NCBI RefSeq assembly: GCF_036227405.1
Contig: NZ_CP109473.1
Coordinates: 8,246,001-8,310,000, forward strand
Source of the DNA: Streptomyces sp. NBC_01460
Lineage (GTDB): Bacteria; Actinomycetota; Actinomycetes; Streptomycetales; Streptomycetaceae
DNA length: 64,000 bases
Direction: 5' to 3'
Made by a program: the position numbers and the translations under genes. Shown here in pieces: positions 1-64,000 of the stretch (the stretch's first letter is position 1; each line of letters opens with the position of its first letter). The notes under the pieces are model-generated. The model worked only from the letters and a program-made list of their open reading frames with translations. It had not been told where the DNA came from and made no database searches.

Positions 1-44
1 CCCCCGATTCCCCTCGCACGCGTGTGCACACCAGTCCGCCCACC

Positions 45-1583
45 CTACGGCCGCCCGGCGGGCCGCGTCGCGTCGGTGACGCGGTCGATCCGGTAGTAGT
101 CCGCGACGCACCCTCCGGGCCAGTAGGTGCGGCCCCGTCGGCTGAACGGCTCCAGCATCTGGCTGATCACCAGCCGCTCGTAGGGGAGGACTTCCACGCC
201 GGCGCTCGCCCCCGTGCGCAGCCGCCGGTCCTGGGCGTCCCACTTCACGGCCCGTGCGCGCAGGTCCGCGTCGAGGCCGAGCAGTCCGACGGCCGGGCCG
301 ACGCAGGCCAGGACGCAGAGCACCGCGCACACCGCGCGCAGAGGGCCGGCCGCCGTACGCGTACGGCTCCTCGCGGCAAGCCCCAGCAGCGCGCCGGCAC
401 CGATCAGCAGGACCACGAACAGCAGGAGGTAGTCGTTCCAGAGACGGGCGGCGCTGGGCGCGCTCACACGGTCCTGGAACACCGGGTAGGTGATGACCGT
501 GCAGACGTAGCCGGACACCAGGAACGCGACGACTCCGGCACACGCCGTCAGAGGCCATCCGGCGGGCGGACGCGGCGGGTTCCCGTCCTGGCGTCGGCAC
601 AGCAGGCCCAGGAGCACGCCCACGGCGACCGCCCCGATGTACGGCCACGTGGTGATCACGGTGAGGACGATCTCCGTGAACCCGCGCAGGGAGGCGGCGA
701 GCGACTCCGGGGCGACCATGGACGTCGTGCCCGCCCCGAACCGCTCCCGCCGGTGGTTCGAGCCGGGGGACGTGACCAGGACGACGGCCCCGGCCCCGAC
801 CCCGGCGATCCCCGCCACGCACCACAGGCGGAGGAACTTCCGGGACGGCCCCGCGGCGGCACGGATGCTGAGGAGGAGGGTGGTCGCCAGCAGCACCGCC
901 ACCACGAGCGCGGTCTCCTCCGACAGGGTGCCGATGACCGGACCGGCGAACGCCGCGACGGCGAGGGCCACACCCCTCCCGCGACGCGAACGGGCCGCCA
1001 GGAACGGCAGCAGGGCGGCGCAGGCCAGCACGGGCGGCAGGGTGTGCGAGACCGACGCGGCCGGCCAGTAGAAGGTCTTGTACGTGTTGGGCGTGGCGAA
1101 CAGGAAGAGGGCGGTCGCCATGGCGGCGAGCAGCAGCGGCAGCCCGCGCGGCACGGTGAGCCCGGCGCGCCGCAGGGCGAGGACCGCCACGGCCCGGAGC
1201 ACCACGAGTGTCAGCACGCCGCTGATCAGGCCGAACCACTGGTGGCCGGGGACCTGGAACGTCGCGTAGGCGCCGACGAGCAGGGCGTTGGCGACCCGCC
1301 CGTTGTCCTCGAAGTAGAACTGCCCGATGAGGCCCGTGAGCCCGTCGTCCCGCACCACGGGAAGGAAGCACCAGTCGTCCGCGCCGGGCCTGACCGACCG
1401 TCCGAACCACGCGGCGGCGGCGAGCAGGGCGAGGGGCGGGAGGGAGAGGGCCGTCACCCAGAGCCGTGCCCGTGAGCGAGGGCTCCGTCCGCCGGCCGGA
1501 ACACCCCGCGGTTCATCGGCCTCCGGTCGCCGCCCCGCGTCCGGGGGGCCGGGGAGCGCGGATTCCGGAGTGCCGTCGGACAT
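45..1583 (-). CDS. DUF6056-like multi-spanning membrane protein, possible Gtr-type acceptor glucosyltransferase
   Basis: Integral membrane protein of 512 residues. A Pro/Arg-rich cytoplasmic N-terminus (about 1-40) is followed by about 11-12 hydrophobic segments. Near the first loop there is a GADDWCF motif and then FEDNGR, acidic and NGR signatures like those of DUF6056 / GtrC-type glycosyl transferases that use polyprenyl-linked sugar. The start lies 6 bp after the stop of the upstream GtrB-GtrA gene, so the two are very likely one operon. GtrB-GtrA makes and flips undecaprenyl-phosphate sugar, and a third membrane protein of this kind usually moves the sugar onto a surface polymer. Seen: topology, motifs and spacing. 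Inferred: the acceptor-transferase role. The polymer is unknown. Confidence 0.7.
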   Translation of the reverse strand: MSDGTPESALPGPPDAGRRPEADEPRGVPAGGRSPRSRARLWVTALSLPPLALLAAAAWFGRSVRPGADDWCFLPVVRDDGLTGLIGQFYFEDNGRVANALLVGAYATFQVPGHQWFGLISGVLTLVVLRAVAVLALRRAGLTVPRGLPLLLAAMATALFLFATPNTYKTFYWPAASVSHTLPPVLACAALLPFLAARSRRGRGVALAVAAFAGPVIGTLSEETALVVAVLLATTLLLSIRAAAGPSRKFLRLWCVAGIAGVGAGAVVLVTSPGSNHRRERFGAGTTSMVAPESLAASLRGFTEIVLTVITTWPYIGAVAVGVLLGLLCRRQDGNPPRPPAGWPLTACAGVVAFLVSGYVCTVITYPVFQDRVSAPSAARLWNDYLLLFVVLLIGAGALLGLAARSRTRTAAGPLRAVCAVLCVLACVGPAVGLLGLDADLRARAVKWDAQDRRLRTGASAGVEVLPYERLVISQMLEPFSRRGRTYWPGGCVADYYRIDRVTDATRPAGRP

Positions 1584-1589
1584 CCCGGC

Positions 1590-3044
1590 TCACCGGTCCT
1601 CTGACGAGTGGAGGGGGTGCTCGGGGAGCGGGGCGATCACCGGCCGTTCGGCAGCCCCGGCCGGCGCGGAGCCGTCACGCCGGCCCGACATGATCGCCCA
1701 CCGGGCCAGCAGGAAGGAGACGGGGGTGACGAGGACACCCGCCAGAAGGGCAGCCAGGTTCTTGTCCATGCCGAGCCCGCCGACCGCGGCGTACAGCAGC
1801 GCGCCCGATGCCACGAGGTTGACGGCGCTCGACACGGGATAGCGAACGAAGGCGCGCCACGTCGGCTTCGTCCGGCAGGTGACGTAGGAGTTGAGCAGGA
1901 ACGAGCACACGATGCTGACCGCGTACCCGAGGACATGTGCCACCAGATAGGGGATCCACCGGTTCAGGACGGCGTAGACGCCGAGGTACACGGCCGTGTT
2001 CACGCACCCGACGAGGACGAAACTGCCGAACTGGCGGGCGGTGCGGGCCCGGGGAGTGACGTGCTCCCGCAGATCCACGGTGACCGGTGGCCCCGGACGG
2101 ACCGACAGCGCGGGACCGTTCTCGTCGGTCTCCCGCACCACGTAGGGCGGGCGGTGCTTGGCCTCGTGGTAGATGCGGCCCACGTATTCGCCGATGACTC
2201 CGAGGGTGACCAGCTGGATGCCGCTGAGCGCCACCACCGCGGTGAGCAGAGTGGCGTAGCCCGGTGTGTCCGCGCCGTGCAGCACGACCTTCACCACGGT
2301 CCACGCAGCGTAGGCCAGTGCTGACAGGAAGACCCAGAAGCCGGTGTAGATGGCCAGGCGGAGCGGACGGTTGTTGAAGGACAGGAGCCCGTCGATGCCG
2401 TAGTTCAGCAGCCGCCTGCTCCCCCATTTCGACCGGCCCGCCACGCGTTCGCTGTTCCGGTAGCGGAAGCTGACGGTGTCGAAGCCGATCCAGGAGAAGA
2501 TCCCCTTCGAGAACCGGTTGCTCTCCGGCAGGGACAGGACGCTCCGGACCGCCCGCCGGGACAGCAGCCGGAAGTCGCCCGTCCCGTCGAGGAGTTCCAC
2601 GTCCACACAGTGGCGCACGACCGCGTAGTAGGCGTGGCTGAGGGTGCTGCGCACCAGGCCTTCGCCCGAGCGGTCGCGACGCGGGACGACCTGGTCGTAG
2701 CCGTGGCGGTGCAGTTCGAGCATGCGGGGGATGAGCCCGGGCGGGTGCTGGAGGTCGGCGTCCATGATCACCACGGCGGCCCCCCTCGCCATGCGGAGCC
2801 CGGCGAGCATGGCGGCCTCCTTGCCGAAGTTCCGGCTGAACGCCGTGTAGCGCGTCCGTTCGTCCTGCGCGGCGAAGGCGTTGAGCAGGAGCCGTGTGCT
2901 GTCGCGGCTGCCGTCGTCCACGTAACAGATCTCGAAGGTCTCCCCGAGCCCGTCGAGGACGGCCGTCAGGGCTGCGTGGAAGGAACCGATCCCCTCGGCC
3001 TCGTTGAAGCAGGGCACGACGACCGACAGCTGAAGGCCGGTCAC
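1590..3044 (-). CDS. GT2 polyprenyl-phosphate glycosyltransferase fused to a GtrA flippase domain
   Basis: 484 residues from a GTG start that has GGAGG five bases upstream; the longer open frame upstream has no ribosome site and an Arg-rich translation. Residues 1-240 are a GT2 catalytic domain: SVVVPCFNE at the N-terminus, VDDGS, and the DxD-like MDADLQHPP. Two membrane helices follow (about 245-315), as in GtrB/DPM1 enzymes. The last 125 residues form a four-helix GtrA domain ([19 protein letters not shown]). The protein should load a sugar from a nucleotide donor onto undecaprenyl phosphate and flip it. GtrB and GtrA are often separate genes, so this is a fusion. It is co-transcribed with the DUF6056-like gene downstream. 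Confidence 0.88.
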
Positions 3045-3298
3045 ACGGCACCTCCGGACGTCTCGGGACCGGACCCGGGATCCCGGGTCGCTCCGGCCCA
3101 CACGATGCGTACCAGTGGCCCATCCAACGGCGAGGCGGTCCCGGCGCCGCTTCGAACGCGCGGGCCACGGTCTTCTTTCGCACGAACGGCGCACACTCCG
3201 GGGCGCGACGTCTGCCTCCGCCCCGCGAGACCGGTGGCCTCAGGCGGGGCGCGGAGGTCCGGGGCGCGGAGGTCGGGCGCGTGAAACGCCGGGGCGGG

Positions 3299-3367
3299 TC
3301 ACCGATGGCTCAGCACGTTGACGACGCGGCCGTCGGGATCACGGACGAAGAACTGGCGCGCGGTGGC
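3299..3367 (-). pseudogene. C-terminal remnant of a VOC (glyoxalase/bleomycin-resistance) protein
   Basis: About 22 codons before a TGA stop read RQFFVRDPDGRVVNVLSHR, the usual C-terminal beta-strand signature of VOC-superfamily proteins (FxxRDPDGxxVxVLSH). Upstream, this frame runs into the out-of-frame 3' end of the FecCD permease gene, so nothing else of the domain survives and there is no start codon. It lies just past the stop of that permease gene. It looks like the stump left when the siderophore-import operon was joined to this spot. The remaining bases from 3045 to 3399 show no other coding signal. Confidence 0.5.
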
Positions 3368-3399
3368 GGGCCCCGGCCGGCGAGGGCCCGCCACCCCGC

Positions 3400-5466
3400 T
3401 CAGCGCCGGGTACGGACCAGCAGGTAGACGAAGTACGGCGCACCGATGACGGCCGTCATCAGGCCCGCGCCGAGCTGCGCCGGTGCGATCACCGTGCGCC
3501 CCGCCAGGTCCGCGAGGCAGACCAGGAGCCCTCCGAGGAGGAGGGCGACCGGGACCACCCGTACGTGCCGGCGCCCGACGAGGGCGCGTGCCGCGTGCGG
3601 GGCGACGAGCCCGACGAAAGCGATCGTGCCGGCGGCCGAGACCGCGGTGGCGGCGAGCAGGACGGACGTGACGAGGAAGCCGAGACGCGCCCGGGGGAGA
3701 CCGAGGCCGAGAAGCCTCGGGGTGTCCTCGTCGAGTGCGACGAGGTCCAGCTCCCGGCGACGGGTCACCGCCACGACGACGCCGACGGCGAGTACGACGG
3801 CGACCGGCACCACGTCGGGCATGGTCCGCCCGTACGTCGAACCGGACAGCCAGGTCAGGGCCTTCGTCGTGTCGAAGGGGTCGCTGAGCACGATGACCAG
3901 GCTGATCAGGGCCGCCGCGGCGGAGGACACCCCGAATCCGAGCAGGACCAGCCTGTTCTGCCGGAAACCGCCCCGCGCGGCCAGTCCGAAGACGAGCGTC
4001 GCGGTGACGGCCGCCCCGCCGAACGCCGCTCCCGCGATCTCCCACGAGCCGGGGGCCTGCGCGGTGGTGACCAGGAGGACCGCGCCGAGACCGGCGCCTC
4101 CGGAGACTCCCAGGATGCCCGGTTCCGCGAGCGGGTTGCGGGTCACCGCCTGCACCAGGGTGCCGGACAGGGCGAGCGCACCACCGGCGAGGAGCGCCGC
4201 CGTCACCCGGGGGACCCGGGTGTCGAGGACGAAGGTGACGACCCGGCCCGCCCGGCCCTGGGCCCAGTTCACGACGTCGCCCAGCAGCAGCTTCGAGTCG
4301 CCGAGGAGGACGGCCGCGAGCAGCACGCCCACCAGGACGGCGGCGAGCGCGACCACGGTGACGACGAAGGCCCTCCGCCCGGGGATGCGCAGGCGGTCCG
4401 GCGCGTCGGCCGAGGCGGTGTCCCGGGTGCGGAGTGCCATCACGACGAGGAACACGCCACCGACCACGGTCGTGACGACGCCCGTGGGGACCTCCACGGC
4501 GGTGTCGGCGGGCACGATCGCGCGCAGCGCGACGTCCGAGAGGAGCACGAGCGCGGCCCCGACGAGCCCTGCCACGGGCATGCCCACCCGGGAGCGGACG
4601 AGCCCCCGGAACCGGCGGGTGAGAGGGCGTACGAGCGCGGGCGCGCAGAGACCGACGAAGCCGATCGGGCCGGCGAGCGTGACCGCCGCCGCGGAGAGCA
4701 GGGTGGCGAGCACGACCGTGGTGACGCGGGTCCCGCGGACGGAGACACCCAGCCCCTGGGCGGCGTCGTCGCCCAGGGCCAAGGCGTCGACCCGGCGGGC
4801 GACCAGGAGCAGCCCGACCAGGCCGACGGCCACGACGGGAGCCATCTGGACGACGCCGTCGAACCCGTTCTGGCCGACGCTTCCCTGGTTCCACCGGTAG
4901 AGGCCCTCGGTCTGCTGAGGGAAGAGGAGCAGCAGCGCGTCGGTCACCGCGTTCAGCCCCAGGGCGAGGGCGGTGCCCGCGAGGACCAGGCGGACGGTGC
5001 CCTTGCCGAGCCCGGACAGCCCGAGCACCACGGCCGCGGCGGCGAGTCCGCCGACGAACGCGGCGCCCGACGAGGCGAGGAGCGGGAGGGAGGTCCCGGT
5101 GACGGCGAGCACCCCGAGCGCCAGGTAGGAACCGGCGTTCACGGCGAGGGTGTCGGGCGCGGCGAGCACGTTCCGGCTGACGGCCTGGAGGGCGGCGCCG
5201 GCCATGCCGAGGGCCACACCGACGAGGACGGCGGCGACCATCCTCGGGAGCCGGGACGCGATGACGACGGACGCGTCGCCGGCCTCGGCGTTGCCGGTGA
5301 GAGCGTTCCAGACCTGCGAGGCGCCGACGTCGGCCGTGCCCTGGGTGATGTCGACGGCGGCGAGTGCCGCGATCAGCAGCACGAGCGTGGCCGTCACGGC
5401 GACCGCGCCCGTCGTGGCCGCGGCGGTGCGGTCACGGCCGACCGCGGTCTTGTCGATGACGGCCAC
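3400..5466 (-). CDS. Fused FecCD-type ferric-siderophore ABC permease (two permease halves in one chain)
   Basis: 688 residues, about twice the usual FecCD length. Residues 30-335 and 365-688 are two tandem FecCD/BtuC permease units, each with about 10 helices. Family signatures appear in both halves: SRLPRMVAAVLVG and DTRVPRVTAALLAGG near the start of each, NVLAAPDTLAVNAG and NPLAEPGILGVSGG in the coupling region, and IGFVGLCAPALVRPL and IAFVGLVAPHAARALVG near the end. One chain therefore supplies the entire membrane pore, like FhuB. It starts with GTG 6 bp after the binding-protein stop and is the third gene of the ATPase, lipoprotein, permease operon. Substrate is a ferric siderophore by family; which one is not visible. 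Confidence 0.93.
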   Translation of the reverse strand: MAVIDKTAVGRDRTAAATTGAVAVTATLVLLIAALAAVDITQGTADVGASQVWNALTGNAEAGDASVVIASRLPRMVAAVLVGVALGMAGAALQAVSRNVLAAPDTLAVNAGSYLALGVLAVTGTSLPLLASSGAAFVGGLAAAAVVLGLSGLGKGTVRLVLAGTALALGLNAVTDALLLLFPQQTEGLYRWNQGSVGQNGFDGVVQMAPVVAVGLVGLLLVARRVDALALGDDAAQGLGVSVRGTRVTTVVLATLLSAAAVTLAGPIGFVGLCAPALVRPLTRRFRGLVRSRVGMPVAGLVGAALVLLSDVALRAIVPADTAVEVPTGVVTTVVGGVFLVVMALRTRDTASADAPDRLRIPGRRAFVVTVVALAAVLVGVLLAAVLLGDSKLLLGDVVNWAQGRAGRVVTFVLDTRVPRVTAALLAGGALALSGTLVQAVTRNPLAEPGILGVSGGAGLGAVLLVTTAQAPGSWEIAGAAFGGAAVTATLVFGLAARGGFRQNRLVLLGFGVSSAAAALISLVIVLSDPFDTTKALTWLSGSTYGRTMPDVVPVAVVLAVGVVVAVTRRRELDLVALDEDTPRLLGLGLPRARLGFLVTSVLLAATAVSAAGTIAFVGLVAPHAARALVGRRHVRVVPVALLLGGLLVCLADLAGRTVIAPAQLGAGLMTAVIGAPYFVYLLVRTRR

Positions 5467-5472
5467 GGCGCG

Positions 5473-6453
5473 CTACTTCGTCAGCGCGTCGACGAGGGAG
5501 TCGATGTACGCCTCCATCGAGCGGGGACCACCGAACATCCAGACGCCGTCGGGCAGCCGGTGCACGTTGCCGTCCTTCACGAAGGGCAGCGACTTCCACA
5601 CGGCGTTCTTCGCGAGCGGCCCGGTGAACGTGTCACCGTCGGCGTCGTTGGCGACATAGGTGAACTGGACGTCGCCGAGACCGGTGAGGCCTTCGACGTC
5701 GGTGGTGGCGAGGCCGTAGCTGGCGTCACCCTTCACCTTCCAGGCGTTCTTCAGGCCGAGCTTCTCGTTGACGGCGCCCAGGAGGGACGTGCCGGTGTAG
5801 GCACGGATGGAGACCTGGTTCGACGCCTCGTAACCGTCGGCGGAGGCGATCTCGGCGCCGCCGAGACCGGCGTCCTCGAGGGCCTTCTTCCCGTCGGCGA
5901 GACTCGCCTCGAAGTCCTTCTTGAGGGCCTCCGCCTCGGTCTCCTTGCCGGTGGCCTTCGCTATGAGGTCGACGCTCTCCGTCATGGAGCCGATCTGATC
6001 GGCGCCGTCGGCGGCCGTCAGCTCCAGGACGGGCGCGACCTTGCGGAGCTGCTTCACGACGGCCGGGGCCAGGTCGGTGGTGGCGACCACGAGGTCCGGT
6101 GCGAGCGCGGCGACGGTGTCGATGCTCGGCTCGCCGCGGGTCCCGATGTCCTTGGGGTCACCGGTGAGCGGGGCCGCGGTGTTCCACGCGGTGTAGCCCT
6201 TCACGTCCGCGACACCCACGGGGGCGACCCCGAGAGCGACCAGGTCCTCGACCACGTTCCACTCGGTGGCGACGACCTTCGTGGCGGGGCCGTCGAGGGT
6301 CACCTTCGTGCCCTTGGCATCGGTGAGGGTGATCTTCCCGGCGGGCTTCTTCGAGGCCGCGGCGTCGTCGGAGGACGGCTCCGTGGTCCCGCAGGCTGCC
6401 AGGGAGAGGGCGGCGACGGCGACGGTGGCCGTGGCGAGGAGGTGGCGTCTCAT
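5473..6453 (-). CDS. Ferric-siderophore substrate-binding lipoprotein (FecB/FepB family)
   Basis: 326 residues. The signal peptide ends in the lipobox LSLAAC with the lipidated Cys at residue 21, so it is anchored outside the membrane. The mature part has two Rossmann-like lobes typical of periplasmic-binding fold 2: an N-lobe with ATEWNVVEDLVALGVAPVGVAD and APDLVVATTD, and a C-lobe with VEGLTGLGDVQFTYV. The start ATG overlaps the stop of the ATPase gene as ATGA, so translation is coupled and no separate ribosome site is needed. The open frame extends further upstream, but only across the ATPase gene. It delivers iron complexes to the fused permease. It may take up coelichelin or a xenosiderophore, since the cch locus next door has its own binding protein. 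Confidence 0.92.
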   Translation of the reverse strand: MRRHLLATATVAVAALSLAACGTTEPSSDDAAASKKPAGKITLTDAKGTKVTLDGPATKVVATEWNVVEDLVALGVAPVGVADVKGYTAWNTAAPLTGDPKDIGTRGEPSIDTVAALAPDLVVATTDLAPAVVKQLRKVAPVLELTAADGADQIGSMTESVDLIAKATGKETEAEALKKDFEASLADGKKALEDAGLGGAEIASADGYEASNQVSIRAYTGTSLLGAVNEKLGLKNAWKVKGDASYGLATTDVEGLTGLGDVQFTYVANDADGDTFTGPLAKNAVWKSLPFVKDGNVHRLPDGVWMFGGPRSMEAYIDSLVDALTK

Positions 6454-7352
6454 GAGGAGGTGCTGAGCCTTTCGGATCTGGAGTGGTGGCGGCCGATCGC
6501 GCGGGTGCGCAGCCGGCCGGTGGAGGGGTCGGTGCCCACGTCGATGCGGATGCCGTAGACGTCCGACAGGAGGTCGGGGGTGAACACGTCCTCGGGCACA
6601 CCGTCGGCGACGATGCGTCCTGCCCGCAGCAGGGCGACACGGTCGGCGACGGCCGCGGCCTGGTCGAGGTCGTGGAGGACGACGCCCACGGCGATGCCCT
6701 GGTCGTCGGCGAGATCGCGGATCAGGTCGAGAAGTTCGACCTGGTAGCGGAGGTCGAGGTAGGTGGTCGGTTCGTCCAGGAGCAGGACCCCCGTCTCCTG
6801 CGCGAGGCAGCTCGCCAGCCATACGCGTTGGAGCTGACCGCCGGAGAGCTGTTCTACGCCCCGGTCGGCGAGGTCAGCGACACCGGTGAGGCCGAGCGCC
6901 CGGTCCACCGCGGCGGTGCCGTGGGGGTCGGGACGGCCCCAGCGCCCCCGGTAGGGGTAGCGGCCGAAGTCGACCACGTCGCGGACGGTGAGTCCGCCCG
7001 GCGTCGAGCGGGACTGTGTCAGCAGCGCGACGCGGCGCGCGAACTCGCGTGCGCCGAGCGCGAAGCCGTCCGCTGCCTCGTCCGTGCCCGCGTCGACCGT
7101 GAGCGAGCCGGTGCGCGGGGTCTGCAGCCGGGCGAGGGTACGCAGCAGCGTGGACTTCCCGCTGCCGTTGGGGCCCACCAGGGCGGTCACCTCGGCGGGC
7201 CGCAGGGTGATGGCCGCTTCGTGTACGACGTCGACGCGGCCGTACGCCACGGTGACCCCGTCGGCGGACAGACCGTGTCCACGTGTACGCGGCACGGCGA
7301 CCCCCACAGGGGTGCCCGAAGCAGCACTGGAAGTGCTCTCACCAGCTCTCAT
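6450..7352 (-). CDS. Ferric-siderophore ABC transporter ATPase (FecE/FepC type)
   Basis: 300 residues. Walker A is GPNGSGKST, the signature is LSGGQLQR, Walker B is VLLLDEPTTYLDL, and the switch His lies in VVLHDLDQAA; all are intact. The N-terminal 25 residues are poorly conserved, and no Shine-Dalgarno sequence is visible before the ATG. With an iron box ending six bases upstream, the transcript may be leaderless or the true start may lie a few codons downstream. It is the first gene of the importer operon and drives the fused permease. Iron repression is expected from the box at 7358-7376. Confidence 0.93.
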   Translation of the reverse strand: MRAGESTSSAASGTPVGVAVPRTRGHGLSADGVTVAYGRVDVVHEAAITLRPAEVTALVGPNGSGKSTLLRTLARLQTPRTGSLTVDAGTDEAADGFALGAREFARRVALLTQSRSTPGGLTVRDVVDFGRYPYRGRWGRPDPHGTAAVDRALGLTGVADLADRGVEQLSGGQLQRVWLASCLAQETGVLLLDEPTTYLDLRYQVELLDLIRDLADDQGIAVGVVLHDLDQAAAVADRVALLRAGRIVADGVPEDVFTPDLLSDVYGIRIDVGTDPSTGRLRTRAIGRHHSRSERLSTSS

Positions 7353-7357
7353 GGGCG

Positions 7358-7376
7358 TTAGGTTAGCCTGCCCTTA
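7358..7376 (-). promoter_or_regulatory. Iron box (DmdR/IdeR-type operator) before the siderophore importer operon
   Basis: TTAGGTTAGCCTGCCCTTA as read on the plus strand closely matches the actinobacterial iron-box consensus TTAGGTTAGSCTAACCTAA, with the best match in the left half. It ends six bases before the ATPase start codon, so it should cover the promoter or transcription start. Iron-loaded DmdR1 is expected to repress here. Confidence 0.8.
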
Positions 7377-7847
7377 TGTGTGCTGGTGACCAGGGCCCCC
7401 GCTCGGCTCGGGCGGACGATGCCGCGGACAGCGGACCGGCCGGGCCGGAGCCGTGGGCGCGGAGCGCCCGGAGGCCGCGCAGGTCAGGCGGGGCGGGGCC
7501 GTGGCCGGATCACCCTGCTCTGTGGCGAATGCGTTGACGGATGGTCAGGAATACCTGGGGGCAAGTGAGTTGACGCCTGTGCCCGGTCTTCGGGTGTGTC
7601 ACGGCATTCCTGGGAACCGCTGCCGAGGAGGTGTGAGCGGCAGGCGCACGCCTGGGGCGACGGCGGGTCGGGCACCTCGGAGGCGTCGCCCCGATCCGCC
7701 CGGGCCGACGTGGGCGGACCTCCCGGTGGGCAGCTGTCCAGGCAGCGCAACGGCCGTTCCGGTCGCCGCTACCGCCCGCACGGGCGTGTGCGGGCCGGAT
7801 GCGACGACAGGGACGGCCGGCAGGGGTGAGAGGTCAGCCGTGAGGGG
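7377..7847. other. Non-coding stretch between importer operon and cchA
   Basis: About 470 bases between the 5' end of the importer operon and the 3' end of cchA. Open frames on both strands lack ribosome sites and show biased, low-complexity translations, so I see no gene. I see no strong hairpin or repeat either. It should contain the importer promoter at its left edge. Confidence 0.5.
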
Positions 7848-8795
7848 TCAGGGCCGGCTGGTCAGGTAGCCGCCCATGGTGGTGAAGTGCTCCGTCGCCG
7901 GCACCTCCCGGCCGTCCTCGGTGCGTACCCGCGTGATGGCCAGACCGTGGTTGCGGCCGGTGCGGGCGTCCGCGCCGGCCACGATCACCACGCCCTCGCC
8001 CTCGCGGTAGAAGACGCGGCCGGGCGTCCCGCCGTATCGGCCCTCGGAGACCACCGCGGCGACGACCTCGATGCGCTTGCCCCGGTGGTAGGTGAAGGCG
8101 CTGGGGTACGGCTCGGACTGGGCGCGGATCAGGCGCTCGAGGTCCTCGGCGGGCCAGGTCCAGTCGATGCGGATGTCCTCGGCGGCCCGCTTGTGGAAGA
8201 AGGTCGCCTGGGTGCGGTCCTGCCGGGTGAACTCGGTCTCCCCGGCCGCGATGCGGCCGAGTGCCCCGATGGTGACCGGGCCGATCAGGTCGACGGTCTT
8301 GTGGAAGAGGTCGGTCGCGGTGTCCTTCGGGCCGACGGCAACCGCCTCCTGGCCGACGATGTCGCCTGCGTCGAGCTCGTCGTTCATCATGTGCGCGGTG
8401 ACGCCCACCTCGGACTCGCCGTTGATCAGGGCCCAGATCAGGGGCGAGAACCCGGCGTACTTCGGCAGCAGCGAGTCGTGGATGTTCAGCGTGCCGTGGC
8501 GCGGGAGCCCGAAGATGCGCGGGGGGATCCAGGTCCGCCAGTTGTTGGCCACGATGATGTCCGGGGCGGCCTCCTGGAGGCGCGCGAACAGCTCGTCGTC
8601 GTCGGGACGGTTCCGGATCACCACCGGCACGCCCCGCGCCTCGGCGAGGTCGGCGACGGAGTCGCTCCAGATCTTCTCGTACGCGTGCTCGCTCCTGGGG
8701 TGGGTCACCACCAGCACCACGTCGTGCTCGGAGTCCAGGAGGGCTTGAAGGGTTCGGTGCCCCCAGGTCTGGTACCCGAACATGACGACCCGCAT
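7848..8795 (-). CDS. cchA: Hydroxyornithine N-formyltransferase (coelichelin CchA)
   Basis: 315 residues, with an AAGGAGG ribosome site ahead of ATG. The protein is a methionyl-tRNA-formyltransferase-type enzyme. The formyl-transferase core has VVANNWRTWIPP and the folate-site motif NIHDSLLPKYAGFSP containing the catalytic Asn/His, followed by an acidic GDIVGQE loop and a C-terminal substrate domain (about 205-315). It should transfer formyl from N10-formyl-tetrahydrofolate to N5-hydroxyornithine, giving the formyl-hydroxyornithine activated by NRPS module 1. It is transcribed alone, divergent from cchB, with its own iron box. Its position matches cchA in the Streptomyces coelicolor coelichelin cluster. 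Confidence 0.95.
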   Translation of the reverse strand: MRVVMFGYQTWGHRTLQALLDSEHDVVLVVTHPRSEHAYEKIWSDSVADLAEARGVPVVIRNRPDDDELFARLQEAAPDIIVANNWRTWIPPRIFGLPRHGTLNIHDSLLPKYAGFSPLIWALINGESEVGVTAHMMNDELDAGDIVGQEAVAVGPKDTATDLFHKTVDLIGPVTIGALGRIAAGETEFTRQDRTQATFFHKRAAEDIRIDWTWPAEDLERLIRAQSEPYPSAFTYHRGKRIEVVAAVVSEGRYGGTPGRVFYREGEGVVIVAGADARTGRNHGLAITRVRTEDGREVPATEHFTTMGGYLTSRP

Positions 8796-8832
8796 GGGTT
8801 CCTCCTTGGTGCAGGGACTGACGAACAGACAG

Positions 8833-8851
8833 TAAAGCGAGGCTTACCTTA
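8833..8851 (-). promoter_or_regulatory. Iron box before cchA
   Basis: On the plus strand the site reads TAAAGCGAGGCTTACCTTA. The reverse complement starts TAAGGTAAGCCT, a good match to the DmdR/IdeR consensus. It lies 38 bases upstream of the cchA start, in the divergent cchA-cchB control region. Confidence 0.82.
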
Positions 8852-8938
8852 CTGTGCAACAGGGCGTCATGGGAGTCGTGTTGACGGACACGCACTGTCC
8901 CGCCGTTCTTGCTGTGGGCTATCGACAGCTCCGCTAGA

Positions 8939-8957
8939 TGAGCTTAGGCTCACCTAA
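8939..8957 (+). promoter_or_regulatory. Iron box before cchB
   Basis: TGAGCTTAGGCTCACCTAA matches the iron-box consensus very well in its right half (TTAGGCTCACCTAA). It lies 90 bases upstream of the cchB start. Together with the box at 8833-8851 it gives each arm of the divergent promoter its own operator. Confidence 0.88.
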
Positions 8958-9046
8958 ATAGCAACGGGCCGCCGTGTCGGTGTGCCCGCTCGTCTCTGCT
9001 TCCCCCACGCCATTTCTCGGCGGCTTCACCGCACGATGGGAGTGAC

Positions 9047-10405
9047 ATGTCTCAGGTCCTGCCTGGCGACACAGCATCACCGGTCCTCGACCTCATCGGC
9101 ATCGGCTTCGGACCGTCCAACGTGGCCATGGCGATCGCGCTCAGCGAGCACAACGCGGGCGTCGACGCGAACGAGGCGGTGTCCGCCCACTTCTTCGAGC
9201 AGCAGCCGCGCTTCGGCTGGCATCGAGGGATGCTGATCGACGACGCGACCATGCAGGTGTCCTTCCTCAAGGACCTGGTGACACTGCGGAACCCGACCAG
9301 TGAGTACAGCTTCCTCTGCTACCTGAAGAGCAGGGGCCGCCTGGTCGACTTCATCAACCACAAGAACCTCTTCCCCCTGCGGGTCGAGTTCCACGACTAC
9401 TTCGAGTGGGCCGCCGCCAAGGTCGGCGGCATGGTCTCCTACGGCCACGAGGTCGTCGGCGTCACGCCCGTCGTCCAGGACGGGGTCGTGGACCACCTCG
9501 ACGTGACGGTCCGTTCGGGGGAGGGGCTCGTGGTGCACCGGGCCCGCAACGTCGTCATAGGGACCGGGTTGCGCCCCCTGATGCCCGAGGGCGTGGAGCG
9601 GGGCGACCGCGTCTGGCACAACTCCGACCTGCTGGCCAAGGTCGAGGAACTGGACGGGACTTCACCCTCCCGGTTCGTCGTCGTGGGCGCCGGGCAGAGC
9701 GCAGCGGAGAACGTCGCCTACCTGCACCGGCGCTTCCCCCGGGCCGAGGTGTGCGCGGTCTTCTCCCGCTACGGCTACAGCCCCGCCGACGACAGCAGCT
9801 TCGCCAACCGGATCTTCGACCCCGGGGCGGTCGACGAGTACTTCGCGGCCCCCGGGAACGTCAAGCGCCGGCTGATGGACTACCACGGCAACACCAACTA
9901 CTCCGTGGTGGACATCGACCTGATCGACGACCTGTACCGGCAGATGTACCAGGAGAAGGTCCTCGGCACCGAGCGGCTCCGCTTCATCAACGTGTCCCGG
10001 CTCGAAGCCGTCGAGGAGAAGCCGGACACGGTCCACGCCACGGTGAAGTCCCTCGTCACCGGGGAGGAGACCGTGCTGGACGCCGACGTCGTGGTGTTCG
10101 CCACCGGTTACAGCCCCGTGGACCCCCTCGGCCTCCTAGGCGAGGCCGCGGACCACTGCCTCCGCGACGAGGACGGCCGTGTCCGCGTCGAGCGCGACTA
10201 CCGCATCTCGACAGGACCCGAACTGCGCTGCGGGCTCTACCTGCAGGGCGGAACGGAGCACACGCACGGCATCACGTCCGCCCTGCTGTCCAACACCGCG
10301 ATCCGCGTCGGCGAGATCCTGGACTCGCTGCTCGGCCGCGGCGTCAAGGCCGCGTCGGACGAGGCCCGGCTGGTCGCCGACCGGTCCGGTGGTGCGGCCG
10401 GCTAG
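9047..10405 (+). CDS. cchB: L-ornithine N5-monooxygenase (CchB)
   Basis: 452 residues, ATG with GGGAG eight bases upstream. It is an FAD/NADPH N-hydroxylating monooxygenase of the SidA/PvdA/IucD family. The FAD-binding glycine motif is GIGFGPSN near residue 20, the substrate/flavin segment FLKDLVTLRNPTSEYSFLCYL follows, the NADPH motif is VVVGAGQSAAENV, and the C-terminal motif is FATGYSP. It hydroxylates the side-chain nitrogen of ornithine, the first committed step; the product is used directly by NRPS module 3 or formylated by CchA for module 1. It is the first gene of the plus-strand unit cchB-cchI and is under the 8939 iron box. Confidence 0.97.
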   Translation: MSQVLPGDTASPVLDLIGIGFGPSNVAMAIALSEHNAGVDANEAVSAHFFEQQPRFGWHRGMLIDDATMQVSFLKDLVTLRNPTSEYSFLCYLKSRGRLVDFINHKNLFPLRVEFHDYFEWAAAKVGGMVSYGHEVVGVTPVVQDGVVDHLDVTVRSGEGLVVHRARNVVIGTGLRPLMPEGVERGDRVWHNSDLLAKVEELDGTSPSRFVVVGAGQSAAENVAYLHRRFPRAEVCAVFSRYGYSPADDSSFANRIFDPGAVDEYFAAPGNVKRRLMDYHGNTNYSVVDIDLIDDLYRQMYQEKVLGTERLRFINVSRLEAVEEKPDTVHATVKSLVTGEETVLDADVVVFATGYSPVDPLGLLGEAADHCLRDEDGRVRVERDYRISTGPELRCGLYLQGGTEHTHGITSALLSNTAIRVGEILDSLLGRGVKAASDEARLVADRSGGAAG

Positions 10406-10522
10406 CCCGCACGGGCGGACCTGTTCCGGGGCTTGCCACCCGGTGAGAGGGAGGAGCAGCACCGCGCGGCTGCCCAACTGGCCGCGCGTTCCCCGAAGAT
10501 CAAAGGGATATCGTACGTCGAC

Positions 10523-11581
10523 ATGAGCACGACTGCAGTGGAGCGCTCCGCTCCCCGGGGCACGGAAGAGGCCCGTCGGAGACGGGTGGTGGGTCTGGGT
10601 GCGCTGGTGGCGGTCCTCCTGATCGGGGCGGCTGTCTCGCTCGCCGTCGGTGCGCGCGCGCTGAGTCCCGCCGAGGTGTGGCACGGGCTGTTCGCCGCGC
10701 CGGACGCCGACGGCCGCCTCACCGAGACCAGGCTCATCGTGCAGACGGTGCGGGTGCCCCGGACGGTGCTCGCGGTCGTGGCGGGTCTGTCCCTGGGGGT
10801 CGGCGGTGCGCTGATCCAGGGGTTCACGCGCAACCCCATCGCCGACACCGGGCTGCTGGGTGTGAACTCCGGCGCCTCGTTCGCCGTGGTGACCGCGATC
10901 GCGCTCCTCGGGCTGGCGGACCCCTTGCACTACGTCTGGTTCGCCTTCCTGGGGGCGGGGGTCGCCGGTGTCGTCGTGTTCGGGCTGTCGAGCATAGGCA
11001 GGGGGGCCGGGAACCCCCTGACCCTCGCCCTGGCCGGCCAGGGCGTGACGGTGTTCCTCGCCGCGATGACCACGGCGGTAGCCCTGTCGGACCTGAAGTC
11101 GCTGAACGTGCTGCGGTTCTGGAACACGGGATCCGTCGCCGGTGTCGGGTTCGACGTCATCCGGCCGGTGGCCGTGTTCATCCTGGTGGGGCTGGTGCTG
11201 GCGCTGACGACGCTGCCCTCCCTCAACCTGCTCAACCTGGGTGACGACGTCGCACGGGGGCTGGGCGTGAACATCGCGCTGAGCCGGACCGTCGGGATCG
11301 TCGCCATCACCCTGCTGGCCGGGGCGGCGACGGCGGCCTGCGGTCCCATCGCCTTCCTCGGGCTGATGGTGGCCCACGTCGCCCGTTACCTGACCGGGCC
11401 GGACTACCGCTGGCTCGTGCCGTACGCGGGGCTCCTCGGAGCGGTGGTACTCCTGGTCTGCGACATCGTCGGCCGCCTGGTGGTGCGGCCCGGCGAACTG
11501 GACGCGGGAGTCGTCGTCGCCCTTCTCGGCGCCCCGTTCTTCGCGGTTCTGGTGTGGCGAGGAAAGTTCAGGAGCGCATGA
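10523..11581 (+). CDS. cchC: Ferric-coelichelin ABC permease, FecCD family (CchC)
   Basis: 352 residues from the ATG that begins MSTTAVERSAPRG. The open frame reaches back to 10433, but that start is TTG and its translation (rich in Glu/Gln/Arg) is unlike the family. There are about ten helices, with VRVPRTVLAVVAGLSLGVGG, NPIADTGLLGVNSG and GPIAFLGLMVAHVAR, the conserved FecCD blocks. The stop overlaps the start of cchD as ATGA. It forms the heterodimeric import pore with CchD. Confidence 0.93.
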   Translation: MSTTAVERSAPRGTEEARRRRVVGLGALVAVLLIGAAVSLAVGARALSPAEVWHGLFAAPDADGRLTETRLIVQTVRVPRTVLAVVAGLSLGVGGALIQGFTRNPIADTGLLGVNSGASFAVVTAIALLGLADPLHYVWFAFLGAGVAGVVVFGLSSIGRGAGNPLTLALAGQGVTVFLAAMTTAVALSDLKSLNVLRFWNTGSVAGVGFDVIRPVAVFILVGLVLALTTLPSLNLLNLGDDVARGLGVNIALSRTVGIVAITLLAGAATAACGPIAFLGLMVAHVARYLTGPDYRWLVPYAGLLGAVVLLVCDIVGRLVVRPGELDAGVVVALLGAPFFAVLVWRGKFRSA

Positions 11582-12639
11582 ACGCGACCGAGGTGAAGCG
11601 ACCCGTGACCCCCGGAGTGCGGGTCGGGCAGATGTCGTTCGTCTGGCGGCCCTGGATGGTCTGCGTCACGCTGCTGCTCGCGGCGGCCGCCTTCCTGGTG
11701 TTCTGTCTGTCCCTCGCCGTCGGCGACTTCCCGCTCGGACTGGACCGGGTGATCGCCACGATCGTGGGGCGGGGCGAGCAGGTCGACGAGTTCGTGGTCC
11801 TGGACCTGCGGATGCCGAGGGCACTGGCCGGGCTCCTCGTGGGCATCGCCCTGGGGGTCTCCGGGGCCATCACCCAGTCCGTCGCGCGCAATCCGCTGGC
11901 CAGCCCGGACATCCTGGGGATCACCGGGGGCGCCACCACCGTCGCGGTGTTCCTGGTGACGGTGTCGGGCGGGACCACGGCCGCCGTCGTCAGCTCCGTG
12001 GGCCTCTCGGCCGCGGCGCTCGCCGGCGGCCTCGGCACGGGGCTGCTGGTGTACTTCCTGGCGTGGCGGCGCGGGATCGACGGATTCCGGCTCATCCTCA
12101 TCGGGATCTCGGTGACCGCGGTGATGCAGGCCCTCACGACCTGGCTCCTGGCCACGGCCGACATCAGGGATGTGGCCAGGGCCCAGGCCTGGCTGGTCGG
12201 TTCGCTGGACAACCGCTCGTGGGACGAGGTCCGGGTGGTGTTCTGGTGCACGCTCGTCCTCGTGGTGGTCGTGACGGGCGCCGCGTTCCAGTTCAAACCG
12301 ATGCACCTCGGTGACGACGTCGCGGCGGGCCTGGGCGTCCGCTTCACGCGGGTGCGGGCCGTTCTCCTGCTGTGCGCGGTGCTGCTGGCCGCCGCGGCGG
12401 TGAGCGCGGCGGGCCCGGTCCCCTTCGTGGCACTGGTGGCGCCGCAGGTGGCCATGCGCCTGGCGCGCTGTCCGACCCCGCCCCTGGTGGCCTCCGGGCT
12501 GGTGGGCGCGCTGCTGCTGATCGGCGCGGACCTGATCGCGCGCTCGGCGCTGCCGATCACCCTCCCGGTCGGCGTGGTCACCGCGGCGATCGGCGGGCCC
12601 TTCCTTGTATACCTGCTGGTGCGGGCGAACCTCAGATAG
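11578..12639 (+). CDS. cchD: Ferric-coelichelin ABC permease, FecCD family (CchD)
   Basis: 353 residues. The ATG at 11578 is chosen over an in-frame one 24 bases earlier because AGGAG stands just before it and it forms the ATGA overlap with cchC. FecCD family blocks are LRMPRALAGLLVGIALGVSG, NPLASPDILGITGG and GPVPFVALVAPQVAMRL, with about ten helices. It is the second half of the import pore. The stop codon TAG is immediately followed by the ATG of cchE, so cchC-D-E are tightly coupled. Confidence 0.93.
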   Translation: MNATEVKRPVTPGVRVGQMSFVWRPWMVCVTLLLAAAAFLVFCLSLAVGDFPLGLDRVIATIVGRGEQVDEFVVLDLRMPRALAGLLVGIALGVSGAITQSVARNPLASPDILGITGGATTVAVFLVTVSGGTTAAVVSSVGLSAAALAGGLGTGLLVYFLAWRRGIDGFRLILIGISVTAVMQALTTWLLATADIRDVARAQAWLVGSLDNRSWDEVRVVFWCTLVLVVVVTGAAFQFKPMHLGDDVAAGLGVRFTRVRAVLLLCAVLLAAAAVSAAGPVPFVALVAPQVAMRLARCPTPPLVASGLVGALLLIGADLIARSALPITLPVGVVTAAIGGPFLVYLLVRANLR

Positions 12640-13527
<888 letters not shown>

Positions 13528-13553
13528 TGCCTCTCCAAAGGAAATAGCAATAG

Positions 13554-13572
13554 TTAGGCTAGGCTAACCTCA
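13554..13572 (+). promoter_or_regulatory. Iron box 1 before cchF
   Basis: TTAGGCTAGGCTAACCTCA is one of the best matches in the window to the DmdR/IdeR consensus, with both half sites good. It lies 27 bases after the cchE stop and 71 bases before the chosen cchF start. This implies an internal iron-repressed promoter within the cch operon. Confidence 0.88.
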
Positions 13573-13583
13573 TTCCGCATGGG

Positions 13584-13602
13584 TAAGGTTAGGCTGCCCT
13601 CG
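13584..13602 (+). promoter_or_regulatory. Iron box 2 before cchF
   Basis: TAAGGTTAGGCTGCCCTCG has a strong left half (AAGGTTAGGCT) and a weaker right half. Its centre is 30 bases, close to three helical turns, from that of box 1, so repressor dimers bound at both would lie on the same face of the DNA. Confidence 0.75.
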
Positions 13603-13642
13603 TTCGGGTGTAGCTGACAGCGTGAAAGCAGGGGAATCAAGG

Positions 13643-14698
13643 ATGCTCTTCCACAGATCGACGTTTCTGAAGCCACGGCGGCGACTGGTGGCGACCCTCT
13701 CCGCCGTGACCCTCGGCGTCGGCCTCCTCGCGGGATGCGGCTCCGACCCCGCGGAGGAAGGGACGAAGGACAAGGCCCCGGCCGCCGAGGCCGGCGCGTT
13801 CCCGGTCACCGTGGAGCACGCCTTCGGATCGACGAAGATCACCAAGGCCCCCGAGCGGGTCGTCACCGTGGGCTACACCGACGACCAGGCGGTCCTGGCG
13901 CTCGGCACCAAGCCCGTCGGCATGGTCGACCAGTACCCGAACCCGGCAGGAACGTCCCCCGACATCAACACCCAGTGGCCCTGGGTGAAGGACAAGTGGG
14001 GCGACGCCAAGCCTGAAGTCATCATGAGCAACGGCGACACGGGCCCCAACTACGAGAAGATCGCCGCCCTGCGGCCGGATCTGATCGTCGCGGTCTACTC
14101 CGAGGTCGACCAGGCCGCCTACGACAAGCTCTCGAAGATCGCCCCGACCGTGGGCCGCACCAAGGCCGAGAAGGAACTCTTCAGCGCGCCGTGGCAGGAC
14201 AACGCCGTCCACATCGCCAAGGCACTCGGCAAGGAGTCCGAGGGCGCCGCACTGGTCAAGGGCATCCAGGACAAGCTCGACGCCGCCAAGGAGGCGCACC
14301 CGGAGTTCGCGGACCAGACCGCCGTCCCGCTGTCCTGGTACGAGGGCAAGGTGGCGCCGTTCACCACCACGGACGTACGCGGACGCCTGGTGACGGGCAT
14401 CGGCTTCAAGGGCAACACGAAGATCGACGAGATCGCCGGCGACAAGTTCTACACCCAGCTCTCGCCCGAGCGCATCGACCTGATCGACGTCGACCGCATC
14501 TTCGTCATCAACGACAAGGCCGACCAGGACGCGCTGAAGAAGTTCGAACTCTTCGCGAACCTGCCCGCGGTCAAGGCGGGCAAGGTGTCCTACCTCCTGG
14601 ACAGCGAGGGCCCGGCCGTGGGCGCCGCGATGTCCCAGGGCACCCTGCTGTCCCTGCCGTACGCGATCGACGAGCTCGTCAAGTCGGTCGACCAGTGA
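13643..14698 (+). CDS. cchF: Ferric-coelichelin-binding lipoprotein (CchF)
   Basis: 351 residues from the ATG at 13643, which has AGGGG about ten bases upstream; a GTG seven codons earlier is in frame but less likely. The signal peptide has an Arg-rich start and the lipobox LLAGC with Cys at residue 32. The mature protein is a two-lobe iron-siderophore-binding fold with VTVGYTDDQAVLALGTKPVGMVD and RPDLIVAVYSEVDQ in the N-lobe. It is membrane-anchored outside the cell and hands ferric coelichelin to CchC/CchD. It is preceded by two iron boxes and followed after 43 bases by cchG. Confidence 0.94.
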   Translation: MLFHRSTFLKPRRRLVATLSAVTLGVGLLAGCGSDPAEEGTKDKAPAAEAGAFPVTVEHAFGSTKITKAPERVVTVGYTDDQAVLALGTKPVGMVDQYPNPAGTSPDINTQWPWVKDKWGDAKPEVIMSNGDTGPNYEKIAALRPDLIVAVYSEVDQAAYDKLSKIAPTVGRTKAEKELFSAPWQDNAVHIAKALGKESEGAALVKGIQDKLDAAKEAHPEFADQTAVPLSWYEGKVAPFTTTDVRGRLVTGIGFKGNTKIDEIAGDKFYTQLSPERIDLIDVDRIFVINDKADQDALKKFELFANLPAVKAGKVSYLLDSEGPAVGAAMSQGTLLSLPYAIDELVKSVDQ

Positions 14699-14741
14699 CG
14701 GCGACAGCCCCGCCCCGCCACCGGCACGTCCCGGCCTCTGC

Positions 14742-16529
14742 GTGAGCACCACCGACACGCGCGTCGCCCCGGCCACCCTGCGCACAGCCGCCGGAGGCGA
14801 GTCCACCCGCTGGGTCGCCGCGCGCTGCCGCGAGCTGCCGTGGCTCACTTCGGCCACCGTGCTCACCACGGTGGCCGGGGCGGCGCTCCAGGTGCTCCCC
14901 GTGCTCCTGCTCGGCCGGGTCGTCGACGGTGTCGTCCAGGGCGACGACCGCTCGGTCCTGGTCACGATCGGCATCCTGATGGGAGCCGCCGCGCTGCTCG
15001 GCGCGGCGGCCACCGCGGTCTCGACCTACCTGATCGGGCGGTTGGGCGCGGATCTCCTGGCCCAGCTGCGGGAAGCCGCGGTCCGGGCGGTGCTGGGGAT
15101 GCCGAGCGCACGGATCGAACAGGTCGGCCGGGGAGACGTGCTGTCCCGGGTCGGCGACGACGTGGCCGTGCTCTCCAGGGGCATCCGCACGGCCATCCCC
15201 ACGGTGTTCTCCGCCGGTGTGCTGGTCGCCATCGCGACGGTCGGCATGTTCGGACTGGACTGGAGGCTCGGCCTGGCGGGCGCCGGGGCGCTGCCCGCCT
15301 ACGCGCTGGCCCTGCGCTGGTACCTGCCCCGGTCGGCGCCGCTCTACCGGCGGCAGCGGGTGGCCCAGGCCGACCGCGCACAGGCGTTGATCAGCGGACT
15401 GAACGGGATCGACACCGTCCGGGCGTACGGCCTGGAGTCCGCCTTCCGTGAGAAGGTCACCGACCGGTCCTGGCGGGTGCGCGAGTTCGGCATCGAGGTC
15501 TTCCGGATCTTCGGCCGGTTCGTCGGCAGGGAGAACCGCGCCGAGTTCATCGGGCTGGTCCTGATCCTGGTGGTCGGCTACGTCCTCCTGGAGAACGGTG
15601 CCGCGAGCCTGGGCGAGGTGTCGGCGGCACCGCTCATGTTCCACCGGCTGTTCACCCCGCTGGGCGCCATCATGTTCACCTTCGACGAGGCGCAGAAGTC
15701 GGGCGCGAGCCTCACGAGGCTCGTCGGGGTGCTGGGGGAGTCCGCGGACGACCGGCTGGTCGGCGACGCCTCGGTGGCGGCCGCGGACGCCGTGCCCTAC
15801 CCCGTGACGGTGGAGGGGCTCACCTTCCGCTATCCCGGCGCCGAGGACCCGGTCCTGCGGGACGTCGACCTGACGATCCCGGCGGGCGGCTCGCTCGCCC
15901 TGGTGGGAGCGACCGGCGCGGGCAAGTCGACGCTGGCCGCCCTGATCGCGGGCATCGGGACTCCGGACGCCGGATCCGTGCGCATCGGGCCGCACGACCT
16001 CGCGGACATGGACGAGGCGGGCGCGCGGGCCCTCGTGAGCATCCTGACGCAGGAGACACACGTGTTCTCCGGTCCGCTCGCCGACGACCTGCGGCTGGCC
16101 GCGCCACGCGCGACCGACGCCGAGCTGACGGACGCACTGCGCACGGTCGGCGCGGTCGGCTGGGTCGAAGCGCTGCCCGACGGACCGGCCACCCCGGTCG
16201 GCGAGGGCGGCGAACGCCTGGACGTCACCAAGGTCGCCCAGATCGCCCTGGCCCGGCTGGTGCTCAACCGGGCTCCGGTGGTCGTGCTCGACGAGTCGAC
16301 CGCCGAAGCGGGCAGCGAGGGCGCGGCCGAGCTGGAGCGGTCCGTGCGGGCCGCGTGCGCCGGCCGGACCACGCTGTTCGTGGCCCACCGGCTGACCCAG
16401 GCGATGGCCGCCGACCGGATCGCGGTACTGGACGCGGGGCGCGTCGTGGAACAGGGAACGCACGAGGAGCTGGTGGCTCTCGGCGGTCGGTACGCACGAC
16501 TGTGGCGGGCCTGGCGCGAGGGCAGTTAG
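14742..16529 (+). CDS. cchG: ABC exporter half-transporter (CchG), with degenerate signature motif
   Basis: 595 residues, GTG start without a clear ribosome site. Residues 30-330 are a six-helix type I exporter membrane domain, and 345-595 the nucleotide-binding domain. Walker A (GATGAGKST, 389-397) and Walker B with catalytic Glu (VVVLDES, D517 E518) are intact. The LSGGQ signature, expected near 490-496, is replaced by [13 protein letters not shown], and the D-loop is AEAG instead of SALD. With its partner CchI, 11 kb downstream, it should form a heterodimer that exports coelichelin. See the finding on complementary ATP sites. Confidence 0.9.
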
Positions 16530-16587
16530 GCACACCCGGGCCGAGGTCGGTCCCACTCTCATACGCTGGAAGGACGATGGGTCTTCG

Positions 16588-19500
16588 ATGACGGATCAGA
16601 CTGCTCGCCTCGTGCTGCTTTCCCCCACGAGCCTGGACGACATACGCAGGCGGACCGGCGGATACCCGGACAGGACCATCGCCGGGGCGTGCGCCATCGG
16701 CCTGTCGTACTGGGCGACGGGCCGCAGCCCCGAGGGCATCGACCTCACCCCGGGCACCCTGTTCGCCGACGTCCTGCGCTGGGTCGACAACGGCGGTGCC
16801 GCACCCGCCGGCTGGGAGACCGGCGCCGACGGCAGGAGCATCACCACCCCCGACGGCGTCGAGCCGGCCGCAGCACAGCTCGCGCTGGACGACCTCGCGG
16901 ACTTCCCGGACCGGCCCGTCGGCACCATCGGCCCGACCGGAGCGGCGGAGAGGGCCGGCGCCCTGGCCCGATGGAACGACACCGAGGCCGACCGGGTCCG
17001 CCCGACCCTGGTGGAGATGTTCCGCGAGCAGGTCCGGAGCAGGCCGGACGCCGTCGCCATCGTCGACGAGCACCGGACACTGACCTACCGTGAGGCAGCG
17101 GAACTCTCCGGCCACCTGGCCCACCACCTGATCGCGCGCGGACTCACCGCCGAACAGGTCGTGGGCGTCTCGCTGGGCCGCTCCGCCGACATGGTGATCG
17201 GGCTGCTCGGCGTGCTCCAGGCGGGGTGTGCGTTCGTGCCCCTCGACCCGCAGTGGCCGGCCGCGCGGCGCGCCGTCGTCATCCAGGACGCCCGGGTCGT
17301 CCTGCAGCTCGACGACTCGGGCCGCGGGCGCGACGGAGAGCCGGAGGCCGTCGCGGTCGACCTCTCCGACTGGGGCCACGGCTCCTGGCCCGCCGAGGGG
17401 CCCGAGGTCGACGTGCCCGGCGCCGCCCTGGCCTACGTGATCTTCACGTCCGGATCGACCGGCCGGCCCAAGGGCGCCATGATCCGGCACGAAGCGATCA
17501 GCGAGCGCCTGCTGTGGCAGTCCGAGGAGATCCTCGGCTTCGGCCATGACGACGCGTCACTCTTCAAGGCGCCGCTGTCCTTCGACATCTCCATCAACGA
17601 GATCTTCCTGCCCCTGGTGCGCGGCGGCCGGCTGATCGTCCTGCGCCCCGGCGGCGAACGCGACCCCCAGCACCTCCTGAGCGTGCTGGCCGAGCAGCGT
17701 GTGACCTTCACCTACCTGGTGTCGTCCATGCTGGACGTGCTGCTGGAGATGGCGGGAGACTCCGGGCGGCTCGACAGCCTGCGGCACGTGTGGTGCGGCG
17801 GGGAGGTGCTGACCCCGGAGCTGTACGAACGCTTCCGGACCCGGCTCGACATCCCCCTGTACCACGGCTACGGCCCCGCGGAGACGACGATCGGTGTCTC
17901 GCACGTCATCTACCGGGGTGAGGCGGAGCGCCTGTCGACGTCCATAGGCAGGGCGAACCCCAACACCCAGCTGTACGTGCTCGACGACGAGCTGCGCCCG
18001 GTCCCCGTCGGGGTCGGCGGCGAGCTGTACGTCGGAGGGTTCCTCCTGGGGCGCGGGTACGTCAACGCCGCCGGACTCACGGCGTCCCGGTTCGTCGCGA
18101 ACCCGTTCGCGGGGGACGGCTCCCGGCTGTACCGGACCGGCGACCTCGCGCGGTTCGCCCCGGACGGGTCACTGGACTTCCTCGGCCGGGCCGACAACCA
18201 GATCAAGATCCGCGGCATGCGTCTGGAGATCGAGGACGTCGAGATCGGTCTCGCGGAGCACCCCGCGGTCCGGCACACCTGCGTCGTCGCGAAGAAGAAC
18301 ACGGCGGGCGGCACCTACCTGGTGGGGTACGTCATCCCGGCCGCCGGCAGCGAGGAACTGCACGGCGACGAGGTCAGGGCGTGGGCCGACGAGCACATGG
18401 TGGAGTACATGGTGCCCACCCACATCGTCGTGCTGGACGCGTTCCCCCTCACCGCGAACGGCAAGATCGACCGGGTCGCCCTGCCGGAACCCCGTATCGG
18501 GACGGGCTCGCTCGTCCTGCCCACCACCGACGACGAGCGCCTGGTGTGCGAAGCCGTCGCCACCGTGCTGCGCCTGGACCAGGTCGGCGTCGACCAGGAC
18601 TTCTTCCGGCTCGGCGGGGACAGCATCCTGGCCATCTCGCTGCTCGGCGCACTCCGCGGGGCCGGCCTCTACGTGACGGCACGGCAGATCTTCACCCACA
18701 GCGTCGTCGGCGCCCTGGCGGCGGTCGTGAGCCGCGAGGACGCCTCCGCCGCGGAACACGGCGACGAGGCGACCGGCACCGTCGTCGGCTCGCCCGTCGT
18801 GCAATGGCTCGGCGAGACCACGGACGCGATCGACGGCTTCGTGCAGTCGGTCGTCCTGAACACCCCCGCGGAGCTCACCGCGGAGGCCCTGGACGAGATC
18901 CTCACCGCCGTGGTGGAGCGGCACGACATGCTGCGCGCCGCACTGGTGCGCGGCGACCGCTGGAGCTTCGACATCCCGGAGGCGGACCGGACCTGCGGGA
19001 CCGTCGCCCGGTGGCAGGAGAGCGACCTCCCGCTGGACGCCTGCGTCGAGCGCGCCACGGAGGGGCTCGACCCGGACGGCGGCGTCATGCTGCGGGCCGT
19101 CTGGCGCCGCGAGGCACGGCAACTGGTCCTGGTCGCCCACCACGTGGTGATCGACGGTGTGTCCTGGCGGATCCTCATGGAGGACCTGGCCACCGCCTGG
19201 AACGGCCTCACCTCCGGTGCGGGTGTGGAGCTCCCGCCGGTGGGGACCTCGTTCCGCCGCTGGACCCAGCTGCTGGAGGGCGCGGGATTCGAGGCGGACC
19301 GTGCGGCCTGGGAACGTCCGCTGCCGGGCACGGACGCGCCCCTGGGCCGGCGCGCCCTGGCGGAGACCGACACCGTGGCCGGGGAACGGACCCACGTCGT
19401 ACGGGTCGGACCCGAGGCCACGGCCGCGCTGCTGGGAGAGATCCCCGGCCTGTTCCACGCGGGCGTCAACGACGTGCTGCTGACCGCGCTCGCCGTCGCG

Positions 19501-22500
19501 CTGGCCCGGTGGCGCCGCGACCTCGGTCAGGACCAGACCTTCGCGCACATCGAACTCGAAGGACACGGCCGCGAAGGGCGGTTCGTGGCGGAGAGCGCCG
19601 GCTTCGAGCCGGAACTGTCACGGACCGTCGGCTGGTTCACCACCCTGTTCCCGGTGGTCGTGGACCCCGGCGCGGCGGCCGACCTCACCTCCCCGGACTA
19701 CCTGGCCGCCGCCCTCAAGGCGGTCAAGGACGATCTCGGACGCGTGCCGGGCAACGGCCTCTCCTACGGCGCCCTGCGCTATCTGACCGACGCCGGGCTG
19801 GAGACCCCGGCGCCCCAGGTGCTCTTCAACTACCTGGGCCGCTTCGACTCGGGCACGTCGGGGGACTGGGAGTTCGCCGGCGCCACCGGGCAGCTGGGCG
19901 AGAAGCGCGACCCCGCGATGCGTCTGCCGCGCGTCCTGGAGTTCAACGCGGTCGCCGAACCCGCGTCGAGCGGCGCGTACGAACTGACCACCACCCTCTC
20001 CTGGCCCGACGGGGTGTTCGCCGACGCGGACGCCACGGCCATCGGCGCCTACCTCCGGGAGGCCCTGACCGGCCTCGCCGGCCTCGACCGGGGCGGCCAC
20101 TCTCCCGGCGACTTCCCCCTGGTGGCCCTCGTCCAGACCGACGTCGACGCCCTGGACGGACCGGGGCTCCGGGACATCCTTCCCCTGACCCCGTTGCAGG
20201 AGGGCCTCTACTTCCACTCGGTCTTCGACGACGACTCGGCGGGCAGCTACGTCGAACAGCAACTGCTCACGCTCGAGGGCGAGGTGGACGCCGACAGACT
20301 CGCGGCGGCGGCCACCCGGCTCCTCACGCTGTACCCGAATCTCGCCGCCCGCTTCACCGCCCTCGCCGACGGACGCGTCGTCTCCGTGCTGGAGAGCGGG
20401 GTGGCGGCACCCTTCACCACACTGGACCGCCCCGGCATCAGTGACGCCGAGATCCGCGACCACGCCGAGCGTGACCGTCGCGCGGGGTTCGACCTGGCCA
20501 CGGGCCCGTTGATGCGGTACACCCTCATCCGGGCGGGCTCCGGCAGGAACATCCTGGTGCAGACCGTGCACCACATCATCGCCGACGGCTGGTCGGTGCC
20601 GCCGATGCTCCGGGCCCTGCTCGCCGAGTACCACGCGCCGGGCAGCCTCTACCCGCTCGGCGGCTTCACCGACTACGTGCACCGGCTCGCCGGACTCGAC
20701 GACGAGGAGAGCGACCGGGTCTGGCGCGAGCAGCTCGCCGGTCTGCCCGGCCCCTCCCTCGTCGCCGACGGACACACCCCGTCCGACCGGTTCGACGACA
20801 CCGCGGTCGAGCCGGAGGACGACGTCGAGGCGGCAGCCCGGTCGGCGGGCGTGCCGCTGAGCGTGGCCGTGCACAGCGCCTGGGCGGTGACGCTGGGAGG
20901 CATCCTGCACAGCGACGACGTCGTGTTCGGCTCCACCGTCTCCGGCCGTGACGCCGAGGTGCCCGGCATCGAGGACATGGTCGGCCTCTTCATCAACACG
21001 ATCCCCCTCAGGGCCCGCTGGGACGGATCCACCACCGCCGGCGACCTCCTCGCCTCCGTGCGGGAGCACCAGAGCGCGGTGCTGGCGCACCAGCACGTCT
21101 CCCTGGCGGCGATCGGCCGGCAGGCCGGCGGCGGCTCCCTCTTCGACACCCTGGTGGTCTTCGACGTCGCGACCGACGTGGAGGCCCTGCGGCAGCCCGG
21201 CGACGAGCTGGCCGTCACCGGCATCGTCAACGAGGGAGCCCCCCACTACCCGCTGACCCTGGTCGTGGAGCGGACCTCCGCCGGCCGCCCGCGCTTCAAC
21301 CTGATCCACGACGGCGAGCTGCTCCGGGAGCCGGGCGCCCGGGCGGTCCTGGGCACGTTCACCCGGACGCTCACCGGCCTGCTCACCCGGCCGGACACCC
21401 GCGTGGAGGAGCTGGGCCACGACGAGGCCCGGCGTCCCGCGCCGGTCGCCCCCACCTCCCTGGGCGCCCTGTTCGACGCCGCCGCGGCCCGTGCCCCGCA
21501 GGCGACGGCCGTCACCCACTGCGCTCTCGACGGCGGGACCCGGTCACTGACCTACGGCGAGCTGGCCGAGGCGAAGGACGAGCTGGCAGCGGCGTTGCGC
21601 GCGGCCGGCGTCGGGCCGGGCAAGCGCGTCGCCGTCGCCGTACCGCGTTCCCCGGAGCAGGTCGTCGCCCTTCTCGCGATCGTGAGCGCGGGCGGGGCCT
21701 ACGTACCCCTCGACCTGGCCTACCCGGACGAACGGCTGGAGTACATCCTGACCGACGCCGCGCCGCAGGTCGTGCTCGTCGACCATGAGCAGCGGGCCCG
21801 GTTCACGGACCTGCTGAACCGGGCCGCGGGGGCGCCGCGGGCGCGCCTGCTCGTTCTGGGGGAGGAGCTGCCGCAGGAGGCCGCGCCGACGGCGGCGACC
21901 GCCGAAGCCGGCTGGCACGATCCCGCCTACGTGATCTACACGTCCGGGTCGACCGGCCGGCCCAAGGGCGTCGTCGTCCCGCACTCCGGTGTGGTGTCGC
22001 TGCTCGCGAACACCCGGCCCGACATGGGCTTCGGCCCCGACGACGTCTGGGTCCAGTTCCACTCGTACTCCTTCGACTTCGCGGTCTGGGAGCTGTGGGG
22101 CGCCCTCGTGCACGGCGGTGAACTCCTGGTGCCGGAGTACGCGCTGACCCGCTCCCCGGTGGACTTCCACCGGCTGGTCCGTGAGCGCGGGGTGACCGTG
22201 CTCAACCAGACCCCGTCGGCGTTCTACCGGTTCGTCGAGGCCGACCAGCACGCCGGCGAGCCCCTCCCCGCGCTGCGCCGGATCATCTTCGGGGGCGAGG
22301 CGCTGGACCTCGCCCGGCTCCGCGGCTGGACCGAGCGCCACGGCACCGGTTCGCCGGAGCTGGTCAACATGTACGGCATCACCGAGACCACCGTCCACGT
22401 CACCCACCGGGTGCTCACCGACGAGGACTTCGCCGCCGACGTCAGCCCCATCGGCGGCCCCGTCCCCGGCCTGACCACCTATCTGCTCGACGACCGGCTG

Positions 22501-25500
22501 CGCCCCGTACCGCCCGGCAGGGTGGGCGCGATCTACGTCGCCGGGGACCAGGTGTCGCTCGGCTACCTGGGCAGGCCGGGGCTCACCGCGGGCCGTTTCG
22601 TGGCGAACCCGTTCGCCGGCGACGGATCCCGGATGTACCACACGGGCGACCTCGCGCGCCGCACGCTCGACGGCGAGCTGGAGTTCGCCGGCCGCGCCGA
22701 CGACCAGGTGCAGCTCAAGGGGTTCCGCATCGAGCTCGGCGAGGTGGAGACCGCCGTCCGTGAGCTCGACGGCGTGACCGACGTGGCGGTGACCGTCGCG
22801 GACGACGGCGACCACCTCGTCGCCCACGTCGTGGGCCGGGTGCCGGGCGACCTCACCGGTCTCCTGTCCGCGAAGCTGCCCGTGCACATGGTGCCCGGCC
22901 GGGTGCTGACGGTCGACGCCCTGCCCCTGACGGTCAACGGCAAGCTGGACCGGAAGGCCCTGACCGAGCGCGCCGCACAGGACGGCACGCCGCCGGTCAC
23001 CGCGAGCGACTCCGCGCTCGCCGAACTGGTCGGGATCTTCGCGGAGACGCTGCCCGGCTCGCCCGACGTGGACGGTGACACCGACTTCTTCTCGGCGGGG
23101 GGCGACAGCATCGTCGCCATCACCGTCATCAACCGGGCCAGGGCGCTCGGCCTGCCGATCACCCCGCGGGACGTGTTCCTCCTCAAGACGCCCCGAGCGC
23201 TCGCCGAGCACCTGGGAGCAGGGGCGCCCCGGGCCGAGGTGCCCGGGCCCGCCCTCCGCGAGGACGGCCCGCTCATGCCCACGCCGATCATCCTGCGCCA
23301 GCGGGAACTGGGCAGCTCACTCGCACGGTTCGTCCAGGCCAGGGCCCTGATGGCCGCCGAGGGCACCGGTCTCGCCGACGCGCAGCGGGCGGCGGAGGCC
23401 GTCGTGGCGGCTCACCCGGCGCTCCGGCTGCGCCTGCACGTGAGGCACGGCGTGTGGAACCTCAGCACCGAGGCCTCCCGCCCGGTCACCGTCGTACCGG
23501 TGGACACCGACGCGACGGCCGCGGCGAACGAGGCGGCCGGACGACTCGACCCCGAGTCCGGCGACGTCATCGCGTTCTCCTGGCTGGAGGCCTGCCGGAC
23601 CCTGGTGGTCACCGTGCACCACCTGGCCGTCGACTCCGTGTCCTGGCTGGTCCTGCTGGACGACCTCACCACCGCACTGCGCGGCGGGACGCTCCCGCCG
23701 CCGACCACGTCCTACGCCGAGTACGCCGAAGCCCTGAACCTCACGCCCGCCGGCGGGAGCGACGACCTCGGCCACTGGATCACCACGCTCCAGGCCCCCG
23801 CTCTCCTGCCGGTGGCCGAGAGGCCGCGGGGGACCACGGTCGTGCTCACCCCCGAGGTCAGCGACCGGGTGACGCGCACCGCGCCCGCCGCGCTCGGCAT
23901 CGGGCTCACCGAGCTGCTGTGCGGCGCGCTCCGGACCGCGCTGACCCACGTCCAGCCGGTGCCCACCGATCTCGCCGTCGAGCTGGAGCGGCACGGCCGG
24001 GTCCCCGCGCGGGAGCACCACGACTACACCCGCACGGTCGGCTGGTTCACCTCGATCGCCCCGGTGCGCCTCACCGCGCACACCGACCCCGTCGCCGCGG
24101 CCCGCGAGGTCGCCGCACGGCAGCCCGACGAGCACGGACACGTCGCCTACGGCCGGCTCCGGTATCTCGACCCGCAGACCGCCCTCCTGCTGACGGCCCG
24201 TCCGCAGGTGCTGTTCAACTACCTCGGCCGGGGCAGCGAGTCCCAGGCGCTGCACATCACCGGCGGGGACCAGGGAACCCCGTACGCCGTCGAGGTCAAC
24301 GCGTGGATCGACGAGCCCACCGGGAGCCTGCACGCGGCGTTCACGCTCGCCGACGGCATCCCCGACGAGGTGACCGTTCACTGGCGCAGGGCACTCGAAC
24401 ACATCGCGGACGCCTCCTCCACCGCCGAGCGCACCGCCCCGGTCACCCCGCTCCAACGGGGCCTGTACTTCCAGGCCCAGATGGCCGGGGCGGCCGGACA
24501 CTACGTCGCGCAGAGCTACTTCACCTTCGACCGGCGCCTGGACGCCGACGCGCTGTCCGAGGCGATGGCCCACGTCATCGCACGGCACCCGGTCGTGGGC
24601 GCCGGCTTCACCACCGACGACGACGGCAACCCCGTCCAGGTCCTCAAGGCGGGCCGGCGGGTCGGCGTCCGTACGGTCGCCCTGCGGACGGACGCGGACG
24701 TCGACGCCCTGCGGGCCGAGGACCGCGACACGGGATTCGACCCGGGCGAGCCGCCCCTGATCCGGCTGACCCTCGTCCGTCTCCCCGGCGGAGGCGACGG
24801 CCTGCTGCTCAGCTACCACCTGCTGCTGTGGGACGGCTGGTCCCGCGAGATCCTGCTGCGGGACCTGTTCGACGCCTACCGGACCGTCCTCGCGGGCGGG
24901 ACACCGGACCCGGCCCCGGCCGTACCGAGCTTCGAGGAGTACGCCCGCGGGCTCGACGCCAGGGATCCCGCGGTGTCGGAGCGCTTCTGGGCCGAGCACC
25001 TGACCGGCCTCACCGGCCCGACGCTCCTCGCCGGACCGGCGCCGTCCCTCCCCGACGAGCTGCCGCGCGCGCTCGTGCACACTCTCTCCGCCGAGCGGTC
25101 GGACCTCCTGCGGGAGGCGGCCAAGGCGCACGGAGTCACCCTGAACACGGTGCTGACCGGCGCGTTCGGTCTGTTGTTGGGCGCGCACACGGGACGGAGC
25201 GACGCCGTGTTCGGCGTGACCGTCTCCGGCCGGGAGGGTGAGGGCCTGTCCGGCATCGTCGGCGTGCTCCTCAACACCGTGCCCATGTGGACACGGGCAC
25301 GGCCGGACGCCACGGTCCGGGAGTACCTGTCCGCCGTCCAGACCGCCCGGGTCGAGGCGATGGAGCACGAGCACCTGGGGCTCGGCGAGATCCAGCGGGC
25401 CAGCGGCCACGACACCCTCTTCGACAACCTCTTCGTGCTCCAGAACTTCCTCGACCTGGACGCGTTCGCCGAGATGAACGCCAGGCACGGCATCACGGCG

Positions 25501-27492
25501 GTGAAGGCCGACGACTCGACGCACTACCCGTTCACCTGGGTCGTCACCCCCGGCGACCGGCTCACGGTCAAGCTGGAGCACCGCGACGACGACTCCGCGA
25601 AGGCCCGCCGCCTCGTCGACGACTACCTGCGTGTGCTCGAGGACCTGGCCCGCTCCACAGGGCCGGTCGGCGCGCTGCCCGGCCTCGGCCGGGCCCCCGA
25701 GCCCGGCGGGCGTACGGACATCGGCATCGACACCGTCGTCGACCGCTTCGACGAAGCCGCCGGCCGGGCCCCGGAGCGGACCGCCCTCGTCGCCGACGGC
25801 GCGACGATGACCTTCGCCCAGCTCAGGGACCGCAGCCGTGCCGTGGCGGGGGTACTCGCCCGGCGGGGCATCGGCCCGGAGACGACCGTGGGCCTCGCGA
25901 TCCCGCGCTCCCTCGACTCGATCGTGGCCCTCTTCGCCGTACTGCGCACCGGGGCCGCCTATGTCCCGCTGGAGCTGGACCACCCGGACGAGCGGATCGC
26001 CGCGATCGTCGACGCGGCGCGGCCGGACGTGATCCTCACGGTGAGCGCCGTGTCACCCCGGCTGACCGGCGACCTGATCGAACTCGACCGGCCCCTGCCG
26101 GCGGCCGAGCCGGTCGTCACCTTCGCGCCGGGCGCCCCGCACCGCCTGCGGCACCCCGCCTACACCATCTACACCTCCGGATCGACCGGCAGGCCCAAGG
26201 GCGTGGTGACCGAGTACGCAGGGCTCACCAACATGCTGATCAACCATCAGCGCCGCATCTTCGAACCGGTGCTGGCGGAGCACGGGCACCGGATCTTCAG
26301 GATCGCGCACACCGTGTCGTTCGCGTTCGACATGTCGTGGGAGGAGCTGCTGTGGCTCGCCGACGGCCATGAGGTGCACATCTGCGACGAGGAACTGCGC
26401 CGCGACGCACCCCGGCTGGTCGCGTACTGCCTGGAGCACGGGATCGACGTCATCAACGTGACCCCGACCTACGCGCAGCAACTGGTCGCCGAGGGACTGC
26501 TCGACGACCCGGGGCGACGGCCCGCGCTGGTCCTGCTCGGCGGCGAGGCCGTCACCCCCACCCTGTGGCAGCGGCTCGCGGAGACCGGGGGGACCGCCGG
26601 GTACAACCTGTACGGGCCCACCGAGTACACCATCAACACCCTCGGCGTCGGCACCTTCGAGTGCCAGGACCCGGTGGTGGGCGTGGCGATCGACAACACC
26701 GACGTGTACGTGCTGGACCCCTGGCTGCGCCCGCTGCCGGACGGGGTCCCCGGCGAGCTGTACGTGTCGGGCATCGGCATCGCACGGGGCTACCTCGGGC
26801 AGCCCGCCCAGACCGCGGACCGCTTCGTCGCGTGCCCCTTCGGTGAACCCGGCGAGCGCATGTACCGCACCGGTGACCTGGTCGTCCGGCGGCCCGACGG
26901 CAACCTGATGTATCTCGGCCGCACCGACCAGCAGGTCAAGATCCGGGGACACCGCGTCGAACTCGGCGAGGTCGAGGCGGCGTTCGCGGCCCACCCCGCC
27001 GTGCGGTTCGCCGCCGCGGTCGCCCAGCCCGACCCGCAGGTCGACGGCGCGTACCGGCTGGCGGCCTACCTGGTGCTGGACGGTTCGGACCTGGCGGCCG
27101 TCGCCGCCGAGGTGGGCACGGCGCTGCCGGACTTCCTGCGCCCGACCCACTACGCCCAGGTCGACAGCATCCCGCTCACCGTGAACGGCAAGGCCGACAC
27201 GAAGGCGCTGCCGGAGGCCAAGCCGCTCGGTGTGCTGACCACCGGAGCCGAGCGCGGTCCCGGCACGGAGACGGAGACCGTGGTCTGCGAGTTCTTCGCC
27301 GAGGCACTGGACCTCGACGACGACGAGGTCAGCGCGGTCAGCGACTTCGTGTCCCTCGGCGGGCACTCCATGCTGGCGGTGCGGCTGATCGGTCTGCTCC
27401 GCAGGGAGTACGGTCCTGTGATCACCATCCGTGATCTGCTCACCCTTCGAACCCCGGAAGCGATTGCGCGCCACCTTGAAGACAACATCTGA
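16588..27492 (+). CDS. cchH: Trimodular coelichelin NRPS (CchH)
   Basis: 3,634 residues, ATG start with GGAAGG upstream. Domain order: N-terminal leader 1-125, A1 130-630 (Lys626), PCP1 (GGDS, Ser679), E1 735-1185 (HHVVIDG at 851), C2 1190-1610 (HHIIADG at 1328), A2 1625-2125 (Lys2119), PCP2 (Ser2174), E2 2228-2610 (HHLAVD at 2344), C3 2615-3030 (YHLLLWDG at 2743), A3 3050-3540 (Lys3535), PCP3 (GGHS, Ser3594). There is no thioesterase. Specificity codes read from the A4-A5 region and A10 are DINYWGGIGK (formyl-hydroxyornithine), DFWNIGMVHK (Thr) and DMENLGLINK (hydroxyornithine). E domains predict D-residues from modules 1 and 2. This is the coelichelin architecture. Coelichelin is a tetrapeptide, so module 1 must act twice. 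Confidence 0.97.
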
Positions 27493-27493
27493 C

Positions 27494-29179
27494 GTGCACA
27501 GGCCCCGCCCGGGGGCCGACATCCTCCGGACCGCCCTGCGCCGCAACGCCGGCGCGGTGGCCCGGGGCACAGCCCTCATGGGCCTCTACCAGGCGGGAGA
27601 GACGGCCTTCCCCATCGCGCTCGGCCTGATCGTGGAACACACGATGCGGGACCGGAGCCTCGGCTCGCTGGGTCTGTCGATCGCCTCGCTCGCCGTGATC
27701 ATCACGACGGTCTCGCTGTCGTGGCGGTTCGGTATGCGGGTCCTGCAGAAGGCCAACACGACCGAGGCGCACCGCTGGCGGGTGCGCGTGGCGGCCTGCG
27801 GTCTCCAGCCGGTGGCCAGGGACGTCGACCTGAAGTCCGGCGAGGTGCTGACCATCGCCACCGAGGACGCCGACCAGACGGCCGACATCGTCGAGGTGGT
27901 GCCGCTGCTCGTCAGCTCGCTGGTCGCGGTGGTGGTCGCGTCGGTCGCCCTCGGTCTCGCCGACATCCGGCTCGGCCTGCTGGTGATCGTGGGTACCGTG
28001 GCGATCCTGTCGGTGCTGAGCGTGATGTCCCGGCGGATCGGGGCCAGTACCCGTGAACAGCAGGCCAGGGTGGCACGGGCGGGGGCCAAGGTCGCCGACC
28101 TGATCACCGGCCTGCGTCCGCTGCACGGCTTCGGCGGCAACCACGCGGCGTTCGTGTCGTACCGGAAGGTCAGTACGGAGGCGAGACACCAGGCGATCAC
28201 CGTCGCCCGGGTGAACGGCGTGTACGCGGGAACCGCGCTGGCCCTCAACGCCGTGCTGGCCGCGACGGTGACACTGACGGCGGGCTGGCTGGCGTACGGA
28301 GGCCGGATCACCATCGGCGAGCTCGTCATGGCCGTCGGGCTGGCGCAGTTCATCATGGAACCGCTGAAGATGTTCTCGGAGATGCCCAAGTACGTGATGA
28401 TGGCGCGCGCCTCGGCCGACCGGATGGCACTCGTTCTCTCCGCGCCGCCCCTGACGGACCCGGGCCACGAGCAGCCCGAGGCGGGCGGGGACCTGGAGAT
28501 CGACTGCGTCCGGTACGGCACCCTGCAGGCACTCAAGTTCCACGTGCGCTCCGGGGAGTTCGTGGCGATCGCCTCCTACCAGCCACGCTCGGCGGCCGAT
28601 CTCGCGTCGGTCCTGGGCGCGAACGTGCCACCCCGGGCGTACGGGGGCGTGGTGCGGGTCGGCGGGCGGGAGATCGCGGACCTCTCGGTCGAGGCGCTGC
28701 GCGCGCACATGCTGGTGAACCCCTACGACGGGGAGATCTTCGAGGGCAGTCTCCGCACGAACATCGACCCGTCGGGCACCAGCCGGCTGGTCGACGAGGC
28801 CGTCGAGGCGTCGCTGCTGACCGATGTCGTCGCCCTCCACCGCGAGGGCCTCGACCACGGTGTGCGTGACCGCGGCGCGAACCTCTCCGGGGGACAGCGC
28901 CAGCGGCTGTCCCTGGCCCGTGCCCTCGCCGCGGACTCGGAGGTCCTCGTCCTGCACGACCCGACGACGGCGGTCGACGCGGTCACCGAACAGCTCATCG
29001 CGCGGAACATCGCGAAGCTGCGCAAGGGCCGCACCACCGTCGTGCTCACCAGCAGCCCCGCCCTGCTGGACGCGGCCGACCGTGTCCTCGTCCTGGACGA
29101 CGGGGTCGTCACGGCCGAGGACACCCATCGCCGTCTCCTCGCCGCCGACGAGGACTACTGCCGGGCCGTGGCGCGGTAG
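27494..29179 (+). CDS. cchI: ABC exporter half-transporter (CchI), lacking Walker A
   Basis: 561 residues from the GTG that follows the cchH stop by one base; the open frame extends further back only across cchH. Residues 20-310 are a six-helix type I exporter domain and 320-561 the nucleotide-binding domain. The signature NLSGGQRQRLSLARAL (464-468) is perfect, but the Walker A position reads FVAIASYQPRSAADL (356-370), with no GxxGxGKS. The residue after the Walker B Asp is Pro490 instead of the catalytic Glu (LHDPTT). It cannot bind ATP normally on its own side but supplies a good signature to CchG. It probably exports the finished siderophore. Confidence 0.9.
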   Translation: MHRPRPGADILRTALRRNAGAVARGTALMGLYQAGETAFPIALGLIVEHTMRDRSLGSLGLSIASLAVIITTVSLSWRFGMRVLQKANTTEAHRWRVRVAACGLQPVARDVDLKSGEVLTIATEDADQTADIVEVVPLLVSSLVAVVVASVALGLADIRLGLLVIVGTVAILSVLSVMSRRIGASTREQQARVARAGAKVADLITGLRPLHGFGGNHAAFVSYRKVSTEARHQAITVARVNGVYAGTALALNAVLAATVTLTAGWLAYGGRITIGELVMAVGLAQFIMEPLKMFSEMPKYVMMARASADRMALVLSAPPLTDPGHEQPEAGGDLEIDCVRYGTLQALKFHVRSGEFVAIASYQPRSAADLASVLGANVPPRAYGGVVRVGGREIADLSVEALRAHMLVNPYDGEIFEGSLRTNIDPSGTSRLVDEAVEASLLTDVVALHREGLDHGVRDRGANLSGGQRQRLSLARALAADSEVLVLHDPTTAVDAVTEQLIARNIAKLRKGRTTVVLTSSPALLDAADRVLVLDDGVVTAEDTHRRLLAADEDYCRAVAR

Positions 29180-29246
29180 CCCTCCGCGCACCTGCCGGTC
29201 CTTCGGGCCGTGGTGCGTACTGCCCCGGCGCCATCGTTCGAGGCGG

Positions 29247-29849
29247 TCAGCGTGTCCGGCCGGCTGCCTCCAGGGAGTCGAGCCACCGGAGGAGGCGGGC
29301 TCCCTCGCGGGTCATGATGTCCGGGTCCCGAAGGGCGTTCGCCAGAAGCGACATGCCCTGGTAGCCGGAGACGAGGGTGACGGCGAGGCCCTCCGGATCG
29401 GTCAGCCCCATGGCGCGGAACTGCAGCCCGACCCAGTCGAGCAGCCGCTGGATCACCGCTCCGGCCTCCGCGTCGAGGGTGCCCTCGGCCCGCTTGTCGA
29501 GCTCGGCGGCGAGGGTGCCGGTAGGGCAGCCGTGGCGGGCGGCGACGTCACGCCGGCCGACCCAGGCCTCGATCAGGGTCTTCAGGCGTTCGCGCGGGTC
29601 GGTCAGCTGGTCCAACGCCCCGGTGAGTTCGTCGAGGTGTGCGCTGTGCTCGGACAACGCGGCCCGGACCAGTTCGTCCTTGGTCTTGAAGTAGTAGTAG
29701 ACGTTCCCGACGGGAACTCCGGCCGCGCCCGCGATGTCGGCGAGCGTGGTGCGTTCGACGCCCTGCTCGTGGAGGACCTGGGCCGCCGCGGCGGTGAGCC
29801 GTAGGCGCTTGTCGGCTGCGCGCGCCGCGGGATTCACTGAGTCAGTCAC
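29247..29849 (-). CDS. TetR-family repressor
   Basis: 200 residues from the GTG beginning VTDSVNPAARAADKR; an ATG at 29891 is in frame but would add an unusual N-terminus. The HTH (about 12-60) includes RTTLADIAGAAGVPVGNVYYYFKTKDEL, typical TetR. The C-terminal ligand domain has the TetR_C layout seen in regulators of short-chain dehydrogenase or NmrA genes. It is divergent from the NmrA-like gene with a 16-bp operator-like palindrome between them, so it most likely represses the NmrA-dehalogenase pair and itself. It lies inside the cch locus and is probably not a siderophore gene. Confidence 0.88.
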   Translation of the reverse strand: MTDSVNPAARAADKRLRLTAAAAQVLHEQGVERTTLADIAGAAGVPVGNVYYYFKTKDELVRAALSEHSAHLDELTGALDQLTDPRERLKTLIEAWVGRRDVAARHGCPTGTLAAELDKRAEGTLDAEAGAVIQRLLDWVGLQFRAMGLTDPEGLAVTLVSGYQGMSLLANALRDPDIMTREGARLLRWLDSLEAAGRTR

Positions 29850-29898
29850 CTGAATAACTCTAGCCGCCCATGGAGGGCGTGCTACGGTCACGGAACTT

Positions 29899-29914
29899 AG
29901 TTAGTCAACTAACT
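29899..29914. promoter_or_regulatory. Probable TetR operator
   Basis: AGTTAGTCAACTAACT has perfect 7-base inverted arms around CA. It sits 14 bases upstream of the NmrA-like start and 49 bases upstream of the TetR start, where it can block both divergent promoters. Confidence 0.75.
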
Positions 29915-29928
29915 CATGGGAGACACTC

Positions 29929-30747
29929 GTGATCGCAGTGACCGGGGCCACCGGAAACGTCGGCCGTGAACTGATCCGCATCCTCGACGAGGCCGGAGAG
30001 GCGATGACCACGATCTCGCGCGGCGAGGCGCAGGGCGTGCCCGCCGGCGGCCGGCATGTGCGGGCCGATCTCGCCGATCCCGACAGCCTGCGTTCCGCAT
30101 TCGACGGTGCGGACGCGCTGTTCCTCCTGGTGGCCGGTGACGACCCGCAGGGCGTCCTCGACTCCGCCGAGGCGGCCGGCATCCGCCGGGTCGTCATGGT
30201 CTCCTCCCTCGGCGTCGCCACCCGGCCGGACGCCTACCGCCACCCCGCGGCCTTCGAGGCGGCGCTCCGCGGCTCGGGGCTCGACCGGACCGTGCTGCGC
30301 TGCGGCGGGCTGAACTCCAACGCCTTCGCGTGGGCCGGGTCGATCCGTGCCGACCGGGTGGCTGCCGCCCCGTTCGGCGACGTGGGCCTGCCGATGGTCG
30401 ACCCGGCGGACGTCGCGGAGGTCGCCGCGGCCGCGCTGCTGCGACCCGGCCACGCCGACGCCGTCTACGAGCTCACCGGCCCGGCCCCGACCACCCCGCG
30501 CGAGCGGGCGGCGGCGATCGGCGCCGTGCTGGGCGAGCCGGTCCGCTTCGTCGAGCAGAGCCGCGAGGAGGCACGGGAGCAGATGCTCGCGTTCATGCCC
30601 GAACCTGTCGCCGAAGGCACCCTCGCGATCCTCGGAGAGCCGCTGGCCGCCGAGCGCCGGGTGAGTCCCGACGTCGAGCGGGTCCTGGGCCGTGCGCCGC
30701 GCCCCTTCGCGGACTGGGCCGCCCGCAGTGCCGCCGCCTTCCGCTGA
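29929..30747 (+). CDS. NmrA/NAD(P)-binding Rossmann oxidoreductase-like protein
   Basis: 272 residues, GTG start with GGGAG nine bases upstream. The N-terminal dinucleotide-binding motif is AVTGATGNVGREL, followed by VRADLADPDSL and VVMVSSLGVAT, as in atypical short-chain dehydrogenases of the NmrA/YtfG type. No YxxxK catalytic pair is evident, so it could be a quinone reductase of the QOR2 type or a redox sensor. It is followed after 44 bases by the haloalkane dehalogenase and divergent from TetR. Confidence 0.85.
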   Translation: MIAVTGATGNVGRELIRILDEAGEAMTTISRGEAQGVPAGGRHVRADLADPDSLRSAFDGADALFLLVAGDDPQGVLDSAEAAGIRRVVMVSSLGVATRPDAYRHPAAFEAALRGSGLDRTVLRCGGLNSNAFAWAGSIRADRVAAAPFGDVGLPMVDPADVAEVAAAALLRPGHADAVYELTGPAPTTPRERAAAIGAVLGEPVRFVEQSREEAREQMLAFMPEPVAEGTLAILGEPLAAERRVSPDVERVLGRAPRPFADWAARSAAAFR

Positions 30748-30791
30748 ACCGACGACACGTCATACACCTCATCGCACCCCTGGGAGAACAC

Positions 30792-31694
30792 ATGCCGACC
30801 ACTCCTGTCCTCTCCACCACGATCTTCCACCGCGAGTCGGGCTCGGGCACGCCGATCGTCTTCCTGCACGGCAACCCCACCTCCTCGTATCTGTGGCGGA
30901 ACGTTCTGCCGGCCGTCGGCCGGGGCCGCCTGCTCGCCCCCGACCTGATCGGCATGGGCGACTCCGGCAAGCCCGACATCGACTACACCTTCGACGACCA
31001 CGCCCGCCATCTCGATGCCTGGTTCGAGGCGCTCGGCCTCGACGGAGTCGTCCTGGTCGGCCACGACTGGGGCGGCTCGCTCGCCTTCGACTTCGCCGCC
31101 CGCCACCCCGGCCGGGTCCGCGGCATCGCCTTCACCGAGACCATCGTCAAACCGATGACCTGGGAGGAGTTCCCCGAGGGCGGCCGTGAGCTGTTCTCGG
31201 CCATCAAGACCGAGGGAGTGGGGGAGTCCATGATTCTCGACGACAACGTCATGATCGAGAAGGGCCTGCCGGGAACCGTCGCCACCCCGCTCGACCGCGA
31301 GGATCTGGCGGCCTACCTGCTGCCCTACCCCACCCGGGAGAGCCGCAGGCCGCTGCTGCAGTGGCCGCGCGCCATGCCGCTCGGGGGCGAGCCCGCCGAC
31401 GTGGTGGCCCGCATCGAGGCGTACGACGCCTGGCTCGCGGCCAGCGTGGACGTCCCCAAGCTGCTGATCGACTTCGCTCCGGGCCCCGGCGCCATGATGG
31501 GCCCCGAGACCGTCGCCTGGTGCGAGCGGCACATGGCGGCCCTGGAGGTCGAGCGCCATGACGTCGTGGCTGGGCACCACACCCCGGAGGACCGCCCCGC
31601 CGAGATCGCCGCGGCGGTTTCCGCCTGGGCGGACCGGCACGGGCTGCGCCATGACGCCCCGGCCCGGCGGGTGCGGACGCGCGAGGCGGCCTGA
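30792..31694 (+). CDS. Haloalkane dehalogenase (HLD subfamily II-like)
   Basis: 300 residues, ATG with GGGAG seven bases upstream; the open frame starts earlier only over the NmrA gene. Alpha/beta-hydrolase fold. The full haloalkane dehalogenase set is visible: nucleophile Asp92 in GHDWGG, halide-binding Trp93, second halide-binding Asn28 in HGNPTSSYLW, catalytic acid Glu116 after strand 6 (TETIVKP, where DhaA/LinB have Glu) and catalytic His262 in AGHHTPED. This is the subfamily II arrangement (DhaA, LinB). It should hydrolyse carbon-halogen bonds of haloalkanes to alcohols. Natural substrates of such enzymes in Streptomyces are unknown. It probably shares an operon with the NmrA gene. Confidence 0.9.
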   Translation: MPTTPVLSTTIFHRESGSGTPIVFLHGNPTSSYLWRNVLPAVGRGRLLAPDLIGMGDSGKPDIDYTFDDHARHLDAWFEALGLDGVVLVGHDWGGSLAFDFAARHPGRVRGIAFTETIVKPMTWEEFPEGGRELFSAIKTEGVGESMILDDNVMIEKGLPGTVATPLDREDLAAYLLPYPTRESRRPLLQWPRAMPLGGEPADVVARIEAYDAWLAASVDVPKLLIDFAPGPGAMMGPETVAWCERHMAALEVERHDVVAGHHTPEDRPAEIAAAVSAWADRHGLRHDAPARRVRTREAA

Positions 31695-31713
31695 CGGTAC
31701 ATCAGCCGCTCGT

Positions 31714-32847
31714 TCACGCGAGTGCCCAGGCCACGTCCCTGAGCAGGGCGTGGCGCCAGCCCGCCCGGTCGTGACCGGACGGCGACCGTGATACGCGTAC
31801 GGTCGCCCCGGCCTGCCGGGTGAGGGCCTCGGCCGCCTCGCAGTGGGAGAGCATCCTCGTCTCGTGCTCCCCGACGTCGAACGCGATCCGCAGCCCTGAC
31901 AGATCGGGAGTCTCCGCCAGACGTGCGGCGATCGCGCCGCCGACCACCCCACCCAGGGGGTCCGCCCGCTCCGGGGCCCCCGGGGCCCACCAGAACGACG
32001 GGGACTGACAGGCGACGCGCGACACGAGGTCAGGGAACTCCAGTGCCGCGTACATCGCGCTCAGCCCGCCGAGGCTCTGCCCGGCGACCACCAGCCGGTC
32101 CCAGTCGGCGGGCACACCGGATGCCTCGACCAGGGAAGGCAGTTCGTCCCGGACCGCCTCCCACAGGGCGGGCTCGCACCCGAATTCGGCCTCCCGGTCC
32201 ACGGCCGGCACGAAGACGAGGGTGACGGGCGGCATGTCGCCGGCGGCGACGGCCGAGTCGAACGCGGTCATGGCCGGATGGAGGTACAGCCAGTCGTCCC
32301 CGTCGAGCAGCAGGACCACGGGCCCGCCGCCCCCCGAAGGATGGACGCGTACGGTCCTTCGCCCGCCGAGCCGCCCGCCTGCCCACCGGACCCGGGTGCG
32401 CGGGACGGGCAGGACGTCGTCGGCCCCGATGCCGGGCCAGTGCGGCTGGGGCGGGGTGTCCGGCGTCGCGACGACGGACCGGTCACCGCCCGCCCCGTCG
32501 GGGTTGAACGGGTCGGCGTACGCGCCGTCGTCCGCGAGGAACTGATAGGTCACCCGCAGGCGTGCGGGCATCCGTACCTCCGCGTACCAGCAGTCGGTGT
32601 CGCCCCGGCGGCGCAGGGGGACGGCTTCCGACCAGCTCTCGAAGCCGATGCTCGCCGGCGACCCCCGCCACAGGAACAGCGTCACCCAGCCGCCGTCGTC
32701 GGCCGGTACCGACACGGGAGTTCGTACGGCCGACCAGAAGGCGTCGGTGCCGGGGCTGCCGGACACCCCGAACGCGGAGAACGGCTCGACCGCACCGGTA
32801 GCGAGGTCGTCGGCGGTGGTGCCGACCCGGTCCGTGACCCGGCGCAT
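31714..32847 (-). CDS. cchJ: Siderophore esterase/hydrolase, Fes/IroE type (CchJ)
   Basis: 377 residues from the ATG with AAGGAG six bases upstream; an in-frame GTG six codons earlier lacks a site. Residues 1-165 are an N-terminal Ig-like enterochelin-esterase domain, and 170-377 an esterase-D-type alpha/beta hydrolase with nucleophile Ser in VAGQSLGGLSA and a C-terminal His in SGHDRAGWRHAL. There is no signal peptide, so it is cytoplasmic. In S. coelicolor, CchJ is proposed to release or hydrolyse coelichelin, and CchH here has no thioesterase. It lies 47 bases after argB in the same direction, so it is probably expressed from the iron-boxed argB promoter. Confidence 0.9.
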   Translation of the reverse strand: MRRVTDRVGTTADDLATGAVEPFSAFGVSGSPGTDAFWSAVRTPVSVPADDGGWVTLFLWRGSPASIGFESWSEAVPLRRRGDTDCWYAEVRMPARLRVTYQFLADDGAYADPFNPDGAGGDRSVVATPDTPPQPHWPGIGADDVLPVPRTRVRWAGGRLGGRRTVRVHPSGGGGPVVLLLDGDDWLYLHPAMTAFDSAVAAGDMPPVTLVFVPAVDREAEFGCEPALWEAVRDELPSLVEASGVPADWDRLVVAGQSLGGLSAMYAALEFPDLVSRVACQSPSFWWAPGAPERADPLGGVVGGAIAARLAETPDLSGLRIAFDVGEHETRMLSHCEAAEALTRQAGATVRVSRSPSGHDRAGWRHALLRDVAWALA

Positions 32848-32894
32848 GAACGACTCCTTGAACACGTAGGGGGAAAGACGCAGGGGCCCGTCGA

Positions 32895-33890
32895 TCAGGT
32901 GACGGCGACCTGGCGTCGTGGGGTGCGGGGGGCCCGGATGGTGCGGGTCCCGAGGTCGTCGCAGCCGTCACCGCCGCTCGACGGGAACACGGTGGTGCCG
33001 GGGGCCGTCTCGTCGAGCAGGCAGCGCAGGACGGCGTGCGGCACGCGGCCGTCGAGCACGTGCGCCCGCCGCACACCGCCGCGGACGGCCCGCAGACAGC
33101 CCTCCATCTTCGGCAGCATGCCGCTGGTCAGCGTCGGCAGCATCGTGTGCAGGGCGTCGGCGGTCATCCGCTCGATCACGTCGGTGCTGCGCGGCCAGTC
33201 CGCGTACAACCCCTCCACGTCGGTCAGCATGACGAGGCGTTCGGCCCCCAGGGCCACGGCCAGGGCCGACGCGGCGAGATCGGCGTTGACGTTGTAGACC
33301 TGCCCGTCCTCGCCGCGCGCCACAGGGGAGACCACCGGGATGTGACCCTGCGCCAGGAGCGCGCGCAGCATGGCCGGATCCACGTCCACGACGTCCCCGA
33401 CGAGGCCTATGTCCACGGGGCGGCCGTCCACCCAGGCCGGACGCCGGACCGCTGTCATCGAGTGCGCGTCCTCACCCGTCAGGCCCACGGCGTACGGTCC
33501 ATGGGCGTTGATGTGGCCGACCAGCTCACGCTGGACGCGCCCGGCCAGCACCATCCGCACCACGTCCATGGTCTCCGGTGTGGTCACCCGGAGTCCTGCC
33601 TCGAAGCGGGTCTCCAGGCCCAGCCGGTCGAGCATGGCGCTGATCTGGGGACCCCCGCCGTGTACGACGACAGGGCGCAGGCCCGCGTGCCACAGCTCCA
33701 CGACGTCCTGCGCGAACGACCGCTGCAGGCTCGCGTCCACCATGGCGTTCCCGCCGAACTTGACGACGACCGTGCCGTGCGCGGGTTCCTCCGGACGGTG
33801 GGGTGACCCGGCGGGTGGATCCGCGTCCGCCTGTTCCATGAAGGCCGGTCCCATCCCTGTCCCCACCCCGTTCGGTTGTCCAACTGGCAT
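32895..33890 (-). CDS. argB: Acetylglutamate kinase paralogue linked to the coelichelin locus
   Basis: 331 residues. The amino-acid kinase core is complete: KFGGNAM (44-50), [21 protein letters not shown], the nucleotide/substrate motif [23 protein letters not shown] and [13 protein letters not shown]. It phosphorylates N-acetylglutamate, the second step to ornithine. The N-terminus differs from that of typical Streptomyces ArgB: where those have a helix (LIEALPWL-like) before KFGG, this one is Pro/Gly-rich. The C-terminal segment also diverges ([12 protein letters not shown]). The start is ATG 33890, with ATG 33854 or 33839 possible. It is the first gene of an argB-cchJ unit under an iron box, apart from any arginine operon. 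Confidence 0.88.
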
Positions 33891-33934
33891 GCGAGCGGCC
33901 GAGGTTCCTTCTCGTGAAGCCCACCCGGCGCGGT

Positions 33935-33953
33935 GGAGGTAAGCCTAACCTAA
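33935..33953 (-). promoter_or_regulatory. Iron box before argB-cchJ
   Basis: The plus strand reads GGAGGTAAGCCTAACCTAA. Its right half (CCTAACCTAA) is perfect and its left half good. It is centred about 54 bases upstream of the argB start, a normal operator position. It places argB and cchJ in the same DmdR regulon as the rest of the siderophore genes. Confidence 0.85.
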
Positions 33954-34099
33954 TCAGTGTGGAGTCAGGAGTGGGCCTGCTCGTCCCAGCGGCGTCCGGA
34001 GACGTGCACCAGGTCCCTCGGGCTGGTCGCCGAACGGCGTATGACGGGCAGTCGGCCGTGCGAAGCCCGCTGTCAGAGGGCACGCATGGGCTCCTGGGC

Positions 34100-34337
34100 A
34101 TGACCACCTGGATGCTTCACTCGTTCCCCGGACACGAGGTGAACCTCGTCTTCGCCCGGGGATGTTCCCCGGTGCCCTTGCCGAGGGGCTGCGCACCCGT
34201 CTGCGCGAGCTTCTTGCCCACCGAGAGGCGGACGGGTGGGAGTGGGCGGTGCACGAGATGCTGAACGGCGAGTGGTCGCGGAGTTCTTCGTGCTGCCCTG
34301 GCCTCCGCTGCTCGGGCAGGTCGCCTCCACGGCGTGA
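34100..34337 (+). pseudogene. Small gene broken by two frameshifts
   Basis: Three adjoining stretches on the plus strand read as natural protein with GC-rich codon ends but lie in three successive frames: MTTWMLHSFPGHEVNLVFAR from ATG 34100, then FPGALAEGLRTRLRELLAHR and onward to HEMLNGEW from about 34162 to 34271, then AEFFVLPWPPLLGQVASTA to TGA 34337. Restoring one G in the run near 34161 and one near 34275 gives a continuous protein of about 80 residues. The family is unknown to me. This is either a genuine pseudogene or a pair of homopolymer errors in the assembly. The rest of 33954-34392 shows no other coding signal. Confidence 0.55.
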
Positions 34338-34392
34338 CGCGAGGGCCGGAAGTGTGGCGGGGAGGCGCACTCTCCTGCCCGCCACACACTCC

Positions 34393-35856
34393 TCACTGCG
34401 CGGTGATGCGCAGCACTCCGGTCACCGTGCCCTGGAGGTAGGCGCCGTCCGGTGCGATCGTGCCCGCCATCTGCAGGGTGTCGTACAGCGACCCCACGCC
34501 GACCTTCGTGGAGCGGGTGACCTGTCCGCTGTCGGGGTCGATCTGCACATAGCGGTACGGGTCGAGCAGGCTCGTCCCCTTGGTGCCCGGGATCAACGGG
34601 TCGCGCACCACCGTGTGGAGGCGTCCGTCGGCCGTCGAGAGCTTCGGGACGGCCGCCGATCGCAGCGCGTTGTCCCATACGAGGCCGCACCCCGTGCCGT
34701 CCGCCCGTACGTCGACCCTCGACAGGCCGCCGGCGAAGTCGGCGGAGGCCGGCACACTGGTGCCCGCACCCTCGGGGACCGCCGGGTAGGGGTAGCCGTA
34801 GGTCCCCGCGACGAAGACACTGCGCCCGATGCCCACCGGGGAGTTCTCGCTCCCGGGACCGTTCGCCGCCCTGAGCACCGGGACCGAGCAGACGTCCGAC
34901 CCGTCGGCCGTGCGGTACACCTTCAGGTTGGCCGCGGTGTCCGCGTTGTCGACGACGGCGACGTACTCCGTGCCCCGTGCCGGACCGAAGAACGTGGGCG
35001 TCGATCCGCTGCCCCAGCTCAGCAGACCGGGCTTGCGGGCGGAGCCGCGGTCGTACGCCGTGCGCCAGAGGACCTCGGGAACCCCGGCCCTGGCGGTCAG
35101 CAGATAGGTCGCGTGGGTGGTGGTGACCGCGGTGCCCTCCGGGGCCGTGGAGATGCTGTTGGCGACGCGCTCCCCGGCGGGCAGGGAGAGGGCCTTCACC
35201 GTGCCGGTGGTGTCGTCGGCGGTCCCGACCACGCCGCCACCGGTGGCGAACCAGACGCGGCCGTCCCAGTCGGGTGCCAGGCCGGTGACCGCGTCGTCCT
35301 GCGGTATGACGGAGGCCAGGGACAGGCTCCGGTCGATCCTCAGGCTCCAGTCGCCCTCGGCGTCCCGGTGGTGCCCGATCCGGAGCAGGCTCCGGCTCCC
35401 GTCTGCGACGACCAGCCGGTCCTGGTGGTCGATGTAGGCGTAGACACCGCCCAGCAGCGAACCCTTGGTCAGTTTCAGCGTGGTCAGGGAGGAACCGTCG
35501 TCCGGGTCGAGCAGATGGACCGTGGGCACCTGGCCGAAGATCGGGGTGCACAGGGCGACGGGGTAGCCGTCGGCCCCCACGAGGATCGTCGGGCACGCCG
35601 AGGCGAGGGCGGTGCGTGAGGACGACAGGGTGCCGGCGCCGGGCCCGGCGAGCGGCGTGGTGTCGGAGGAACCCGCGTCCCCGTGCATGGTGGCGGTGCC
35701 GTCGGGTCCCACATAGGGATTGTGCGGGGGCGTCGGGCCGAAGGACGCGGGAGAGACGGCCGAGGCGGAGCCCGCGCAGCCGAGGACGAAGGCCGCGAGC
35801 AGGGCACCGATGGGCTTCCACCGGGCGGATCGCCGGGGAGCGGGGGAGAGGGACAC
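34393..35856 (-). CDS. Secreted propeller-like protein of unknown function
   Basis: 487 residues, GTG start with AAAGGA upstream. The signal peptide comprises basic residues 1-13, a hydrophobic core and an ASA cleavage region near 33. The mature chain has repeated short strand blocks of the form GxxYxxTxxGxVW or DGRVWFATGGGVVGTAD, and PQDDAVTGLAPDWDGRVWF and DPDSGQVTRST suggest a beta-propeller with six or so weak repeats. No catalytic motif is seen. A 27-residue leader-peptide ORF stands 264 bases upstream on the same strand. Confidence 0.7.
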   Translation of the reverse strand: MSLSPAPRRSARWKPIGALLAAFVLGCAGSASAVSPASFGPTPPHNPYVGPDGTATMHGDAGSSDTTPLAGPGAGTLSSSRTALASACPTILVGADGYPVALCTPIFGQVPTVHLLDPDDGSSLTTLKLTKGSLLGGVYAYIDHQDRLVVADGSRSLLRIGHHRDAEGDWSLRIDRSLSLASVIPQDDAVTGLAPDWDGRVWFATGGGVVGTADDTTGTVKALSLPAGERVANSISTAPEGTAVTTTHATYLLTARAGVPEVLWRTAYDRGSARKPGLLSWGSGSTPTFFGPARGTEYVAVVDNADTAANLKVYRTADGSDVCSVPVLRAANGPGSENSPVGIGRSVFVAGTYGYPYPAVPEGAGTSVPASADFAGGLSRVDVRADGTGCGLVWDNALRSAAVPKLSTADGRLHTVVRDPLIPGTKGTSLLDPYRYVQIDPDSGQVTRSTKVGVGSLYDTLQMAGTIAPDGAYLQGTVTGVLRITAQ

Positions 35857-36120
35857 GGCGGGACGGTCCTTTCGGGTACGGATGTACCAGGAGGGCGGGA
35901 TGCGGCACGCACAGACAACTCCCGGTGGGACACGGCATGTCGACCGGGAGGGGCGCGGTGGTACCGCGAGCGGGGGAAGCGGAGTGCGGGCGGACGGAAG
36001 CGCGCCCTGCGGAGGAGGGTGCGGCGCCGGGTCAGGCCGGGACGCCCACGCGTTCAGCGACGGGTGAACGGCGGCGGAGCCGGTGTGCGGCGGACGGGGG
36101 AGTGCATCCCGCCCACGTCG

Positions 36121-36204
36121 TCAGCCCGCGTGGAGACAGAGAGCGCCGGCGGTACGCACGAGATCGACATGGCGTCGTCGCGTGAGGTCCCGGCAGTACT
36201 TCAT
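36121..36204 (-). CDS. 27-residue Cys-containing putative leader peptide
   Basis: ATG to TGA, 27 codons. The peptide begins MKYCRDL and has the core TRRRHVDLVRTAGALC. Short actinobacterial leader peptides with an RRxHxDLxR core followed by a small-residue/Cys tail commonly precede sulfur-metabolism or transport genes, where they are thought to sense cysteine supply through ribosome stalling. The next gene on this strand is the secreted propeller protein, 264 bases downstream; no hairpin I could identify separates them. A GGA lies before the start. The rest of 35857-36375 shows nothing else. Confidence 0.5.
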   Translation of the reverse strand: MKYCRDLTRRRHVDLVRTAGALCLHAG

Positions 36205-36375
36205 GCGGGTGATCCAAACAGCACTGCTGACACTTGGTCAAGACAGCGCAGAGGCAGCGGAACCGGCCGACGCGCCTCGGGGGAGAGGGACCGGGGACCC
36301 GTCCCCGCCTTCCGGTGCGCCCCCCTGTCCCGGGAGTGGTCGCCGGCCGGCTCCAGCCGCATCACTGTCCGGGGG

Positions 36376-36729
36376 TCAGGCCGCTGCCTCGTACGCCGCG
36401 CTGATGGCGATGTCGACCCCGGGGTGGACGACGAGCCGCGCGCCCCCGGAGTCGGCGGCGGAGGCCTCCAGGATGCGCCGCACGGGCGCGCTGTGCGTGG
36501 CGGCGGACATCAGCACGCCCCAGGTGCCGCACTGGCGGTGCGCGCGCAGGACCGCGCTGGCCGTGGCCGGTGTGGCGGCCGGTTCCTCGATGACCACCAG
36601 CACCGGCGCCGGCCGGTGCGCCTGCACGAACGCCACGATGTCGGCAGCCAGTTCGGCCCGCCCTCCGATGCCGGGATCCTCCTGCACGGTGAGGACCAGG
36701 ACACCATGGTCAAGTCTGTGGGACAGCAT
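36376..36729 (-). CDS. STAS-like small protein
   Basis: 117 residues from the ATG that has GGAGG five bases upstream. The alternating pattern (VLVLTVQEDPG, AADIVAFVQAHRPAPVLVVIEEP, TWGVLMSA, VRRILEA) resembles STAS / anti-sigma-factor-antagonist folds. A conserved phosphorylatable Ser/Thr is not obvious at the expected DxS position. It is divergent from the IclR regulator across 213 bases. Function unknown; a regulatory role is an inference from the fold only. Confidence 0.65.
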   Translation of the reverse strand: MLSHRLDHGVLVLTVQEDPGIGGRAELAADIVAFVQAHRPAPVLVVIEEPAATPATASAVLRAHRQCGTWGVLMSAATHSAPVRRILEASAADSGGARLVVHPGVDIAISAAYEAAA

Positions 36730-36942
36730 CACGACCTCCGCTTCCGGCCCACCGGTGGGCTCTGGTGAACTCCGTCTTCCCCACTCGGCGGACTCTCAAG
36801 CGACGTGTTCGCGCCCCGCTCCGCGACCGGCGCAGAACCGGCGGACGGACGGCGGTCGTCCACCCGCGGGACCGGCCCGGAATCATAGGGGCGCGGGTGC
36901 CGCACCGGAACACGGCGCCAGTGACGCGACCGAGAGGACCCC

Positions 36943-37704
36943 GTGGCCGATCCCAAGAGCTACATCATCGAGTCATTGGACACCGGGCTGCGCCTGATGC
37001 GCCTCTTCCTCACCCACGACACCCTGTCGGTCACCGACGCCGCCAGGGAGCTGGACGTGGCACGCTCCACCGCGCACCGTGTGCTCAGTACGCTCGAAGC
37101 ACGCGGCTTCGCCACCCGTGACACCTCCGGCCGCGGCTACTCCGCAGGGCCCGAACTCGTCACGCTGGGCCGCCCGGCGGGTTACGGCCCCGGGATCGGG
37201 GCACGGCTGCGCGTGGTGCTGGACGCGGCCGCCACCGCCACGGGGGAGACGGTCAGTACCGCCGCCCTGATCGGCGACCAGGTGATCATCACGGACGGCC
37301 GTGAGTCGCCGCACCCCGTGCGTGCCGTCCTGGAGACCGGCCGGGCCCAGCCGGCGCACGCCACCTCGGCGGGCAAGGTGCTGCTGGCCCAGCTGACCGC
37401 GGAACAGGTCTGCGCCCTCTACCCGGAGGAACGGCTGCCCGGGCTCACCAGCCGCACGCTGGTCTCCCGTACCGCGCTCCTGTCCGAGCTGGCCGCGATC
37501 CGCGCCCTCGGCCGCGCCGACAGCGCCGGCGAGTCGGTGCGGGGAATGAACGCCGTCGCGGTGCCGCTGGCCGGAAACAGCTGGCGCGACCGGCTCGCCC
37601 TGATGGCATCGATGCCTGCGGACCGGGGCGGCGAACCCGAGCTCGCCCGGCATGCCGCGGCACTCCGGAAGGCGGCGGCGCTCCTTCCGCCACCTTCCTC
37701 CTGA
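36943..37704 (+). CDS. IclR-family transcriptional regulator
   Basis: 253 residues, GTG start with GAGAGGA upstream. The N-terminal winged HTH (about 8-70, SVTDAARELDVARSTAHRVLSTLEARGF) is classic IclR. The C-terminal effector domain runs from about 80 and contains PAHATSAGKVLLAQL, the segment that binds small organic ligands. It is followed after 476 bases by a PfkB-family kinase in the same direction, a likely target. Confidence 0.92.
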   Translation: MADPKSYIIESLDTGLRLMRLFLTHDTLSVTDAARELDVARSTAHRVLSTLEARGFATRDTSGRGYSAGPELVTLGRPAGYGPGIGARLRVVLDAAATATGETVSTAALIGDQVIITDGRESPHPVRAVLETGRAQPAHATSAGKVLLAQLTAEQVCALYPEERLPGLTSRTLVSRTALLSELAAIRALGRADSAGESVRGMNAVAVPLAGNSWRDRLALMASMPADRGGEPELARHAAALRKAAALLPPPSS

Positions 37705-38180
37705 GCGGAGCTCCGGCAGGTTGGGCGGCACCGGGGCGCGGCGGCTCACCCAGGTGCACACCCGTACCACCACGCCCGAACTCCCCGACAGGAGTGGGCT
37801 GATGTCCTGTTTCGACGGCGGCCCAACTTGCGCAAGGTGATGAAAGGCCTTGCGGAAATCCTTGACGACGGGACGGACCGGGCGGCAGGCTCCCAGACGT
37901 TCCCCCACGGCGGTCTGACGTGTGGCTGCCTTCGAGGGCACAGCCGTGCCCTGTCGTCGAAGGAGCCGCACATGCAGCACCGATTCCATCTGATCACGGA
38001 ACGCCGGCCGGAGTCATGACCGTCACCGGCTTCGTGATCCCCCTGGCTTTCGGAGACACCGCCGGGCGGGAAGACCGCCGCCGACGGGCGGGACGGAGCA
38101 CGGCCCGTGCGCCGACGGTGACGGCCGCCGGGCCGCGAACCGCATGAGAACGTCCTGAACCGAGAGGTACGACCACCTTC
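37705..38180 (+). other. 476-base spacer between IclR gene and PfkB kinase gene
   Basis: No full gene. It holds a 15-codon ORF (37972-38019) with a strong ribosome site and, overlapping its stop as ATGA, a 43-codon frame (38016-38147) that starts MTVTGFVIPLAFGDTAG and becomes Arg-rich. The second may be the stump of a lost membrane-protein gene or noise. The promoter of the kinase gene should lie here. Confidence 0.4.
37972..38019 (+). CDS. 15-residue upstream ORF with strong ribosome site
   Basis: AAGGAG seven bases before ATG; the peptide is MQHRFHLITERRPES. Its stop overlaps an ATG as ATGA. It lies 161 bases before the PfkB kinase gene. It could be a leader peptide or a chance ORF. The ribosome site is the only positive evidence. 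Confidence 0.3.
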   Translation: MQHRFHLITERRPES

Positions 38181-39119
38181 ATGCGCCGGCAGACCGATGT
38201 CCTCGTCCTGGGCGGAGCGGGCGTGGACACCATCGTCCATGTCCCCGAACTCCCGCTCCCCTTCGCCGACAGCTACATGATCCGGCCGGGCATCGTGACC
38301 CGGGGAGGGCAGAGCGGGGACTTCGCCGCGATGGGACTGCACGCCCTCGGCCTGCGGACCCACCACCTCGACATGATCGGCGACGACCACGAGGGAGATC
38401 TTGTCCGCGCGCTCCACCGCGACCGGGGCATCCCGCTCACCGCGTTCCCGTCACCCGGCGGCACCAAGCGCGCCGTCAACCTCGTGGGCCCGGACGGACG
38501 GAGGCTCTCGCTGTACGACGCGGACCGGGCGCGGGACTCGGACCGGTTCGACGAGGCGACGGTCCGTGAGCTCGCCGCCGAGGCCCGCCACGCCCACGTC
38601 GTCATCACCCAGCCGTGCGTGTTCACCCTGCCGTTGCTCCGTGAGGCCGGGCTGACCATCTCCACCGATCTGCACAACTGGGACGGCGTCGACACCTACC
38701 ACGAACCGTTCGCCCTCCAGGCCGACGTCGTGTTCCTCTCCACCGCCGATCTGTCCGATCCCGAGCGGACCATGCGCGACATCACCGAACGGGGAAGGGC
38801 CCGGACCGTCGTCGCCACGGCGGGCGCCGAGGGGGCGTACCTGCTCCACGAGGGCGAACTCACGCACGTGCCCGCTGTCACCCCGCCGGTCCCGGTGGTG
38901 GACACCAACGGCGCCGGCGACGCGTTCGCCTCAGCCTTCCTGTTCGGCCGGCTGAACGGCGAACGCCCCGACCGCTGCGCCCTGTACGGGACGGTGGCCG
39001 GCGCCCACGCCTGCACCGTGCCGTCGACGCGCACGGATTCCATCGGGAGGGAGGACCTGCTCGCCCGGGTCGCCGAGGTGGAGAAGGAGCAAGCGGCGCA
39101 GGGGGTGCAGGCCACCTGA
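38181..39119 (+). CDS. PfkB-family carbohydrate kinase
   Basis: 312 residues, ATG with GAGAGG 12 bases upstream. N-terminal [21 protein letters not shown] switch in [17 protein letters not shown], and the C-terminal PfkB signature [18 protein letters not shown] with catalytic Asp. It phosphorylates a sugar or nucleoside; the closest style is the ribokinase/fructokinase group, but the substrate is not evident. It lies downstream of the IclR gene and is probably its target. Confidence 0.9.
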
Positions 39120-39159
39120 GACACGGCCTGGACGCCGACAACCGGGGCACCTGCCGGCC

Positions 39160-39321
39160 CGAGTCCGGCAGTCGGAGCGGACGGGCGGAAGGATCACTGC
39201 CCGCAACCACTTCGACGCATGGGCCCGCTGCTGCATGCCCCTGGGAAGCTTCAGCCACTACATGATCATGGCGGCCGAGCATTACCGGAGCAGTGGCAGT
39301 TCCAGCAGCCGGGTGAGCTGA
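39160..39321 (+). pseudogene. Possible coding relic, unidentified
   Basis: One plus-strand frame ending at TGA 39321 has GC-rich third positions and reads like folded protein ([20 protein letters not shown], then [12 protein letters not shown]), but it has no start codon with ribosome site and no upstream continuation. I do not recognise the family. A hairpin with 8-base arms lies at 39402-39425. The rest of 39120-39473 shows nothing. Confidence 0.25.
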
Positions 39322-39473
39322 CGCACGGGTGGGCGCGCGTCAGGGGCACGACAGCCGTCAGGATGCCGTGTCACCGATGCCGGTCCCACCCGTAGGGCCC
39401 CACCGCTCACCGAGGGGAGCGGTGACGGAGAATGTGCAGATCCCCTTCCGGAGCCCAGACACCTGGAGTACGT

Positions 39474-40352
39474 GTGGCCGGCCGCGCCCCTTCCTTGTCC
39501 CTCCACCGCAGGCGCGTGGCGAGAGGTCTCGCCTCCGTCCTCTGCACAGGCGTGCTGACGGGCTGCACCGTCGCGAGCGGAGCGCCCGAGGACACCGGGC
39601 CCGGGCCGGGAACGCGGGCCGCCGATGTGCTCCCTCCGACCGCGGGCATGGGGTTCGACTACCAGATCGGCGGGGCCTACACGCCGCCCGACGGGGTGCG
39701 CGCGGTGTCCCGCGACCGTGAGGACGAACCGGCCGCCGGCCTGTACAACGTCTGTTACGTCAACGCCTTCCAGACCCAGCCCGGCGCACTGGAGTGGTGG
39801 CAGGACGCCCACCCCGACCTCCTCCTGCGTGACGAGGACGGGAAGCCGATCATCGACGAGGGGTGGGACGAGGTGCTCCTGGACACCTCGACGCCCGCCA
39901 AGCGCACCCGGCTCGCGGAGATCGTCGGGGAGTGGATCGACGGCTGCGAGGAGAGCGGCTTCCAGGCCGTGGAGCCCGACAACCTCGACTCCTTCGAACG
40001 TTCCAAGGGCAGGCTGACGGCGGCACACAACGCCGCCTTCGCCACCGCCTTGGCCGAACGGGCGCACGGCGACGGCCTCGCGATCGGGCAGAAGAACACC
40101 ACCGACCTGCTCGACCGGCACACAGCGATCGGCTTCGACTTCGCGGTGGCGGAGGAGTGCGCCCAGTTCGACGAATGCGGCGCGTACGCCGAGGCCTACG
40201 ACGACCGGGTCCTCGCCATCGAGTACGAGGGCGAGGGCGATGTGAGCTTCGACGAGGCCTGCTCCCGCTGGGGCGACAGGATCTCCCTCGTCCTGCGGGA
40301 TCTCGATGTTCTCCCGGCGGGCGAGAAGGAGTACGTGTACCGGTCCTGCTGA
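39474..40352 (+). CDS. GH114 endo-alpha-1,4-polygalactosaminidase-like lipoprotein
   Basis: 292 residues from GTG with GGAG five bases upstream; an earlier in-frame ATG at 39432 is less likely. Signal with lipobox VLTGC. The mature domain has the GH114 / TM1410-like barrel pattern: FDYQIGGAY at the start, LYNVCYVNAFQ, LLLRDEDGKPIIDEGWDEVLLDTS, and FQAVEPDNLDSF, IGQKNTTDLL and FAVAEECAQF on successive strands. It should cleave alpha-1,4-galactosamine-rich polysaccharide at the cell surface. Monocistronic; convergent with the metal ATPase gene. Confidence 0.85.
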   Translation: MAGRAPSLSLHRRRVARGLASVLCTGVLTGCTVASGAPEDTGPGPGTRAADVLPPTAGMGFDYQIGGAYTPPDGVRAVSRDREDEPAAGLYNVCYVNAFQTQPGALEWWQDAHPDLLLRDEDGKPIIDEGWDEVLLDTSTPAKRTRLAEIVGEWIDGCEESGFQAVEPDNLDSFERSKGRLTAAHNAAFATALAERAHGDGLAIGQKNTTDLLDRHTAIGFDFAVAEECAQFDECGAYAEAYDDRVLAIEYEGEGDVSFDEACSRWGDRISLVLRDLDVLPAGEKEYVYRSC

Positions 40353-40507
40353 AGCACCCGACGCCGATGGTCTCCACGGCGTCAGGAAGCCCGGTGCGCC
40401 CCAGCGGCTCTCGTGGTCCCCGCGCGCATCCGCCGCGACACGGCGGTCCCCACCGACGTTCGCGCGGTCCCATCGGAGGGGGTTCCGCGTACGCCGGTGA
40501 CGCGCCG

Positions 40508-42532
40508 TCAGCCGTTGGCGGAGGCGGGACGAGAGGTGGGCGGGGACGCGTTCGTGCCGTGCCCGGCGGCGCGGTGCCAGGCCGATTCGCGCAGCAGCCG
40601 GAGGCCGTTGAGGCCCACGATGACGGTGGAGCCCTCGTGTCCCAGAACGCCCAGGGGGAGCGGCAGATGGCCGACGAGGTCCCAGACGACGAGGGCGGTG
40701 ATGAACACGCCGGCGACGACCAGGTTCTGCACGACCAGTCGGCGGGTCGCCCGGGAGAGGGCCACCACTGCGGGCACGGTGGCCAGTTCGTCGCGGATGA
40801 GGACCGCGTCCGCGGTCTCCAGGGCGAGATCGGAGCCCGCCCGCCCCATCGCGATCCCGACGTGTGCGGCGGCCAGCGCGGGCGCGTCGTTGACGCCGTC
40901 GCCCACGACCAGGACCCGGCGCCCGGCCTGCTCCTGTGCGCGTACGGCCGCCGCCTTGTCCTCGGGGAGGAGCTCCGCCCTGACGTCGGTGATGCCGGCC
41001 TCGGAGGCCAGCCGGGCAGCGGCGCGGGGGTTGTCGCCGGTCAGCAGCACCGGTGATCCGCCTGTCAGGCGGGCCAGTGAGGCGACGGTCGCGGCGGCGT
41101 CCCGCCGGATGCGGTCGGCGATCCCCAGGACTCCGACCGGCAGCCCGTCGCGCAGGACGAGCACGGCGGTGTGTCCCGTCTCCTCCAGCCCGCCGGCCAC
41201 GGCGGCAGCCCGGGCGCCCGCCGGGGTGGCGTCGTCGCGCAGGAGGCGGGCGGGGGAGCCGACCGCGATCAGGTGTCCGTCGACGGTGGCCGCGACGCCG
41301 GTGCCGGGCGCCGAGGTGAAGTCCGACGCCGTGGACAGGGCCGGCCCGCGCTCCTGGGCGGCGCTCACGACGGCACGGGCCAGCGGGTGCTCGCTGGGGT
41401 GTTCGGCGGCGGCCGCCAGCGCGAGCAGTCCGTCCTCGGACAGTCCGGCGCCGGGCAACGGGCGGATCCCGGTGACCCGGGGAGTGCCCTCGGTCAGAGT
41501 TCCCGTCTTGTCCAGCGCCACCGCGTCGGTCTGCCCGAGGCGCTCCATGACCACGGCTGACTTGACGAGGACGCCGTGGCGTCCCGCATTGGCCATCGCC
41601 GAGAGGAGGGGCGGCATGGTGGCCAGCACCACCGCGCAGGGGGAGGCCACGATCATGAACGTCATGGCGCGCAGCAGGCTGCCGGTCACGTCGCCGCCGA
41701 AGGCGAGGGGGACGAGGAAGACGGCCAGGGTGGCGGCCACCATGCCGAGCGAGTAGCGCTGCTCGACCTTCTCGATGAACAGCTGCGTGGGGGCCTTCGT
41801 CCGGGAGGCCTCCTCGGTCATCGCCACGATGCGCGCGATGACCGACTCGGCGGCGTCCCGCTCGACGGTGACCCGCAGCGTGCCCGTGCCGTTCAGCGTC
41901 CCGGCGAACACCTCGTCCCCGGGCTCCTTGGGCGCGGGGAGCGGCTCGCCGGTGATGGTCGCCTGGTCGACGTCGCTCGCGCCGTCGAGGACCCGGCCGT
42001 CCGCGCCGACCCGTTCGCCCGGCCGGATCCTGATGACGTCGCCGATCACCAGTTCCTCGGTGGCGACGGTCTCCTCGCCGGCGGGGGTGATGCGGGAGGC
42101 GGTGGCCGGGGCCAGGTCGAGGAGACCACGGACCGCGTCCTGCGTGCGCGCGGTGGCCAGCGCCTCCAGCGCGCCGGAGGTCGCGAAGATGACGATGAGC
42201 AGGGCCCCGTCCATCACCTGCCCGATCGAAGCGGCGCCGAGCGCCGCCACGATCATCAGCAGGTCCACGTCGAGGACCTTCTCCCGGAGCTCCCGCAGTC
42301 CCGACAGGGCCGGCTCCCACCCTCCGGCGGCGTACACGAGGGCGTACAACGGCCCCCAGACCCAAGCCGGGGCGCCGGTGAGCTCCAAGAGGAGCGCGAG
42401 CAGGAAGAGCGCCAGAGCCGCGCCCGCCCAGCGGGCCTCGGTCAGGGCGAGGACGCGCGTGCGGCGCCGGGGGACGCCGCCGTCACCGGCGGAAGCGGTG
42501 CGCGAGGGGCGTGGGAGGACGGCGGTGGGCAT
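40508..42532 (-). CDS. P1B-4-type metal-exporting P-type ATPase
   Basis: 674 residues from the ATG with GAGGGG about nine bases upstream; upstream ATGs would lie beyond the operator. Phosphorylation motif DKTGTLT, TGE actuator (TITGEPL), HP motif (AEHPSEHPLA) and GDGVNDAPAL are intact. The metal-site motif in the sixth helix is SPC and the last helices carry HEGST, the pair that defines the P1B-4 group (cobalt, iron, nickel or zinc efflux, as in CtpD, NmtA-like and PfeT). There is no N-terminal metal-binding domain. It is divergent from an NmtR-like sensor. Confidence 0.92.
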   Translation of the reverse strand: MPTAVLPRPSRTASAGDGGVPRRRTRVLALTEARWAGAALALFLLALLLELTGAPAWVWGPLYALVYAAGGWEPALSGLRELREKVLDVDLLMIVAALGAASIGQVMDGALLIVIFATSGALEALATARTQDAVRGLLDLAPATASRITPAGEETVATEELVIGDVIRIRPGERVGADGRVLDGASDVDQATITGEPLPAPKEPGDEVFAGTLNGTGTLRVTVERDAAESVIARIVAMTEEASRTKAPTQLFIEKVEQRYSLGMVAATLAVFLVPLAFGGDVTGSLLRAMTFMIVASPCAVVLATMPPLLSAMANAGRHGVLVKSAVVMERLGQTDAVALDKTGTLTEGTPRVTGIRPLPGAGLSEDGLLALAAAAEHPSEHPLARAVVSAAQERGPALSTASDFTSAPGTGVAATVDGHLIAVGSPARLLRDDATPAGARAAAVAGGLEETGHTAVLVLRDGLPVGVLGIADRIRRDAAATVASLARLTGGSPVLLTGDNPRAAARLASEAGITDVRAELLPEDKAAAVRAQEQAGRRVLVVGDGVNDAPALAAAHVGIAMGRAGSDLALETADAVLIRDELATVPAVVALSRATRRLVVQNLVVAGVFITALVVWDLVGHLPLPLGVLGHEGSTVIVGLNGLRLLRESAWHRAAGHGTNASPPTSRPASANG

Positions 42533-42590
42533 GACGGAACGACCCCTCACGGGCGGCGGGAACGACGACGCCATCACCGTACAGGAATAT

Positions 42591-42606
42591 ATGAACAGGT
42601 CTTCAT
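42591..42606. promoter_or_regulatory. ArsR/SmtB-type operator
   Basis: ATGAACAGGTCTTCAT, an imperfect inverted repeat (ATGAA-N6-TTCAT) in an AT-rich patch (42586-42610) that stands out from the GC-rich surroundings. It lies between the divergent metal ATPase and NmtR-like genes, where a metal-released repressor would act. Confidence 0.7.
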
Positions 42607-42629
42607 GTGTCATCCGTAGAATGGCTTCC

Positions 42630-43058
42630 ATGGGTCACGGACGCGACGAGCAGAGCACCGCCACCACCCGCGAGCGCCTGGACGCCGTGGGGGCAGCGGG
42701 TGTCGCCGCGACCCTCCAGGCGCTGGCCACCCCCTCCAGGCTGCGGATTCTGGCGCACCTCCAGGAAGGCCCCTGCGCGGTCGGTGATCTCGCCGAAGCG
42801 GTGGAGATGGAGCCTTCCGCCTGCTCCCACCAGCTGCGTCTGCTGCGGAACCTCGGTCTGGTCGCCGGTGAGCGCCAGGGTCGTTCCATCGTGTACTCCC
42901 TGTACGACCATCACGTCGCCGAACTCCTCGACCAGGCGCTCTACCACGTCGAGCACCTCCGCCTCGGGCTCCGCGACACGCCCTCCGAGACCGCTGCGGC
43001 GGCCCGGGGCGCTGAGGGTCACCCGGAGCCGGGAATCCGGGAGCGCGCGCGGCGTTGA
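42630..43058 (+). CDS. NmtR-like nickel/cobalt-responsive ArsR-family repressor
   Basis: 142 residues. The start is placed at MGHGRDE because NmtR of Mycobacterium tuberculosis also begins MGHG and uses Gly2-His3 as metal ligands; an ATG three codons upstream is possible. The winged helix contains LQALATPSRLRILAHLQEG and SACSHQLRLLRNLGLV. The alpha-5 metal site is YDHHVAELLDQALYHVEHL, keeping the Asp and three His ligands of NmtR. It differs at the later His (Arg here), so affinity may differ. It represses the divergent P1B-4 ATPase. The LLM oxidoreductase gene starts eight bases after its stop. Confidence 0.88.
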   Translation: MGHGRDEQSTATTRERLDAVGAAGVAATLQALATPSRLRILAHLQEGPCAVGDLAEAVEMEPSACSHQLRLLRNLGLVAGERQGRSIVYSLYDHHVAELLDQALYHVEHLRLGLRDTPSETAAAARGAEGHPEPGIRERARR

Positions 43059-43065
43059 ACCATGC

Positions 43066-44073
43066 GTGAGCTCTTCCACCGCACCGACCAGGTTCTCCTT
43101 CCTCGACCGCTCCCGCACCCGCGAGGGGTACGACGGCCCGCAGGCGCTGCGGGACACCGTCGCGCTGGCACGCACGGCCGAGGCCCTCGGCTACCACCGC
43201 TTCTGGGTGTCCGAACACCACAGCGTCCCCGGTGTGGCCGGCTCGGCGCCGACGGTACTGGCCGCCGCGGTCGCGGCAGCCACCTCCACCATCAGGGTGG
43301 GAACCGGCGGGGTGATGCTCCCGAACCATCAGCCCTTCGTCGTGGCCGAGCAGTTCGGGGTGCTCGCCTCGCTCTTCCCCGGCCGGATCGACATGGGGCT
43401 GGGGCGCTCGGTCGGCTTCACCGACGGGATACGCAAGGCCCTCGGCCGGGACAAGGAGGACGCCGACGCCTTCGCCGGGCAGCTCACCGAGCTCCTCGGA
43501 TGGATGGACGGCACACAGCGCGCCCACCCGCAGGTCCACGCCCGTCCCGCCGAGGGGCTGCGCATCCCCCCGTACGTACTGGCGACCGGCAAGGGGGCGG
43601 CCATCGCCGCGGCCGCCGGTCTGCCGCTCGTCGTGGGCGATCTCCGCGGCCGCGACAAGCTGATGCGGGCGGTCGAGGAGTACCGCGCCGCCTTCCGCCC
43701 CTCCGCGTGGGCGCGGGACCCCTATGTGATCGTGGCGGGCACCGTCGCCGTCGCCGCCACGGAGGAGGACGCCCGGCGGCTGCTGGTCCCCGAGGCCTGG
43801 TCCATGGCGTACTCGCGCACCCACGGCTCCTTCCCGCCGCTGGCACCCGCCGAGCGGATCGAGGCCCTGACCATGACGGAGAAGGAGCGGGGGCTCTTCG
43901 AGGGCGGGCTGCGTGGACACCTCGCCGGCACCGAGGAGACGGTGAAGTCAGGGCTGGAGCTGGTGATCAAGGAGACCGGTGCGGACGAGGTGCTGGTCAC
44001 CACGAGCACGTACGACCGTGAGGCGCTGGTGGACTCGATGCGGCGGCTCGCGAGGATCGCGGGCCCGGGCTGA
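43066..44073 (+). CDS. LLM-class flavin-dependent oxidoreductase
   Basis: 335 residues from GTG (beginning VSSSTAPTRFSFLDRS). Bacterial-luciferase-like TIM barrel: GYHRFWVSEHHSVPGVAGSAPTVLAAAVAA, IRVGTGGVMLPNHQPFVVAEQFGVLASLFPGRIDMGLGRS, and a C-terminal GADEVLVTTSTYD. It uses FMN or F420; the cofactor and substrate are not evident. It follows the NmtR-like gene with only seven bases between, so it may be induced by metal together with it. Confidence 0.88.
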   Translation: MSSSTAPTRFSFLDRSRTREGYDGPQALRDTVALARTAEALGYHRFWVSEHHSVPGVAGSAPTVLAAAVAAATSTIRVGTGGVMLPNHQPFVVAEQFGVLASLFPGRIDMGLGRSVGFTDGIRKALGRDKEDADAFAGQLTELLGWMDGTQRAHPQVHARPAEGLRIPPYVLATGKGAAIAAAAGLPLVVGDLRGRDKLMRAVEEYRAAFRPSAWARDPYVIVAGTVAVAATEEDARRLLVPEAWSMAYSRTHGSFPPLAPAERIEALTMTEKERGLFEGGLRGHLAGTEETVKSGLELVIKETGADEVLVTTSTYDREALVDSMRRLARIAGPG

Positions 44074-44093
44074 GCCTCAGCCGCGTTCGGGCC

Positions 44094-44492
44094 TCAGCTG
44101 CTCTCCGGGTGGCCGAACAAGAGGTCGTAGCCGGGCGGAAGTTGCAGCAGTACACGCTCCAGCAGTTCCTCGCCGGAGGCGTCGGCCACCACGCTGAGAA
44201 CGGCACTCGTGTCCCAGGCCGCGGTCTGCTCGTTCGCACCCTCGATCCAGGCCGAGACCGCGCGCACGAACCGCTCGGAGCTGAGGGGCTCGGCGGCCTG
44301 CAGCGGGTTGAGGAGAATCATGGCGAACGTCTCCGGCAGCCGGGCCGCCAGATCGTTCCGCTCCTCGCCGACCACGTGTGCGCCGAGCAGCGCGAGCACC
44401 ACGCGTGACGCGCGCTCCGCCTCCAGGGCCGATGGGTATGCGCCGCGTTCCTGAACGGCTTCCAGGAACGGCTGCCATCTCATGTACGTCAC
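44094..44492 (-). CDS. DUF2267-family protein
   Basis: 132 residues from GTG with AAGGGG six bases upstream. All-helical pattern with FLEAVQERGAYPSALEAERASRVVLALLGAHVVGEERNDLAARLPETFAMIL, the DUF2267 signature. Function unknown. Convergent with the LLM gene 20 bases away. Confidence 0.85.
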   Translation of the reverse strand: MTYMRWQPFLEAVQERGAYPSALEAERASRVVLALLGAHVVGEERNDLAARLPETFAMILLNPLQAAEPLSSERFVRAVSAWIEGANEQTAAWDTSAVLSVVADASGEELLERVLLQLPPGYDLLFGHPESS

Positions 44493-44658
44493 GGGTTCCC
44501 CTTCGCGGAGCGCGGGCGGAGAGCGGGGCGGGGGAGGGGAAGCCCGTGCCCCGCCCTCCGCGTATCCACCGCATGTCACCTCAGTTCCGGTGGTAACACG
44601 CCCTTCCGGTGAGGGCAAGCCGGGGCCGGGTCCTCCGCCTCCGGAGCCACGCCCGCGC

Positions 44659-44850
44659 CTACTGCATGGGGTAGATGTCTCCGCTCGCCATCCCGCTGAC
44701 CTGCACGCTCCGTGACTCGAGCTGGTGTGCCTCGTCCTTCAGACGTTGTCGTTCCGCGGGGTCGGTGGCCTGCTCGGCGGCCTTCTCGAGGTCCTCGGCC
44801 CGGCCGCGCATCTGCTGGAGACTGGCCCTGACGTCTTCTGACTCGCTCAT
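44659..44850 (-). CDS. DUF6381-like small protein
   Basis: 63 residues from ATG with AGGGAG six bases upstream. Charged helical protein (LQQMRGRAEDLEKAAEQATD then ERQRLKDEAHQLE) ending SGMASGDIYPMQ, as in the Streptomyces DUF6381 family. Probably a single helical hairpin or coiled coil. Function unknown. Confidence 0.8.
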   Translation of the reverse strand: MSESEDVRASLQQMRGRAEDLEKAAEQATDPAERQRLKDEAHQLESRSVQVSGMASGDIYPMQ

Positions 44851-44948
44851 GATCACTCCCTGGCAATGGGCGGAGCGGACCCCTCCACCGAACCAGGCAC
44901 CCGGGGGTGCGCGCATCTCAGCGGGGGGTACCGGAAGCGCGGAGTGCC

Positions 44949-45010
44949 CGTGAGCGGGGCGTGACCGTGAGCGGGGCGTGACCGTGAGTCGGACCGTGAC
45001 CGTGAGCGGG
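44949..45010. repeat. Short tandem repeat, 17-base unit
   Basis: Two exact copies of CGTGAGCGGGGCGTGAC (44949-44965, 44966-44982), then an 18-base variant (44983-45000) and a truncated copy. It lies just past the stop of the YciO/Sua5 gene and is non-coding. Confidence 0.8.
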
Positions 45011-45014
45011 CGTC

Positions 45015-45635
45015 CTACTCGAAGCGGGTCAGGTCGCCTGCTCCTCGCCGTACGACCTCCAGCTCCCCGCCGGAGAAGTCGATGACGGTGGTCGGCTCGG
45101 TGCCGCAGTCGCCGGAGTCGAGTACGACGTCCACGACATGGTCGAGCCGCTCCTTGATCTCCCAGCCCTGCGTCAGCGGCTCCTCCTCGTCCGGCAGGAG
45201 CAGCGTGCTGGACAGCAGCGGCTCACCGAGCTCGGCCAGAAGTGCCTGCGTGACGGTGTGGTCCGGGATGCGGACGCCGACGGTCTTCTTCTTCGGGTGC
45301 AGCAGCTGGCGCGGCACCTCCTTGGTGGCGGGAAGGATGAAGGTGTAACTGCCTGGCGTGGCGGCCTTGATCGCCCGGAAGACGTCGTTGTCGACCTGGA
45401 CGAACTGGCCGAGCTGCGCGAAGTTCTGGCACACCAGGGTGAAGTGGTGGCGGTCGTCGAGGTTCCGGATCGACCGGATGCGGTCGATCCCGTCGCGGCT
45501 GCCCAGCTGGCATCCCAGGGCGTAACAGGAGTCGGTCGGATACGCGACGAGGGCGCCCGACCTGATGCTCTCGGCCACGCTGGTGATGGTGCGGCGCTGG
45601 GGGTTCTCGGGGTGCACGTCGAAGTACTTGGCCAT
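45015..45635 (-). CDS. YciO/Sua5/YrdC-family protein (threonylcarbamoyl-AMP synthase-like)
   Basis: 206 residues, starting MAKYFDVHPENPQRR. The KRSNR-like nucleotide/substrate region is present in YciO style: SGALVAYPTDSCYALGC, LDDRHHFTLVC and GSYTFILPATKEVPRQL, and KTVGVRIPDH. This is the YciO branch of the Sua5/YrdC superfamily, which binds RNA/ATP; whether it makes threonylcarbamoyl-AMP for tRNA t6A is uncertain because a separate Sua5 normally does that. Confidence 0.88.
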   Translation of the reverse strand: MAKYFDVHPENPQRRTITSVAESIRSGALVAYPTDSCYALGCQLGSRDGIDRIRSIRNLDDRHHFTLVCQNFAQLGQFVQVDNDVFRAIKAATPGSYTFILPATKEVPRQLLHPKKKTVGVRIPDHTVTQALLAELGEPLLSSTLLLPDEEEPLTQGWEIKERLDHVVDVVLDSGDCGTEPTTVIDFSGGELEVVRRGAGDLTRFE

Positions 45636-45768
45636 TCGGCGAGTCTACGGCCTGGAGGCACACGCGTTCCGCTTGTGGCGGGTGCACGGCGCCGCGCCCG
45701 GGCGCCCGTCGGGGAGAGACTGGGGCATGCGTGCACGGGAAGAGGAAGTGCCCTTGCGGGGAGGCCGG

Positions 45769-46590
45769 ATGACGCCGGGGGTGGTCCGCGTGGGCGACAC
45801 CGTCCGGCGGCCGGTCACCGACCGTTCCGCCTTCGTCGCCGATCTGCTCCATCACTTCGAGCGGCGCGGATTCGCCGGCGCTCCACGCCACCTCGGCGTC
45901 GACGAGGCCGGCCGTGACACGTTCAGCCATCTGCCCGGCGAGGTGCCGTCCCGGTTCCGTCGCTGGGGCGACGGCCAGGTCGCCGCAGCCGGTGGGCTGC
46001 TGAGGTCGTTCCACGAAGCCACCCGTGGCAGCTGTCTCGCGGGAGCGCATCCGGTCGTCTGCCATCACGATCCCGGCCCGAACAGCACCGTCTTCCGCGA
46101 CGGCCTGCCGGTCGCCTTCATCGACTTCGACATGGCGAGGCCCGGCGACCCGCTCGAAGACCTCGGCTACATGGCATGGACCTGGTGTGTCTCCTCCAAG
46201 CCGCAGGCCCCGTCCGTCCGTGCGCAAGCGGCACAGCTGCGGGTACTCGCCGACGCATACGGCCTGGACGTCCCCGCCCGGGGCCGTCTCCTCGACGCGG
46301 TGCTCGACCGGCAGACCGGCAACGCCCTCCGGTGGCATGGGCTGCTCGGCGACTCCACGTGGACGATGGCCGACGGTCCGCAGATCCGCGCCCGGATCGA
46401 CTGGTCCCGGCGGGAACACGCCTTCACGGCCGACCACCACGACGTCTTCACGGACGCCCTGCTCCGGCCGTTCCCTCGCAGCACCTCCTCCTCACGCCGC
46501 GTCCCCACGGGCGAAGAGGGCGGACGGGCCGCTGCACCGCCGGACGTGCCGTTCACCGCGCGTCGGCCCGCCGGCGCCGGGCCCGGATGA
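45769..46590 (+). CDS. APH-family phosphotransferase
   Basis: 273 residues from the ATG with GGGGAGG five bases upstream; an ATG 14 codons earlier is in frame. Kinase-like C-terminal lobe: Brenner motif HHDPGPNSTVF with catalytic Asp and metal-binding Asn, then DFG-equivalent IDFDMARPGDPLEDLGY. The N-terminal lobe is short, lacking a clear glycine loop. Substrates of such uncharacterised APH proteins range from choline to aminoglycosides; none can be assigned here. Convergent with the ferredoxin reductase gene across a strong terminator. Confidence 0.85.
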   Translation: MTPGVVRVGDTVRRPVTDRSAFVADLLHHFERRGFAGAPRHLGVDEAGRDTFSHLPGEVPSRFRRWGDGQVAAAGGLLRSFHEATRGSCLAGAHPVVCHHDPGPNSTVFRDGLPVAFIDFDMARPGDPLEDLGYMAWTWCVSSKPQAPSVRAQAAQLRVLADAYGLDVPARGRLLDAVLDRQTGNALRWHGLLGDSTWTMADGPQIRARIDWSRREHAFTADHHDVFTDALLRPFPRSTSSSRRVPTGEEGGRAAAPPDVPFTARRPAGAGPG

Positions 46591-46716
46591 ACTGATGCGT
46601 CACAGGGCTGTCCTGCTCCGGGTGTACCGACCGGACCGCCGTCCGTCCAGGCCTGCGGGGAAAGTGGTGAGCGAGGGCCGGTTCTGTCCGTCCGCCTCCG
46701 TTCGCACGACCCCGGA

Positions 46717-46770
46717 CAGCACCGCGCCCCCGGACCTTCCTTCGGCGGAGGTTCCGGGGGCGCGGTGCTG
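46717..46770. terminator. Strong bidirectional terminator
   Basis: Perfect 18-base inverted arms (CAGCACCGCGCCCCCGGA and its complement) around an 18-base loop, between the convergent phosphotransferase and ferredoxin reductase genes. Confidence 0.85.
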
Positions 46771-46778
46771 CCTGCGGC

Positions 46779-48140
46779 TCAGGCTCCGGACGCGTCCAGC
46801 ATGGCCGCGCGGTCGACGACCTTGACGCGCTCGCGGCCCTGCTCGGCGCCGAGCGCCTGCTCGTGGGCGTCGAGGCGGTGCCAGCCTTCCTTGGTGGTGT
46901 ACCGGACACCACGCTGCTCCAGGAAGTCGACGATCGCGTCGGACCCCGGCTGCGCCGGCTCGGGGAGCCGGCCGGCGGCGTGGTCCTCCAGCAGGCAGGC
47001 CACCGTCTCGTTGGCGTCGCCCTTGGTGTGCCCGATCAGGCCGATCGGGCCGCGCTTGATCCACCCCGTGACGTACACCGAGGGCATCGGCTCGTCGCCG
47101 GTCAGCACGCGTCCCGCGGCGTGGGGGACGGTGCCGGAGACCACGTCGAAGGGGAGCTTCGCGAGCTCCTCCGAGTAGTAGCCGACCGCGCGGTAGACGC
47201 TCTGCACGTCCCAGTCCGTGTGGCGGCCCGTGCCCTTGACGTTGCCCGTGCCGTCCAGTTCCGTGCGCTCGGTGCGCAGGGCGACGACGCGGCCGTCCTC
47301 GCCGACGACCTCCACCGGGGACTCGAAGAAGTGCAGGAACAGCTTGTGTCGGCGGTCGCCCACGTCCCGGATCGCCCAGTTCTCCAGCGTGGAGGCGACC
47401 ATGTTGGCCTGCTTGTTCTCCCGGCGGGTGGCGATCGAGCCCTCGTCGTAGTCGATGTCCTCGGGGTTGACGATGACCTCGATGTTCGGCGAGTGGTCCA
47501 GCTCGCGCAGCTCCATCGGGCTGAACTTCGCCTGTGCCGGCCCACGACGGCCGAAGACGTGCACCTCGAGCGCCTTGTTCGCCTTGAGACCGTCGTAGAC
47601 GTTCGCGGGGATCTCGGTCGGGAGCAGCTCGTCCGCCGTCTTGGCGAGGATGCGCGCGACGTCCAGCGCGACGTTGCCGACACCGAGCACCGCGACCTTC
47701 TCGGCCTCCAGCGGCCAGGTGCGCGGAACCTCCGGGTGCCCGTCGTACCAGGCGACGAAGTCCGCCGCGCCGTAGGAACCCTCGAGCTCGATCCCGGGTA
47801 TGTCCAGGGCGCGGTCGGCGTCGGCGCCGGTCGAGAAGATCACGGCGTCGTAGAAGGACCGGAGGTCGTCCAGGCCGATGTCGTTCGGGTAGTCGACATT
47901 GCCGAACAGCCGCAGCTGCGGCTTGTCCAGGACCTGGTGCAGCGCCTTGACTATGCCCTTGATCCGCGGGTGGTCGGGGGCCACCCCGTACCGGATCAGG
48001 CCGAAGGGAGCGGGCATGCGCTCGAACAGGTCGATCGATACGCCCGGCTCCTGGGCGGCCTCGGACTTGAGAAGCGCGTCCGCTGCGTAGATTCCGGCGG
48101 GACCGGCTCCGACGATGGCGACGCGGACGGGGCGTGTCAT
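46779..48140 (-). CDS. Ferredoxin/flavodoxin-NADP+ reductase, FprA (adrenodoxin reductase) type
   Basis: 453 residues from the ATG with AAGGAA about ten bases upstream. FAD motif [43 protein letters not shown] motif [34 protein letters not shown], and the C-terminal [21 protein letters not shown] are all hallmark blocks of the FprA/adrenodoxin reductase family. It moves electrons between NADPH and ferredoxins. A 36-base palindrome that includes a weak iron-box-like core lies upstream. It could serve reductive release of iron, but general redox supply is equally likely. Confidence 0.93.
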
Positions 48141-48177
48141 GGAGTGTTGTTCCTTAGGGCGGACGAGCACGGGCAGA

Positions 48178-48213
48178 GTGCAGCGGGGTAAGGCTTGGCT
48201 TACTCCGCTGCAC
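48178..48213. promoter_or_regulatory. Long palindrome upstream of the ferredoxin reductase gene
   Basis: Two 15-base arms (GTGCAGCGGGGTAAG and CTTACTCCGCTGCAC), complementary at 14 positions, around a GCTTGG loop, 38 bases upstream of the reductase start. The centre (48189-48207) resembles an iron box only weakly (about 11 of 19). It may be an operator or an mRNA hairpin in the 5' leader. Confidence 0.55.
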
Positions 48214-48321
48214 CCACGGTACGGCCTGTCCCCGGAAGTCCCGGGAGCGGGGCGAGAGGATATTTCGGAAATAAAGGGACGTATGAGTCTTAAAAGGCTC
48301 GATTTCTGTGAGCGGAACCGG

Positions 48322-48364
48322 CCTCCGCCGTCTCACGTGGTTCCAGGGAGTGAGACGGCGGAGG
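48322..48364 (+). terminator. Perfect 15-base-arm hairpin in a divergent intergenic region
   Basis: Arms CCTCCGCCGTCTCAC and its complement around a 13-base loop. It lies about 100 bases before the DDN-family gene and 180 bases before the divergent reductase gene, a place where no gene ends. It may attenuate the DDN transcript. Confidence 0.5.
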
Positions 48365-48462
48365 GCGGGCAGGCTGTACGCCGGTGTCATGGCGCGCCGC
48401 GGTTCGCCGACGGAGCCATGATGGGCGTACGACCGAAGCACTCCGACGAGAGGACGCGAGAC

Positions 48463-48906
48463 ATGCCGATCGAGGGCGAGTACGAGCCGAGCCCGACGAC
48501 GTGGGTCCGTGAGCAGGTCGAGCTGATCGAGAGCTCCGGCGGGACACAGGGCACCACCATGCGCGGCATGCCCGTCATCCTCCTCACGACGCGCGGTGCC
48601 AAGAGCGGCAAGATCCGCAAGACCCCGCTCATGCGGGTCGAGCACGGCGGGGAGTACGCCGTCGTCGCCTCCCTCGGCGGAGCTCCCAAGCACCCCGTCT
48701 GGTACCACAACGTGCAGGCCGATCCCGAGGTGGAGCTGCGGGACGGGACCGTACGGCAGGACATGGTCGCCCGCGAGGTCACGGGCGAGGAGAAGGCTCT
48801 GTGGTGGGATCGCGCCGTCAAGGCGTTCCCCGACTACGCCGACTACCAGACCAAGACCGACCGGGAGATCCCGGTGTTCGTCCTCACGCCGTCCGCAAAG
48901 AGCTGA
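48463..48906 (+). CDS. Deazaflavin (F420)-dependent nitroreductase-family protein (DDN type)
   Basis: 147 residues, the family's usual length, from ATG with GAGGA upstream. The frame is open further back to 48115, including an ATG at 48283 with AAAGGG before it, but the added 60 residues are unlike the family. Split-barrel motifs: [54 protein letters not shown], the F420-binding signature (xTxGRxSGxxRxxPL-like), then a Trp/Tyr-rich C-terminus. It probably reduces quinones or nitro compounds with F420H2. Confidence 0.9.
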
Positions 48907-48926
48907 GGCGACGACCGCGACAGGGT

Positions 48927-48960
48927 CGGAGGGGCGGGCATGAAAATGCCCGCCCCTCCG
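48927..48960. terminator. Bidirectional terminator with GAAA loop
   Basis: Perfect 15-base arms (CGGAGGGGCGGGCAT and complement) closed by a GAAA loop, between the convergent DDN-family and PmoA-family genes. Confidence 0.88.
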
Positions 48961-48979
48961 GCCCTGTCCCGCCGGGCCG

Positions 48980-49909
48980 CTACCAGGAGAGTCCGCCGAC
49001 CACGGCCGCGATCCGGTCGCGTTCCCACGCACCGTCCGCCACCACCACCCGGTAGCGCCGCGTCAGCGTCGCGCCCGGGTCGAGCACCAGCTCGTCGTGG
49101 AAGGCGAGCGACGGGGCGACGGCCGCGAAGGACGTATTACGCACGAACCAGTGCGCCGGATGCTCGCCGTTCGCCCCGGCGTGGTCGTTCTCGGGGGCGT
49201 GGACGAAGACGAGCGTCGCGTGCCCGTCCGTCTCGTCGTGCTCCCCGCCGTACGCGAGCCAGGGTGCCTGCTGCCCCATCAGCTCCGGCCCCTCCGCGTG
49301 CGGTGCGACGATCCGCCCGTCCCGGAAGGCGCGCGGCCCTCGCCAGAACAGTCCGGTGTACCCCGCCGCGGGGCGGCCGTGCGTCGTCGGGCTGCCGAAC
49401 CGCAGCGGCTCCGCACGGCGGTTGGTGATCGCGGACGACCAGGTCAGCGCCCAGCTGCCGTTCGCCCCGTCGACGTCGTGGACCTCGATGCGCCGCGTCT
49501 CCTCGGCCCAGAGGGCGCCGCTGTGCGGATGCCAGGTCAGCCGCTCCGTGAAGCGGACGCCGTCGTCGTGCGCCGACACCTCGTCGAACCCCGTGTGTGC
49601 CATGGAACCCACGCGTTCGGGCAGTGCGAGGTACCCCTCACCGTGCACATAGCTGTTGCCGCCCCACAGGTTCGCGCCCGACAGGTGCGAGGCGGTCATC
49701 TGCAGACCCTTGTGCCAGCGGTGGTCGTTGGGCCGGTATCCGGTCACGACCCGGCCGGACAGGGTGCGCAGGGGATGGATGTACGGCTTCGGCGCCTCCC
49801 ACGGGTCCTCGGCCCGGTACACGTAGCGAAGCAGCTCCACCCCACTCTCCGCGGCGGTCACCGAGAGGTGCCGGCCGTGGTGGTGGACGAGCTCCAGGGC
49901 CTTCGTCAT
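48980..49909 (-). CDS. PmoA-family protein (DUF6807)
   Basis: 309 residues. Beta-rich protein with YIHPLRTLSGRVVTGYRPNDHRWHKGLQMTAS near the N-terminus and HPAHWFVRNTSFAAVAPSLAF near the C-terminus, characteristic of PmoA/DUF6807 proteins found with sugar oxidoreductases. The start overlaps the Gfo/Idh/MocA stop as ATGA. Probably part of a sugar or sugar-acid catabolic unit; the reaction is unknown. Confidence 0.88.
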   Translation of the reverse strand: MTKALELVHHHGRHLSVTAAESGVELLRYVYRAEDPWEAPKPYIHPLRTLSGRVVTGYRPNDHRWHKGLQMTASHLSGANLWGGNSYVHGEGYLALPERVGSMAHTGFDEVSAHDDGVRFTERLTWHPHSGALWAEETRRIEVHDVDGANGSWALTWSSAITNRRAEPLRFGSPTTHGRPAAGYTGLFWRGPRAFRDGRIVAPHAEGPELMGQQAPWLAYGGEHDETDGHATLVFVHAPENDHAGANGEHPAHWFVRNTSFAAVAPSLAFHDELVLDPGATLTRRYRVVVADGAWERDRIAAVVGGLSW

Positions 49910-51096
49910 GCGGGGACCTCCGTCGCGCTCCCGAAGGGCTCGGGCGCCCAGCCAGGGGCGTTTCCGTGCAGCGCGCTGTAGTACGGATCGCCGGGGACGA
50001 TCTCGCCCGCCCGTACAGTGCCCCCGTTGAAGGCCGCCTTGTAGAGTGCTGCGACCAGTTCCAGGCTTTTGCGGCCGTCCGCACCGCTGCTCCGTGGACG
50101 CCGTCCTGCCCGCAGGTCATCCAGCAGACCCTCCAGCTGTGCCTCGTGCGAGCTGGGCACATCGGGGCCGAAGTCCCGCCAGGCGTCCGCCTCCTCCGGC
50201 GTGACCCCGGGGGCCGGTGTGATCCGCCAGTCCGCGTTGCGGTGCCCGTACAGGTGCGTGAGCTCGACCGTGGCGCGTTCGCAGTCGATCCGTATCCGGC
50301 TGACCTCGTCCGGGCTGAGCACGCTGTTCACCACGGTGGCCATCGTGCCGTTCTCGAAGCGGACGAGCGCCGTGGACACGTCCTCCGTCTCCACGTCGTG
50401 CACCAGGCGCCCGGCCATCGCCCTGATCTCCGCCCACGGCCCCAGCAGATCGAGGAGCAGGTCCATCTGGTGGATGCCGTGCCCCATCGCGGGCCCGCCG
50501 CCCTCGCTGCTCCAACTGCCGCGCCAGGGAACGGAGTAGTACGCCTCGTCGCGGTACCAGGTGGTCTGGCAGTGGGCCACCAGCGGCCTGCCCATGGCTT
50601 GTCCGGCGAGCAGTTCCCGGACGTGCCGGGCTCCCGAGCCGAAGCGGTGCTGGAACACGATCGCCGCGTACGGACCGTCGTCCCGGGAGCATTCGGCCGC
50701 CTCGATCGCGTCGAAGTCCTCCAGGGACGGGCAGGGCGGCTTCTCGCACCACACCCACGCCCCGGCGCGCAGCGCGGCCACGGTCTGGTCGCGGTGGAAC
50801 CGGGGCGGGGTGGCGAGCGTGACCAGGTCCGGGCGCTGCTCGGCGAGCATCCGGTCGAGGTCGGTGTACGGGCGGGCGATGCCCGCCTCGGCGCAGAACG
50901 CGTCGACGGAGGCCGCGTCGACATCGACCGCGGCGACGATCTCCAGGGGCCGGCCGGCGGCGAGTGCGGTCAGCGCGGGCAGATGGCTGCCGCGCGCGAT
51001 CGCACCCGTGCCGACGATCGCGACCCGCACCGGCTGCTCCCGGTGCGAAGGATTGCTGGTCGTGACAAACACCCCTTCAGGCGGAGATACGGGCAC
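49906..51096 (-). CDS. Gfo/Idh/MocA-family oxidoreductase
   Basis: 396 residues from GTG 51096; a GTG at 51072 is also possible, and neither has a good ribosome site. Rossmann motif VAIVGTGAIARGSHLPAL, then VWCEKPP with the catalytic Lys of the family, and a C-terminal alpha/beta substrate domain. NAD(P)-dependent oxidation or reduction of a sugar or inositol derivative. First gene of a unit with PmoA; a LacI-style palindrome AAGCGCTT is 12 bases upstream of the start. Confidence 0.9.
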   Translation of the reverse strand: MPVSPPEGVFVTTSNPSHREQPVRVAIVGTGAIARGSHLPALTALAAGRPLEIVAAVDVDAASVDAFCAEAGIARPYTDLDRMLAEQRPDLVTLATPPRFHRDQTVAALRAGAWVWCEKPPCPSLEDFDAIEAAECSRDDGPYAAIVFQHRFGSGARHVRELLAGQAMGRPLVAHCQTTWYRDEAYYSVPWRGSWSSEGGGPAMGHGIHQMDLLLDLLGPWAEIRAMAGRLVHDVETEDVSTALVRFENGTMATVVNSVLSPDEVSRIRIDCERATVELTHLYGHRNADWRITPAPGVTPEEADAWRDFGPDVPSSHEAQLEGLLDDLRAGRRPRSSGADGRKSLELVAALYKAAFNGGTVRAGEIVPGDPYYSALHGNAPGWAPEPFGSATEVPA

Positions 51097-51108
51097 CTGC
51101 CGGACAGC

Positions 51109-51116
51109 AAGCGCTT
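51109..51116. promoter_or_regulatory. LacI-type operator core
   Basis: Minus strand reads GAAAGCGCTTGC; the perfect core AAGCGCTT is typical of LacI-family operators in actinobacteria. It stands just upstream of the Gfo/Idh/MocA start. No LacI gene is seen in the window. Confidence 0.5.
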
Positions 51117-51180
51117 TCTCTCCGGGAAACCTAGGCTCCGCGCGCGAAGCGGGTCAAGGGGTCCGGGCCACGTCAGGGGG

Positions 51181-52155
51181 TCAGGCCTTCAGCATCTGCG
51201 GCAGCCGCCTGAGCTGCAGCGCGTGCTGGAACGGGCCGCCGCCCTCGTGGTCGTTGAAGTCGTAGACCTCGATCTCCTTCTCGGCGTGCGCGTACGCGTT
51301 GTAGGCGGCGAACACCGTCGACGGCGGGCAGGTGAGGTCCTCCAGGGCGACGGAGAAGAGTGCGGGTGCCCGGCCGCGCGCGGCGAAGTGGACCCCGTCG
51401 AAGTAGGCGAGTGTCCGGTTGACCTGCTCGGCCCGGCCCCGGTGCGTCTTGAGGTAGTCGCCGATCTCGCGGTACGGCTTGCGGTCGGTGATCCGGGTCG
51501 CCCGGGGGAAGTCGCAGAGGAACGGTACGTCCGCCACGACCGCCGTCAGGTCCGGAATCAGCCCGGCGGCCGCGAGGGCGAGACCGCCGCCCTGGCTCGC
51601 GCCGAACACCGCCGTGCGGGACGCGTCGGCCAGCGGGTGAGAGCGGGCCGCAGCCACCGCGCGCACGGCGTCGGTGATCACCCTCCGGAAGTAGTACGTC
51701 GCGGGGTCCTCGATGCCCTGGGTCATGAACCCGGCCAGGGAGGGCCCGGAGCCGACGGGGTCGGCGGTGTCGCCCGGTGCCCAGCCGCTGCCCTGGCCCC
51801 GGGTGTCCATCACGAAGTGGGCCATGCCCGCCGAGGCCCAGAGCAGGTGTGCGTGGGGCAGGCTCCGGCCGCCGCCGTACCCGATGAACTCCACGACCAC
51901 CGGGAGAGGTTCGGTCGCTCCGGCCGGTACGACGAACCAGCCCTTGACGGGGTGGCCGCCGAAGCCGGAGAACGTCACGTCGAAGACGTCGACGGTGACG
52001 AGCCCGGTATCGGCGCACCGCTCGAACCGGGCGTCCAGGTCGTGGGTTCGGGCCTCGTCGAGCGTGGCCGACCAGAACGCGTCGAAGTCCTCCGGCTCGA
52101 CCGACCGGCTGCGGTGGGCGTGCAGTTCGTCGAGGGGCATGTCGAACAGGGCCAT
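51181..52155 (-). CDS. CE7-family acetyl esterase (acetylxylan esterase / cephalosporin-C deacetylase)
   Basis: 324 residues, ATG with AGGCGG seven bases upstream. CE7 signatures in order: DTRGQGSG (RGQ), nucleophile Ser in FGASQGGGLAL, and catalytic His in NDHEGGG. No signal peptide, so cytoplasmic like other CE7 enzymes. It removes acetyl groups from imported sugar oligomers. It lies 84 bases upstream (on the other side of the promoter) of the Gfo-PmoA pair and in the same direction, likely one catabolic cluster. Confidence 0.9.
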   Translation of the reverse strand: MALFDMPLDELHAHRSRSVEPEDFDAFWSATLDEARTHDLDARFERCADTGLVTVDVFDVTFSGFGGHPVKGWFVVPAGATEPLPVVVEFIGYGGGRSLPHAHLLWASAGMAHFVMDTRGQGSGWAPGDTADPVGSGPSLAGFMTQGIEDPATYYFRRVITDAVRAVAAARSHPLADASRTAVFGASQGGGLALAAAGLIPDLTAVVADVPFLCDFPRATRITDRKPYREIGDYLKTHRGRAEQVNRTLAYFDGVHFAARGRAPALFSVALEDLTCPPSTVFAAYNAYAHAEKEIEVYDFNDHEGGGPFQHALQLRRLPQMLKA

Positions 52156-52285
52156 GCGGGACCGCCTTCAATCGCACAGTGAATGAATGGTCATACCGTA
52201 CGACGGTCGGCCCGGAAGTCGACAGGGATCCTGGGGCGGGCGAAATGGCGCTGCCCGCCGGGGCCGCTCCTGCGAGGGTTCCCGC

Positions 52286-52561
52286 ATGCCCGATACGGAA
52301 CCTCGTGGTTCGCACCAGGTGGCCGCGCTGTTCTCAGGCGGGCGTCTCACGGCGATTCCCCGCAAGCCCGCCCGCCGTCAGCAGCTCTTGGAGCATCTCG
52401 CGCGGACGCTCTTCGAGCAGGACCGTGCCTACACCGAACGCGAGGTCGACGAAGCCCTGCTCACCGTGCACGCGGACTACTCGGCCCTGCGCCGCTACCT
52501 CGTGGTGGCAGGCCTTCTGGAACGCCCCGGAGGCGGCAGTGTCAACCGGCGCGGTCGGTAG
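52286..52561 (+). CDS. DUF2087-domain protein
   Basis: 91 residues from ATG with GCGAGGG upstream. Contains the DUF2087 pattern: FSGGRLTAIPRKPARRQQLLEHLARTLFEQDRAYTEREVDEALLTVHADYSALRRYLVVAGLLER, a winged-helix-like fold often found with regulators. Ends GSVNRRGR. Function unknown. Confidence 0.85.
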   Translation: MPDTEPRGSHQVAALFSGGRLTAIPRKPARRQQLLEHLARTLFEQDRAYTEREVDEALLTVHADYSALRRYLVVAGLLERPGGGSVNRRGR

Positions 52562-52577
52562 GGCGCGGGGCCCGGGC

Positions 52578-52619
52578 GGCCCCCGACCGGGCAGACGCGG
52601 GGCCCGCCCGGTGGGGGCC
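52578..52619. terminator. Bidirectional terminator
   Basis: GC-rich arms of 14-15 bases (GGCCCCCGACCGGGC against GCCCGGTGGGGGCC, one bulged G) between the convergent DUF2087 and aldo-keto reductase genes. Confidence 0.7.
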
Positions 52620-52626
52620 GGCCGGC

Positions 52627-53451
52627 TCAGTTGAGGGTGTCGGGGTCCGGGCCCGTGCGCATGCCGCGGTCCAGGCCCGCGATCGCGTCCATGTCGGCCG
52701 GCGAGAGCGCGAAGTCGAAGACGTCGATGTTCTGTCGGATCCGCGCCGGTGTGACGGACTTGGGGATCACGATGTTCCCGAGCTGGAGGTGCCAGCGCAG
52801 CACCACCTGGGCCGGGGACTTTCCGTGGCGCTCGGCGAGGGAGACCAGGAGCTGTTCGTCCAGCAGGGCACCCTGCGCCAGCGGGCTCCAGGCCTCGGTC
52901 GCGATGCCGTACTCCGCGTGCGCGGCGCGCAGCTCGCTCTGCTGGAGCCCGGGGTGCAGTTCGACCTGGTTGACCGCGGGGACGAGTGAGCTCTCCTGTC
53001 GCAGGCGGCGCAGGTGCGCGGGCTGGAAGTTGGAGACACCGGCGGCCCTGATCCGGCCGTCGGCCCGCAGCTTCTCCAGGGCGCACCAGGTGTCGGCGTA
53101 GAGGTCGCGGGCGGGGGTGGGCCAGTGGATGAGGTAGAGGTCGACGTGGTCGAGGCCGAGCTTGGCGAGGCTGGCGTCGAAGGCGGCGAGCGTGGCGTCG
53201 TACCCCTGGTCAGCGTTCCAGAGCTTCGTCGTGACGAACAGTTCCTCGCGGGCGAGCCCGGACTCGGCGAGCGCCCGGCCCACGCCCGCCTCGTTGCCGT
53301 AGACGGCGGCCGTGTCGATGGAGCGGTAGCCCGCCTCCAGTGCGGCGGCGACCGCGGTGGTGGTCTCGTCGTCGGGGACCTGGAAGACGCCGAATCCGAG
53401 CTGCGGGATCGTGACGCCGTCGTTGAGCGTGACGGTGGGGACCGTGGGCAT
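52627..53451 (-). CDS. Aldo/keto reductase (AKR5-type, 2,5-diketo-gluconate reductase-like)
   Basis: 274 residues from ATG with GAGAGG about 11 bases upstream. (beta/alpha)8 barrel with the catalytic tetrad visible: Asp in SIDTAAVYGNE with Tyr, Lys in FVTTKLW and His in LIHWP. Phosphate-binding C-terminal IPKSVTPARIRQN fits NADPH use. Divergent from the S33 peptidase gene across an AT-rich control region. Confidence 0.93.
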   Translation of the reverse strand: MPTVPTVTLNDGVTIPQLGFGVFQVPDDETTTAVAAALEAGYRSIDTAAVYGNEAGVGRALAESGLAREELFVTTKLWNADQGYDATLAAFDASLAKLGLDHVDLYLIHWPTPARDLYADTWCALEKLRADGRIRAAGVSNFQPAHLRRLRQESSLVPAVNQVELHPGLQQSELRAAHAEYGIATEAWSPLAQGALLDEQLLVSLAERHGKSPAQVVLRWHLQLGNIVIPKSVTPARIRQNIDVFDFALSPADMDAIAGLDRGMRTGPDPDTLN

Positions 53452-53498
53452 GGCAGGGCCTCTCGTGGGGTCGGACCGGTTCGATCCGCGTGCGATGG

Positions 53499-53550
53499 TT
53501 ACTGGCGTAAACAATAATTGCACACGCGGGTTAATGGCAAACGCCGGTAA
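53499..53550. promoter_or_regulatory. Spaced inverted repeat in the AKR / S33 peptidase divergent promoter
   Basis: TTACTGGCGT (53499-53508) and ACGCCGGTAA (53541-53550) are inverted copies with one mismatch, 32 bases apart, enclosing the most AT-rich part of the 313-base intergenic region. Possible paired operator. Nothing else is seen between 53452 and 53764. Confidence 0.45.
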
Positions 53551-53764
53551 GTGGGGCGATGTGCCTCGGTGCTGCCACGGCATGGACGAAACGGTCCGTC
53601 TCACCCTTGACCGCAGGGTGAGGGTTCCGCTCCGCAGGCGCCCGCGCATCGCCGGGCCACGGGTGCGCGGTGCGAGCCGCGGTCCGGGACGCACGCGGGC
53701 CGGGGCCGAACGGGGCGCGCCGGTGTGCTGAACTGTCCGGGAAGCACCGGATACAGGAGTTCTC

Positions 53765-55066
53765 TTGAACAGCTACCGCCAGCCCGGCATCGTCCTCACC
53801 GACCGACGGTTCACGGTCCCCCTCGACCACGACGAGCCGGGCGGCGAGACGATCGAGATCTTCGGCCGCGAAGCCGTGGCGAGCGGGAGGGAGTCCGAGC
53901 GGCTCCCGTGGCTGGTCTATCTGGAGGGCGGCCCCGGCTTCGGCGCCCGCCGCTTCGTCGGCACCGAGGCCTGGCTGGGCCGCGCGGTGCGGGAGTTCCG
54001 TGTGCTGCTCCTGGACCAGCGCGGCACGGGTCTGTCCACCCCGGCCAACCGGCAGACCCTGCCGCTCCGCGGCGGCCCGCGTGAGCAGGCCGACTACCTG
54101 GCCCACTTCCGCTCCGACAGCATCGTCCGGGACTGCGAACTGATCCGCCCCCGCCTGACCGGCGGCGCACCGTGGACGGTCCTGGGGCAGTCCTTCGGTG
54201 GGTTCTGCGCCGTCCGCTACCTGTCCGCGGCCCCGGAGGGGCTCGAAGCCGTCCTGATCACCGGAGGCCTGCCCTCCCTGGACGCACACGCCGACGACGT
54301 CTACCGGGCCGGCTATCCGCGGATCGAGCGGAAGGTCGCGGCACACTACGCCCGCTACCCGCAGGACGTCGCCCGGGCCCGCGCCATCACGGCGTACCTC
54401 GCCGAGCACCGTCCGGACAGCGCGGGCCACACGCTGACGCCCGAGGGCTTCCAGTCCCTCGGCATCATGCTGGGCACCGGGAACGGCAGCCACCAACTGC
54501 ACTACCTGCTGGAGAACGCGTTCGTGACGGGGCCGCACGGTGCCGAGCTCTCCGACGCCTTCCAGGAGGCCATGCGCACCGCCACCTCGTTCGCGGGCCA
54601 TCCGCTGTACGCCCTGATGCACGAGCCGATCTACGGCCAGGGCGCCCGGCCCACCGACTGGTCGGCCGAGCGCGTCCGCGCCGAGTTCCCGCAGTTCGAC
54701 GCGGTCGCCGCGCTGGCGGGCGACGGTCCCGTGCTCTTCACCGGGGAGAGCATCCACCCCTGGCACTTCGACGTCGATCCCGCGCTGCGCCCTCTGCGCG
54801 CGACGGCGGAGCTGCTCGCCGCCCGGACCGACTGGCCCGTCCTGTACGACGCCGAGCGGCTCGCGGCCAACGAGGTGCCGGTGGCCGCCGCCGTCTACCA
54901 CGACGACATGTACGTGGACACCGGCCACTCGCTGCGGACCGCGTCCTCGATCCGCGGGCTGCGCACCTGGGTGACCAGCGAGTACGAGCACGACGGTGTG
55001 CGCGCGGGCGGTTCCCGCGTACTGGACCGGCTGCTCGCCCTCGTGCGGGGCGAGAGCGACCGCTGA
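53765..55066 (+). CDS. S33-family peptidase (proline iminopeptidase-like)
   Basis: 433 residues from TTG with AGGAG six bases upstream. Alpha/beta hydrolase with oxyanion motif LEGGPGFGARR, LLLDQRGTGLS, nucleophile Ser in LGQSFGGFCAVRYL and C-terminal His in DTGHSLRTASS. These are hallmark S33 proline-iminopeptidase blocks with the cap domain between. No signal peptide. It removes N-terminal Pro from peptides, or acts as a general hydrolase. Confidence 0.92.
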   Translation: MNSYRQPGIVLTDRRFTVPLDHDEPGGETIEIFGREAVASGRESERLPWLVYLEGGPGFGARRFVGTEAWLGRAVREFRVLLLDQRGTGLSTPANRQTLPLRGGPREQADYLAHFRSDSIVRDCELIRPRLTGGAPWTVLGQSFGGFCAVRYLSAAPEGLEAVLITGGLPSLDAHADDVYRAGYPRIERKVAAHYARYPQDVARARAITAYLAEHRPDSAGHTLTPEGFQSLGIMLGTGNGSHQLHYLLENAFVTGPHGAELSDAFQEAMRTATSFAGHPLYALMHEPIYGQGARPTDWSAERVRAEFPQFDAVAALAGDGPVLFTGESIHPWHFDVDPALRPLRATAELLAARTDWPVLYDAERLAANEVPVAAAVYHDDMYVDTGHSLRTASSIRGLRTWVTSEYEHDGVRAGGSRVLDRLLALVRGESDR

Positions 55067-55113
55067 AGTCCCTCCCCGCCCGGCACCCCTGACCTGCCGC
55101 GACCTGGCTGCGG

Positions 55114-55686
55114 TCAGCCCTGGATGGCGTCCAGTGTGGCGTCCAGGCCGGCCGCCGACCGGGGCGCGCGGTTGTACGGGAGCTTCGCGAGGACGGCCGC
55201 CATGCCGCAGGTGTCGCTCACCGCGGAGTAGACGAGTCCGGCGCCGATGCCGGCCGACAGCCACCGCGCCGCCGGGATGCGCCGGCCCGCCACCAGGCCG
55301 GCCACGACCAGGGAACCGGCCGCGAGGCGCACCTGGCGCTCCATCGGCCAGGTCGCCCGGGCGCCCGACGGGCGGTCCAGTCCGTGCCCGTCGCCCTCCC
55401 AGGCGGAGGTCCCGCCGGTCAGGGCGGCCGCGTCGATGTCGGCGTCGGCGAGGATCTCGCAGGCCCGGGTGGACCGTACGCCGGAGGCGCACACCACCAG
55501 CAGTGAGCCGCGGGCGGAGGCCGACTTCAGGGCGGGCACCGCCTCGGGGAGCCGGTCCAGCGGAACGTTCAGGGCGCCGGGTACGTGCCCGGACGCGTAC
55601 TCGCCGGGGGCCCGCACGTCGATGACGGTGAACTCCTCCAGGCGGGCTGCGGCCTCGGAGGGGGAGAGGGAGGCGGGGCTGATCAC
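55114..55686 (-). CDS. Rhodanese-like sulfurtransferase with DUF2892 membrane tail
   Basis: 190 residues from GTG with AAAGGAA upstream. Residues 10-105 are a rhodanese domain with active-site loop VVCASGVRS (catalytic Cys in C-A-S-G-V-R), and 125-180 are two membrane helices of DUF2892 (LAAGSLVVAGLVAG, AGIGAGLVYSAVSDTCGMAAVLAKLPYN). This is the YgaP architecture, a membrane sulfurtransferase for persulfide handling. A CsoR/CstR-type palindrome lies 76 bases upstream. Confidence 0.92.
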   Translation of the reverse strand: MISPASLSPSEAAARLEEFTVIDVRAPGEYASGHVPGALNVPLDRLPEAVPALKSASARGSLLVVCASGVRSTRACEILADADIDAAALTGGTSAWEGDGHGLDRPSGARATWPMERQVRLAAGSLVVAGLVAGRRIPAARWLSAGIGAGLVYSAVSDTCGMAAVLAKLPYNRAPRSAAGLDATLDAIQG

Positions 55687-55761
55687 GAGCGGGGTTTCCT
55701 TTCGGTCGCCGGTGCGGGGCGGGCCGGGGTCCTGCTCACCCCGGCGCCCGGACGTCAAATA

Positions 55762-55777
55762 ATACCCCCAGGGGTAT
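55762..55777. promoter_or_regulatory. CsoR/CstR-type operator before the rhodanese gene
   Basis: ATACCCCCAGGGGTAT has perfect 7-base arms (ATACCCC / GGGGTAT) around CA, the form bound by CsoR-family repressors, of which CstR controls rhodanese genes in response to persulfide. No CsoR-family gene is in the window. Confidence 0.8.
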
Positions 55778-55899
55778 GAAGCTCCGGCTCGGTGCGGCTG
55801 ACGGTACGACGCTTCCTGCCGGAGCAACTCCATGCCCCTGCCCCGAACCTCTTCCGGAATGCAGGCGTCCGTCACCTTCCGCCGGATAGCCTGCCGGGT

Positions 55900-56631
55900 A
55901 TGACTGAGCAGCTCGAACCCATGCCCACCGACTGGCACCGGGCGCTGGCGGTGGTCGCCCACCCCGACGACCTGGAGTACGGCTGCGCCGCCGCCGTGGC
56001 CGGCTGGACGGACGGGGGGCGCGAGATCACCTACCTCATGGCGAGCCGCGGCGAGGCCGGTATCGACACGATCGCCCCCGCCGAGTGCGCTCCGCTGCGC
56101 GAGCGGGAGCAGCGGGCGAGCGCCGCCGTCGTCGGCGTCAAGACGGTGGAGTTCCTCAGCCACCCTGACGGCGTCATCGAGTACGGCACGGCCCTGCGCC
56201 GGGACATCGCCGCCGCCATCCGCCGCTACAGGCCCGAGCTGCTCATCACCCTCAACCACCGTGACACCTGGGGCGGCGTCGCCTGGAACACCCCCGACCA
56301 CCTCGCGGTCGGCAGGGCGACCCTGGACGCCGCCGGTGACGCGGGGAACCGCTGGATCTTCCCGGAGCTGGGCGAGCAGGGCCTCGAGCCGTGGGACGGG
56401 GTGCGGTGGGTCGCCGTCGCGGGCACCGACCGGCCCACCCACGCCGTCGACGCGGAACCCGGATTCGAGCGCTCCGTGCAGTCGCTGCTGGCCCACCGCA
56501 CGTACATCGAGGTGCTGACGGACGAGGACCCCGAGGCGTACTGCCGCACGTTCCTCTCGGATCTCAACGCCGCGGCGGCCGAGCGCTTCGGCGGACGCCC
56601 GGCGGTCCTCTTCGAGGTCTTTCCCCGCTGA
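55900..56631 (+). CDS. PIG-L/LmbE-family deacetylase
   Basis: 243 residues from ATG 55900; the frame is open to 55792 but without a start signal. Zn-binding motif VVAHPDDLEYG (HPDD) and later NTPDHLAVG with the third His, TLNHRDTW between. N-acetyl-sugar or mycothiol-conjugate amide hydrolase (MshB/Mca type). Followed by a terminator hairpin at 56643. Confidence 0.9.
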   Translation: MTEQLEPMPTDWHRALAVVAHPDDLEYGCAAAVAGWTDGGREITYLMASRGEAGIDTIAPAECAPLREREQRASAAVVGVKTVEFLSHPDGVIEYGTALRRDIAAAIRRYRPELLITLNHRDTWGGVAWNTPDHLAVGRATLDAAGDAGNRWIFPELGEQGLEPWDGVRWVAVAGTDRPTHAVDAEPGFERSVQSLLAHRTYIEVLTDEDPEAYCRTFLSDLNAAAAERFGGRPAVLFEVFPR

Positions 56632-56642
56632 GCCGTCGTCCC

Positions 56643-56683
56643 GGCACTCCCCGCGTCGCTCCGGCAGCCGGCCGGGGAGTGCC
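56643..56683 (+). terminator. Terminator after PIG-L gene
   Basis: Perfect 11-base arms (GGCACTCCCCG / CGGGGAGTGCC) around a 19-base loop, 11 bases after the stop. Confidence 0.75.
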
Positions 56684-56686
56684 TGA

Positions 56687-56715
56687 TTGACAAACGACCT
56701 TGCCGATTCTGCAAT
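56687..56715 (+). promoter_or_regulatory. Promoter with overlapping TTGC-N7-GCAA operator
   Basis: A TTGACA -35 (56687-56692), 17-base spacer and TGCAAT -10 (56710-56715) predict transcription starting at about the ATG 56723. An inverted repeat TTGCCGATTCTGCAA (56700-56714) covers the spacer and -10, a natural autoregulation site for the XRE-cupin protein. Confidence 0.6.
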
Positions 56716-56722
56716 GGACGGC

Positions 56723-57322
56723 ATGAAGGAACAGAACCAGGACGACCCGGAGCTCGACGCCGTACTCACCGGGGTCGGCCCGCGGCTGCGCCGCCTGCGC
56801 AAGGACCGGGGCGTGACGCTCGCCGCACTGTCCGAGGCCACCGGTATCTCCGTCTCCACCCTCTCCCGCCTCGAATCGGGCGGGCGGCGCCCCAGCCTGG
56901 AACTGCTGCTCCCGATCGCCCGGGCGCACGAGGTGCCGCTCGACGATCTCGTCGGCGCGCCACCGGTCGGTGATCCGCGCGTCAAGGCGAAGCCGATCGT
57001 CCACGGGACGAAGACCTCCCTGCCCCTCACCGCCCGGCCGGGTGGTCTCCAGGCGTACAAGGTCATCCAGGAGGCCCCCTGTACGGAGGGGCCCGAGCAG
57101 CGCACCCATGAGGGGTACGAGTGGCTGTACGTCCTCAACGGCCGGCTGCGCCTCAAGCTCGCCGACCACGACCTGGTCCTGGCCCCCGGTGAGGCCGCCG
57201 AGTTCGACACCCGCCTGCCGCACTGGTTCGGCCCTGCGGGCGACGAGCCGGTCGAATTCCTCAGCCTGTTCGGGCCGCAGGGGGAGCGCATGCATGTGAG
57301 GGCCAGGCCGAAACGGTCGTGA
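56723..57322 (+). CDS. XRE-family regulator with C-terminal cupin
   Basis: 199 residues. HTH_XRE at about 15-70 (RLRRLRKDRGVTLAALSEAT then SVSTLSRLESGGRRPSLELLL), cupin at about 110-195 (EWLYVLNGRLRLKLADHDLVLAPGEAAEFDTRLPHWFG) with His ligands for a small molecule. Start chosen at ATG 56723 as leaderless from the promoter upstream; ATG 56714 is possible. Probably autoregulated. It points toward the quinone reductase operon 102 bases downstream. Confidence 0.92.
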   Translation: MKEQNQDDPELDAVLTGVGPRLRRLRKDRGVTLAALSEATGISVSTLSRLESGGRRPSLELLLPIARAHEVPLDDLVGAPPVGDPRVKAKPIVHGTKTSLPLTARPGGLQAYKVIQEAPCTEGPEQRTHEGYEWLYVLNGRLRLKLADHDLVLAPGEAAEFDTRLPHWFGPAGDEPVEFLSLFGPQGERMHVRARPKRS

Positions 57323-57424
57323 CCGCTCCCGGACCGACGGGCGCGAGGTGTTCCCAGACCGGCAAGCGACCGCTTAGTATGCGCCGGAGCAGTGGTAATG
57401 CCGACAGTGTTGTGGAGGCCCCTC

Positions 57425-58393
57425 ATGCAGGCATGGCGAGTGCACCGGAACGGCGAGCCGGGCGAGGTGATGGAGCTCGAGGAGACGGACCGGCCGACGC
57501 CCGGGGACGGGCAGGTGCTGCTGAAGGTACGCGCCGCGAACATCAACTTCCCCGACGCGCTGCTCTGCCGCGGCCAGTACCAGGTGAGGCCCCCGCTGCC
57601 GTTCACCCCCGGTGTGGAGATCTGCGGCGAGACGGAGGACGGCCGCCGGGTGCTCGCCACCCCCGCACTCCCGCAGGGCGGATTCGCCGAGTACGTCGTC
57701 GCGGAGGAGGCGGCCCTGCTCCCGGCCCCCGACACCCTGGACGACGCCGAGGCCGCAGCGCTGCACATCGGCTACCAGACCGGCTGGTTCGGCCTGCACC
57801 GGCGCGCGCACCTGCAGGCCGGTGAGACGCTGCTGGTGCACGCGGCCGCGGGCGGCGTCGGCAGCGCGGCGGTCCAGCTCGGCAAGGCCGCGGGTGCCAC
57901 CGTCATCGGTGTCGTCGGCGGACCGGACAAGGCCGCGATCGCCCGTGAACTGGGCTGCGACCTCGTCATCGACCGCCGGAGCGAGGACATCGTCGCGGCG
58001 GTGAAGGAGGCCACGGGCGGACGTGGCGCCGACGTGGTCTACGACCCGGTCGGTGGTGACGCCTACGCCAAGTCGGTCAAGTGCATCGCCTTCGAAGGCC
58101 GTGTGGTCGTGGTGGGCTTCGCGAGCGGCACCATCCCCGCACCCGGCCTCAACCACGCCCTGGTGAAGAACTACTCGATCGCGGGGCTCCACTGGGGGCT
58201 CTACAACACCAAGGACCCCGCCGCCGTGCGCGCCTGCCACGACGAGCTCACCAAGCTCGCCGCGCAGGGCGTCATCAAGCCGCTGATCAGTGAGCGCGTG
58301 CCCATGGCCGACGCGGCGCGAGCCGTCCAGCGCGTCGCCGACGGGACCAGCACCGGCCGAATCGTCGTCCTGCCGTCAGGAGGCACCCGATGA
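57425..58393 (+). CDS. NADPH:quinone oxidoreductase, MDR superfamily
   Basis: 322 residues from ATG with GGAGG eight bases upstream. Zinc-free medium-chain reductase: VRAANINFPDALLCRGQY, VEICGE, HAAAGGVGSAAVQLGKAAGATVIGVVGG (NADPH site), VVYDPVGGD. First gene of a coupled operon; its stop overlaps the acyl-CoA dehydrogenase start as ATGA. It may act on enoyl-CoA or quinones. Confidence 0.93.
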   Translation: MQAWRVHRNGEPGEVMELEETDRPTPGDGQVLLKVRAANINFPDALLCRGQYQVRPPLPFTPGVEICGETEDGRRVLATPALPQGGFAEYVVAEEAALLPAPDTLDDAEAAALHIGYQTGWFGLHRRAHLQAGETLLVHAAAGGVGSAAVQLGKAAGATVIGVVGGPDKAAIARELGCDLVIDRRSEDIVAAVKEATGGRGADVVYDPVGGDAYAKSVKCIAFEGRVVVVGFASGTIPAPGLNHALVKNYSIAGLHWGLYNTKDPAAVRACHDELTKLAAQGVIKPLISERVPMADAARAVQRVADGTSTGRIVVLPSGGTR

Positions 58394-59580
58394 GCACCGC
58401 GATCGACGCGGCACAGATCCGCGGTCTCACCCAGGAGCTGCTGGCTGCCCACCCGCCGGCGACCACCGGACGCGCGGACTTCCTCGCGGCACGCTTCGAC
58501 GCCGGTCTGGCCTGGGTGCACTACCCCGTCGGGCTCGGTGGACTGGACGCGCCGCGTTCCCTGCAGCCCGTCGTCGACGCCGAACTCGCCGCCGCCGACG
58601 CCCCCGACAACGATCCCCGCCGGATCGGAATCGGCCTCGGCATGGCCGCCCCGACGATCCTCGGCTACGGGACCGAGGAGCAGAAGGCGCGCTTCCTGCG
58701 GCCGCTGTGGATCGGCGAGGAGGTCTGGTGCCAGCTCTTCAGCGAGCCCGGAGCCGGGTCCGACCTCGCCGCGCTGGGTACGCGCGCGGTCAGGGACGGC
58801 GACGACTGGGTGGTCGACGGGCAGAAGGTCTGGACGTCCAGCGCCCACGTGGCCCGCTGGGCGATCCTGATCGCCCGTACCGACCCGGACGTCCCCAAGC
58901 ACCGCGGCATCAGCTACTTCATCTGCGACATGACCGATCCCGGTGTCGAGGTGCGGCCGCTGCGCCAGATCACCGGTGAGGCGGAGTTCAACGAGGTCTT
59001 CCTCACCGGCGTGCGTATCCCCGACAGCAGGCGCCTCGGACCCGTCGGCGACGGCTGGAAGGTCGCCCAGACCACCCTGATGAACGAGCGCGTCTCGATC
59101 GGCGGAGCCCGCATCCCCCGCGAGGGCGGAATGATCGGCACCGTCGCGAAGACCTGGCGGGAACAGCCCGCCCTGCGCACCCACGACCTCCATCAGAGGC
59201 TGCTCACCCTGTGGGTCGAGGCCGAGGTCGCGAGGCTCACGGGCGAACGGCTGCGCCAGCAGCTCGTCGCCGGCCAGCCCGGCCCCGAAGGCTCCGGCAT
59301 GAAGCTCGCGTTCGCCCGCCTCAACCAGGAGATCAGCGGGCTCGAGGTCGAACTCCTCGGTGACGAAGGCCTGCTGTACGGCGACTGGACCATGCGCCGC
59401 CCGGAGCTCGTCGACTTCACCGGACGCGACGCCGGCTACCGCTACCTGCGGTCCAAGGGCAACTCCATCGAGGGCGGGACGAGCGAGGTCCTGCTCAACA
59501 TCGTCGCCGAGCGCGTCCTCGGTCTGCCCGTCGAGCCGCGTAACGACAAGGACGTCGCCTGGAAGGATCTTGCCCGATGA
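58390..59580 (+). CDS. Acyl-CoA dehydrogenase
   Basis: 396 residues. Three-domain ACAD fold: FSEPGAGSDLAALGTRAVRDGDDWVVDGQKVWTSSAH in the middle and LRSKGNSIEGGTSEVLLNIVAERVLGLP at the C-terminal FAD-binding segment. Start and stop overlap the neighbours as ATGA, so translation is tightly coupled. With the second ACAD it may form a heteromeric dehydrogenase, as in steroid-side-chain FadE pairs. Confidence 0.92.
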   Translation: MSTAIDAAQIRGLTQELLAAHPPATTGRADFLAARFDAGLAWVHYPVGLGGLDAPRSLQPVVDAELAAADAPDNDPRRIGIGLGMAAPTILGYGTEEQKARFLRPLWIGEEVWCQLFSEPGAGSDLAALGTRAVRDGDDWVVDGQKVWTSSAHVARWAILIARTDPDVPKHRGISYFICDMTDPGVEVRPLRQITGEAEFNEVFLTGVRIPDSRRLGPVGDGWKVAQTTLMNERVSIGGARIPREGGMIGTVAKTWREQPALRTHDLHQRLLTLWVEAEVARLTGERLRQQLVAGQPGPEGSGMKLAFARLNQEISGLEVELLGDEGLLYGDWTMRRPELVDFTGRDAGYRYLRSKGNSIEGGTSEVLLNIVAERVLGLPVEPRNDKDVAWKDLAR

Positions 59581-60698
59581 CCGCACAGACCGAAGCCGCC
59601 CAGGCGCCCGACCTCCTCTACTCGGAGGCGGAGGAGGACCTGCGCTCCGCCGTGCGGTCCCTCCTCGCCGACCGGGCCGACGCGCCGACCGTGATCGCCG
59701 GGATCGAGTCCGACACGCCGTACGACCTGCGTCTCTGGGAATCGCTCGCCGCCGGGATCGGAGCAGCCGGGCTGCTGGTGCCGGAGAAGCTGGGCGGCCA
59801 GGGCGCCACCCACCGCGAGGCCGCGGTGGTCCTGGAGGAGCTCGGCCGCAGTGTCGCCCCGGCGCCGTTTCTGACGAGTGCGGTCGTCGCGACCGAGATC
59901 CTCCTCGCGCTGGGCGCCCAGGACGGTCCGGCCGCCGAACTCCTCGGCGAGCTGGCGTCGGGCCGAAGGACCGCGGTCCTGGCCCTTCCGTTCGCCACAC
60001 CCCCCGCCGACGGAGCCGGGGCGATGACCGGCACCCTGGAGCGGACCGTGACCGGCGTCGCGGAGGCGGCGGCCGCCGACGTGCTGCTGGTGCCGACCGC
60101 CGAGGGCCTGTACGCGGTGGAGGCGGGTGCGGACGGTGTCACCGTCGAGCCGCTCGTCGCGCTCGACCTGACCCGGCCGCTCGCGACGGTCACCCTGGCC
60201 GGGGCCACCGGCACCCGGCTCGCCGAGGCGGGCCCCGCTGCCGAGGCAGTCGGCAGGGGACTGCTCGCCGGCGCCGGACTGCTCGCGTCCGAGCAGCTCG
60301 GACTGGCCGAATGGTGCCTGACCGAGACCGTCCGCCACACCCGCGAACGCCACCAGTTCAACCGGCCGGTGGGCTCCTTCCAGTCGCTCAAGCACCGGAT
60401 GGCACAGCTCTGGCTGGAGGTCGTCTCCGCGCGCGCCGCCGCACGCAACGCCGCTGACGCGCTGGCGACCGGCAGCCCGGACGCCCCGCTCGCGGTGGCC
60501 GTGGCGCAGGCCTACTGCTCCCGGGTCGCGGTGCACGCGGCGGAGGAGTGCGTCCAGCTGCACGGTGGGATCGGCATGACCTGGGAGCATCCCGCGCATC
60601 TCTATCTGAAGCGGGCCAAGGCCGACTCGATCGCGTACGGCACCGCGGGACGGCACCGCGCGTCCGTCGCCGGGCTGGTGGAGCTCCCCGCTCCGTAG
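59577..60698 (+). CDS. Acyl-CoA dehydrogenase (second subunit-type)
   Basis: 373 residues. ACAD family with weaker N-terminal motifs (YSEAEEDLRSAVRSLLADRAD) and C-terminal RHTRERHQFNRPVGSFQSLKHRMAQLWLEV and ECVQLHGGIGMTWEHPAHLYLKRAKAD. The canonical Glu base cannot be placed with confidence. The ATGA overlap with the first ACAD and the operon order suggest a heterodimer partner. The operon ends at two overlapping palindromes. Confidence 0.9.
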   Translation: MTAQTEAAQAPDLLYSEAEEDLRSAVRSLLADRADAPTVIAGIESDTPYDLRLWESLAAGIGAAGLLVPEKLGGQGATHREAAVVLEELGRSVAPAPFLTSAVVATEILLALGAQDGPAAELLGELASGRRTAVLALPFATPPADGAGAMTGTLERTVTGVAEAAAADVLLVPTAEGLYAVEAGADGVTVEPLVALDLTRPLATVTLAGATGTRLAEAGPAAEAVGRGLLAGAGLLASEQLGLAEWCLTETVRHTRERHQFNRPVGSFQSLKHRMAQLWLEVVSARAAARNAADALATGSPDAPLAVAVAQAYCSRVAVHAAEECVQLHGGIGMTWEHPAHLYLKRAKADSIAYGTAGRHRASVAGLVELPAP

Positions 60699-60710
60699 GG
60701 CGGGCCGTGG

Positions 60711-60779
60711 GCGGGGGTGCACGCGATCGCGTGCACCCCCGCTCCGTCGTGTCCGGCGCCGGACACGACGGAGCGGGGG
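60711..60779. terminator. Two overlapping perfect palindromes after the acyl-CoA dehydrogenase operon
   Basis: A 32-base perfect palindrome (60711-60742, centre CGATCG) overlaps by seven bases a 44-base perfect palindrome (60736-60779, centre GGCGCC). Neither has a natural loop. They start 12 bases past the stop. They probably terminate transcription, but the overlap means only one can fold fully at a time. See finding. Confidence 0.7.
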
Positions 60780-60928
60780 ACAGGGGAACACCAGGTGGGG
60801 CACAGCCGACGCGCGGACGACGAAGGATCCAACTCTTGGCAGGTACCTGCCTTTCGGTGCGTCCGCGCCCCCATACTCGTCGCGTCCCCCCGCTCACTCT
60901 GCCCACCCCACCGCTTCAGGGAGACCCC

Positions 60929-61810
60929 ATGGCACACCTGACCCGTCGCAGAGTCGTCACCACCGCCCTCGCCACCGCCGCAGCAGGCGTGTCCATCCCC
61001 GCCCAGGCCGCCGCCGCCACGCCCGCGCGCCCCCACGGCCCGCGTCCGCTGGCGCGGGCCCACGCGCACAACGACTACCTGCACGCGCGCCCCCTCCACG
61101 ACGCGCTCGCGCACGGCTTCACCAGCGTCGAAGCGGACATCTTCCTCGTCGACGGCGAGCTGCTCGTCGCCCACGAGGCCGGGAGCCTGGACCCCGCGCG
61201 CACCCTCGTCTCGCTGTACCTCGACCCCCTGCTGGCCCGGGTCCGCGCCCACCACGGCACCGTCCACGCCGGGTACCCCGAGCCGCTGCAGCTGCTGATC
61301 GACATCAAGACCGAGGGCGCCGCCACCTACCTCGCACTCGACCGCGTGCTCCGCCGCTACCGTCCGATCCTCAGCGCCTCCGTCCACGGGCGGGTCCGCA
61401 CCGGCGCGGTCGCCCCCGTCATCTCGGGGGACCGTGCCGCCAGGGCCCCGATGGAGGCGCAGACCACCCGGTACGCCTTCTACGACGGCCGGCCGGAGGA
61501 CCTAGGCACCGCGGCGCCCGCCTCCTTCATGCCGTTGATCAGCGGGAACTGGAGCACGACCTTCGGCTGGCGGGGGACCGGCCCCTTCCCCACCGCCGAA
61601 CGGGACAGGCTCCGTACGTTCGTCACGGCTGCCCACGCGAAGGGGCAACGGGTCCGCTTCTGGGGCACGCCCGACCTCGCGGGCCCGGAACGGGACGCCG
61701 TGTGGACCGAGCTCGTCGCCGCGGGCGTCGACCACCTCAACAGCGACGATCTGGCAGGACTCGAAACCTTCCTCCGCCGCCGTGAGCGGGGTGCACGCCG
61801 AAACGGCTGA
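60929..61810 (+). CDS. Secreted PI-PLC-like phosphodiesterase (AIM6/GDPD-like)
   Basis: 293 residues, ATG with AGGGAG five bases upstream. Signal peptide with twin-Arg-like TRRRVVTTAL and cleavage near AQA (residue 27), likely Tat. The mature part has HAHNDYLHARPLHDALAHGFTSVEADIFLVDGELLVAHEAG, the TIM-barrel start of PLC-like phosphodiesterases with His and acidic ligands, and LLIDIKTEGAATY. Substrate unknown. Confidence 0.85.
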   Translation: MAHLTRRRVVTTALATAAAGVSIPAQAAAATPARPHGPRPLARAHAHNDYLHARPLHDALAHGFTSVEADIFLVDGELLVAHEAGSLDPARTLVSLYLDPLLARVRAHHGTVHAGYPEPLQLLIDIKTEGAATYLALDRVLRRYRPILSASVHGRVRTGAVAPVISGDRAARAPMEAQTTRYAFYDGRPEDLGTAAPASFMPLISGNWSTTFGWRGTGPFPTAERDRLRTFVTAAHAKGQRVRFWGTPDLAGPERDAVWTELVAAGVDHLNSDDLAGLETFLRRRERGARRNG

Positions 61811-61946
61811 CCCGCGTCGGGCCGTGCCTTCCGTCACCGTGCGTCAACACCCGTACGGCGGACACGCCAGTGCGCCGAACGGCCCGGCCGCTGCGCCACA
61901 CTGGCGGCCGAATGCCGCAAATCCGGCGCGGCGGAGGAGGTTGGCC

Positions 61947-62141
61947 ATGGCCGTTTCGATCTCAGTGGTGCTGCTCCTGCTGGTTCTCGCAGCGATCTTC
62001 CTGCGCAACGGAGGACTCAAGCTCTCGCACGCCATCGTCTGCGCCCTGCTGGGATTCCTTCTCGCGAGCACCAGCATGGCTCCGACCATCCACGAAGGGA
62101 TCACCGCCACCGCGAACGTCGTCAGCGGCCTGAGGCCCTGA
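61947..62141 (+). CDS. Small membrane protein of unknown function
   Basis: 64 residues from ATG with GGAGGAGG eight bases upstream; the frame is open earlier but the Pro/Arg-rich extension is unlikely. Two hydrophobic helices (SISVVLLLLVLAAIFLRNG; HAIVCALLGFLLASTSMAP) and a short C-terminal tail. Function unknown. It adjoins the Cys-rich protein gene. Confidence 0.75.
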   Translation: MAVSISVVLLLLVLAAIFLRNGGLKLSHAIVCALLGFLLASTSMAPTIHEGITATANVVSGLRP

Positions 62142-62302
62142 CACCACGCACCGCCCGGGTGCGGGAGAATGTCGACCGATCGTGGCACAGCGCCGCACGG
62201 GACCCGGCCGGGGCGATACCGTCGTCCGAGGGCCCCTGCGCGCGCTTCGTCGACATGGCTTGGACCTCACCGCTCCTCGCCACGCACCTGGAGAACGCAG
62301 CA

Positions 62303-63052
62303 ATGTCCTTCCCGCCCCCCGGACGCCAGTCGGGCGCCGCCCACCACGAGTACTGCAACAACGCCCTGTGCTGCCGCTGCCAGCAGCGCCAGTGGACGAC
62401 GAAGTACGGCGACGAACGCCTCTGCGGCCCGTGCGCCGCCTGCTGTCGCGACTGCGGACGGGCTCCCGCACCCCATCTGGACGGGCTCGACGACGGACTC
62501 TGCTCGGAGTGCCGGGGCACGTGCGGCCGGTGCCAGCGGACGCTTCCTCCCGGGGGCCCCTGCCCCTGCAGGGAGTGGCGCCAGCGAGCGGGCGGCGACC
62601 CGGTCGGATACATCCTTCAGGCCCTTCCGCAACCCCTGGTCCAGGCGCTCGGCCACCGCCACCCGCGCACCGTGCACGATCTGATCCACCAGGAACTCGG
62701 CCGTCGCACCCCCGACCAGCTCCTGGAGCGGCTCGAACGCCGGTGGAACGTCCGCTGGTCCCACGCCCTGCACGAGAAGGACGAGGACGGCCGGCGCCGC
62801 TGGGCACCGCAGGAGATCGCCGAGGCACTCGTGGGGCCCAGCCACTGCGCGAACCCCCAGTGCGAGGACGGCTACCTGATCACCACCGACACACCGTGCG
62901 GCCAGTGTCTGCGTCCCACCCACCGCTTCGTCACGTCGGTGGCCGACCGGACGGCGACCACGGACCACGCCCGCGCGGCGGCGTCACAGATCCGGCGGGC
63001 GCTCGTGGAGGGCCGCTCCACCAAGCCGGGCAAGCGGCGGCCGACGGGCTGA
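62303..63052 (+). CDS. Cys-rich zinc-ribbon protein of unknown function
   Basis: 249 residues from ATG with GGAG upstream; ATGs at 62255 and 62159 are in frame. Four or more CxxC pairs near the N-terminus (CCRCQQRQW, CGPCAACCRDCG, CSECRGTCGRCQ) and one near the C-terminus (CANPQCEDG, CGQC), enough for three zinc ribbons, around a helical middle (HDLIHQELGRRTPDQLLERLERRWNV). Nucleic-acid binding is plausible. I do not recognise a named family. Its stop lies inside a 20-base palindrome shared with the next gene. Confidence 0.75.
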   Translation: MSFPPPGRQSGAAHHEYCNNALCCRCQQRQWTTKYGDERLCGPCAACCRDCGRAPAPHLDGLDDGLCSECRGTCGRCQRTLPPGGPCPCREWRQRAGGDPVGYILQALPQPLVQALGHRHPRTVHDLIHQELGRRTPDQLLERLERRWNVRWSHALHEKDEDGRRRWAPQEIAEALVGPSHCANPQCEDGYLITTDTPCGQCLRPTHRFVTSVADRTATTDHARAAASQIRRALVEGRSTKPGKRRPTG

Positions 63053-63065
63053 GCCGGCTCAGCCC
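63046..63065. terminator. 20-base palindrome containing both convergent stop codons
   Basis: GGGCTGAGCCGGCTCAGCCC is perfectly palindromic and carries the TGA of the zinc-ribbon gene and the complementary TGA of the HhH gene. A compact bidirectional terminator is likely. Confidence 0.65.
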
Positions 63066-63673
63066 CTGTCCAGCGCGCCCCGCACCAGCGCGGCGGCCAG
63101 CACAGCCGGATCCTCGCCCTTCGCCAGCCGGACAAGCCTGTCCGGCTCCGTGGGCAGCCCCAGCCGTTCCGCGCCCTGGAGGGCCTTGGCGTCGAGGTGA
63201 GGAGCCGTCTCCGGCCACACCGTCTGCACCTCGCGCAGGAAGATGTCGGCGCCGGCCGGCCCTATCCCGGGGAAGCGCCGCAGCCCCGCCCGCAGCGTGC
63301 CCGTGTCGCCGTCCGCCTCCCGGCGCAGGCGGCGCAGATCGCCTCCGTACACGTCGAGCAGGAGGAGAGCACCGTCCCCGAGCTGAGTGGCTGTCCGCTC
63401 GTCGTACCGGCGGTAGCCGCCCTCGCCCAGCGCGTCGACACGCTCCTGCCATGGGGCGTCGGCCATACGGCGGGGGGTCCGCAGCCAGTGCGAGAAGAGC
63501 GCCCGCGCCGAGGCCACCGCGATCTCCGCGCGGATCCGTGCGGAGAGCAGGTGGCTCAGGACGAGCAGCTGGTAGAGCGGCTGGGGCGTGTCCCGCAGCC
63601 GGATCCCGGCCTCGTCCGCATACGTGGTGCCGTGCCGCTCCAACAGGTCGTCCAGGGTCCGGCGCGCGCTCAC
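63059..63673 (-). CDS. HhH-GPD-type endonuclease III-like protein
   Basis: 204 residues from GTG (VSARRTLDDLLERHG). Helix-hairpin-helix motif LRRFPGIGPAGADIFLREV with the following TVWPETAPHLDAKAL; N-terminal helices YQLLVLSHLLSARIRAEIAV. No iron-sulfur Cys cluster is visible. It probably acts on DNA bases or is a non-catalytic relative. The GTG overlaps the stop of the small membrane protein gene as GTGA. Confidence 0.82.
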   Translation of the reverse strand: MSARRTLDDLLERHGTTYADEAGIRLRDTPQPLYQLLVLSHLLSARIRAEIAVASARALFSHWLRTPRRMADAPWQERVDALGEGGYRRYDERTATQLGDGALLLLDVYGGDLRRLRREADGDTGTLRAGLRRFPGIGPAGADIFLREVQTVWPETAPHLDAKALQGAERLGLPTEPDRLVRLAKGEDPAVLAAALVRGALDRG

Positions 63674-63852
63674 GTGAACCCGAAGATGCGGGCGAGGAAG
63701 AATCCGGCGACCACGAGCGAGCCCAGCAGCACCACGGCTGCCCAGACCCCGGGATGTTCCCAGATCCCTCCGTCGGCGCGCTCGACATGTGCTTCGCTTA
63801 TGCAGCCCTCGGCGGGAGGTGTCTCCCCGGGCGGCGTGAGTGGAATAGCCAT
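63670..63852 (-). CDS. DUF6480-like small membrane protein
   Basis: 60 residues, ATG with GGGAGG upstream. Begins with a short PPGETPPAEG segment typical of DUF6480-family proteins, then one membrane helix (VWAAVVLLGSLVVAGFFLA). Its stop overlaps the HhH gene start. Function unknown. Confidence 0.75.
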   Translation of the reverse strand: MAIPLTPPGETPPAEGCISEAHVERADGGIWEHPGVWAAVVLLGSLVVAGFFLARIFGFT

Positions 63853-64000
63853 ACGTCAACCATCCTCCCGGGTGGCCGCTGCCGCGAACGCTTGCCCGAT
63901 GGCGGCACGCGTGCGTCCGTACGGAGTCCGACCGGGCACCGAAGCGCTGCGAACCGGCACTTCGGGGCACCGTCAAGGAATGCCTGCCGTTTCCACGCCC

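Follow-up and report, generated by a model that had tools for sequence, protein, structure and literature searches.

We identify a second acetylglutamate kinase gene, argB2, inside a siderophore cluster of Streptomyces sp. NBC_01460. The window, by which we mean the whole 64,000-nucleotide stretch that was analyzed, corresponds to C1:8246001-8310000 of an 8.8-Mb genome. We take its genes cchA, cchB, cchC-F, cchG, cchH, cchI, and cchJ to be the coelichelin set, which by gene content is complete. On the reverse strand lies cchB, encoding a hydroxyornithine formyltransferase (7848-8795; PF00551/PF02911). The forward strand carries cchA for the ornithine N5-monooxygenase (9047-10405; PF13434), cchC, cchD, and cchE for the permeases and ATPase of ferri-siderophore import (10433-13527; PF01032 twice, PF00005), cchF for a binding protein (13622-14698; PF01497), the ABC exporter genes cchG (14742-16529) and cchI (27431-29179; both PF00664/PF00005), and between these cchH, an open reading frame for a non-ribosomal peptide synthetase (NRPS) of 3634 residues (16588-27492), pieces of which match the NRPS of related cchJ-bearing loci at ~67-95%. 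Consensus matching places iron boxes on the forward strand between cchB and cchA (8939-8957) and ahead of cchF (13554-13572). The siderophore esterase gene cchJ follows on the reverse strand (31714-32847; PF00756, with the enterochelin esterase model below its cut-off). Between cchI and cchJ, at 29247-31694, sequence inspection points to TetR-like, NmrA-like, and dehalogenase-like hydrolase genes; in loci L037 and L096 cchI and cchJ adjoin directly. A second FecCD-like permease and ATPase set, 37-46% identical to cchC-E and with an iron box at 7358, is located upstream of cchB (3412-7271, reverse strand).

argB2 occupies 32895-33890 of the reverse strand, 331 codons counted from the first ATG, and 47 bases separate its stop from the ATG of cchJ (32847), exactly the interval given in the first-pass annotation. 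The start is uncertain because the best database match (P0001, 319 residues, 97% identical) begins at codon 13, position 33854, and the next match (P0002) at codon 18; translation probably begins at 33854 or downstream of it. ArgB2 is a complete kinase that scores 247.6 bits against the TIGR00761 acetylglutamate kinase model (curated cut-off 151.3), contains the PF00696 domain, and has as its top PDB match the acetylglutamate kinase 7nlf (1.2e-92), which we take to be the M. tuberculosis enzyme. [LysW]-type models also match, under their cut-offs. Seven catalytic and substrate positions, presumably equivalent to K8, G44, G45, R66, N158, D162, and K217 of the E. coli enzyme, are unchanged in the window protein and in 94 of 94 rows of the core ArgB2 alignment. 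dN/dS ranges from 0.14 to 0.22 in seven ArgB2 pairs (0.14-0.18 for the four pairs involving the window) and from 0.06 to 0.18 in three canonical ArgB pairs, values that place ArgB2 under purifying selection. The gene had been described as lying away from any arginine operon, in a reading that presupposed another argB elsewhere in the genome. Both points hold: a full-length canonical argB is present in an argC-argJ-argB-argD operon at about C1:1534400-1538800 (argD by sequence inspection), 6.7 Mb away, making argB2 the second argB of this genome.

Upstream of argB2 is a DmdR-type iron box (33935-33953, reverse strand), the 19-mer TTAGGTTAGGCTTACCTCC, found with a search consensus that we compared with the DmdR1 sites given by PMC7174319 (Table 1). 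Its 17-mer core, TTAGGTTAGGCTTACCT (33937-33953, reverse strand), has 0 mismatches to a 17-mer consensus having one N, and the box differs from the full published 19-mer at 3 positions. The strong box announced by the first-pass annotation is therefore present, but its distance of about 54 bases needs correcting to 46 (first ATG) or 82 (codon 13). An iron box near the promoter, one mark of DmdR1 regulon members, is found at argB2. At up to 3 mismatches the window holds 8 matches (5 sites) versus 0.04 expected per window from shuffles, and the whole genome has 4 perfect matches, including the argB2 box, and 44 matches versus 7 with the reversed pattern. Recurrence weighs more as evidence. Across the window and related loci, with protein duplicates removed and ~350 bases searched upstream of each unit, the best box lies within 3 mismatches in 79 of 100 distinct ArgB2-like units and within 4 in 85; the remaining 15, one of which offered just 35 bases to search, have no box within 4. 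The reversed consensus gave 0/100 within 4 mismatches, and upstream of canonical argC in 15 genomes no box was found and nothing matched within 6 mismatches. Shuffles, the reversed-pattern control, and recurrence above related units together rule out a chance occurrence. The commonest form, TTAGGTTAGGCTAAGCTAA, occurs in 29 units and also precedes the S. cinereoruber gene CP977_03980, part of a scabichelin cluster that PMC7174319 reports to be raised by iron restriction. The same source describes an increase of the S. coeruleorubidus coelichelin cluster under iron restriction, and L151, from that species (a species-level match to the strain of PMC7174319), has argB2. Apparently, argB2 is under iron control via a putative DmdR box.

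In acetylglutamate kinases (NAGKs) with arginine feedback, an N-terminal helix joins dimers into hexamers, and arginine binds beside it and moves the lobes apart (PMC3329491); arginine-insensitive NAGKs are described as having no such helix (PMC4490483, PMC3329491), and the arginine-site motif E-(L/I)-(F/M)-(T/S)-X-X-G-X-G-T includes a key Glu (PMC4490483). All 21 canonical Streptomyces ArgBs in the comparison have an intact helix, read as IEALPWL, and an intact LLEIFTDEG block. In the aligned window protein no helix precedes K[FY]GG, the N-terminus is rich in Pro and Gly as first annotated, and the arginine-site motif is gone together with its surrounding block. A helix hidden in upstream coding sequence can be ruled out: the frame measures 349 codons from stop to stop, and the 18 codons beyond the first ATG offer no alternative start and extend into the iron box, so that no room is left in frame for a helix. 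An AlphaFold model of low confidence (23-row alignment, mean pLDDT 69.9), with no helix in residues 1-39 and a first strand at residue 40, adds weak support for helix loss. The 103 other aligned rows, duplicates included, comprise 3 with the full helix motif (L057, L061, L062), 12 that retain an LPWLE stub, and 88 that match neither pattern, with fainter traces (LPWPEEL, PWREEL) in some of these.

The key Glu falls at index 281, counted along the P. aeruginosa chain in agreement with H268 and G287 of PMC10464499. With seven further loci, found by a looser pattern, joining the count at this column, Glu is present in 21/21 canonical ArgBs and 3/3 helix-bearing siderophore copies and in 0 of 94 core rows, where the residue is Gly (76), Ser (14), Ala (3), or Cys (1). 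The window protein has Cys, as do P0001-P0005 and P0007 among seven fetched database relatives; P0009, L060, L063, and L064 have Gly. The altered C-terminal block of the first-pass annotation is thus confirmed, as is the absence of the N-terminal helix, in the alignment and in the low-confidence model. Its expectation for the arginine site as a whole fares less evenly: the Glu and its block are lost, but the Arg of AERL and the His of AHVLDGR are kept, in columns (AE[KR]L and AHxxDGR) that we take to be part of the arginine site. This assignment has partial support from a key Lys named in PMC4490483 and from mutants described in PMC10464499. Canonical Streptomyces ArgBs carry T and R at these columns in 21/21 cases, which makes their own arginine sensitivity an assumption. 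At the level of sequence, the predicted loss of arginine feedback in ArgB2 is well supported.

ArgB2 belongs to a widespread lineage. Among the matches listed for 150 Streptomyces genomes, this one included, core ArgB2 occurs in at least 24, a looser relative in at least 4 more (G093, G071, G051, G059), and an ArgB of the L063/L064 type in G127 and G108. In a second collection, the best 80 of 206 loci comprise 79 from Streptomyces and 1 from an actinobacterium. Although the loci were picked by kinase similarity with context ignored, 95 of 100 distinct loci have siderophore-type genes near argB2, defined as at least one gene resembling the window cch proteins at ≥35% identity, a call that is thin for a few (L162 has a single ATPase at 37%). 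cchJ is present in 62, a cchB-type formyltransferase without cchJ in 8, and other monooxygenase or FecCD-type genes in 25. Four of the five others (L044, L130, L146, and L163) are contigs or stretches 4-16 kb long; the fifth, L060, has no siderophore gene nearby or in further 19-kb stretches on either side.

The first-pass annotation missed a wider module around the kinase. A GNAT protein resembling N-acetylglutamate synthases (NAGS) is encoded beside it in 85/100 loci, and argC, argJ, and argD together in 28/100. The best solved relatives of this GNAT are the N-acetylglutamate synthases 2r8v/2r98 of N. gonorrhoeae (2.1e-10) and the amino-acid acetyltransferase 5yge (2.2e-5); its score is below the curated NAGS cut-offs, so we can only infer a NAGS function. 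It has no amino-acid-kinase domain, the part through which arginine acts in long NAGS. Its gene (for example L036 9223-9738) lies mostly on the strand opposite to argB2 and has its own iron box in a number of loci; a survey of 197 genomes of the order detects it in 31, which all belong to a single genus out of six. The argB2 unit frequently opens with an isochorismatase-family hydrolase, and close by stands an Amidohydro_3 hydrolase that in L049-L051 has a separate iron box; these hydrolases recur around argB2 (L037 9008-9694, L048 11006-12577, and counterparts) and perhaps act in amide or acyl hydrolysis during ornithine or siderophore turnover.

An IQ-TREE phylogeny built from 124 rows groups the 21 canonical ArgBs together (100/97), and the window protein nests outside that group among the paralogues of other strains, which rejects a recent duplication of the strain's canonical argB as the origin of ArgB2. 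On this tree, since found not to be the best, the siderophore-linked L057, which retains helix and Glu, pairs with a clade of the core and L060 (99/99), and L061 and L062 diverge deeper, at weakly supported nodes; the pattern fits recruitment first and erosion later. The L063/L064 lineage belongs to a different siderophore cluster and likewise has neither helix nor Glu. A constrained search that joined it to the core gave a tree 17 log units better, so the 124-row tree is not optimal and its deepest branching is uncertain. Separate losses of the arginine site in the core and in L063/L064 were considered and set aside: a single clade is not rejected by the AU test (p 0.697) and fits better by the same 17 log units. 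In L226, L063, and L064, the helix-less, Glu-less ArgB adjoins monooxygenase and formyltransferase genes in the other type of siderophore cluster, possibly a second recruitment.

As a control we turned to 13 additional genomes with multiple matches, which yielded eight second ArgBs of other lineages; outside this count stand L204, L205, and L207 (L063/L064 type), L203 (a duplicate contig), L202/L215 (a split gene), and L216/L217 (distant, 37-39%). No iron box was found within 4 mismatches near any of the eight in stretches of 10-19 kb. Inspection by eye recognizes the helix segment at full length in 7, with the strict pattern fitting two and missing five through substitutions; Glu is kept in 4 and replaced by Gln in 3, and helix and Glu are both lost in 1 (L212/L218). 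Arginine-site loss common to all cluster-borne ArgBs is rejected by these counts for helix (7/8) and Glu (4/8). The L218 copy, around position 9500 (G061), is accompanied by argJ and argD outside siderophore genes and has no helix, Glu, or iron box. At least five control ArgBs (L219, L221, L222, L223, L225) stand with argC/J/D-type genes near an ornithine-type monooxygenase, as in the cluster described in PMC9866976.

The module appears to have been reduced in this strain. In the close relatives L096 and L112 the order is kinase gene, GNAT gene in reverse, and then cchJ, which has a separate box. Of 100 loci, just two, the window and S. atroolivaceus L093, have cchJ straight after argB2 on the same strand, with gaps of 33 and 113 bases, respectively, as measured between tblastn ends. 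These two, neighbors on the tree (99/74), are also the only ones of 62 cchJ loci in which GNAT is missing. Between argB2 and cchJ of the window there is no iron box within 4 mismatches, whereas L096 and L112 have sites before cchJ. A deletion probably removed GNAT and the cchJ box and placed cchJ under the argB2 box, on which cchJ, having no box of its own, probably relies. The window holds no convincing remnants of GNAT or isochorismatase genes, the whole genome contains no GNAT orthologue (best E 1.8e-4), and one argC scores over the cut-off; ArgB2 must therefore use housekeeping ArgJ, ArgC, and ArgD here, and alone may add little flux. The genome does encode a second ArgJ-type ornithine acetyltransferase over the cut-off (L173 8844-10076, G000:C1:7472000-7490000), for which we saw no iron link. 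Its neighbors resemble what we take to be the early clavam/clavulanate gene set, and this apparent clavam-type location led us to reject it as a partner of ArgB2. cchJ occurs in 30 of the 150 genomes and, among the argB2 matches listed, is adjoined by argB2 in 16 of the 30, which makes argB2 dispensable; judged by this distribution, the module is an enhancement for coelichelin and no requirement.

We propose, as the likely reading and in agreement with the inference of the first-pass annotation, that ArgB2 is an intact N-acetyl-L-glutamate kinase devoted to coelichelin, gated by iron, uninhibited by arginine, and supplying ornithine. At low iron the DmdR repressor would leave the box at 33935-33953, and argB2 and cchJ would be transcribed together. 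ArgB2 would then phosphorylate N-acetylglutamate, the step normally blocked by arginine. The lost helix would have built the hexamer and one half of the pocket for arginine, the lost Glu and loop its other half; with all three gone, ArgB2 should form a dimer or some other non-canonical assembly and escape inhibition by arginine. CchA, CchB, and CchH could in this way be supplied with ornithine while arginine is abundant, with housekeeping ArgC, ArgJ, and ArgD presumably completing the pathway here, and many relatives would bring a NAGS-like GNAT of their own and some also ArgC/J/D. Against this proposal count the siderophore-linked L057, L061, and L062, which keep helix and Glu, and the second ArgBs of other settings that lost both (L212/L218) or carry Gln for Glu (three copies). 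The 15 boxless units, the siderophore-free surroundings of L060, the retained Arg and His, the absence of a GNAT here, and the dispensability of argB2 also weigh against it. Fernandez-Murga and Rubio are said to have found in 2008 that full deletion of the N-helix of P. aeruginosa NAGK abolished inhibition, which speaks against ArgB2 being just an iron-induced extra dose of an ordinary arginine-sensitive kinase. That alternative, in which arginine would act via those C-lobe residues that are left or at a substitute site, draws on the K/R and His of the arginine site retained in the window protein, on the LPWLE helix piece left in 12 relatives and the weaker remnants (LPWPEEL) in others, and on the statement in the review PMC10464499 that inhibition need not go with the hexamer; with the key Glu gone in 94/94 core rows and the helix gone in the window protein, we regard it as unlikely.

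ArgB2 might also be a relic that is no longer important, in a module being lost here: the GNAT and isochorismatase-like genes are gone, argB2 is fused to cchJ, the whole genome is without a GNAT orthologue, and adjacent argB2 is missing in 14 of the 30 cchJ genomes among the matches listed. A dN/dS of 0.14-0.18 in the four window pairs, the intact seven catalytic positions and iron box, and the same GNAT-less argB2-cchJ layout in S. atroolivaceus L093 make such decay improbable. We give very little credence to a shift toward another acyl-amino-acid substrate in siderophore assembly, to which the 64% identity to the canonical ArgB1, the position outside the canonical clade, and the [LysW]-type matches might point, since the acetylglutamate kinase model is exceeded by a wide margin, the catalytic positions are invariant, and relatives pair the kinase with a NAGS-like GNAT and with proteins resembling ArgC, ArgJ, and ArgD. 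Beyond the dedicated, arginine-uninhibited kinase of this cluster, we lean, by a little, toward a broader proposal: several kinds of Streptomyces hydroxamate-siderophore clusters would share an iron-gated, arginine-deaf ornithine module consisting of a short NAGS-like GNAT and a NAGK that, once recruited, had its allosteric helix and arginine pocket worn away, with or without ArgC/J/D. Siderophore ornithine would be split from arginine homeostasis at both feedback steps, and the helix-bearing L057, the stub, and the helix-less forms would record the loss of regulation.

Industry mutates NAGK for the production of arginine and ornithine. If our proposal is correct, evolution has made a feedback-resistant NAGK of its own, under iron control, and living strains offer a test of allostery loss with candidate intermediates. 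argB2 would also be a genome-mining marker for ornithine-hungry siderophore clusters and a handle to raise hydroxamate siderophore titers, and the borders of coelichelin-type clusters would then better take in precursor genes.

We know of no argB2 in the S. coelicolor cch cluster. That cluster (SCO0489-0499) resembles the window in having coelichelin genes with DmdR1 sites (PMC12161575, PMC7174319), and the main text of PMC12161575, on the S. coelicolor iron regulon, does not mention ornithine, arginine, or argB. Judged by titles and abstract openings, the open-access literature searched gave no account of an argB in a Streptomyces siderophore cluster or of an iron-boxed kinase without an arginine site. 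Cluster-borne copies of the ornithine pathway are already known: PMC9866976 describes them in NRPS antibiotic clusters as lun11-14 (lunaemycin), stenJ-M (stenothricin), and HmtB (himastatin). Like argB2, these represent a second argB in an ornithine-consuming NRPS cluster, with argC/J/D in lun and sten; they serve antibiotics, and the description in PMC9866976 makes no mention of feedback loss or iron control. The second ArgBs found here by ornithine-type monooxygenases likewise differ from ArgB2 in having a recognizable helix and no iron box, the lun, sten, and hmt genes themselves being compared by description only. The dimeric, arginine-insensitive NAGK of E. coli shares with ArgB2 the absence of the N-terminal helix (PMC4490483, PMC3329491), but it is far more distant (1gs5, 3.3e-25, versus 7nlf, 1.2e-92). 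The canonical ArgB of the argCJBD operon is of the same family, 64% identical over residues 40-305 and with the same catalytic residues; unlike ArgB2, it has the N-helix and the LLEIFTDEGIGT block and belongs to an operon without an iron box. By sequence comparison, ArgB2 seems to have lost helix and block within a family of arginine-sensitive type.
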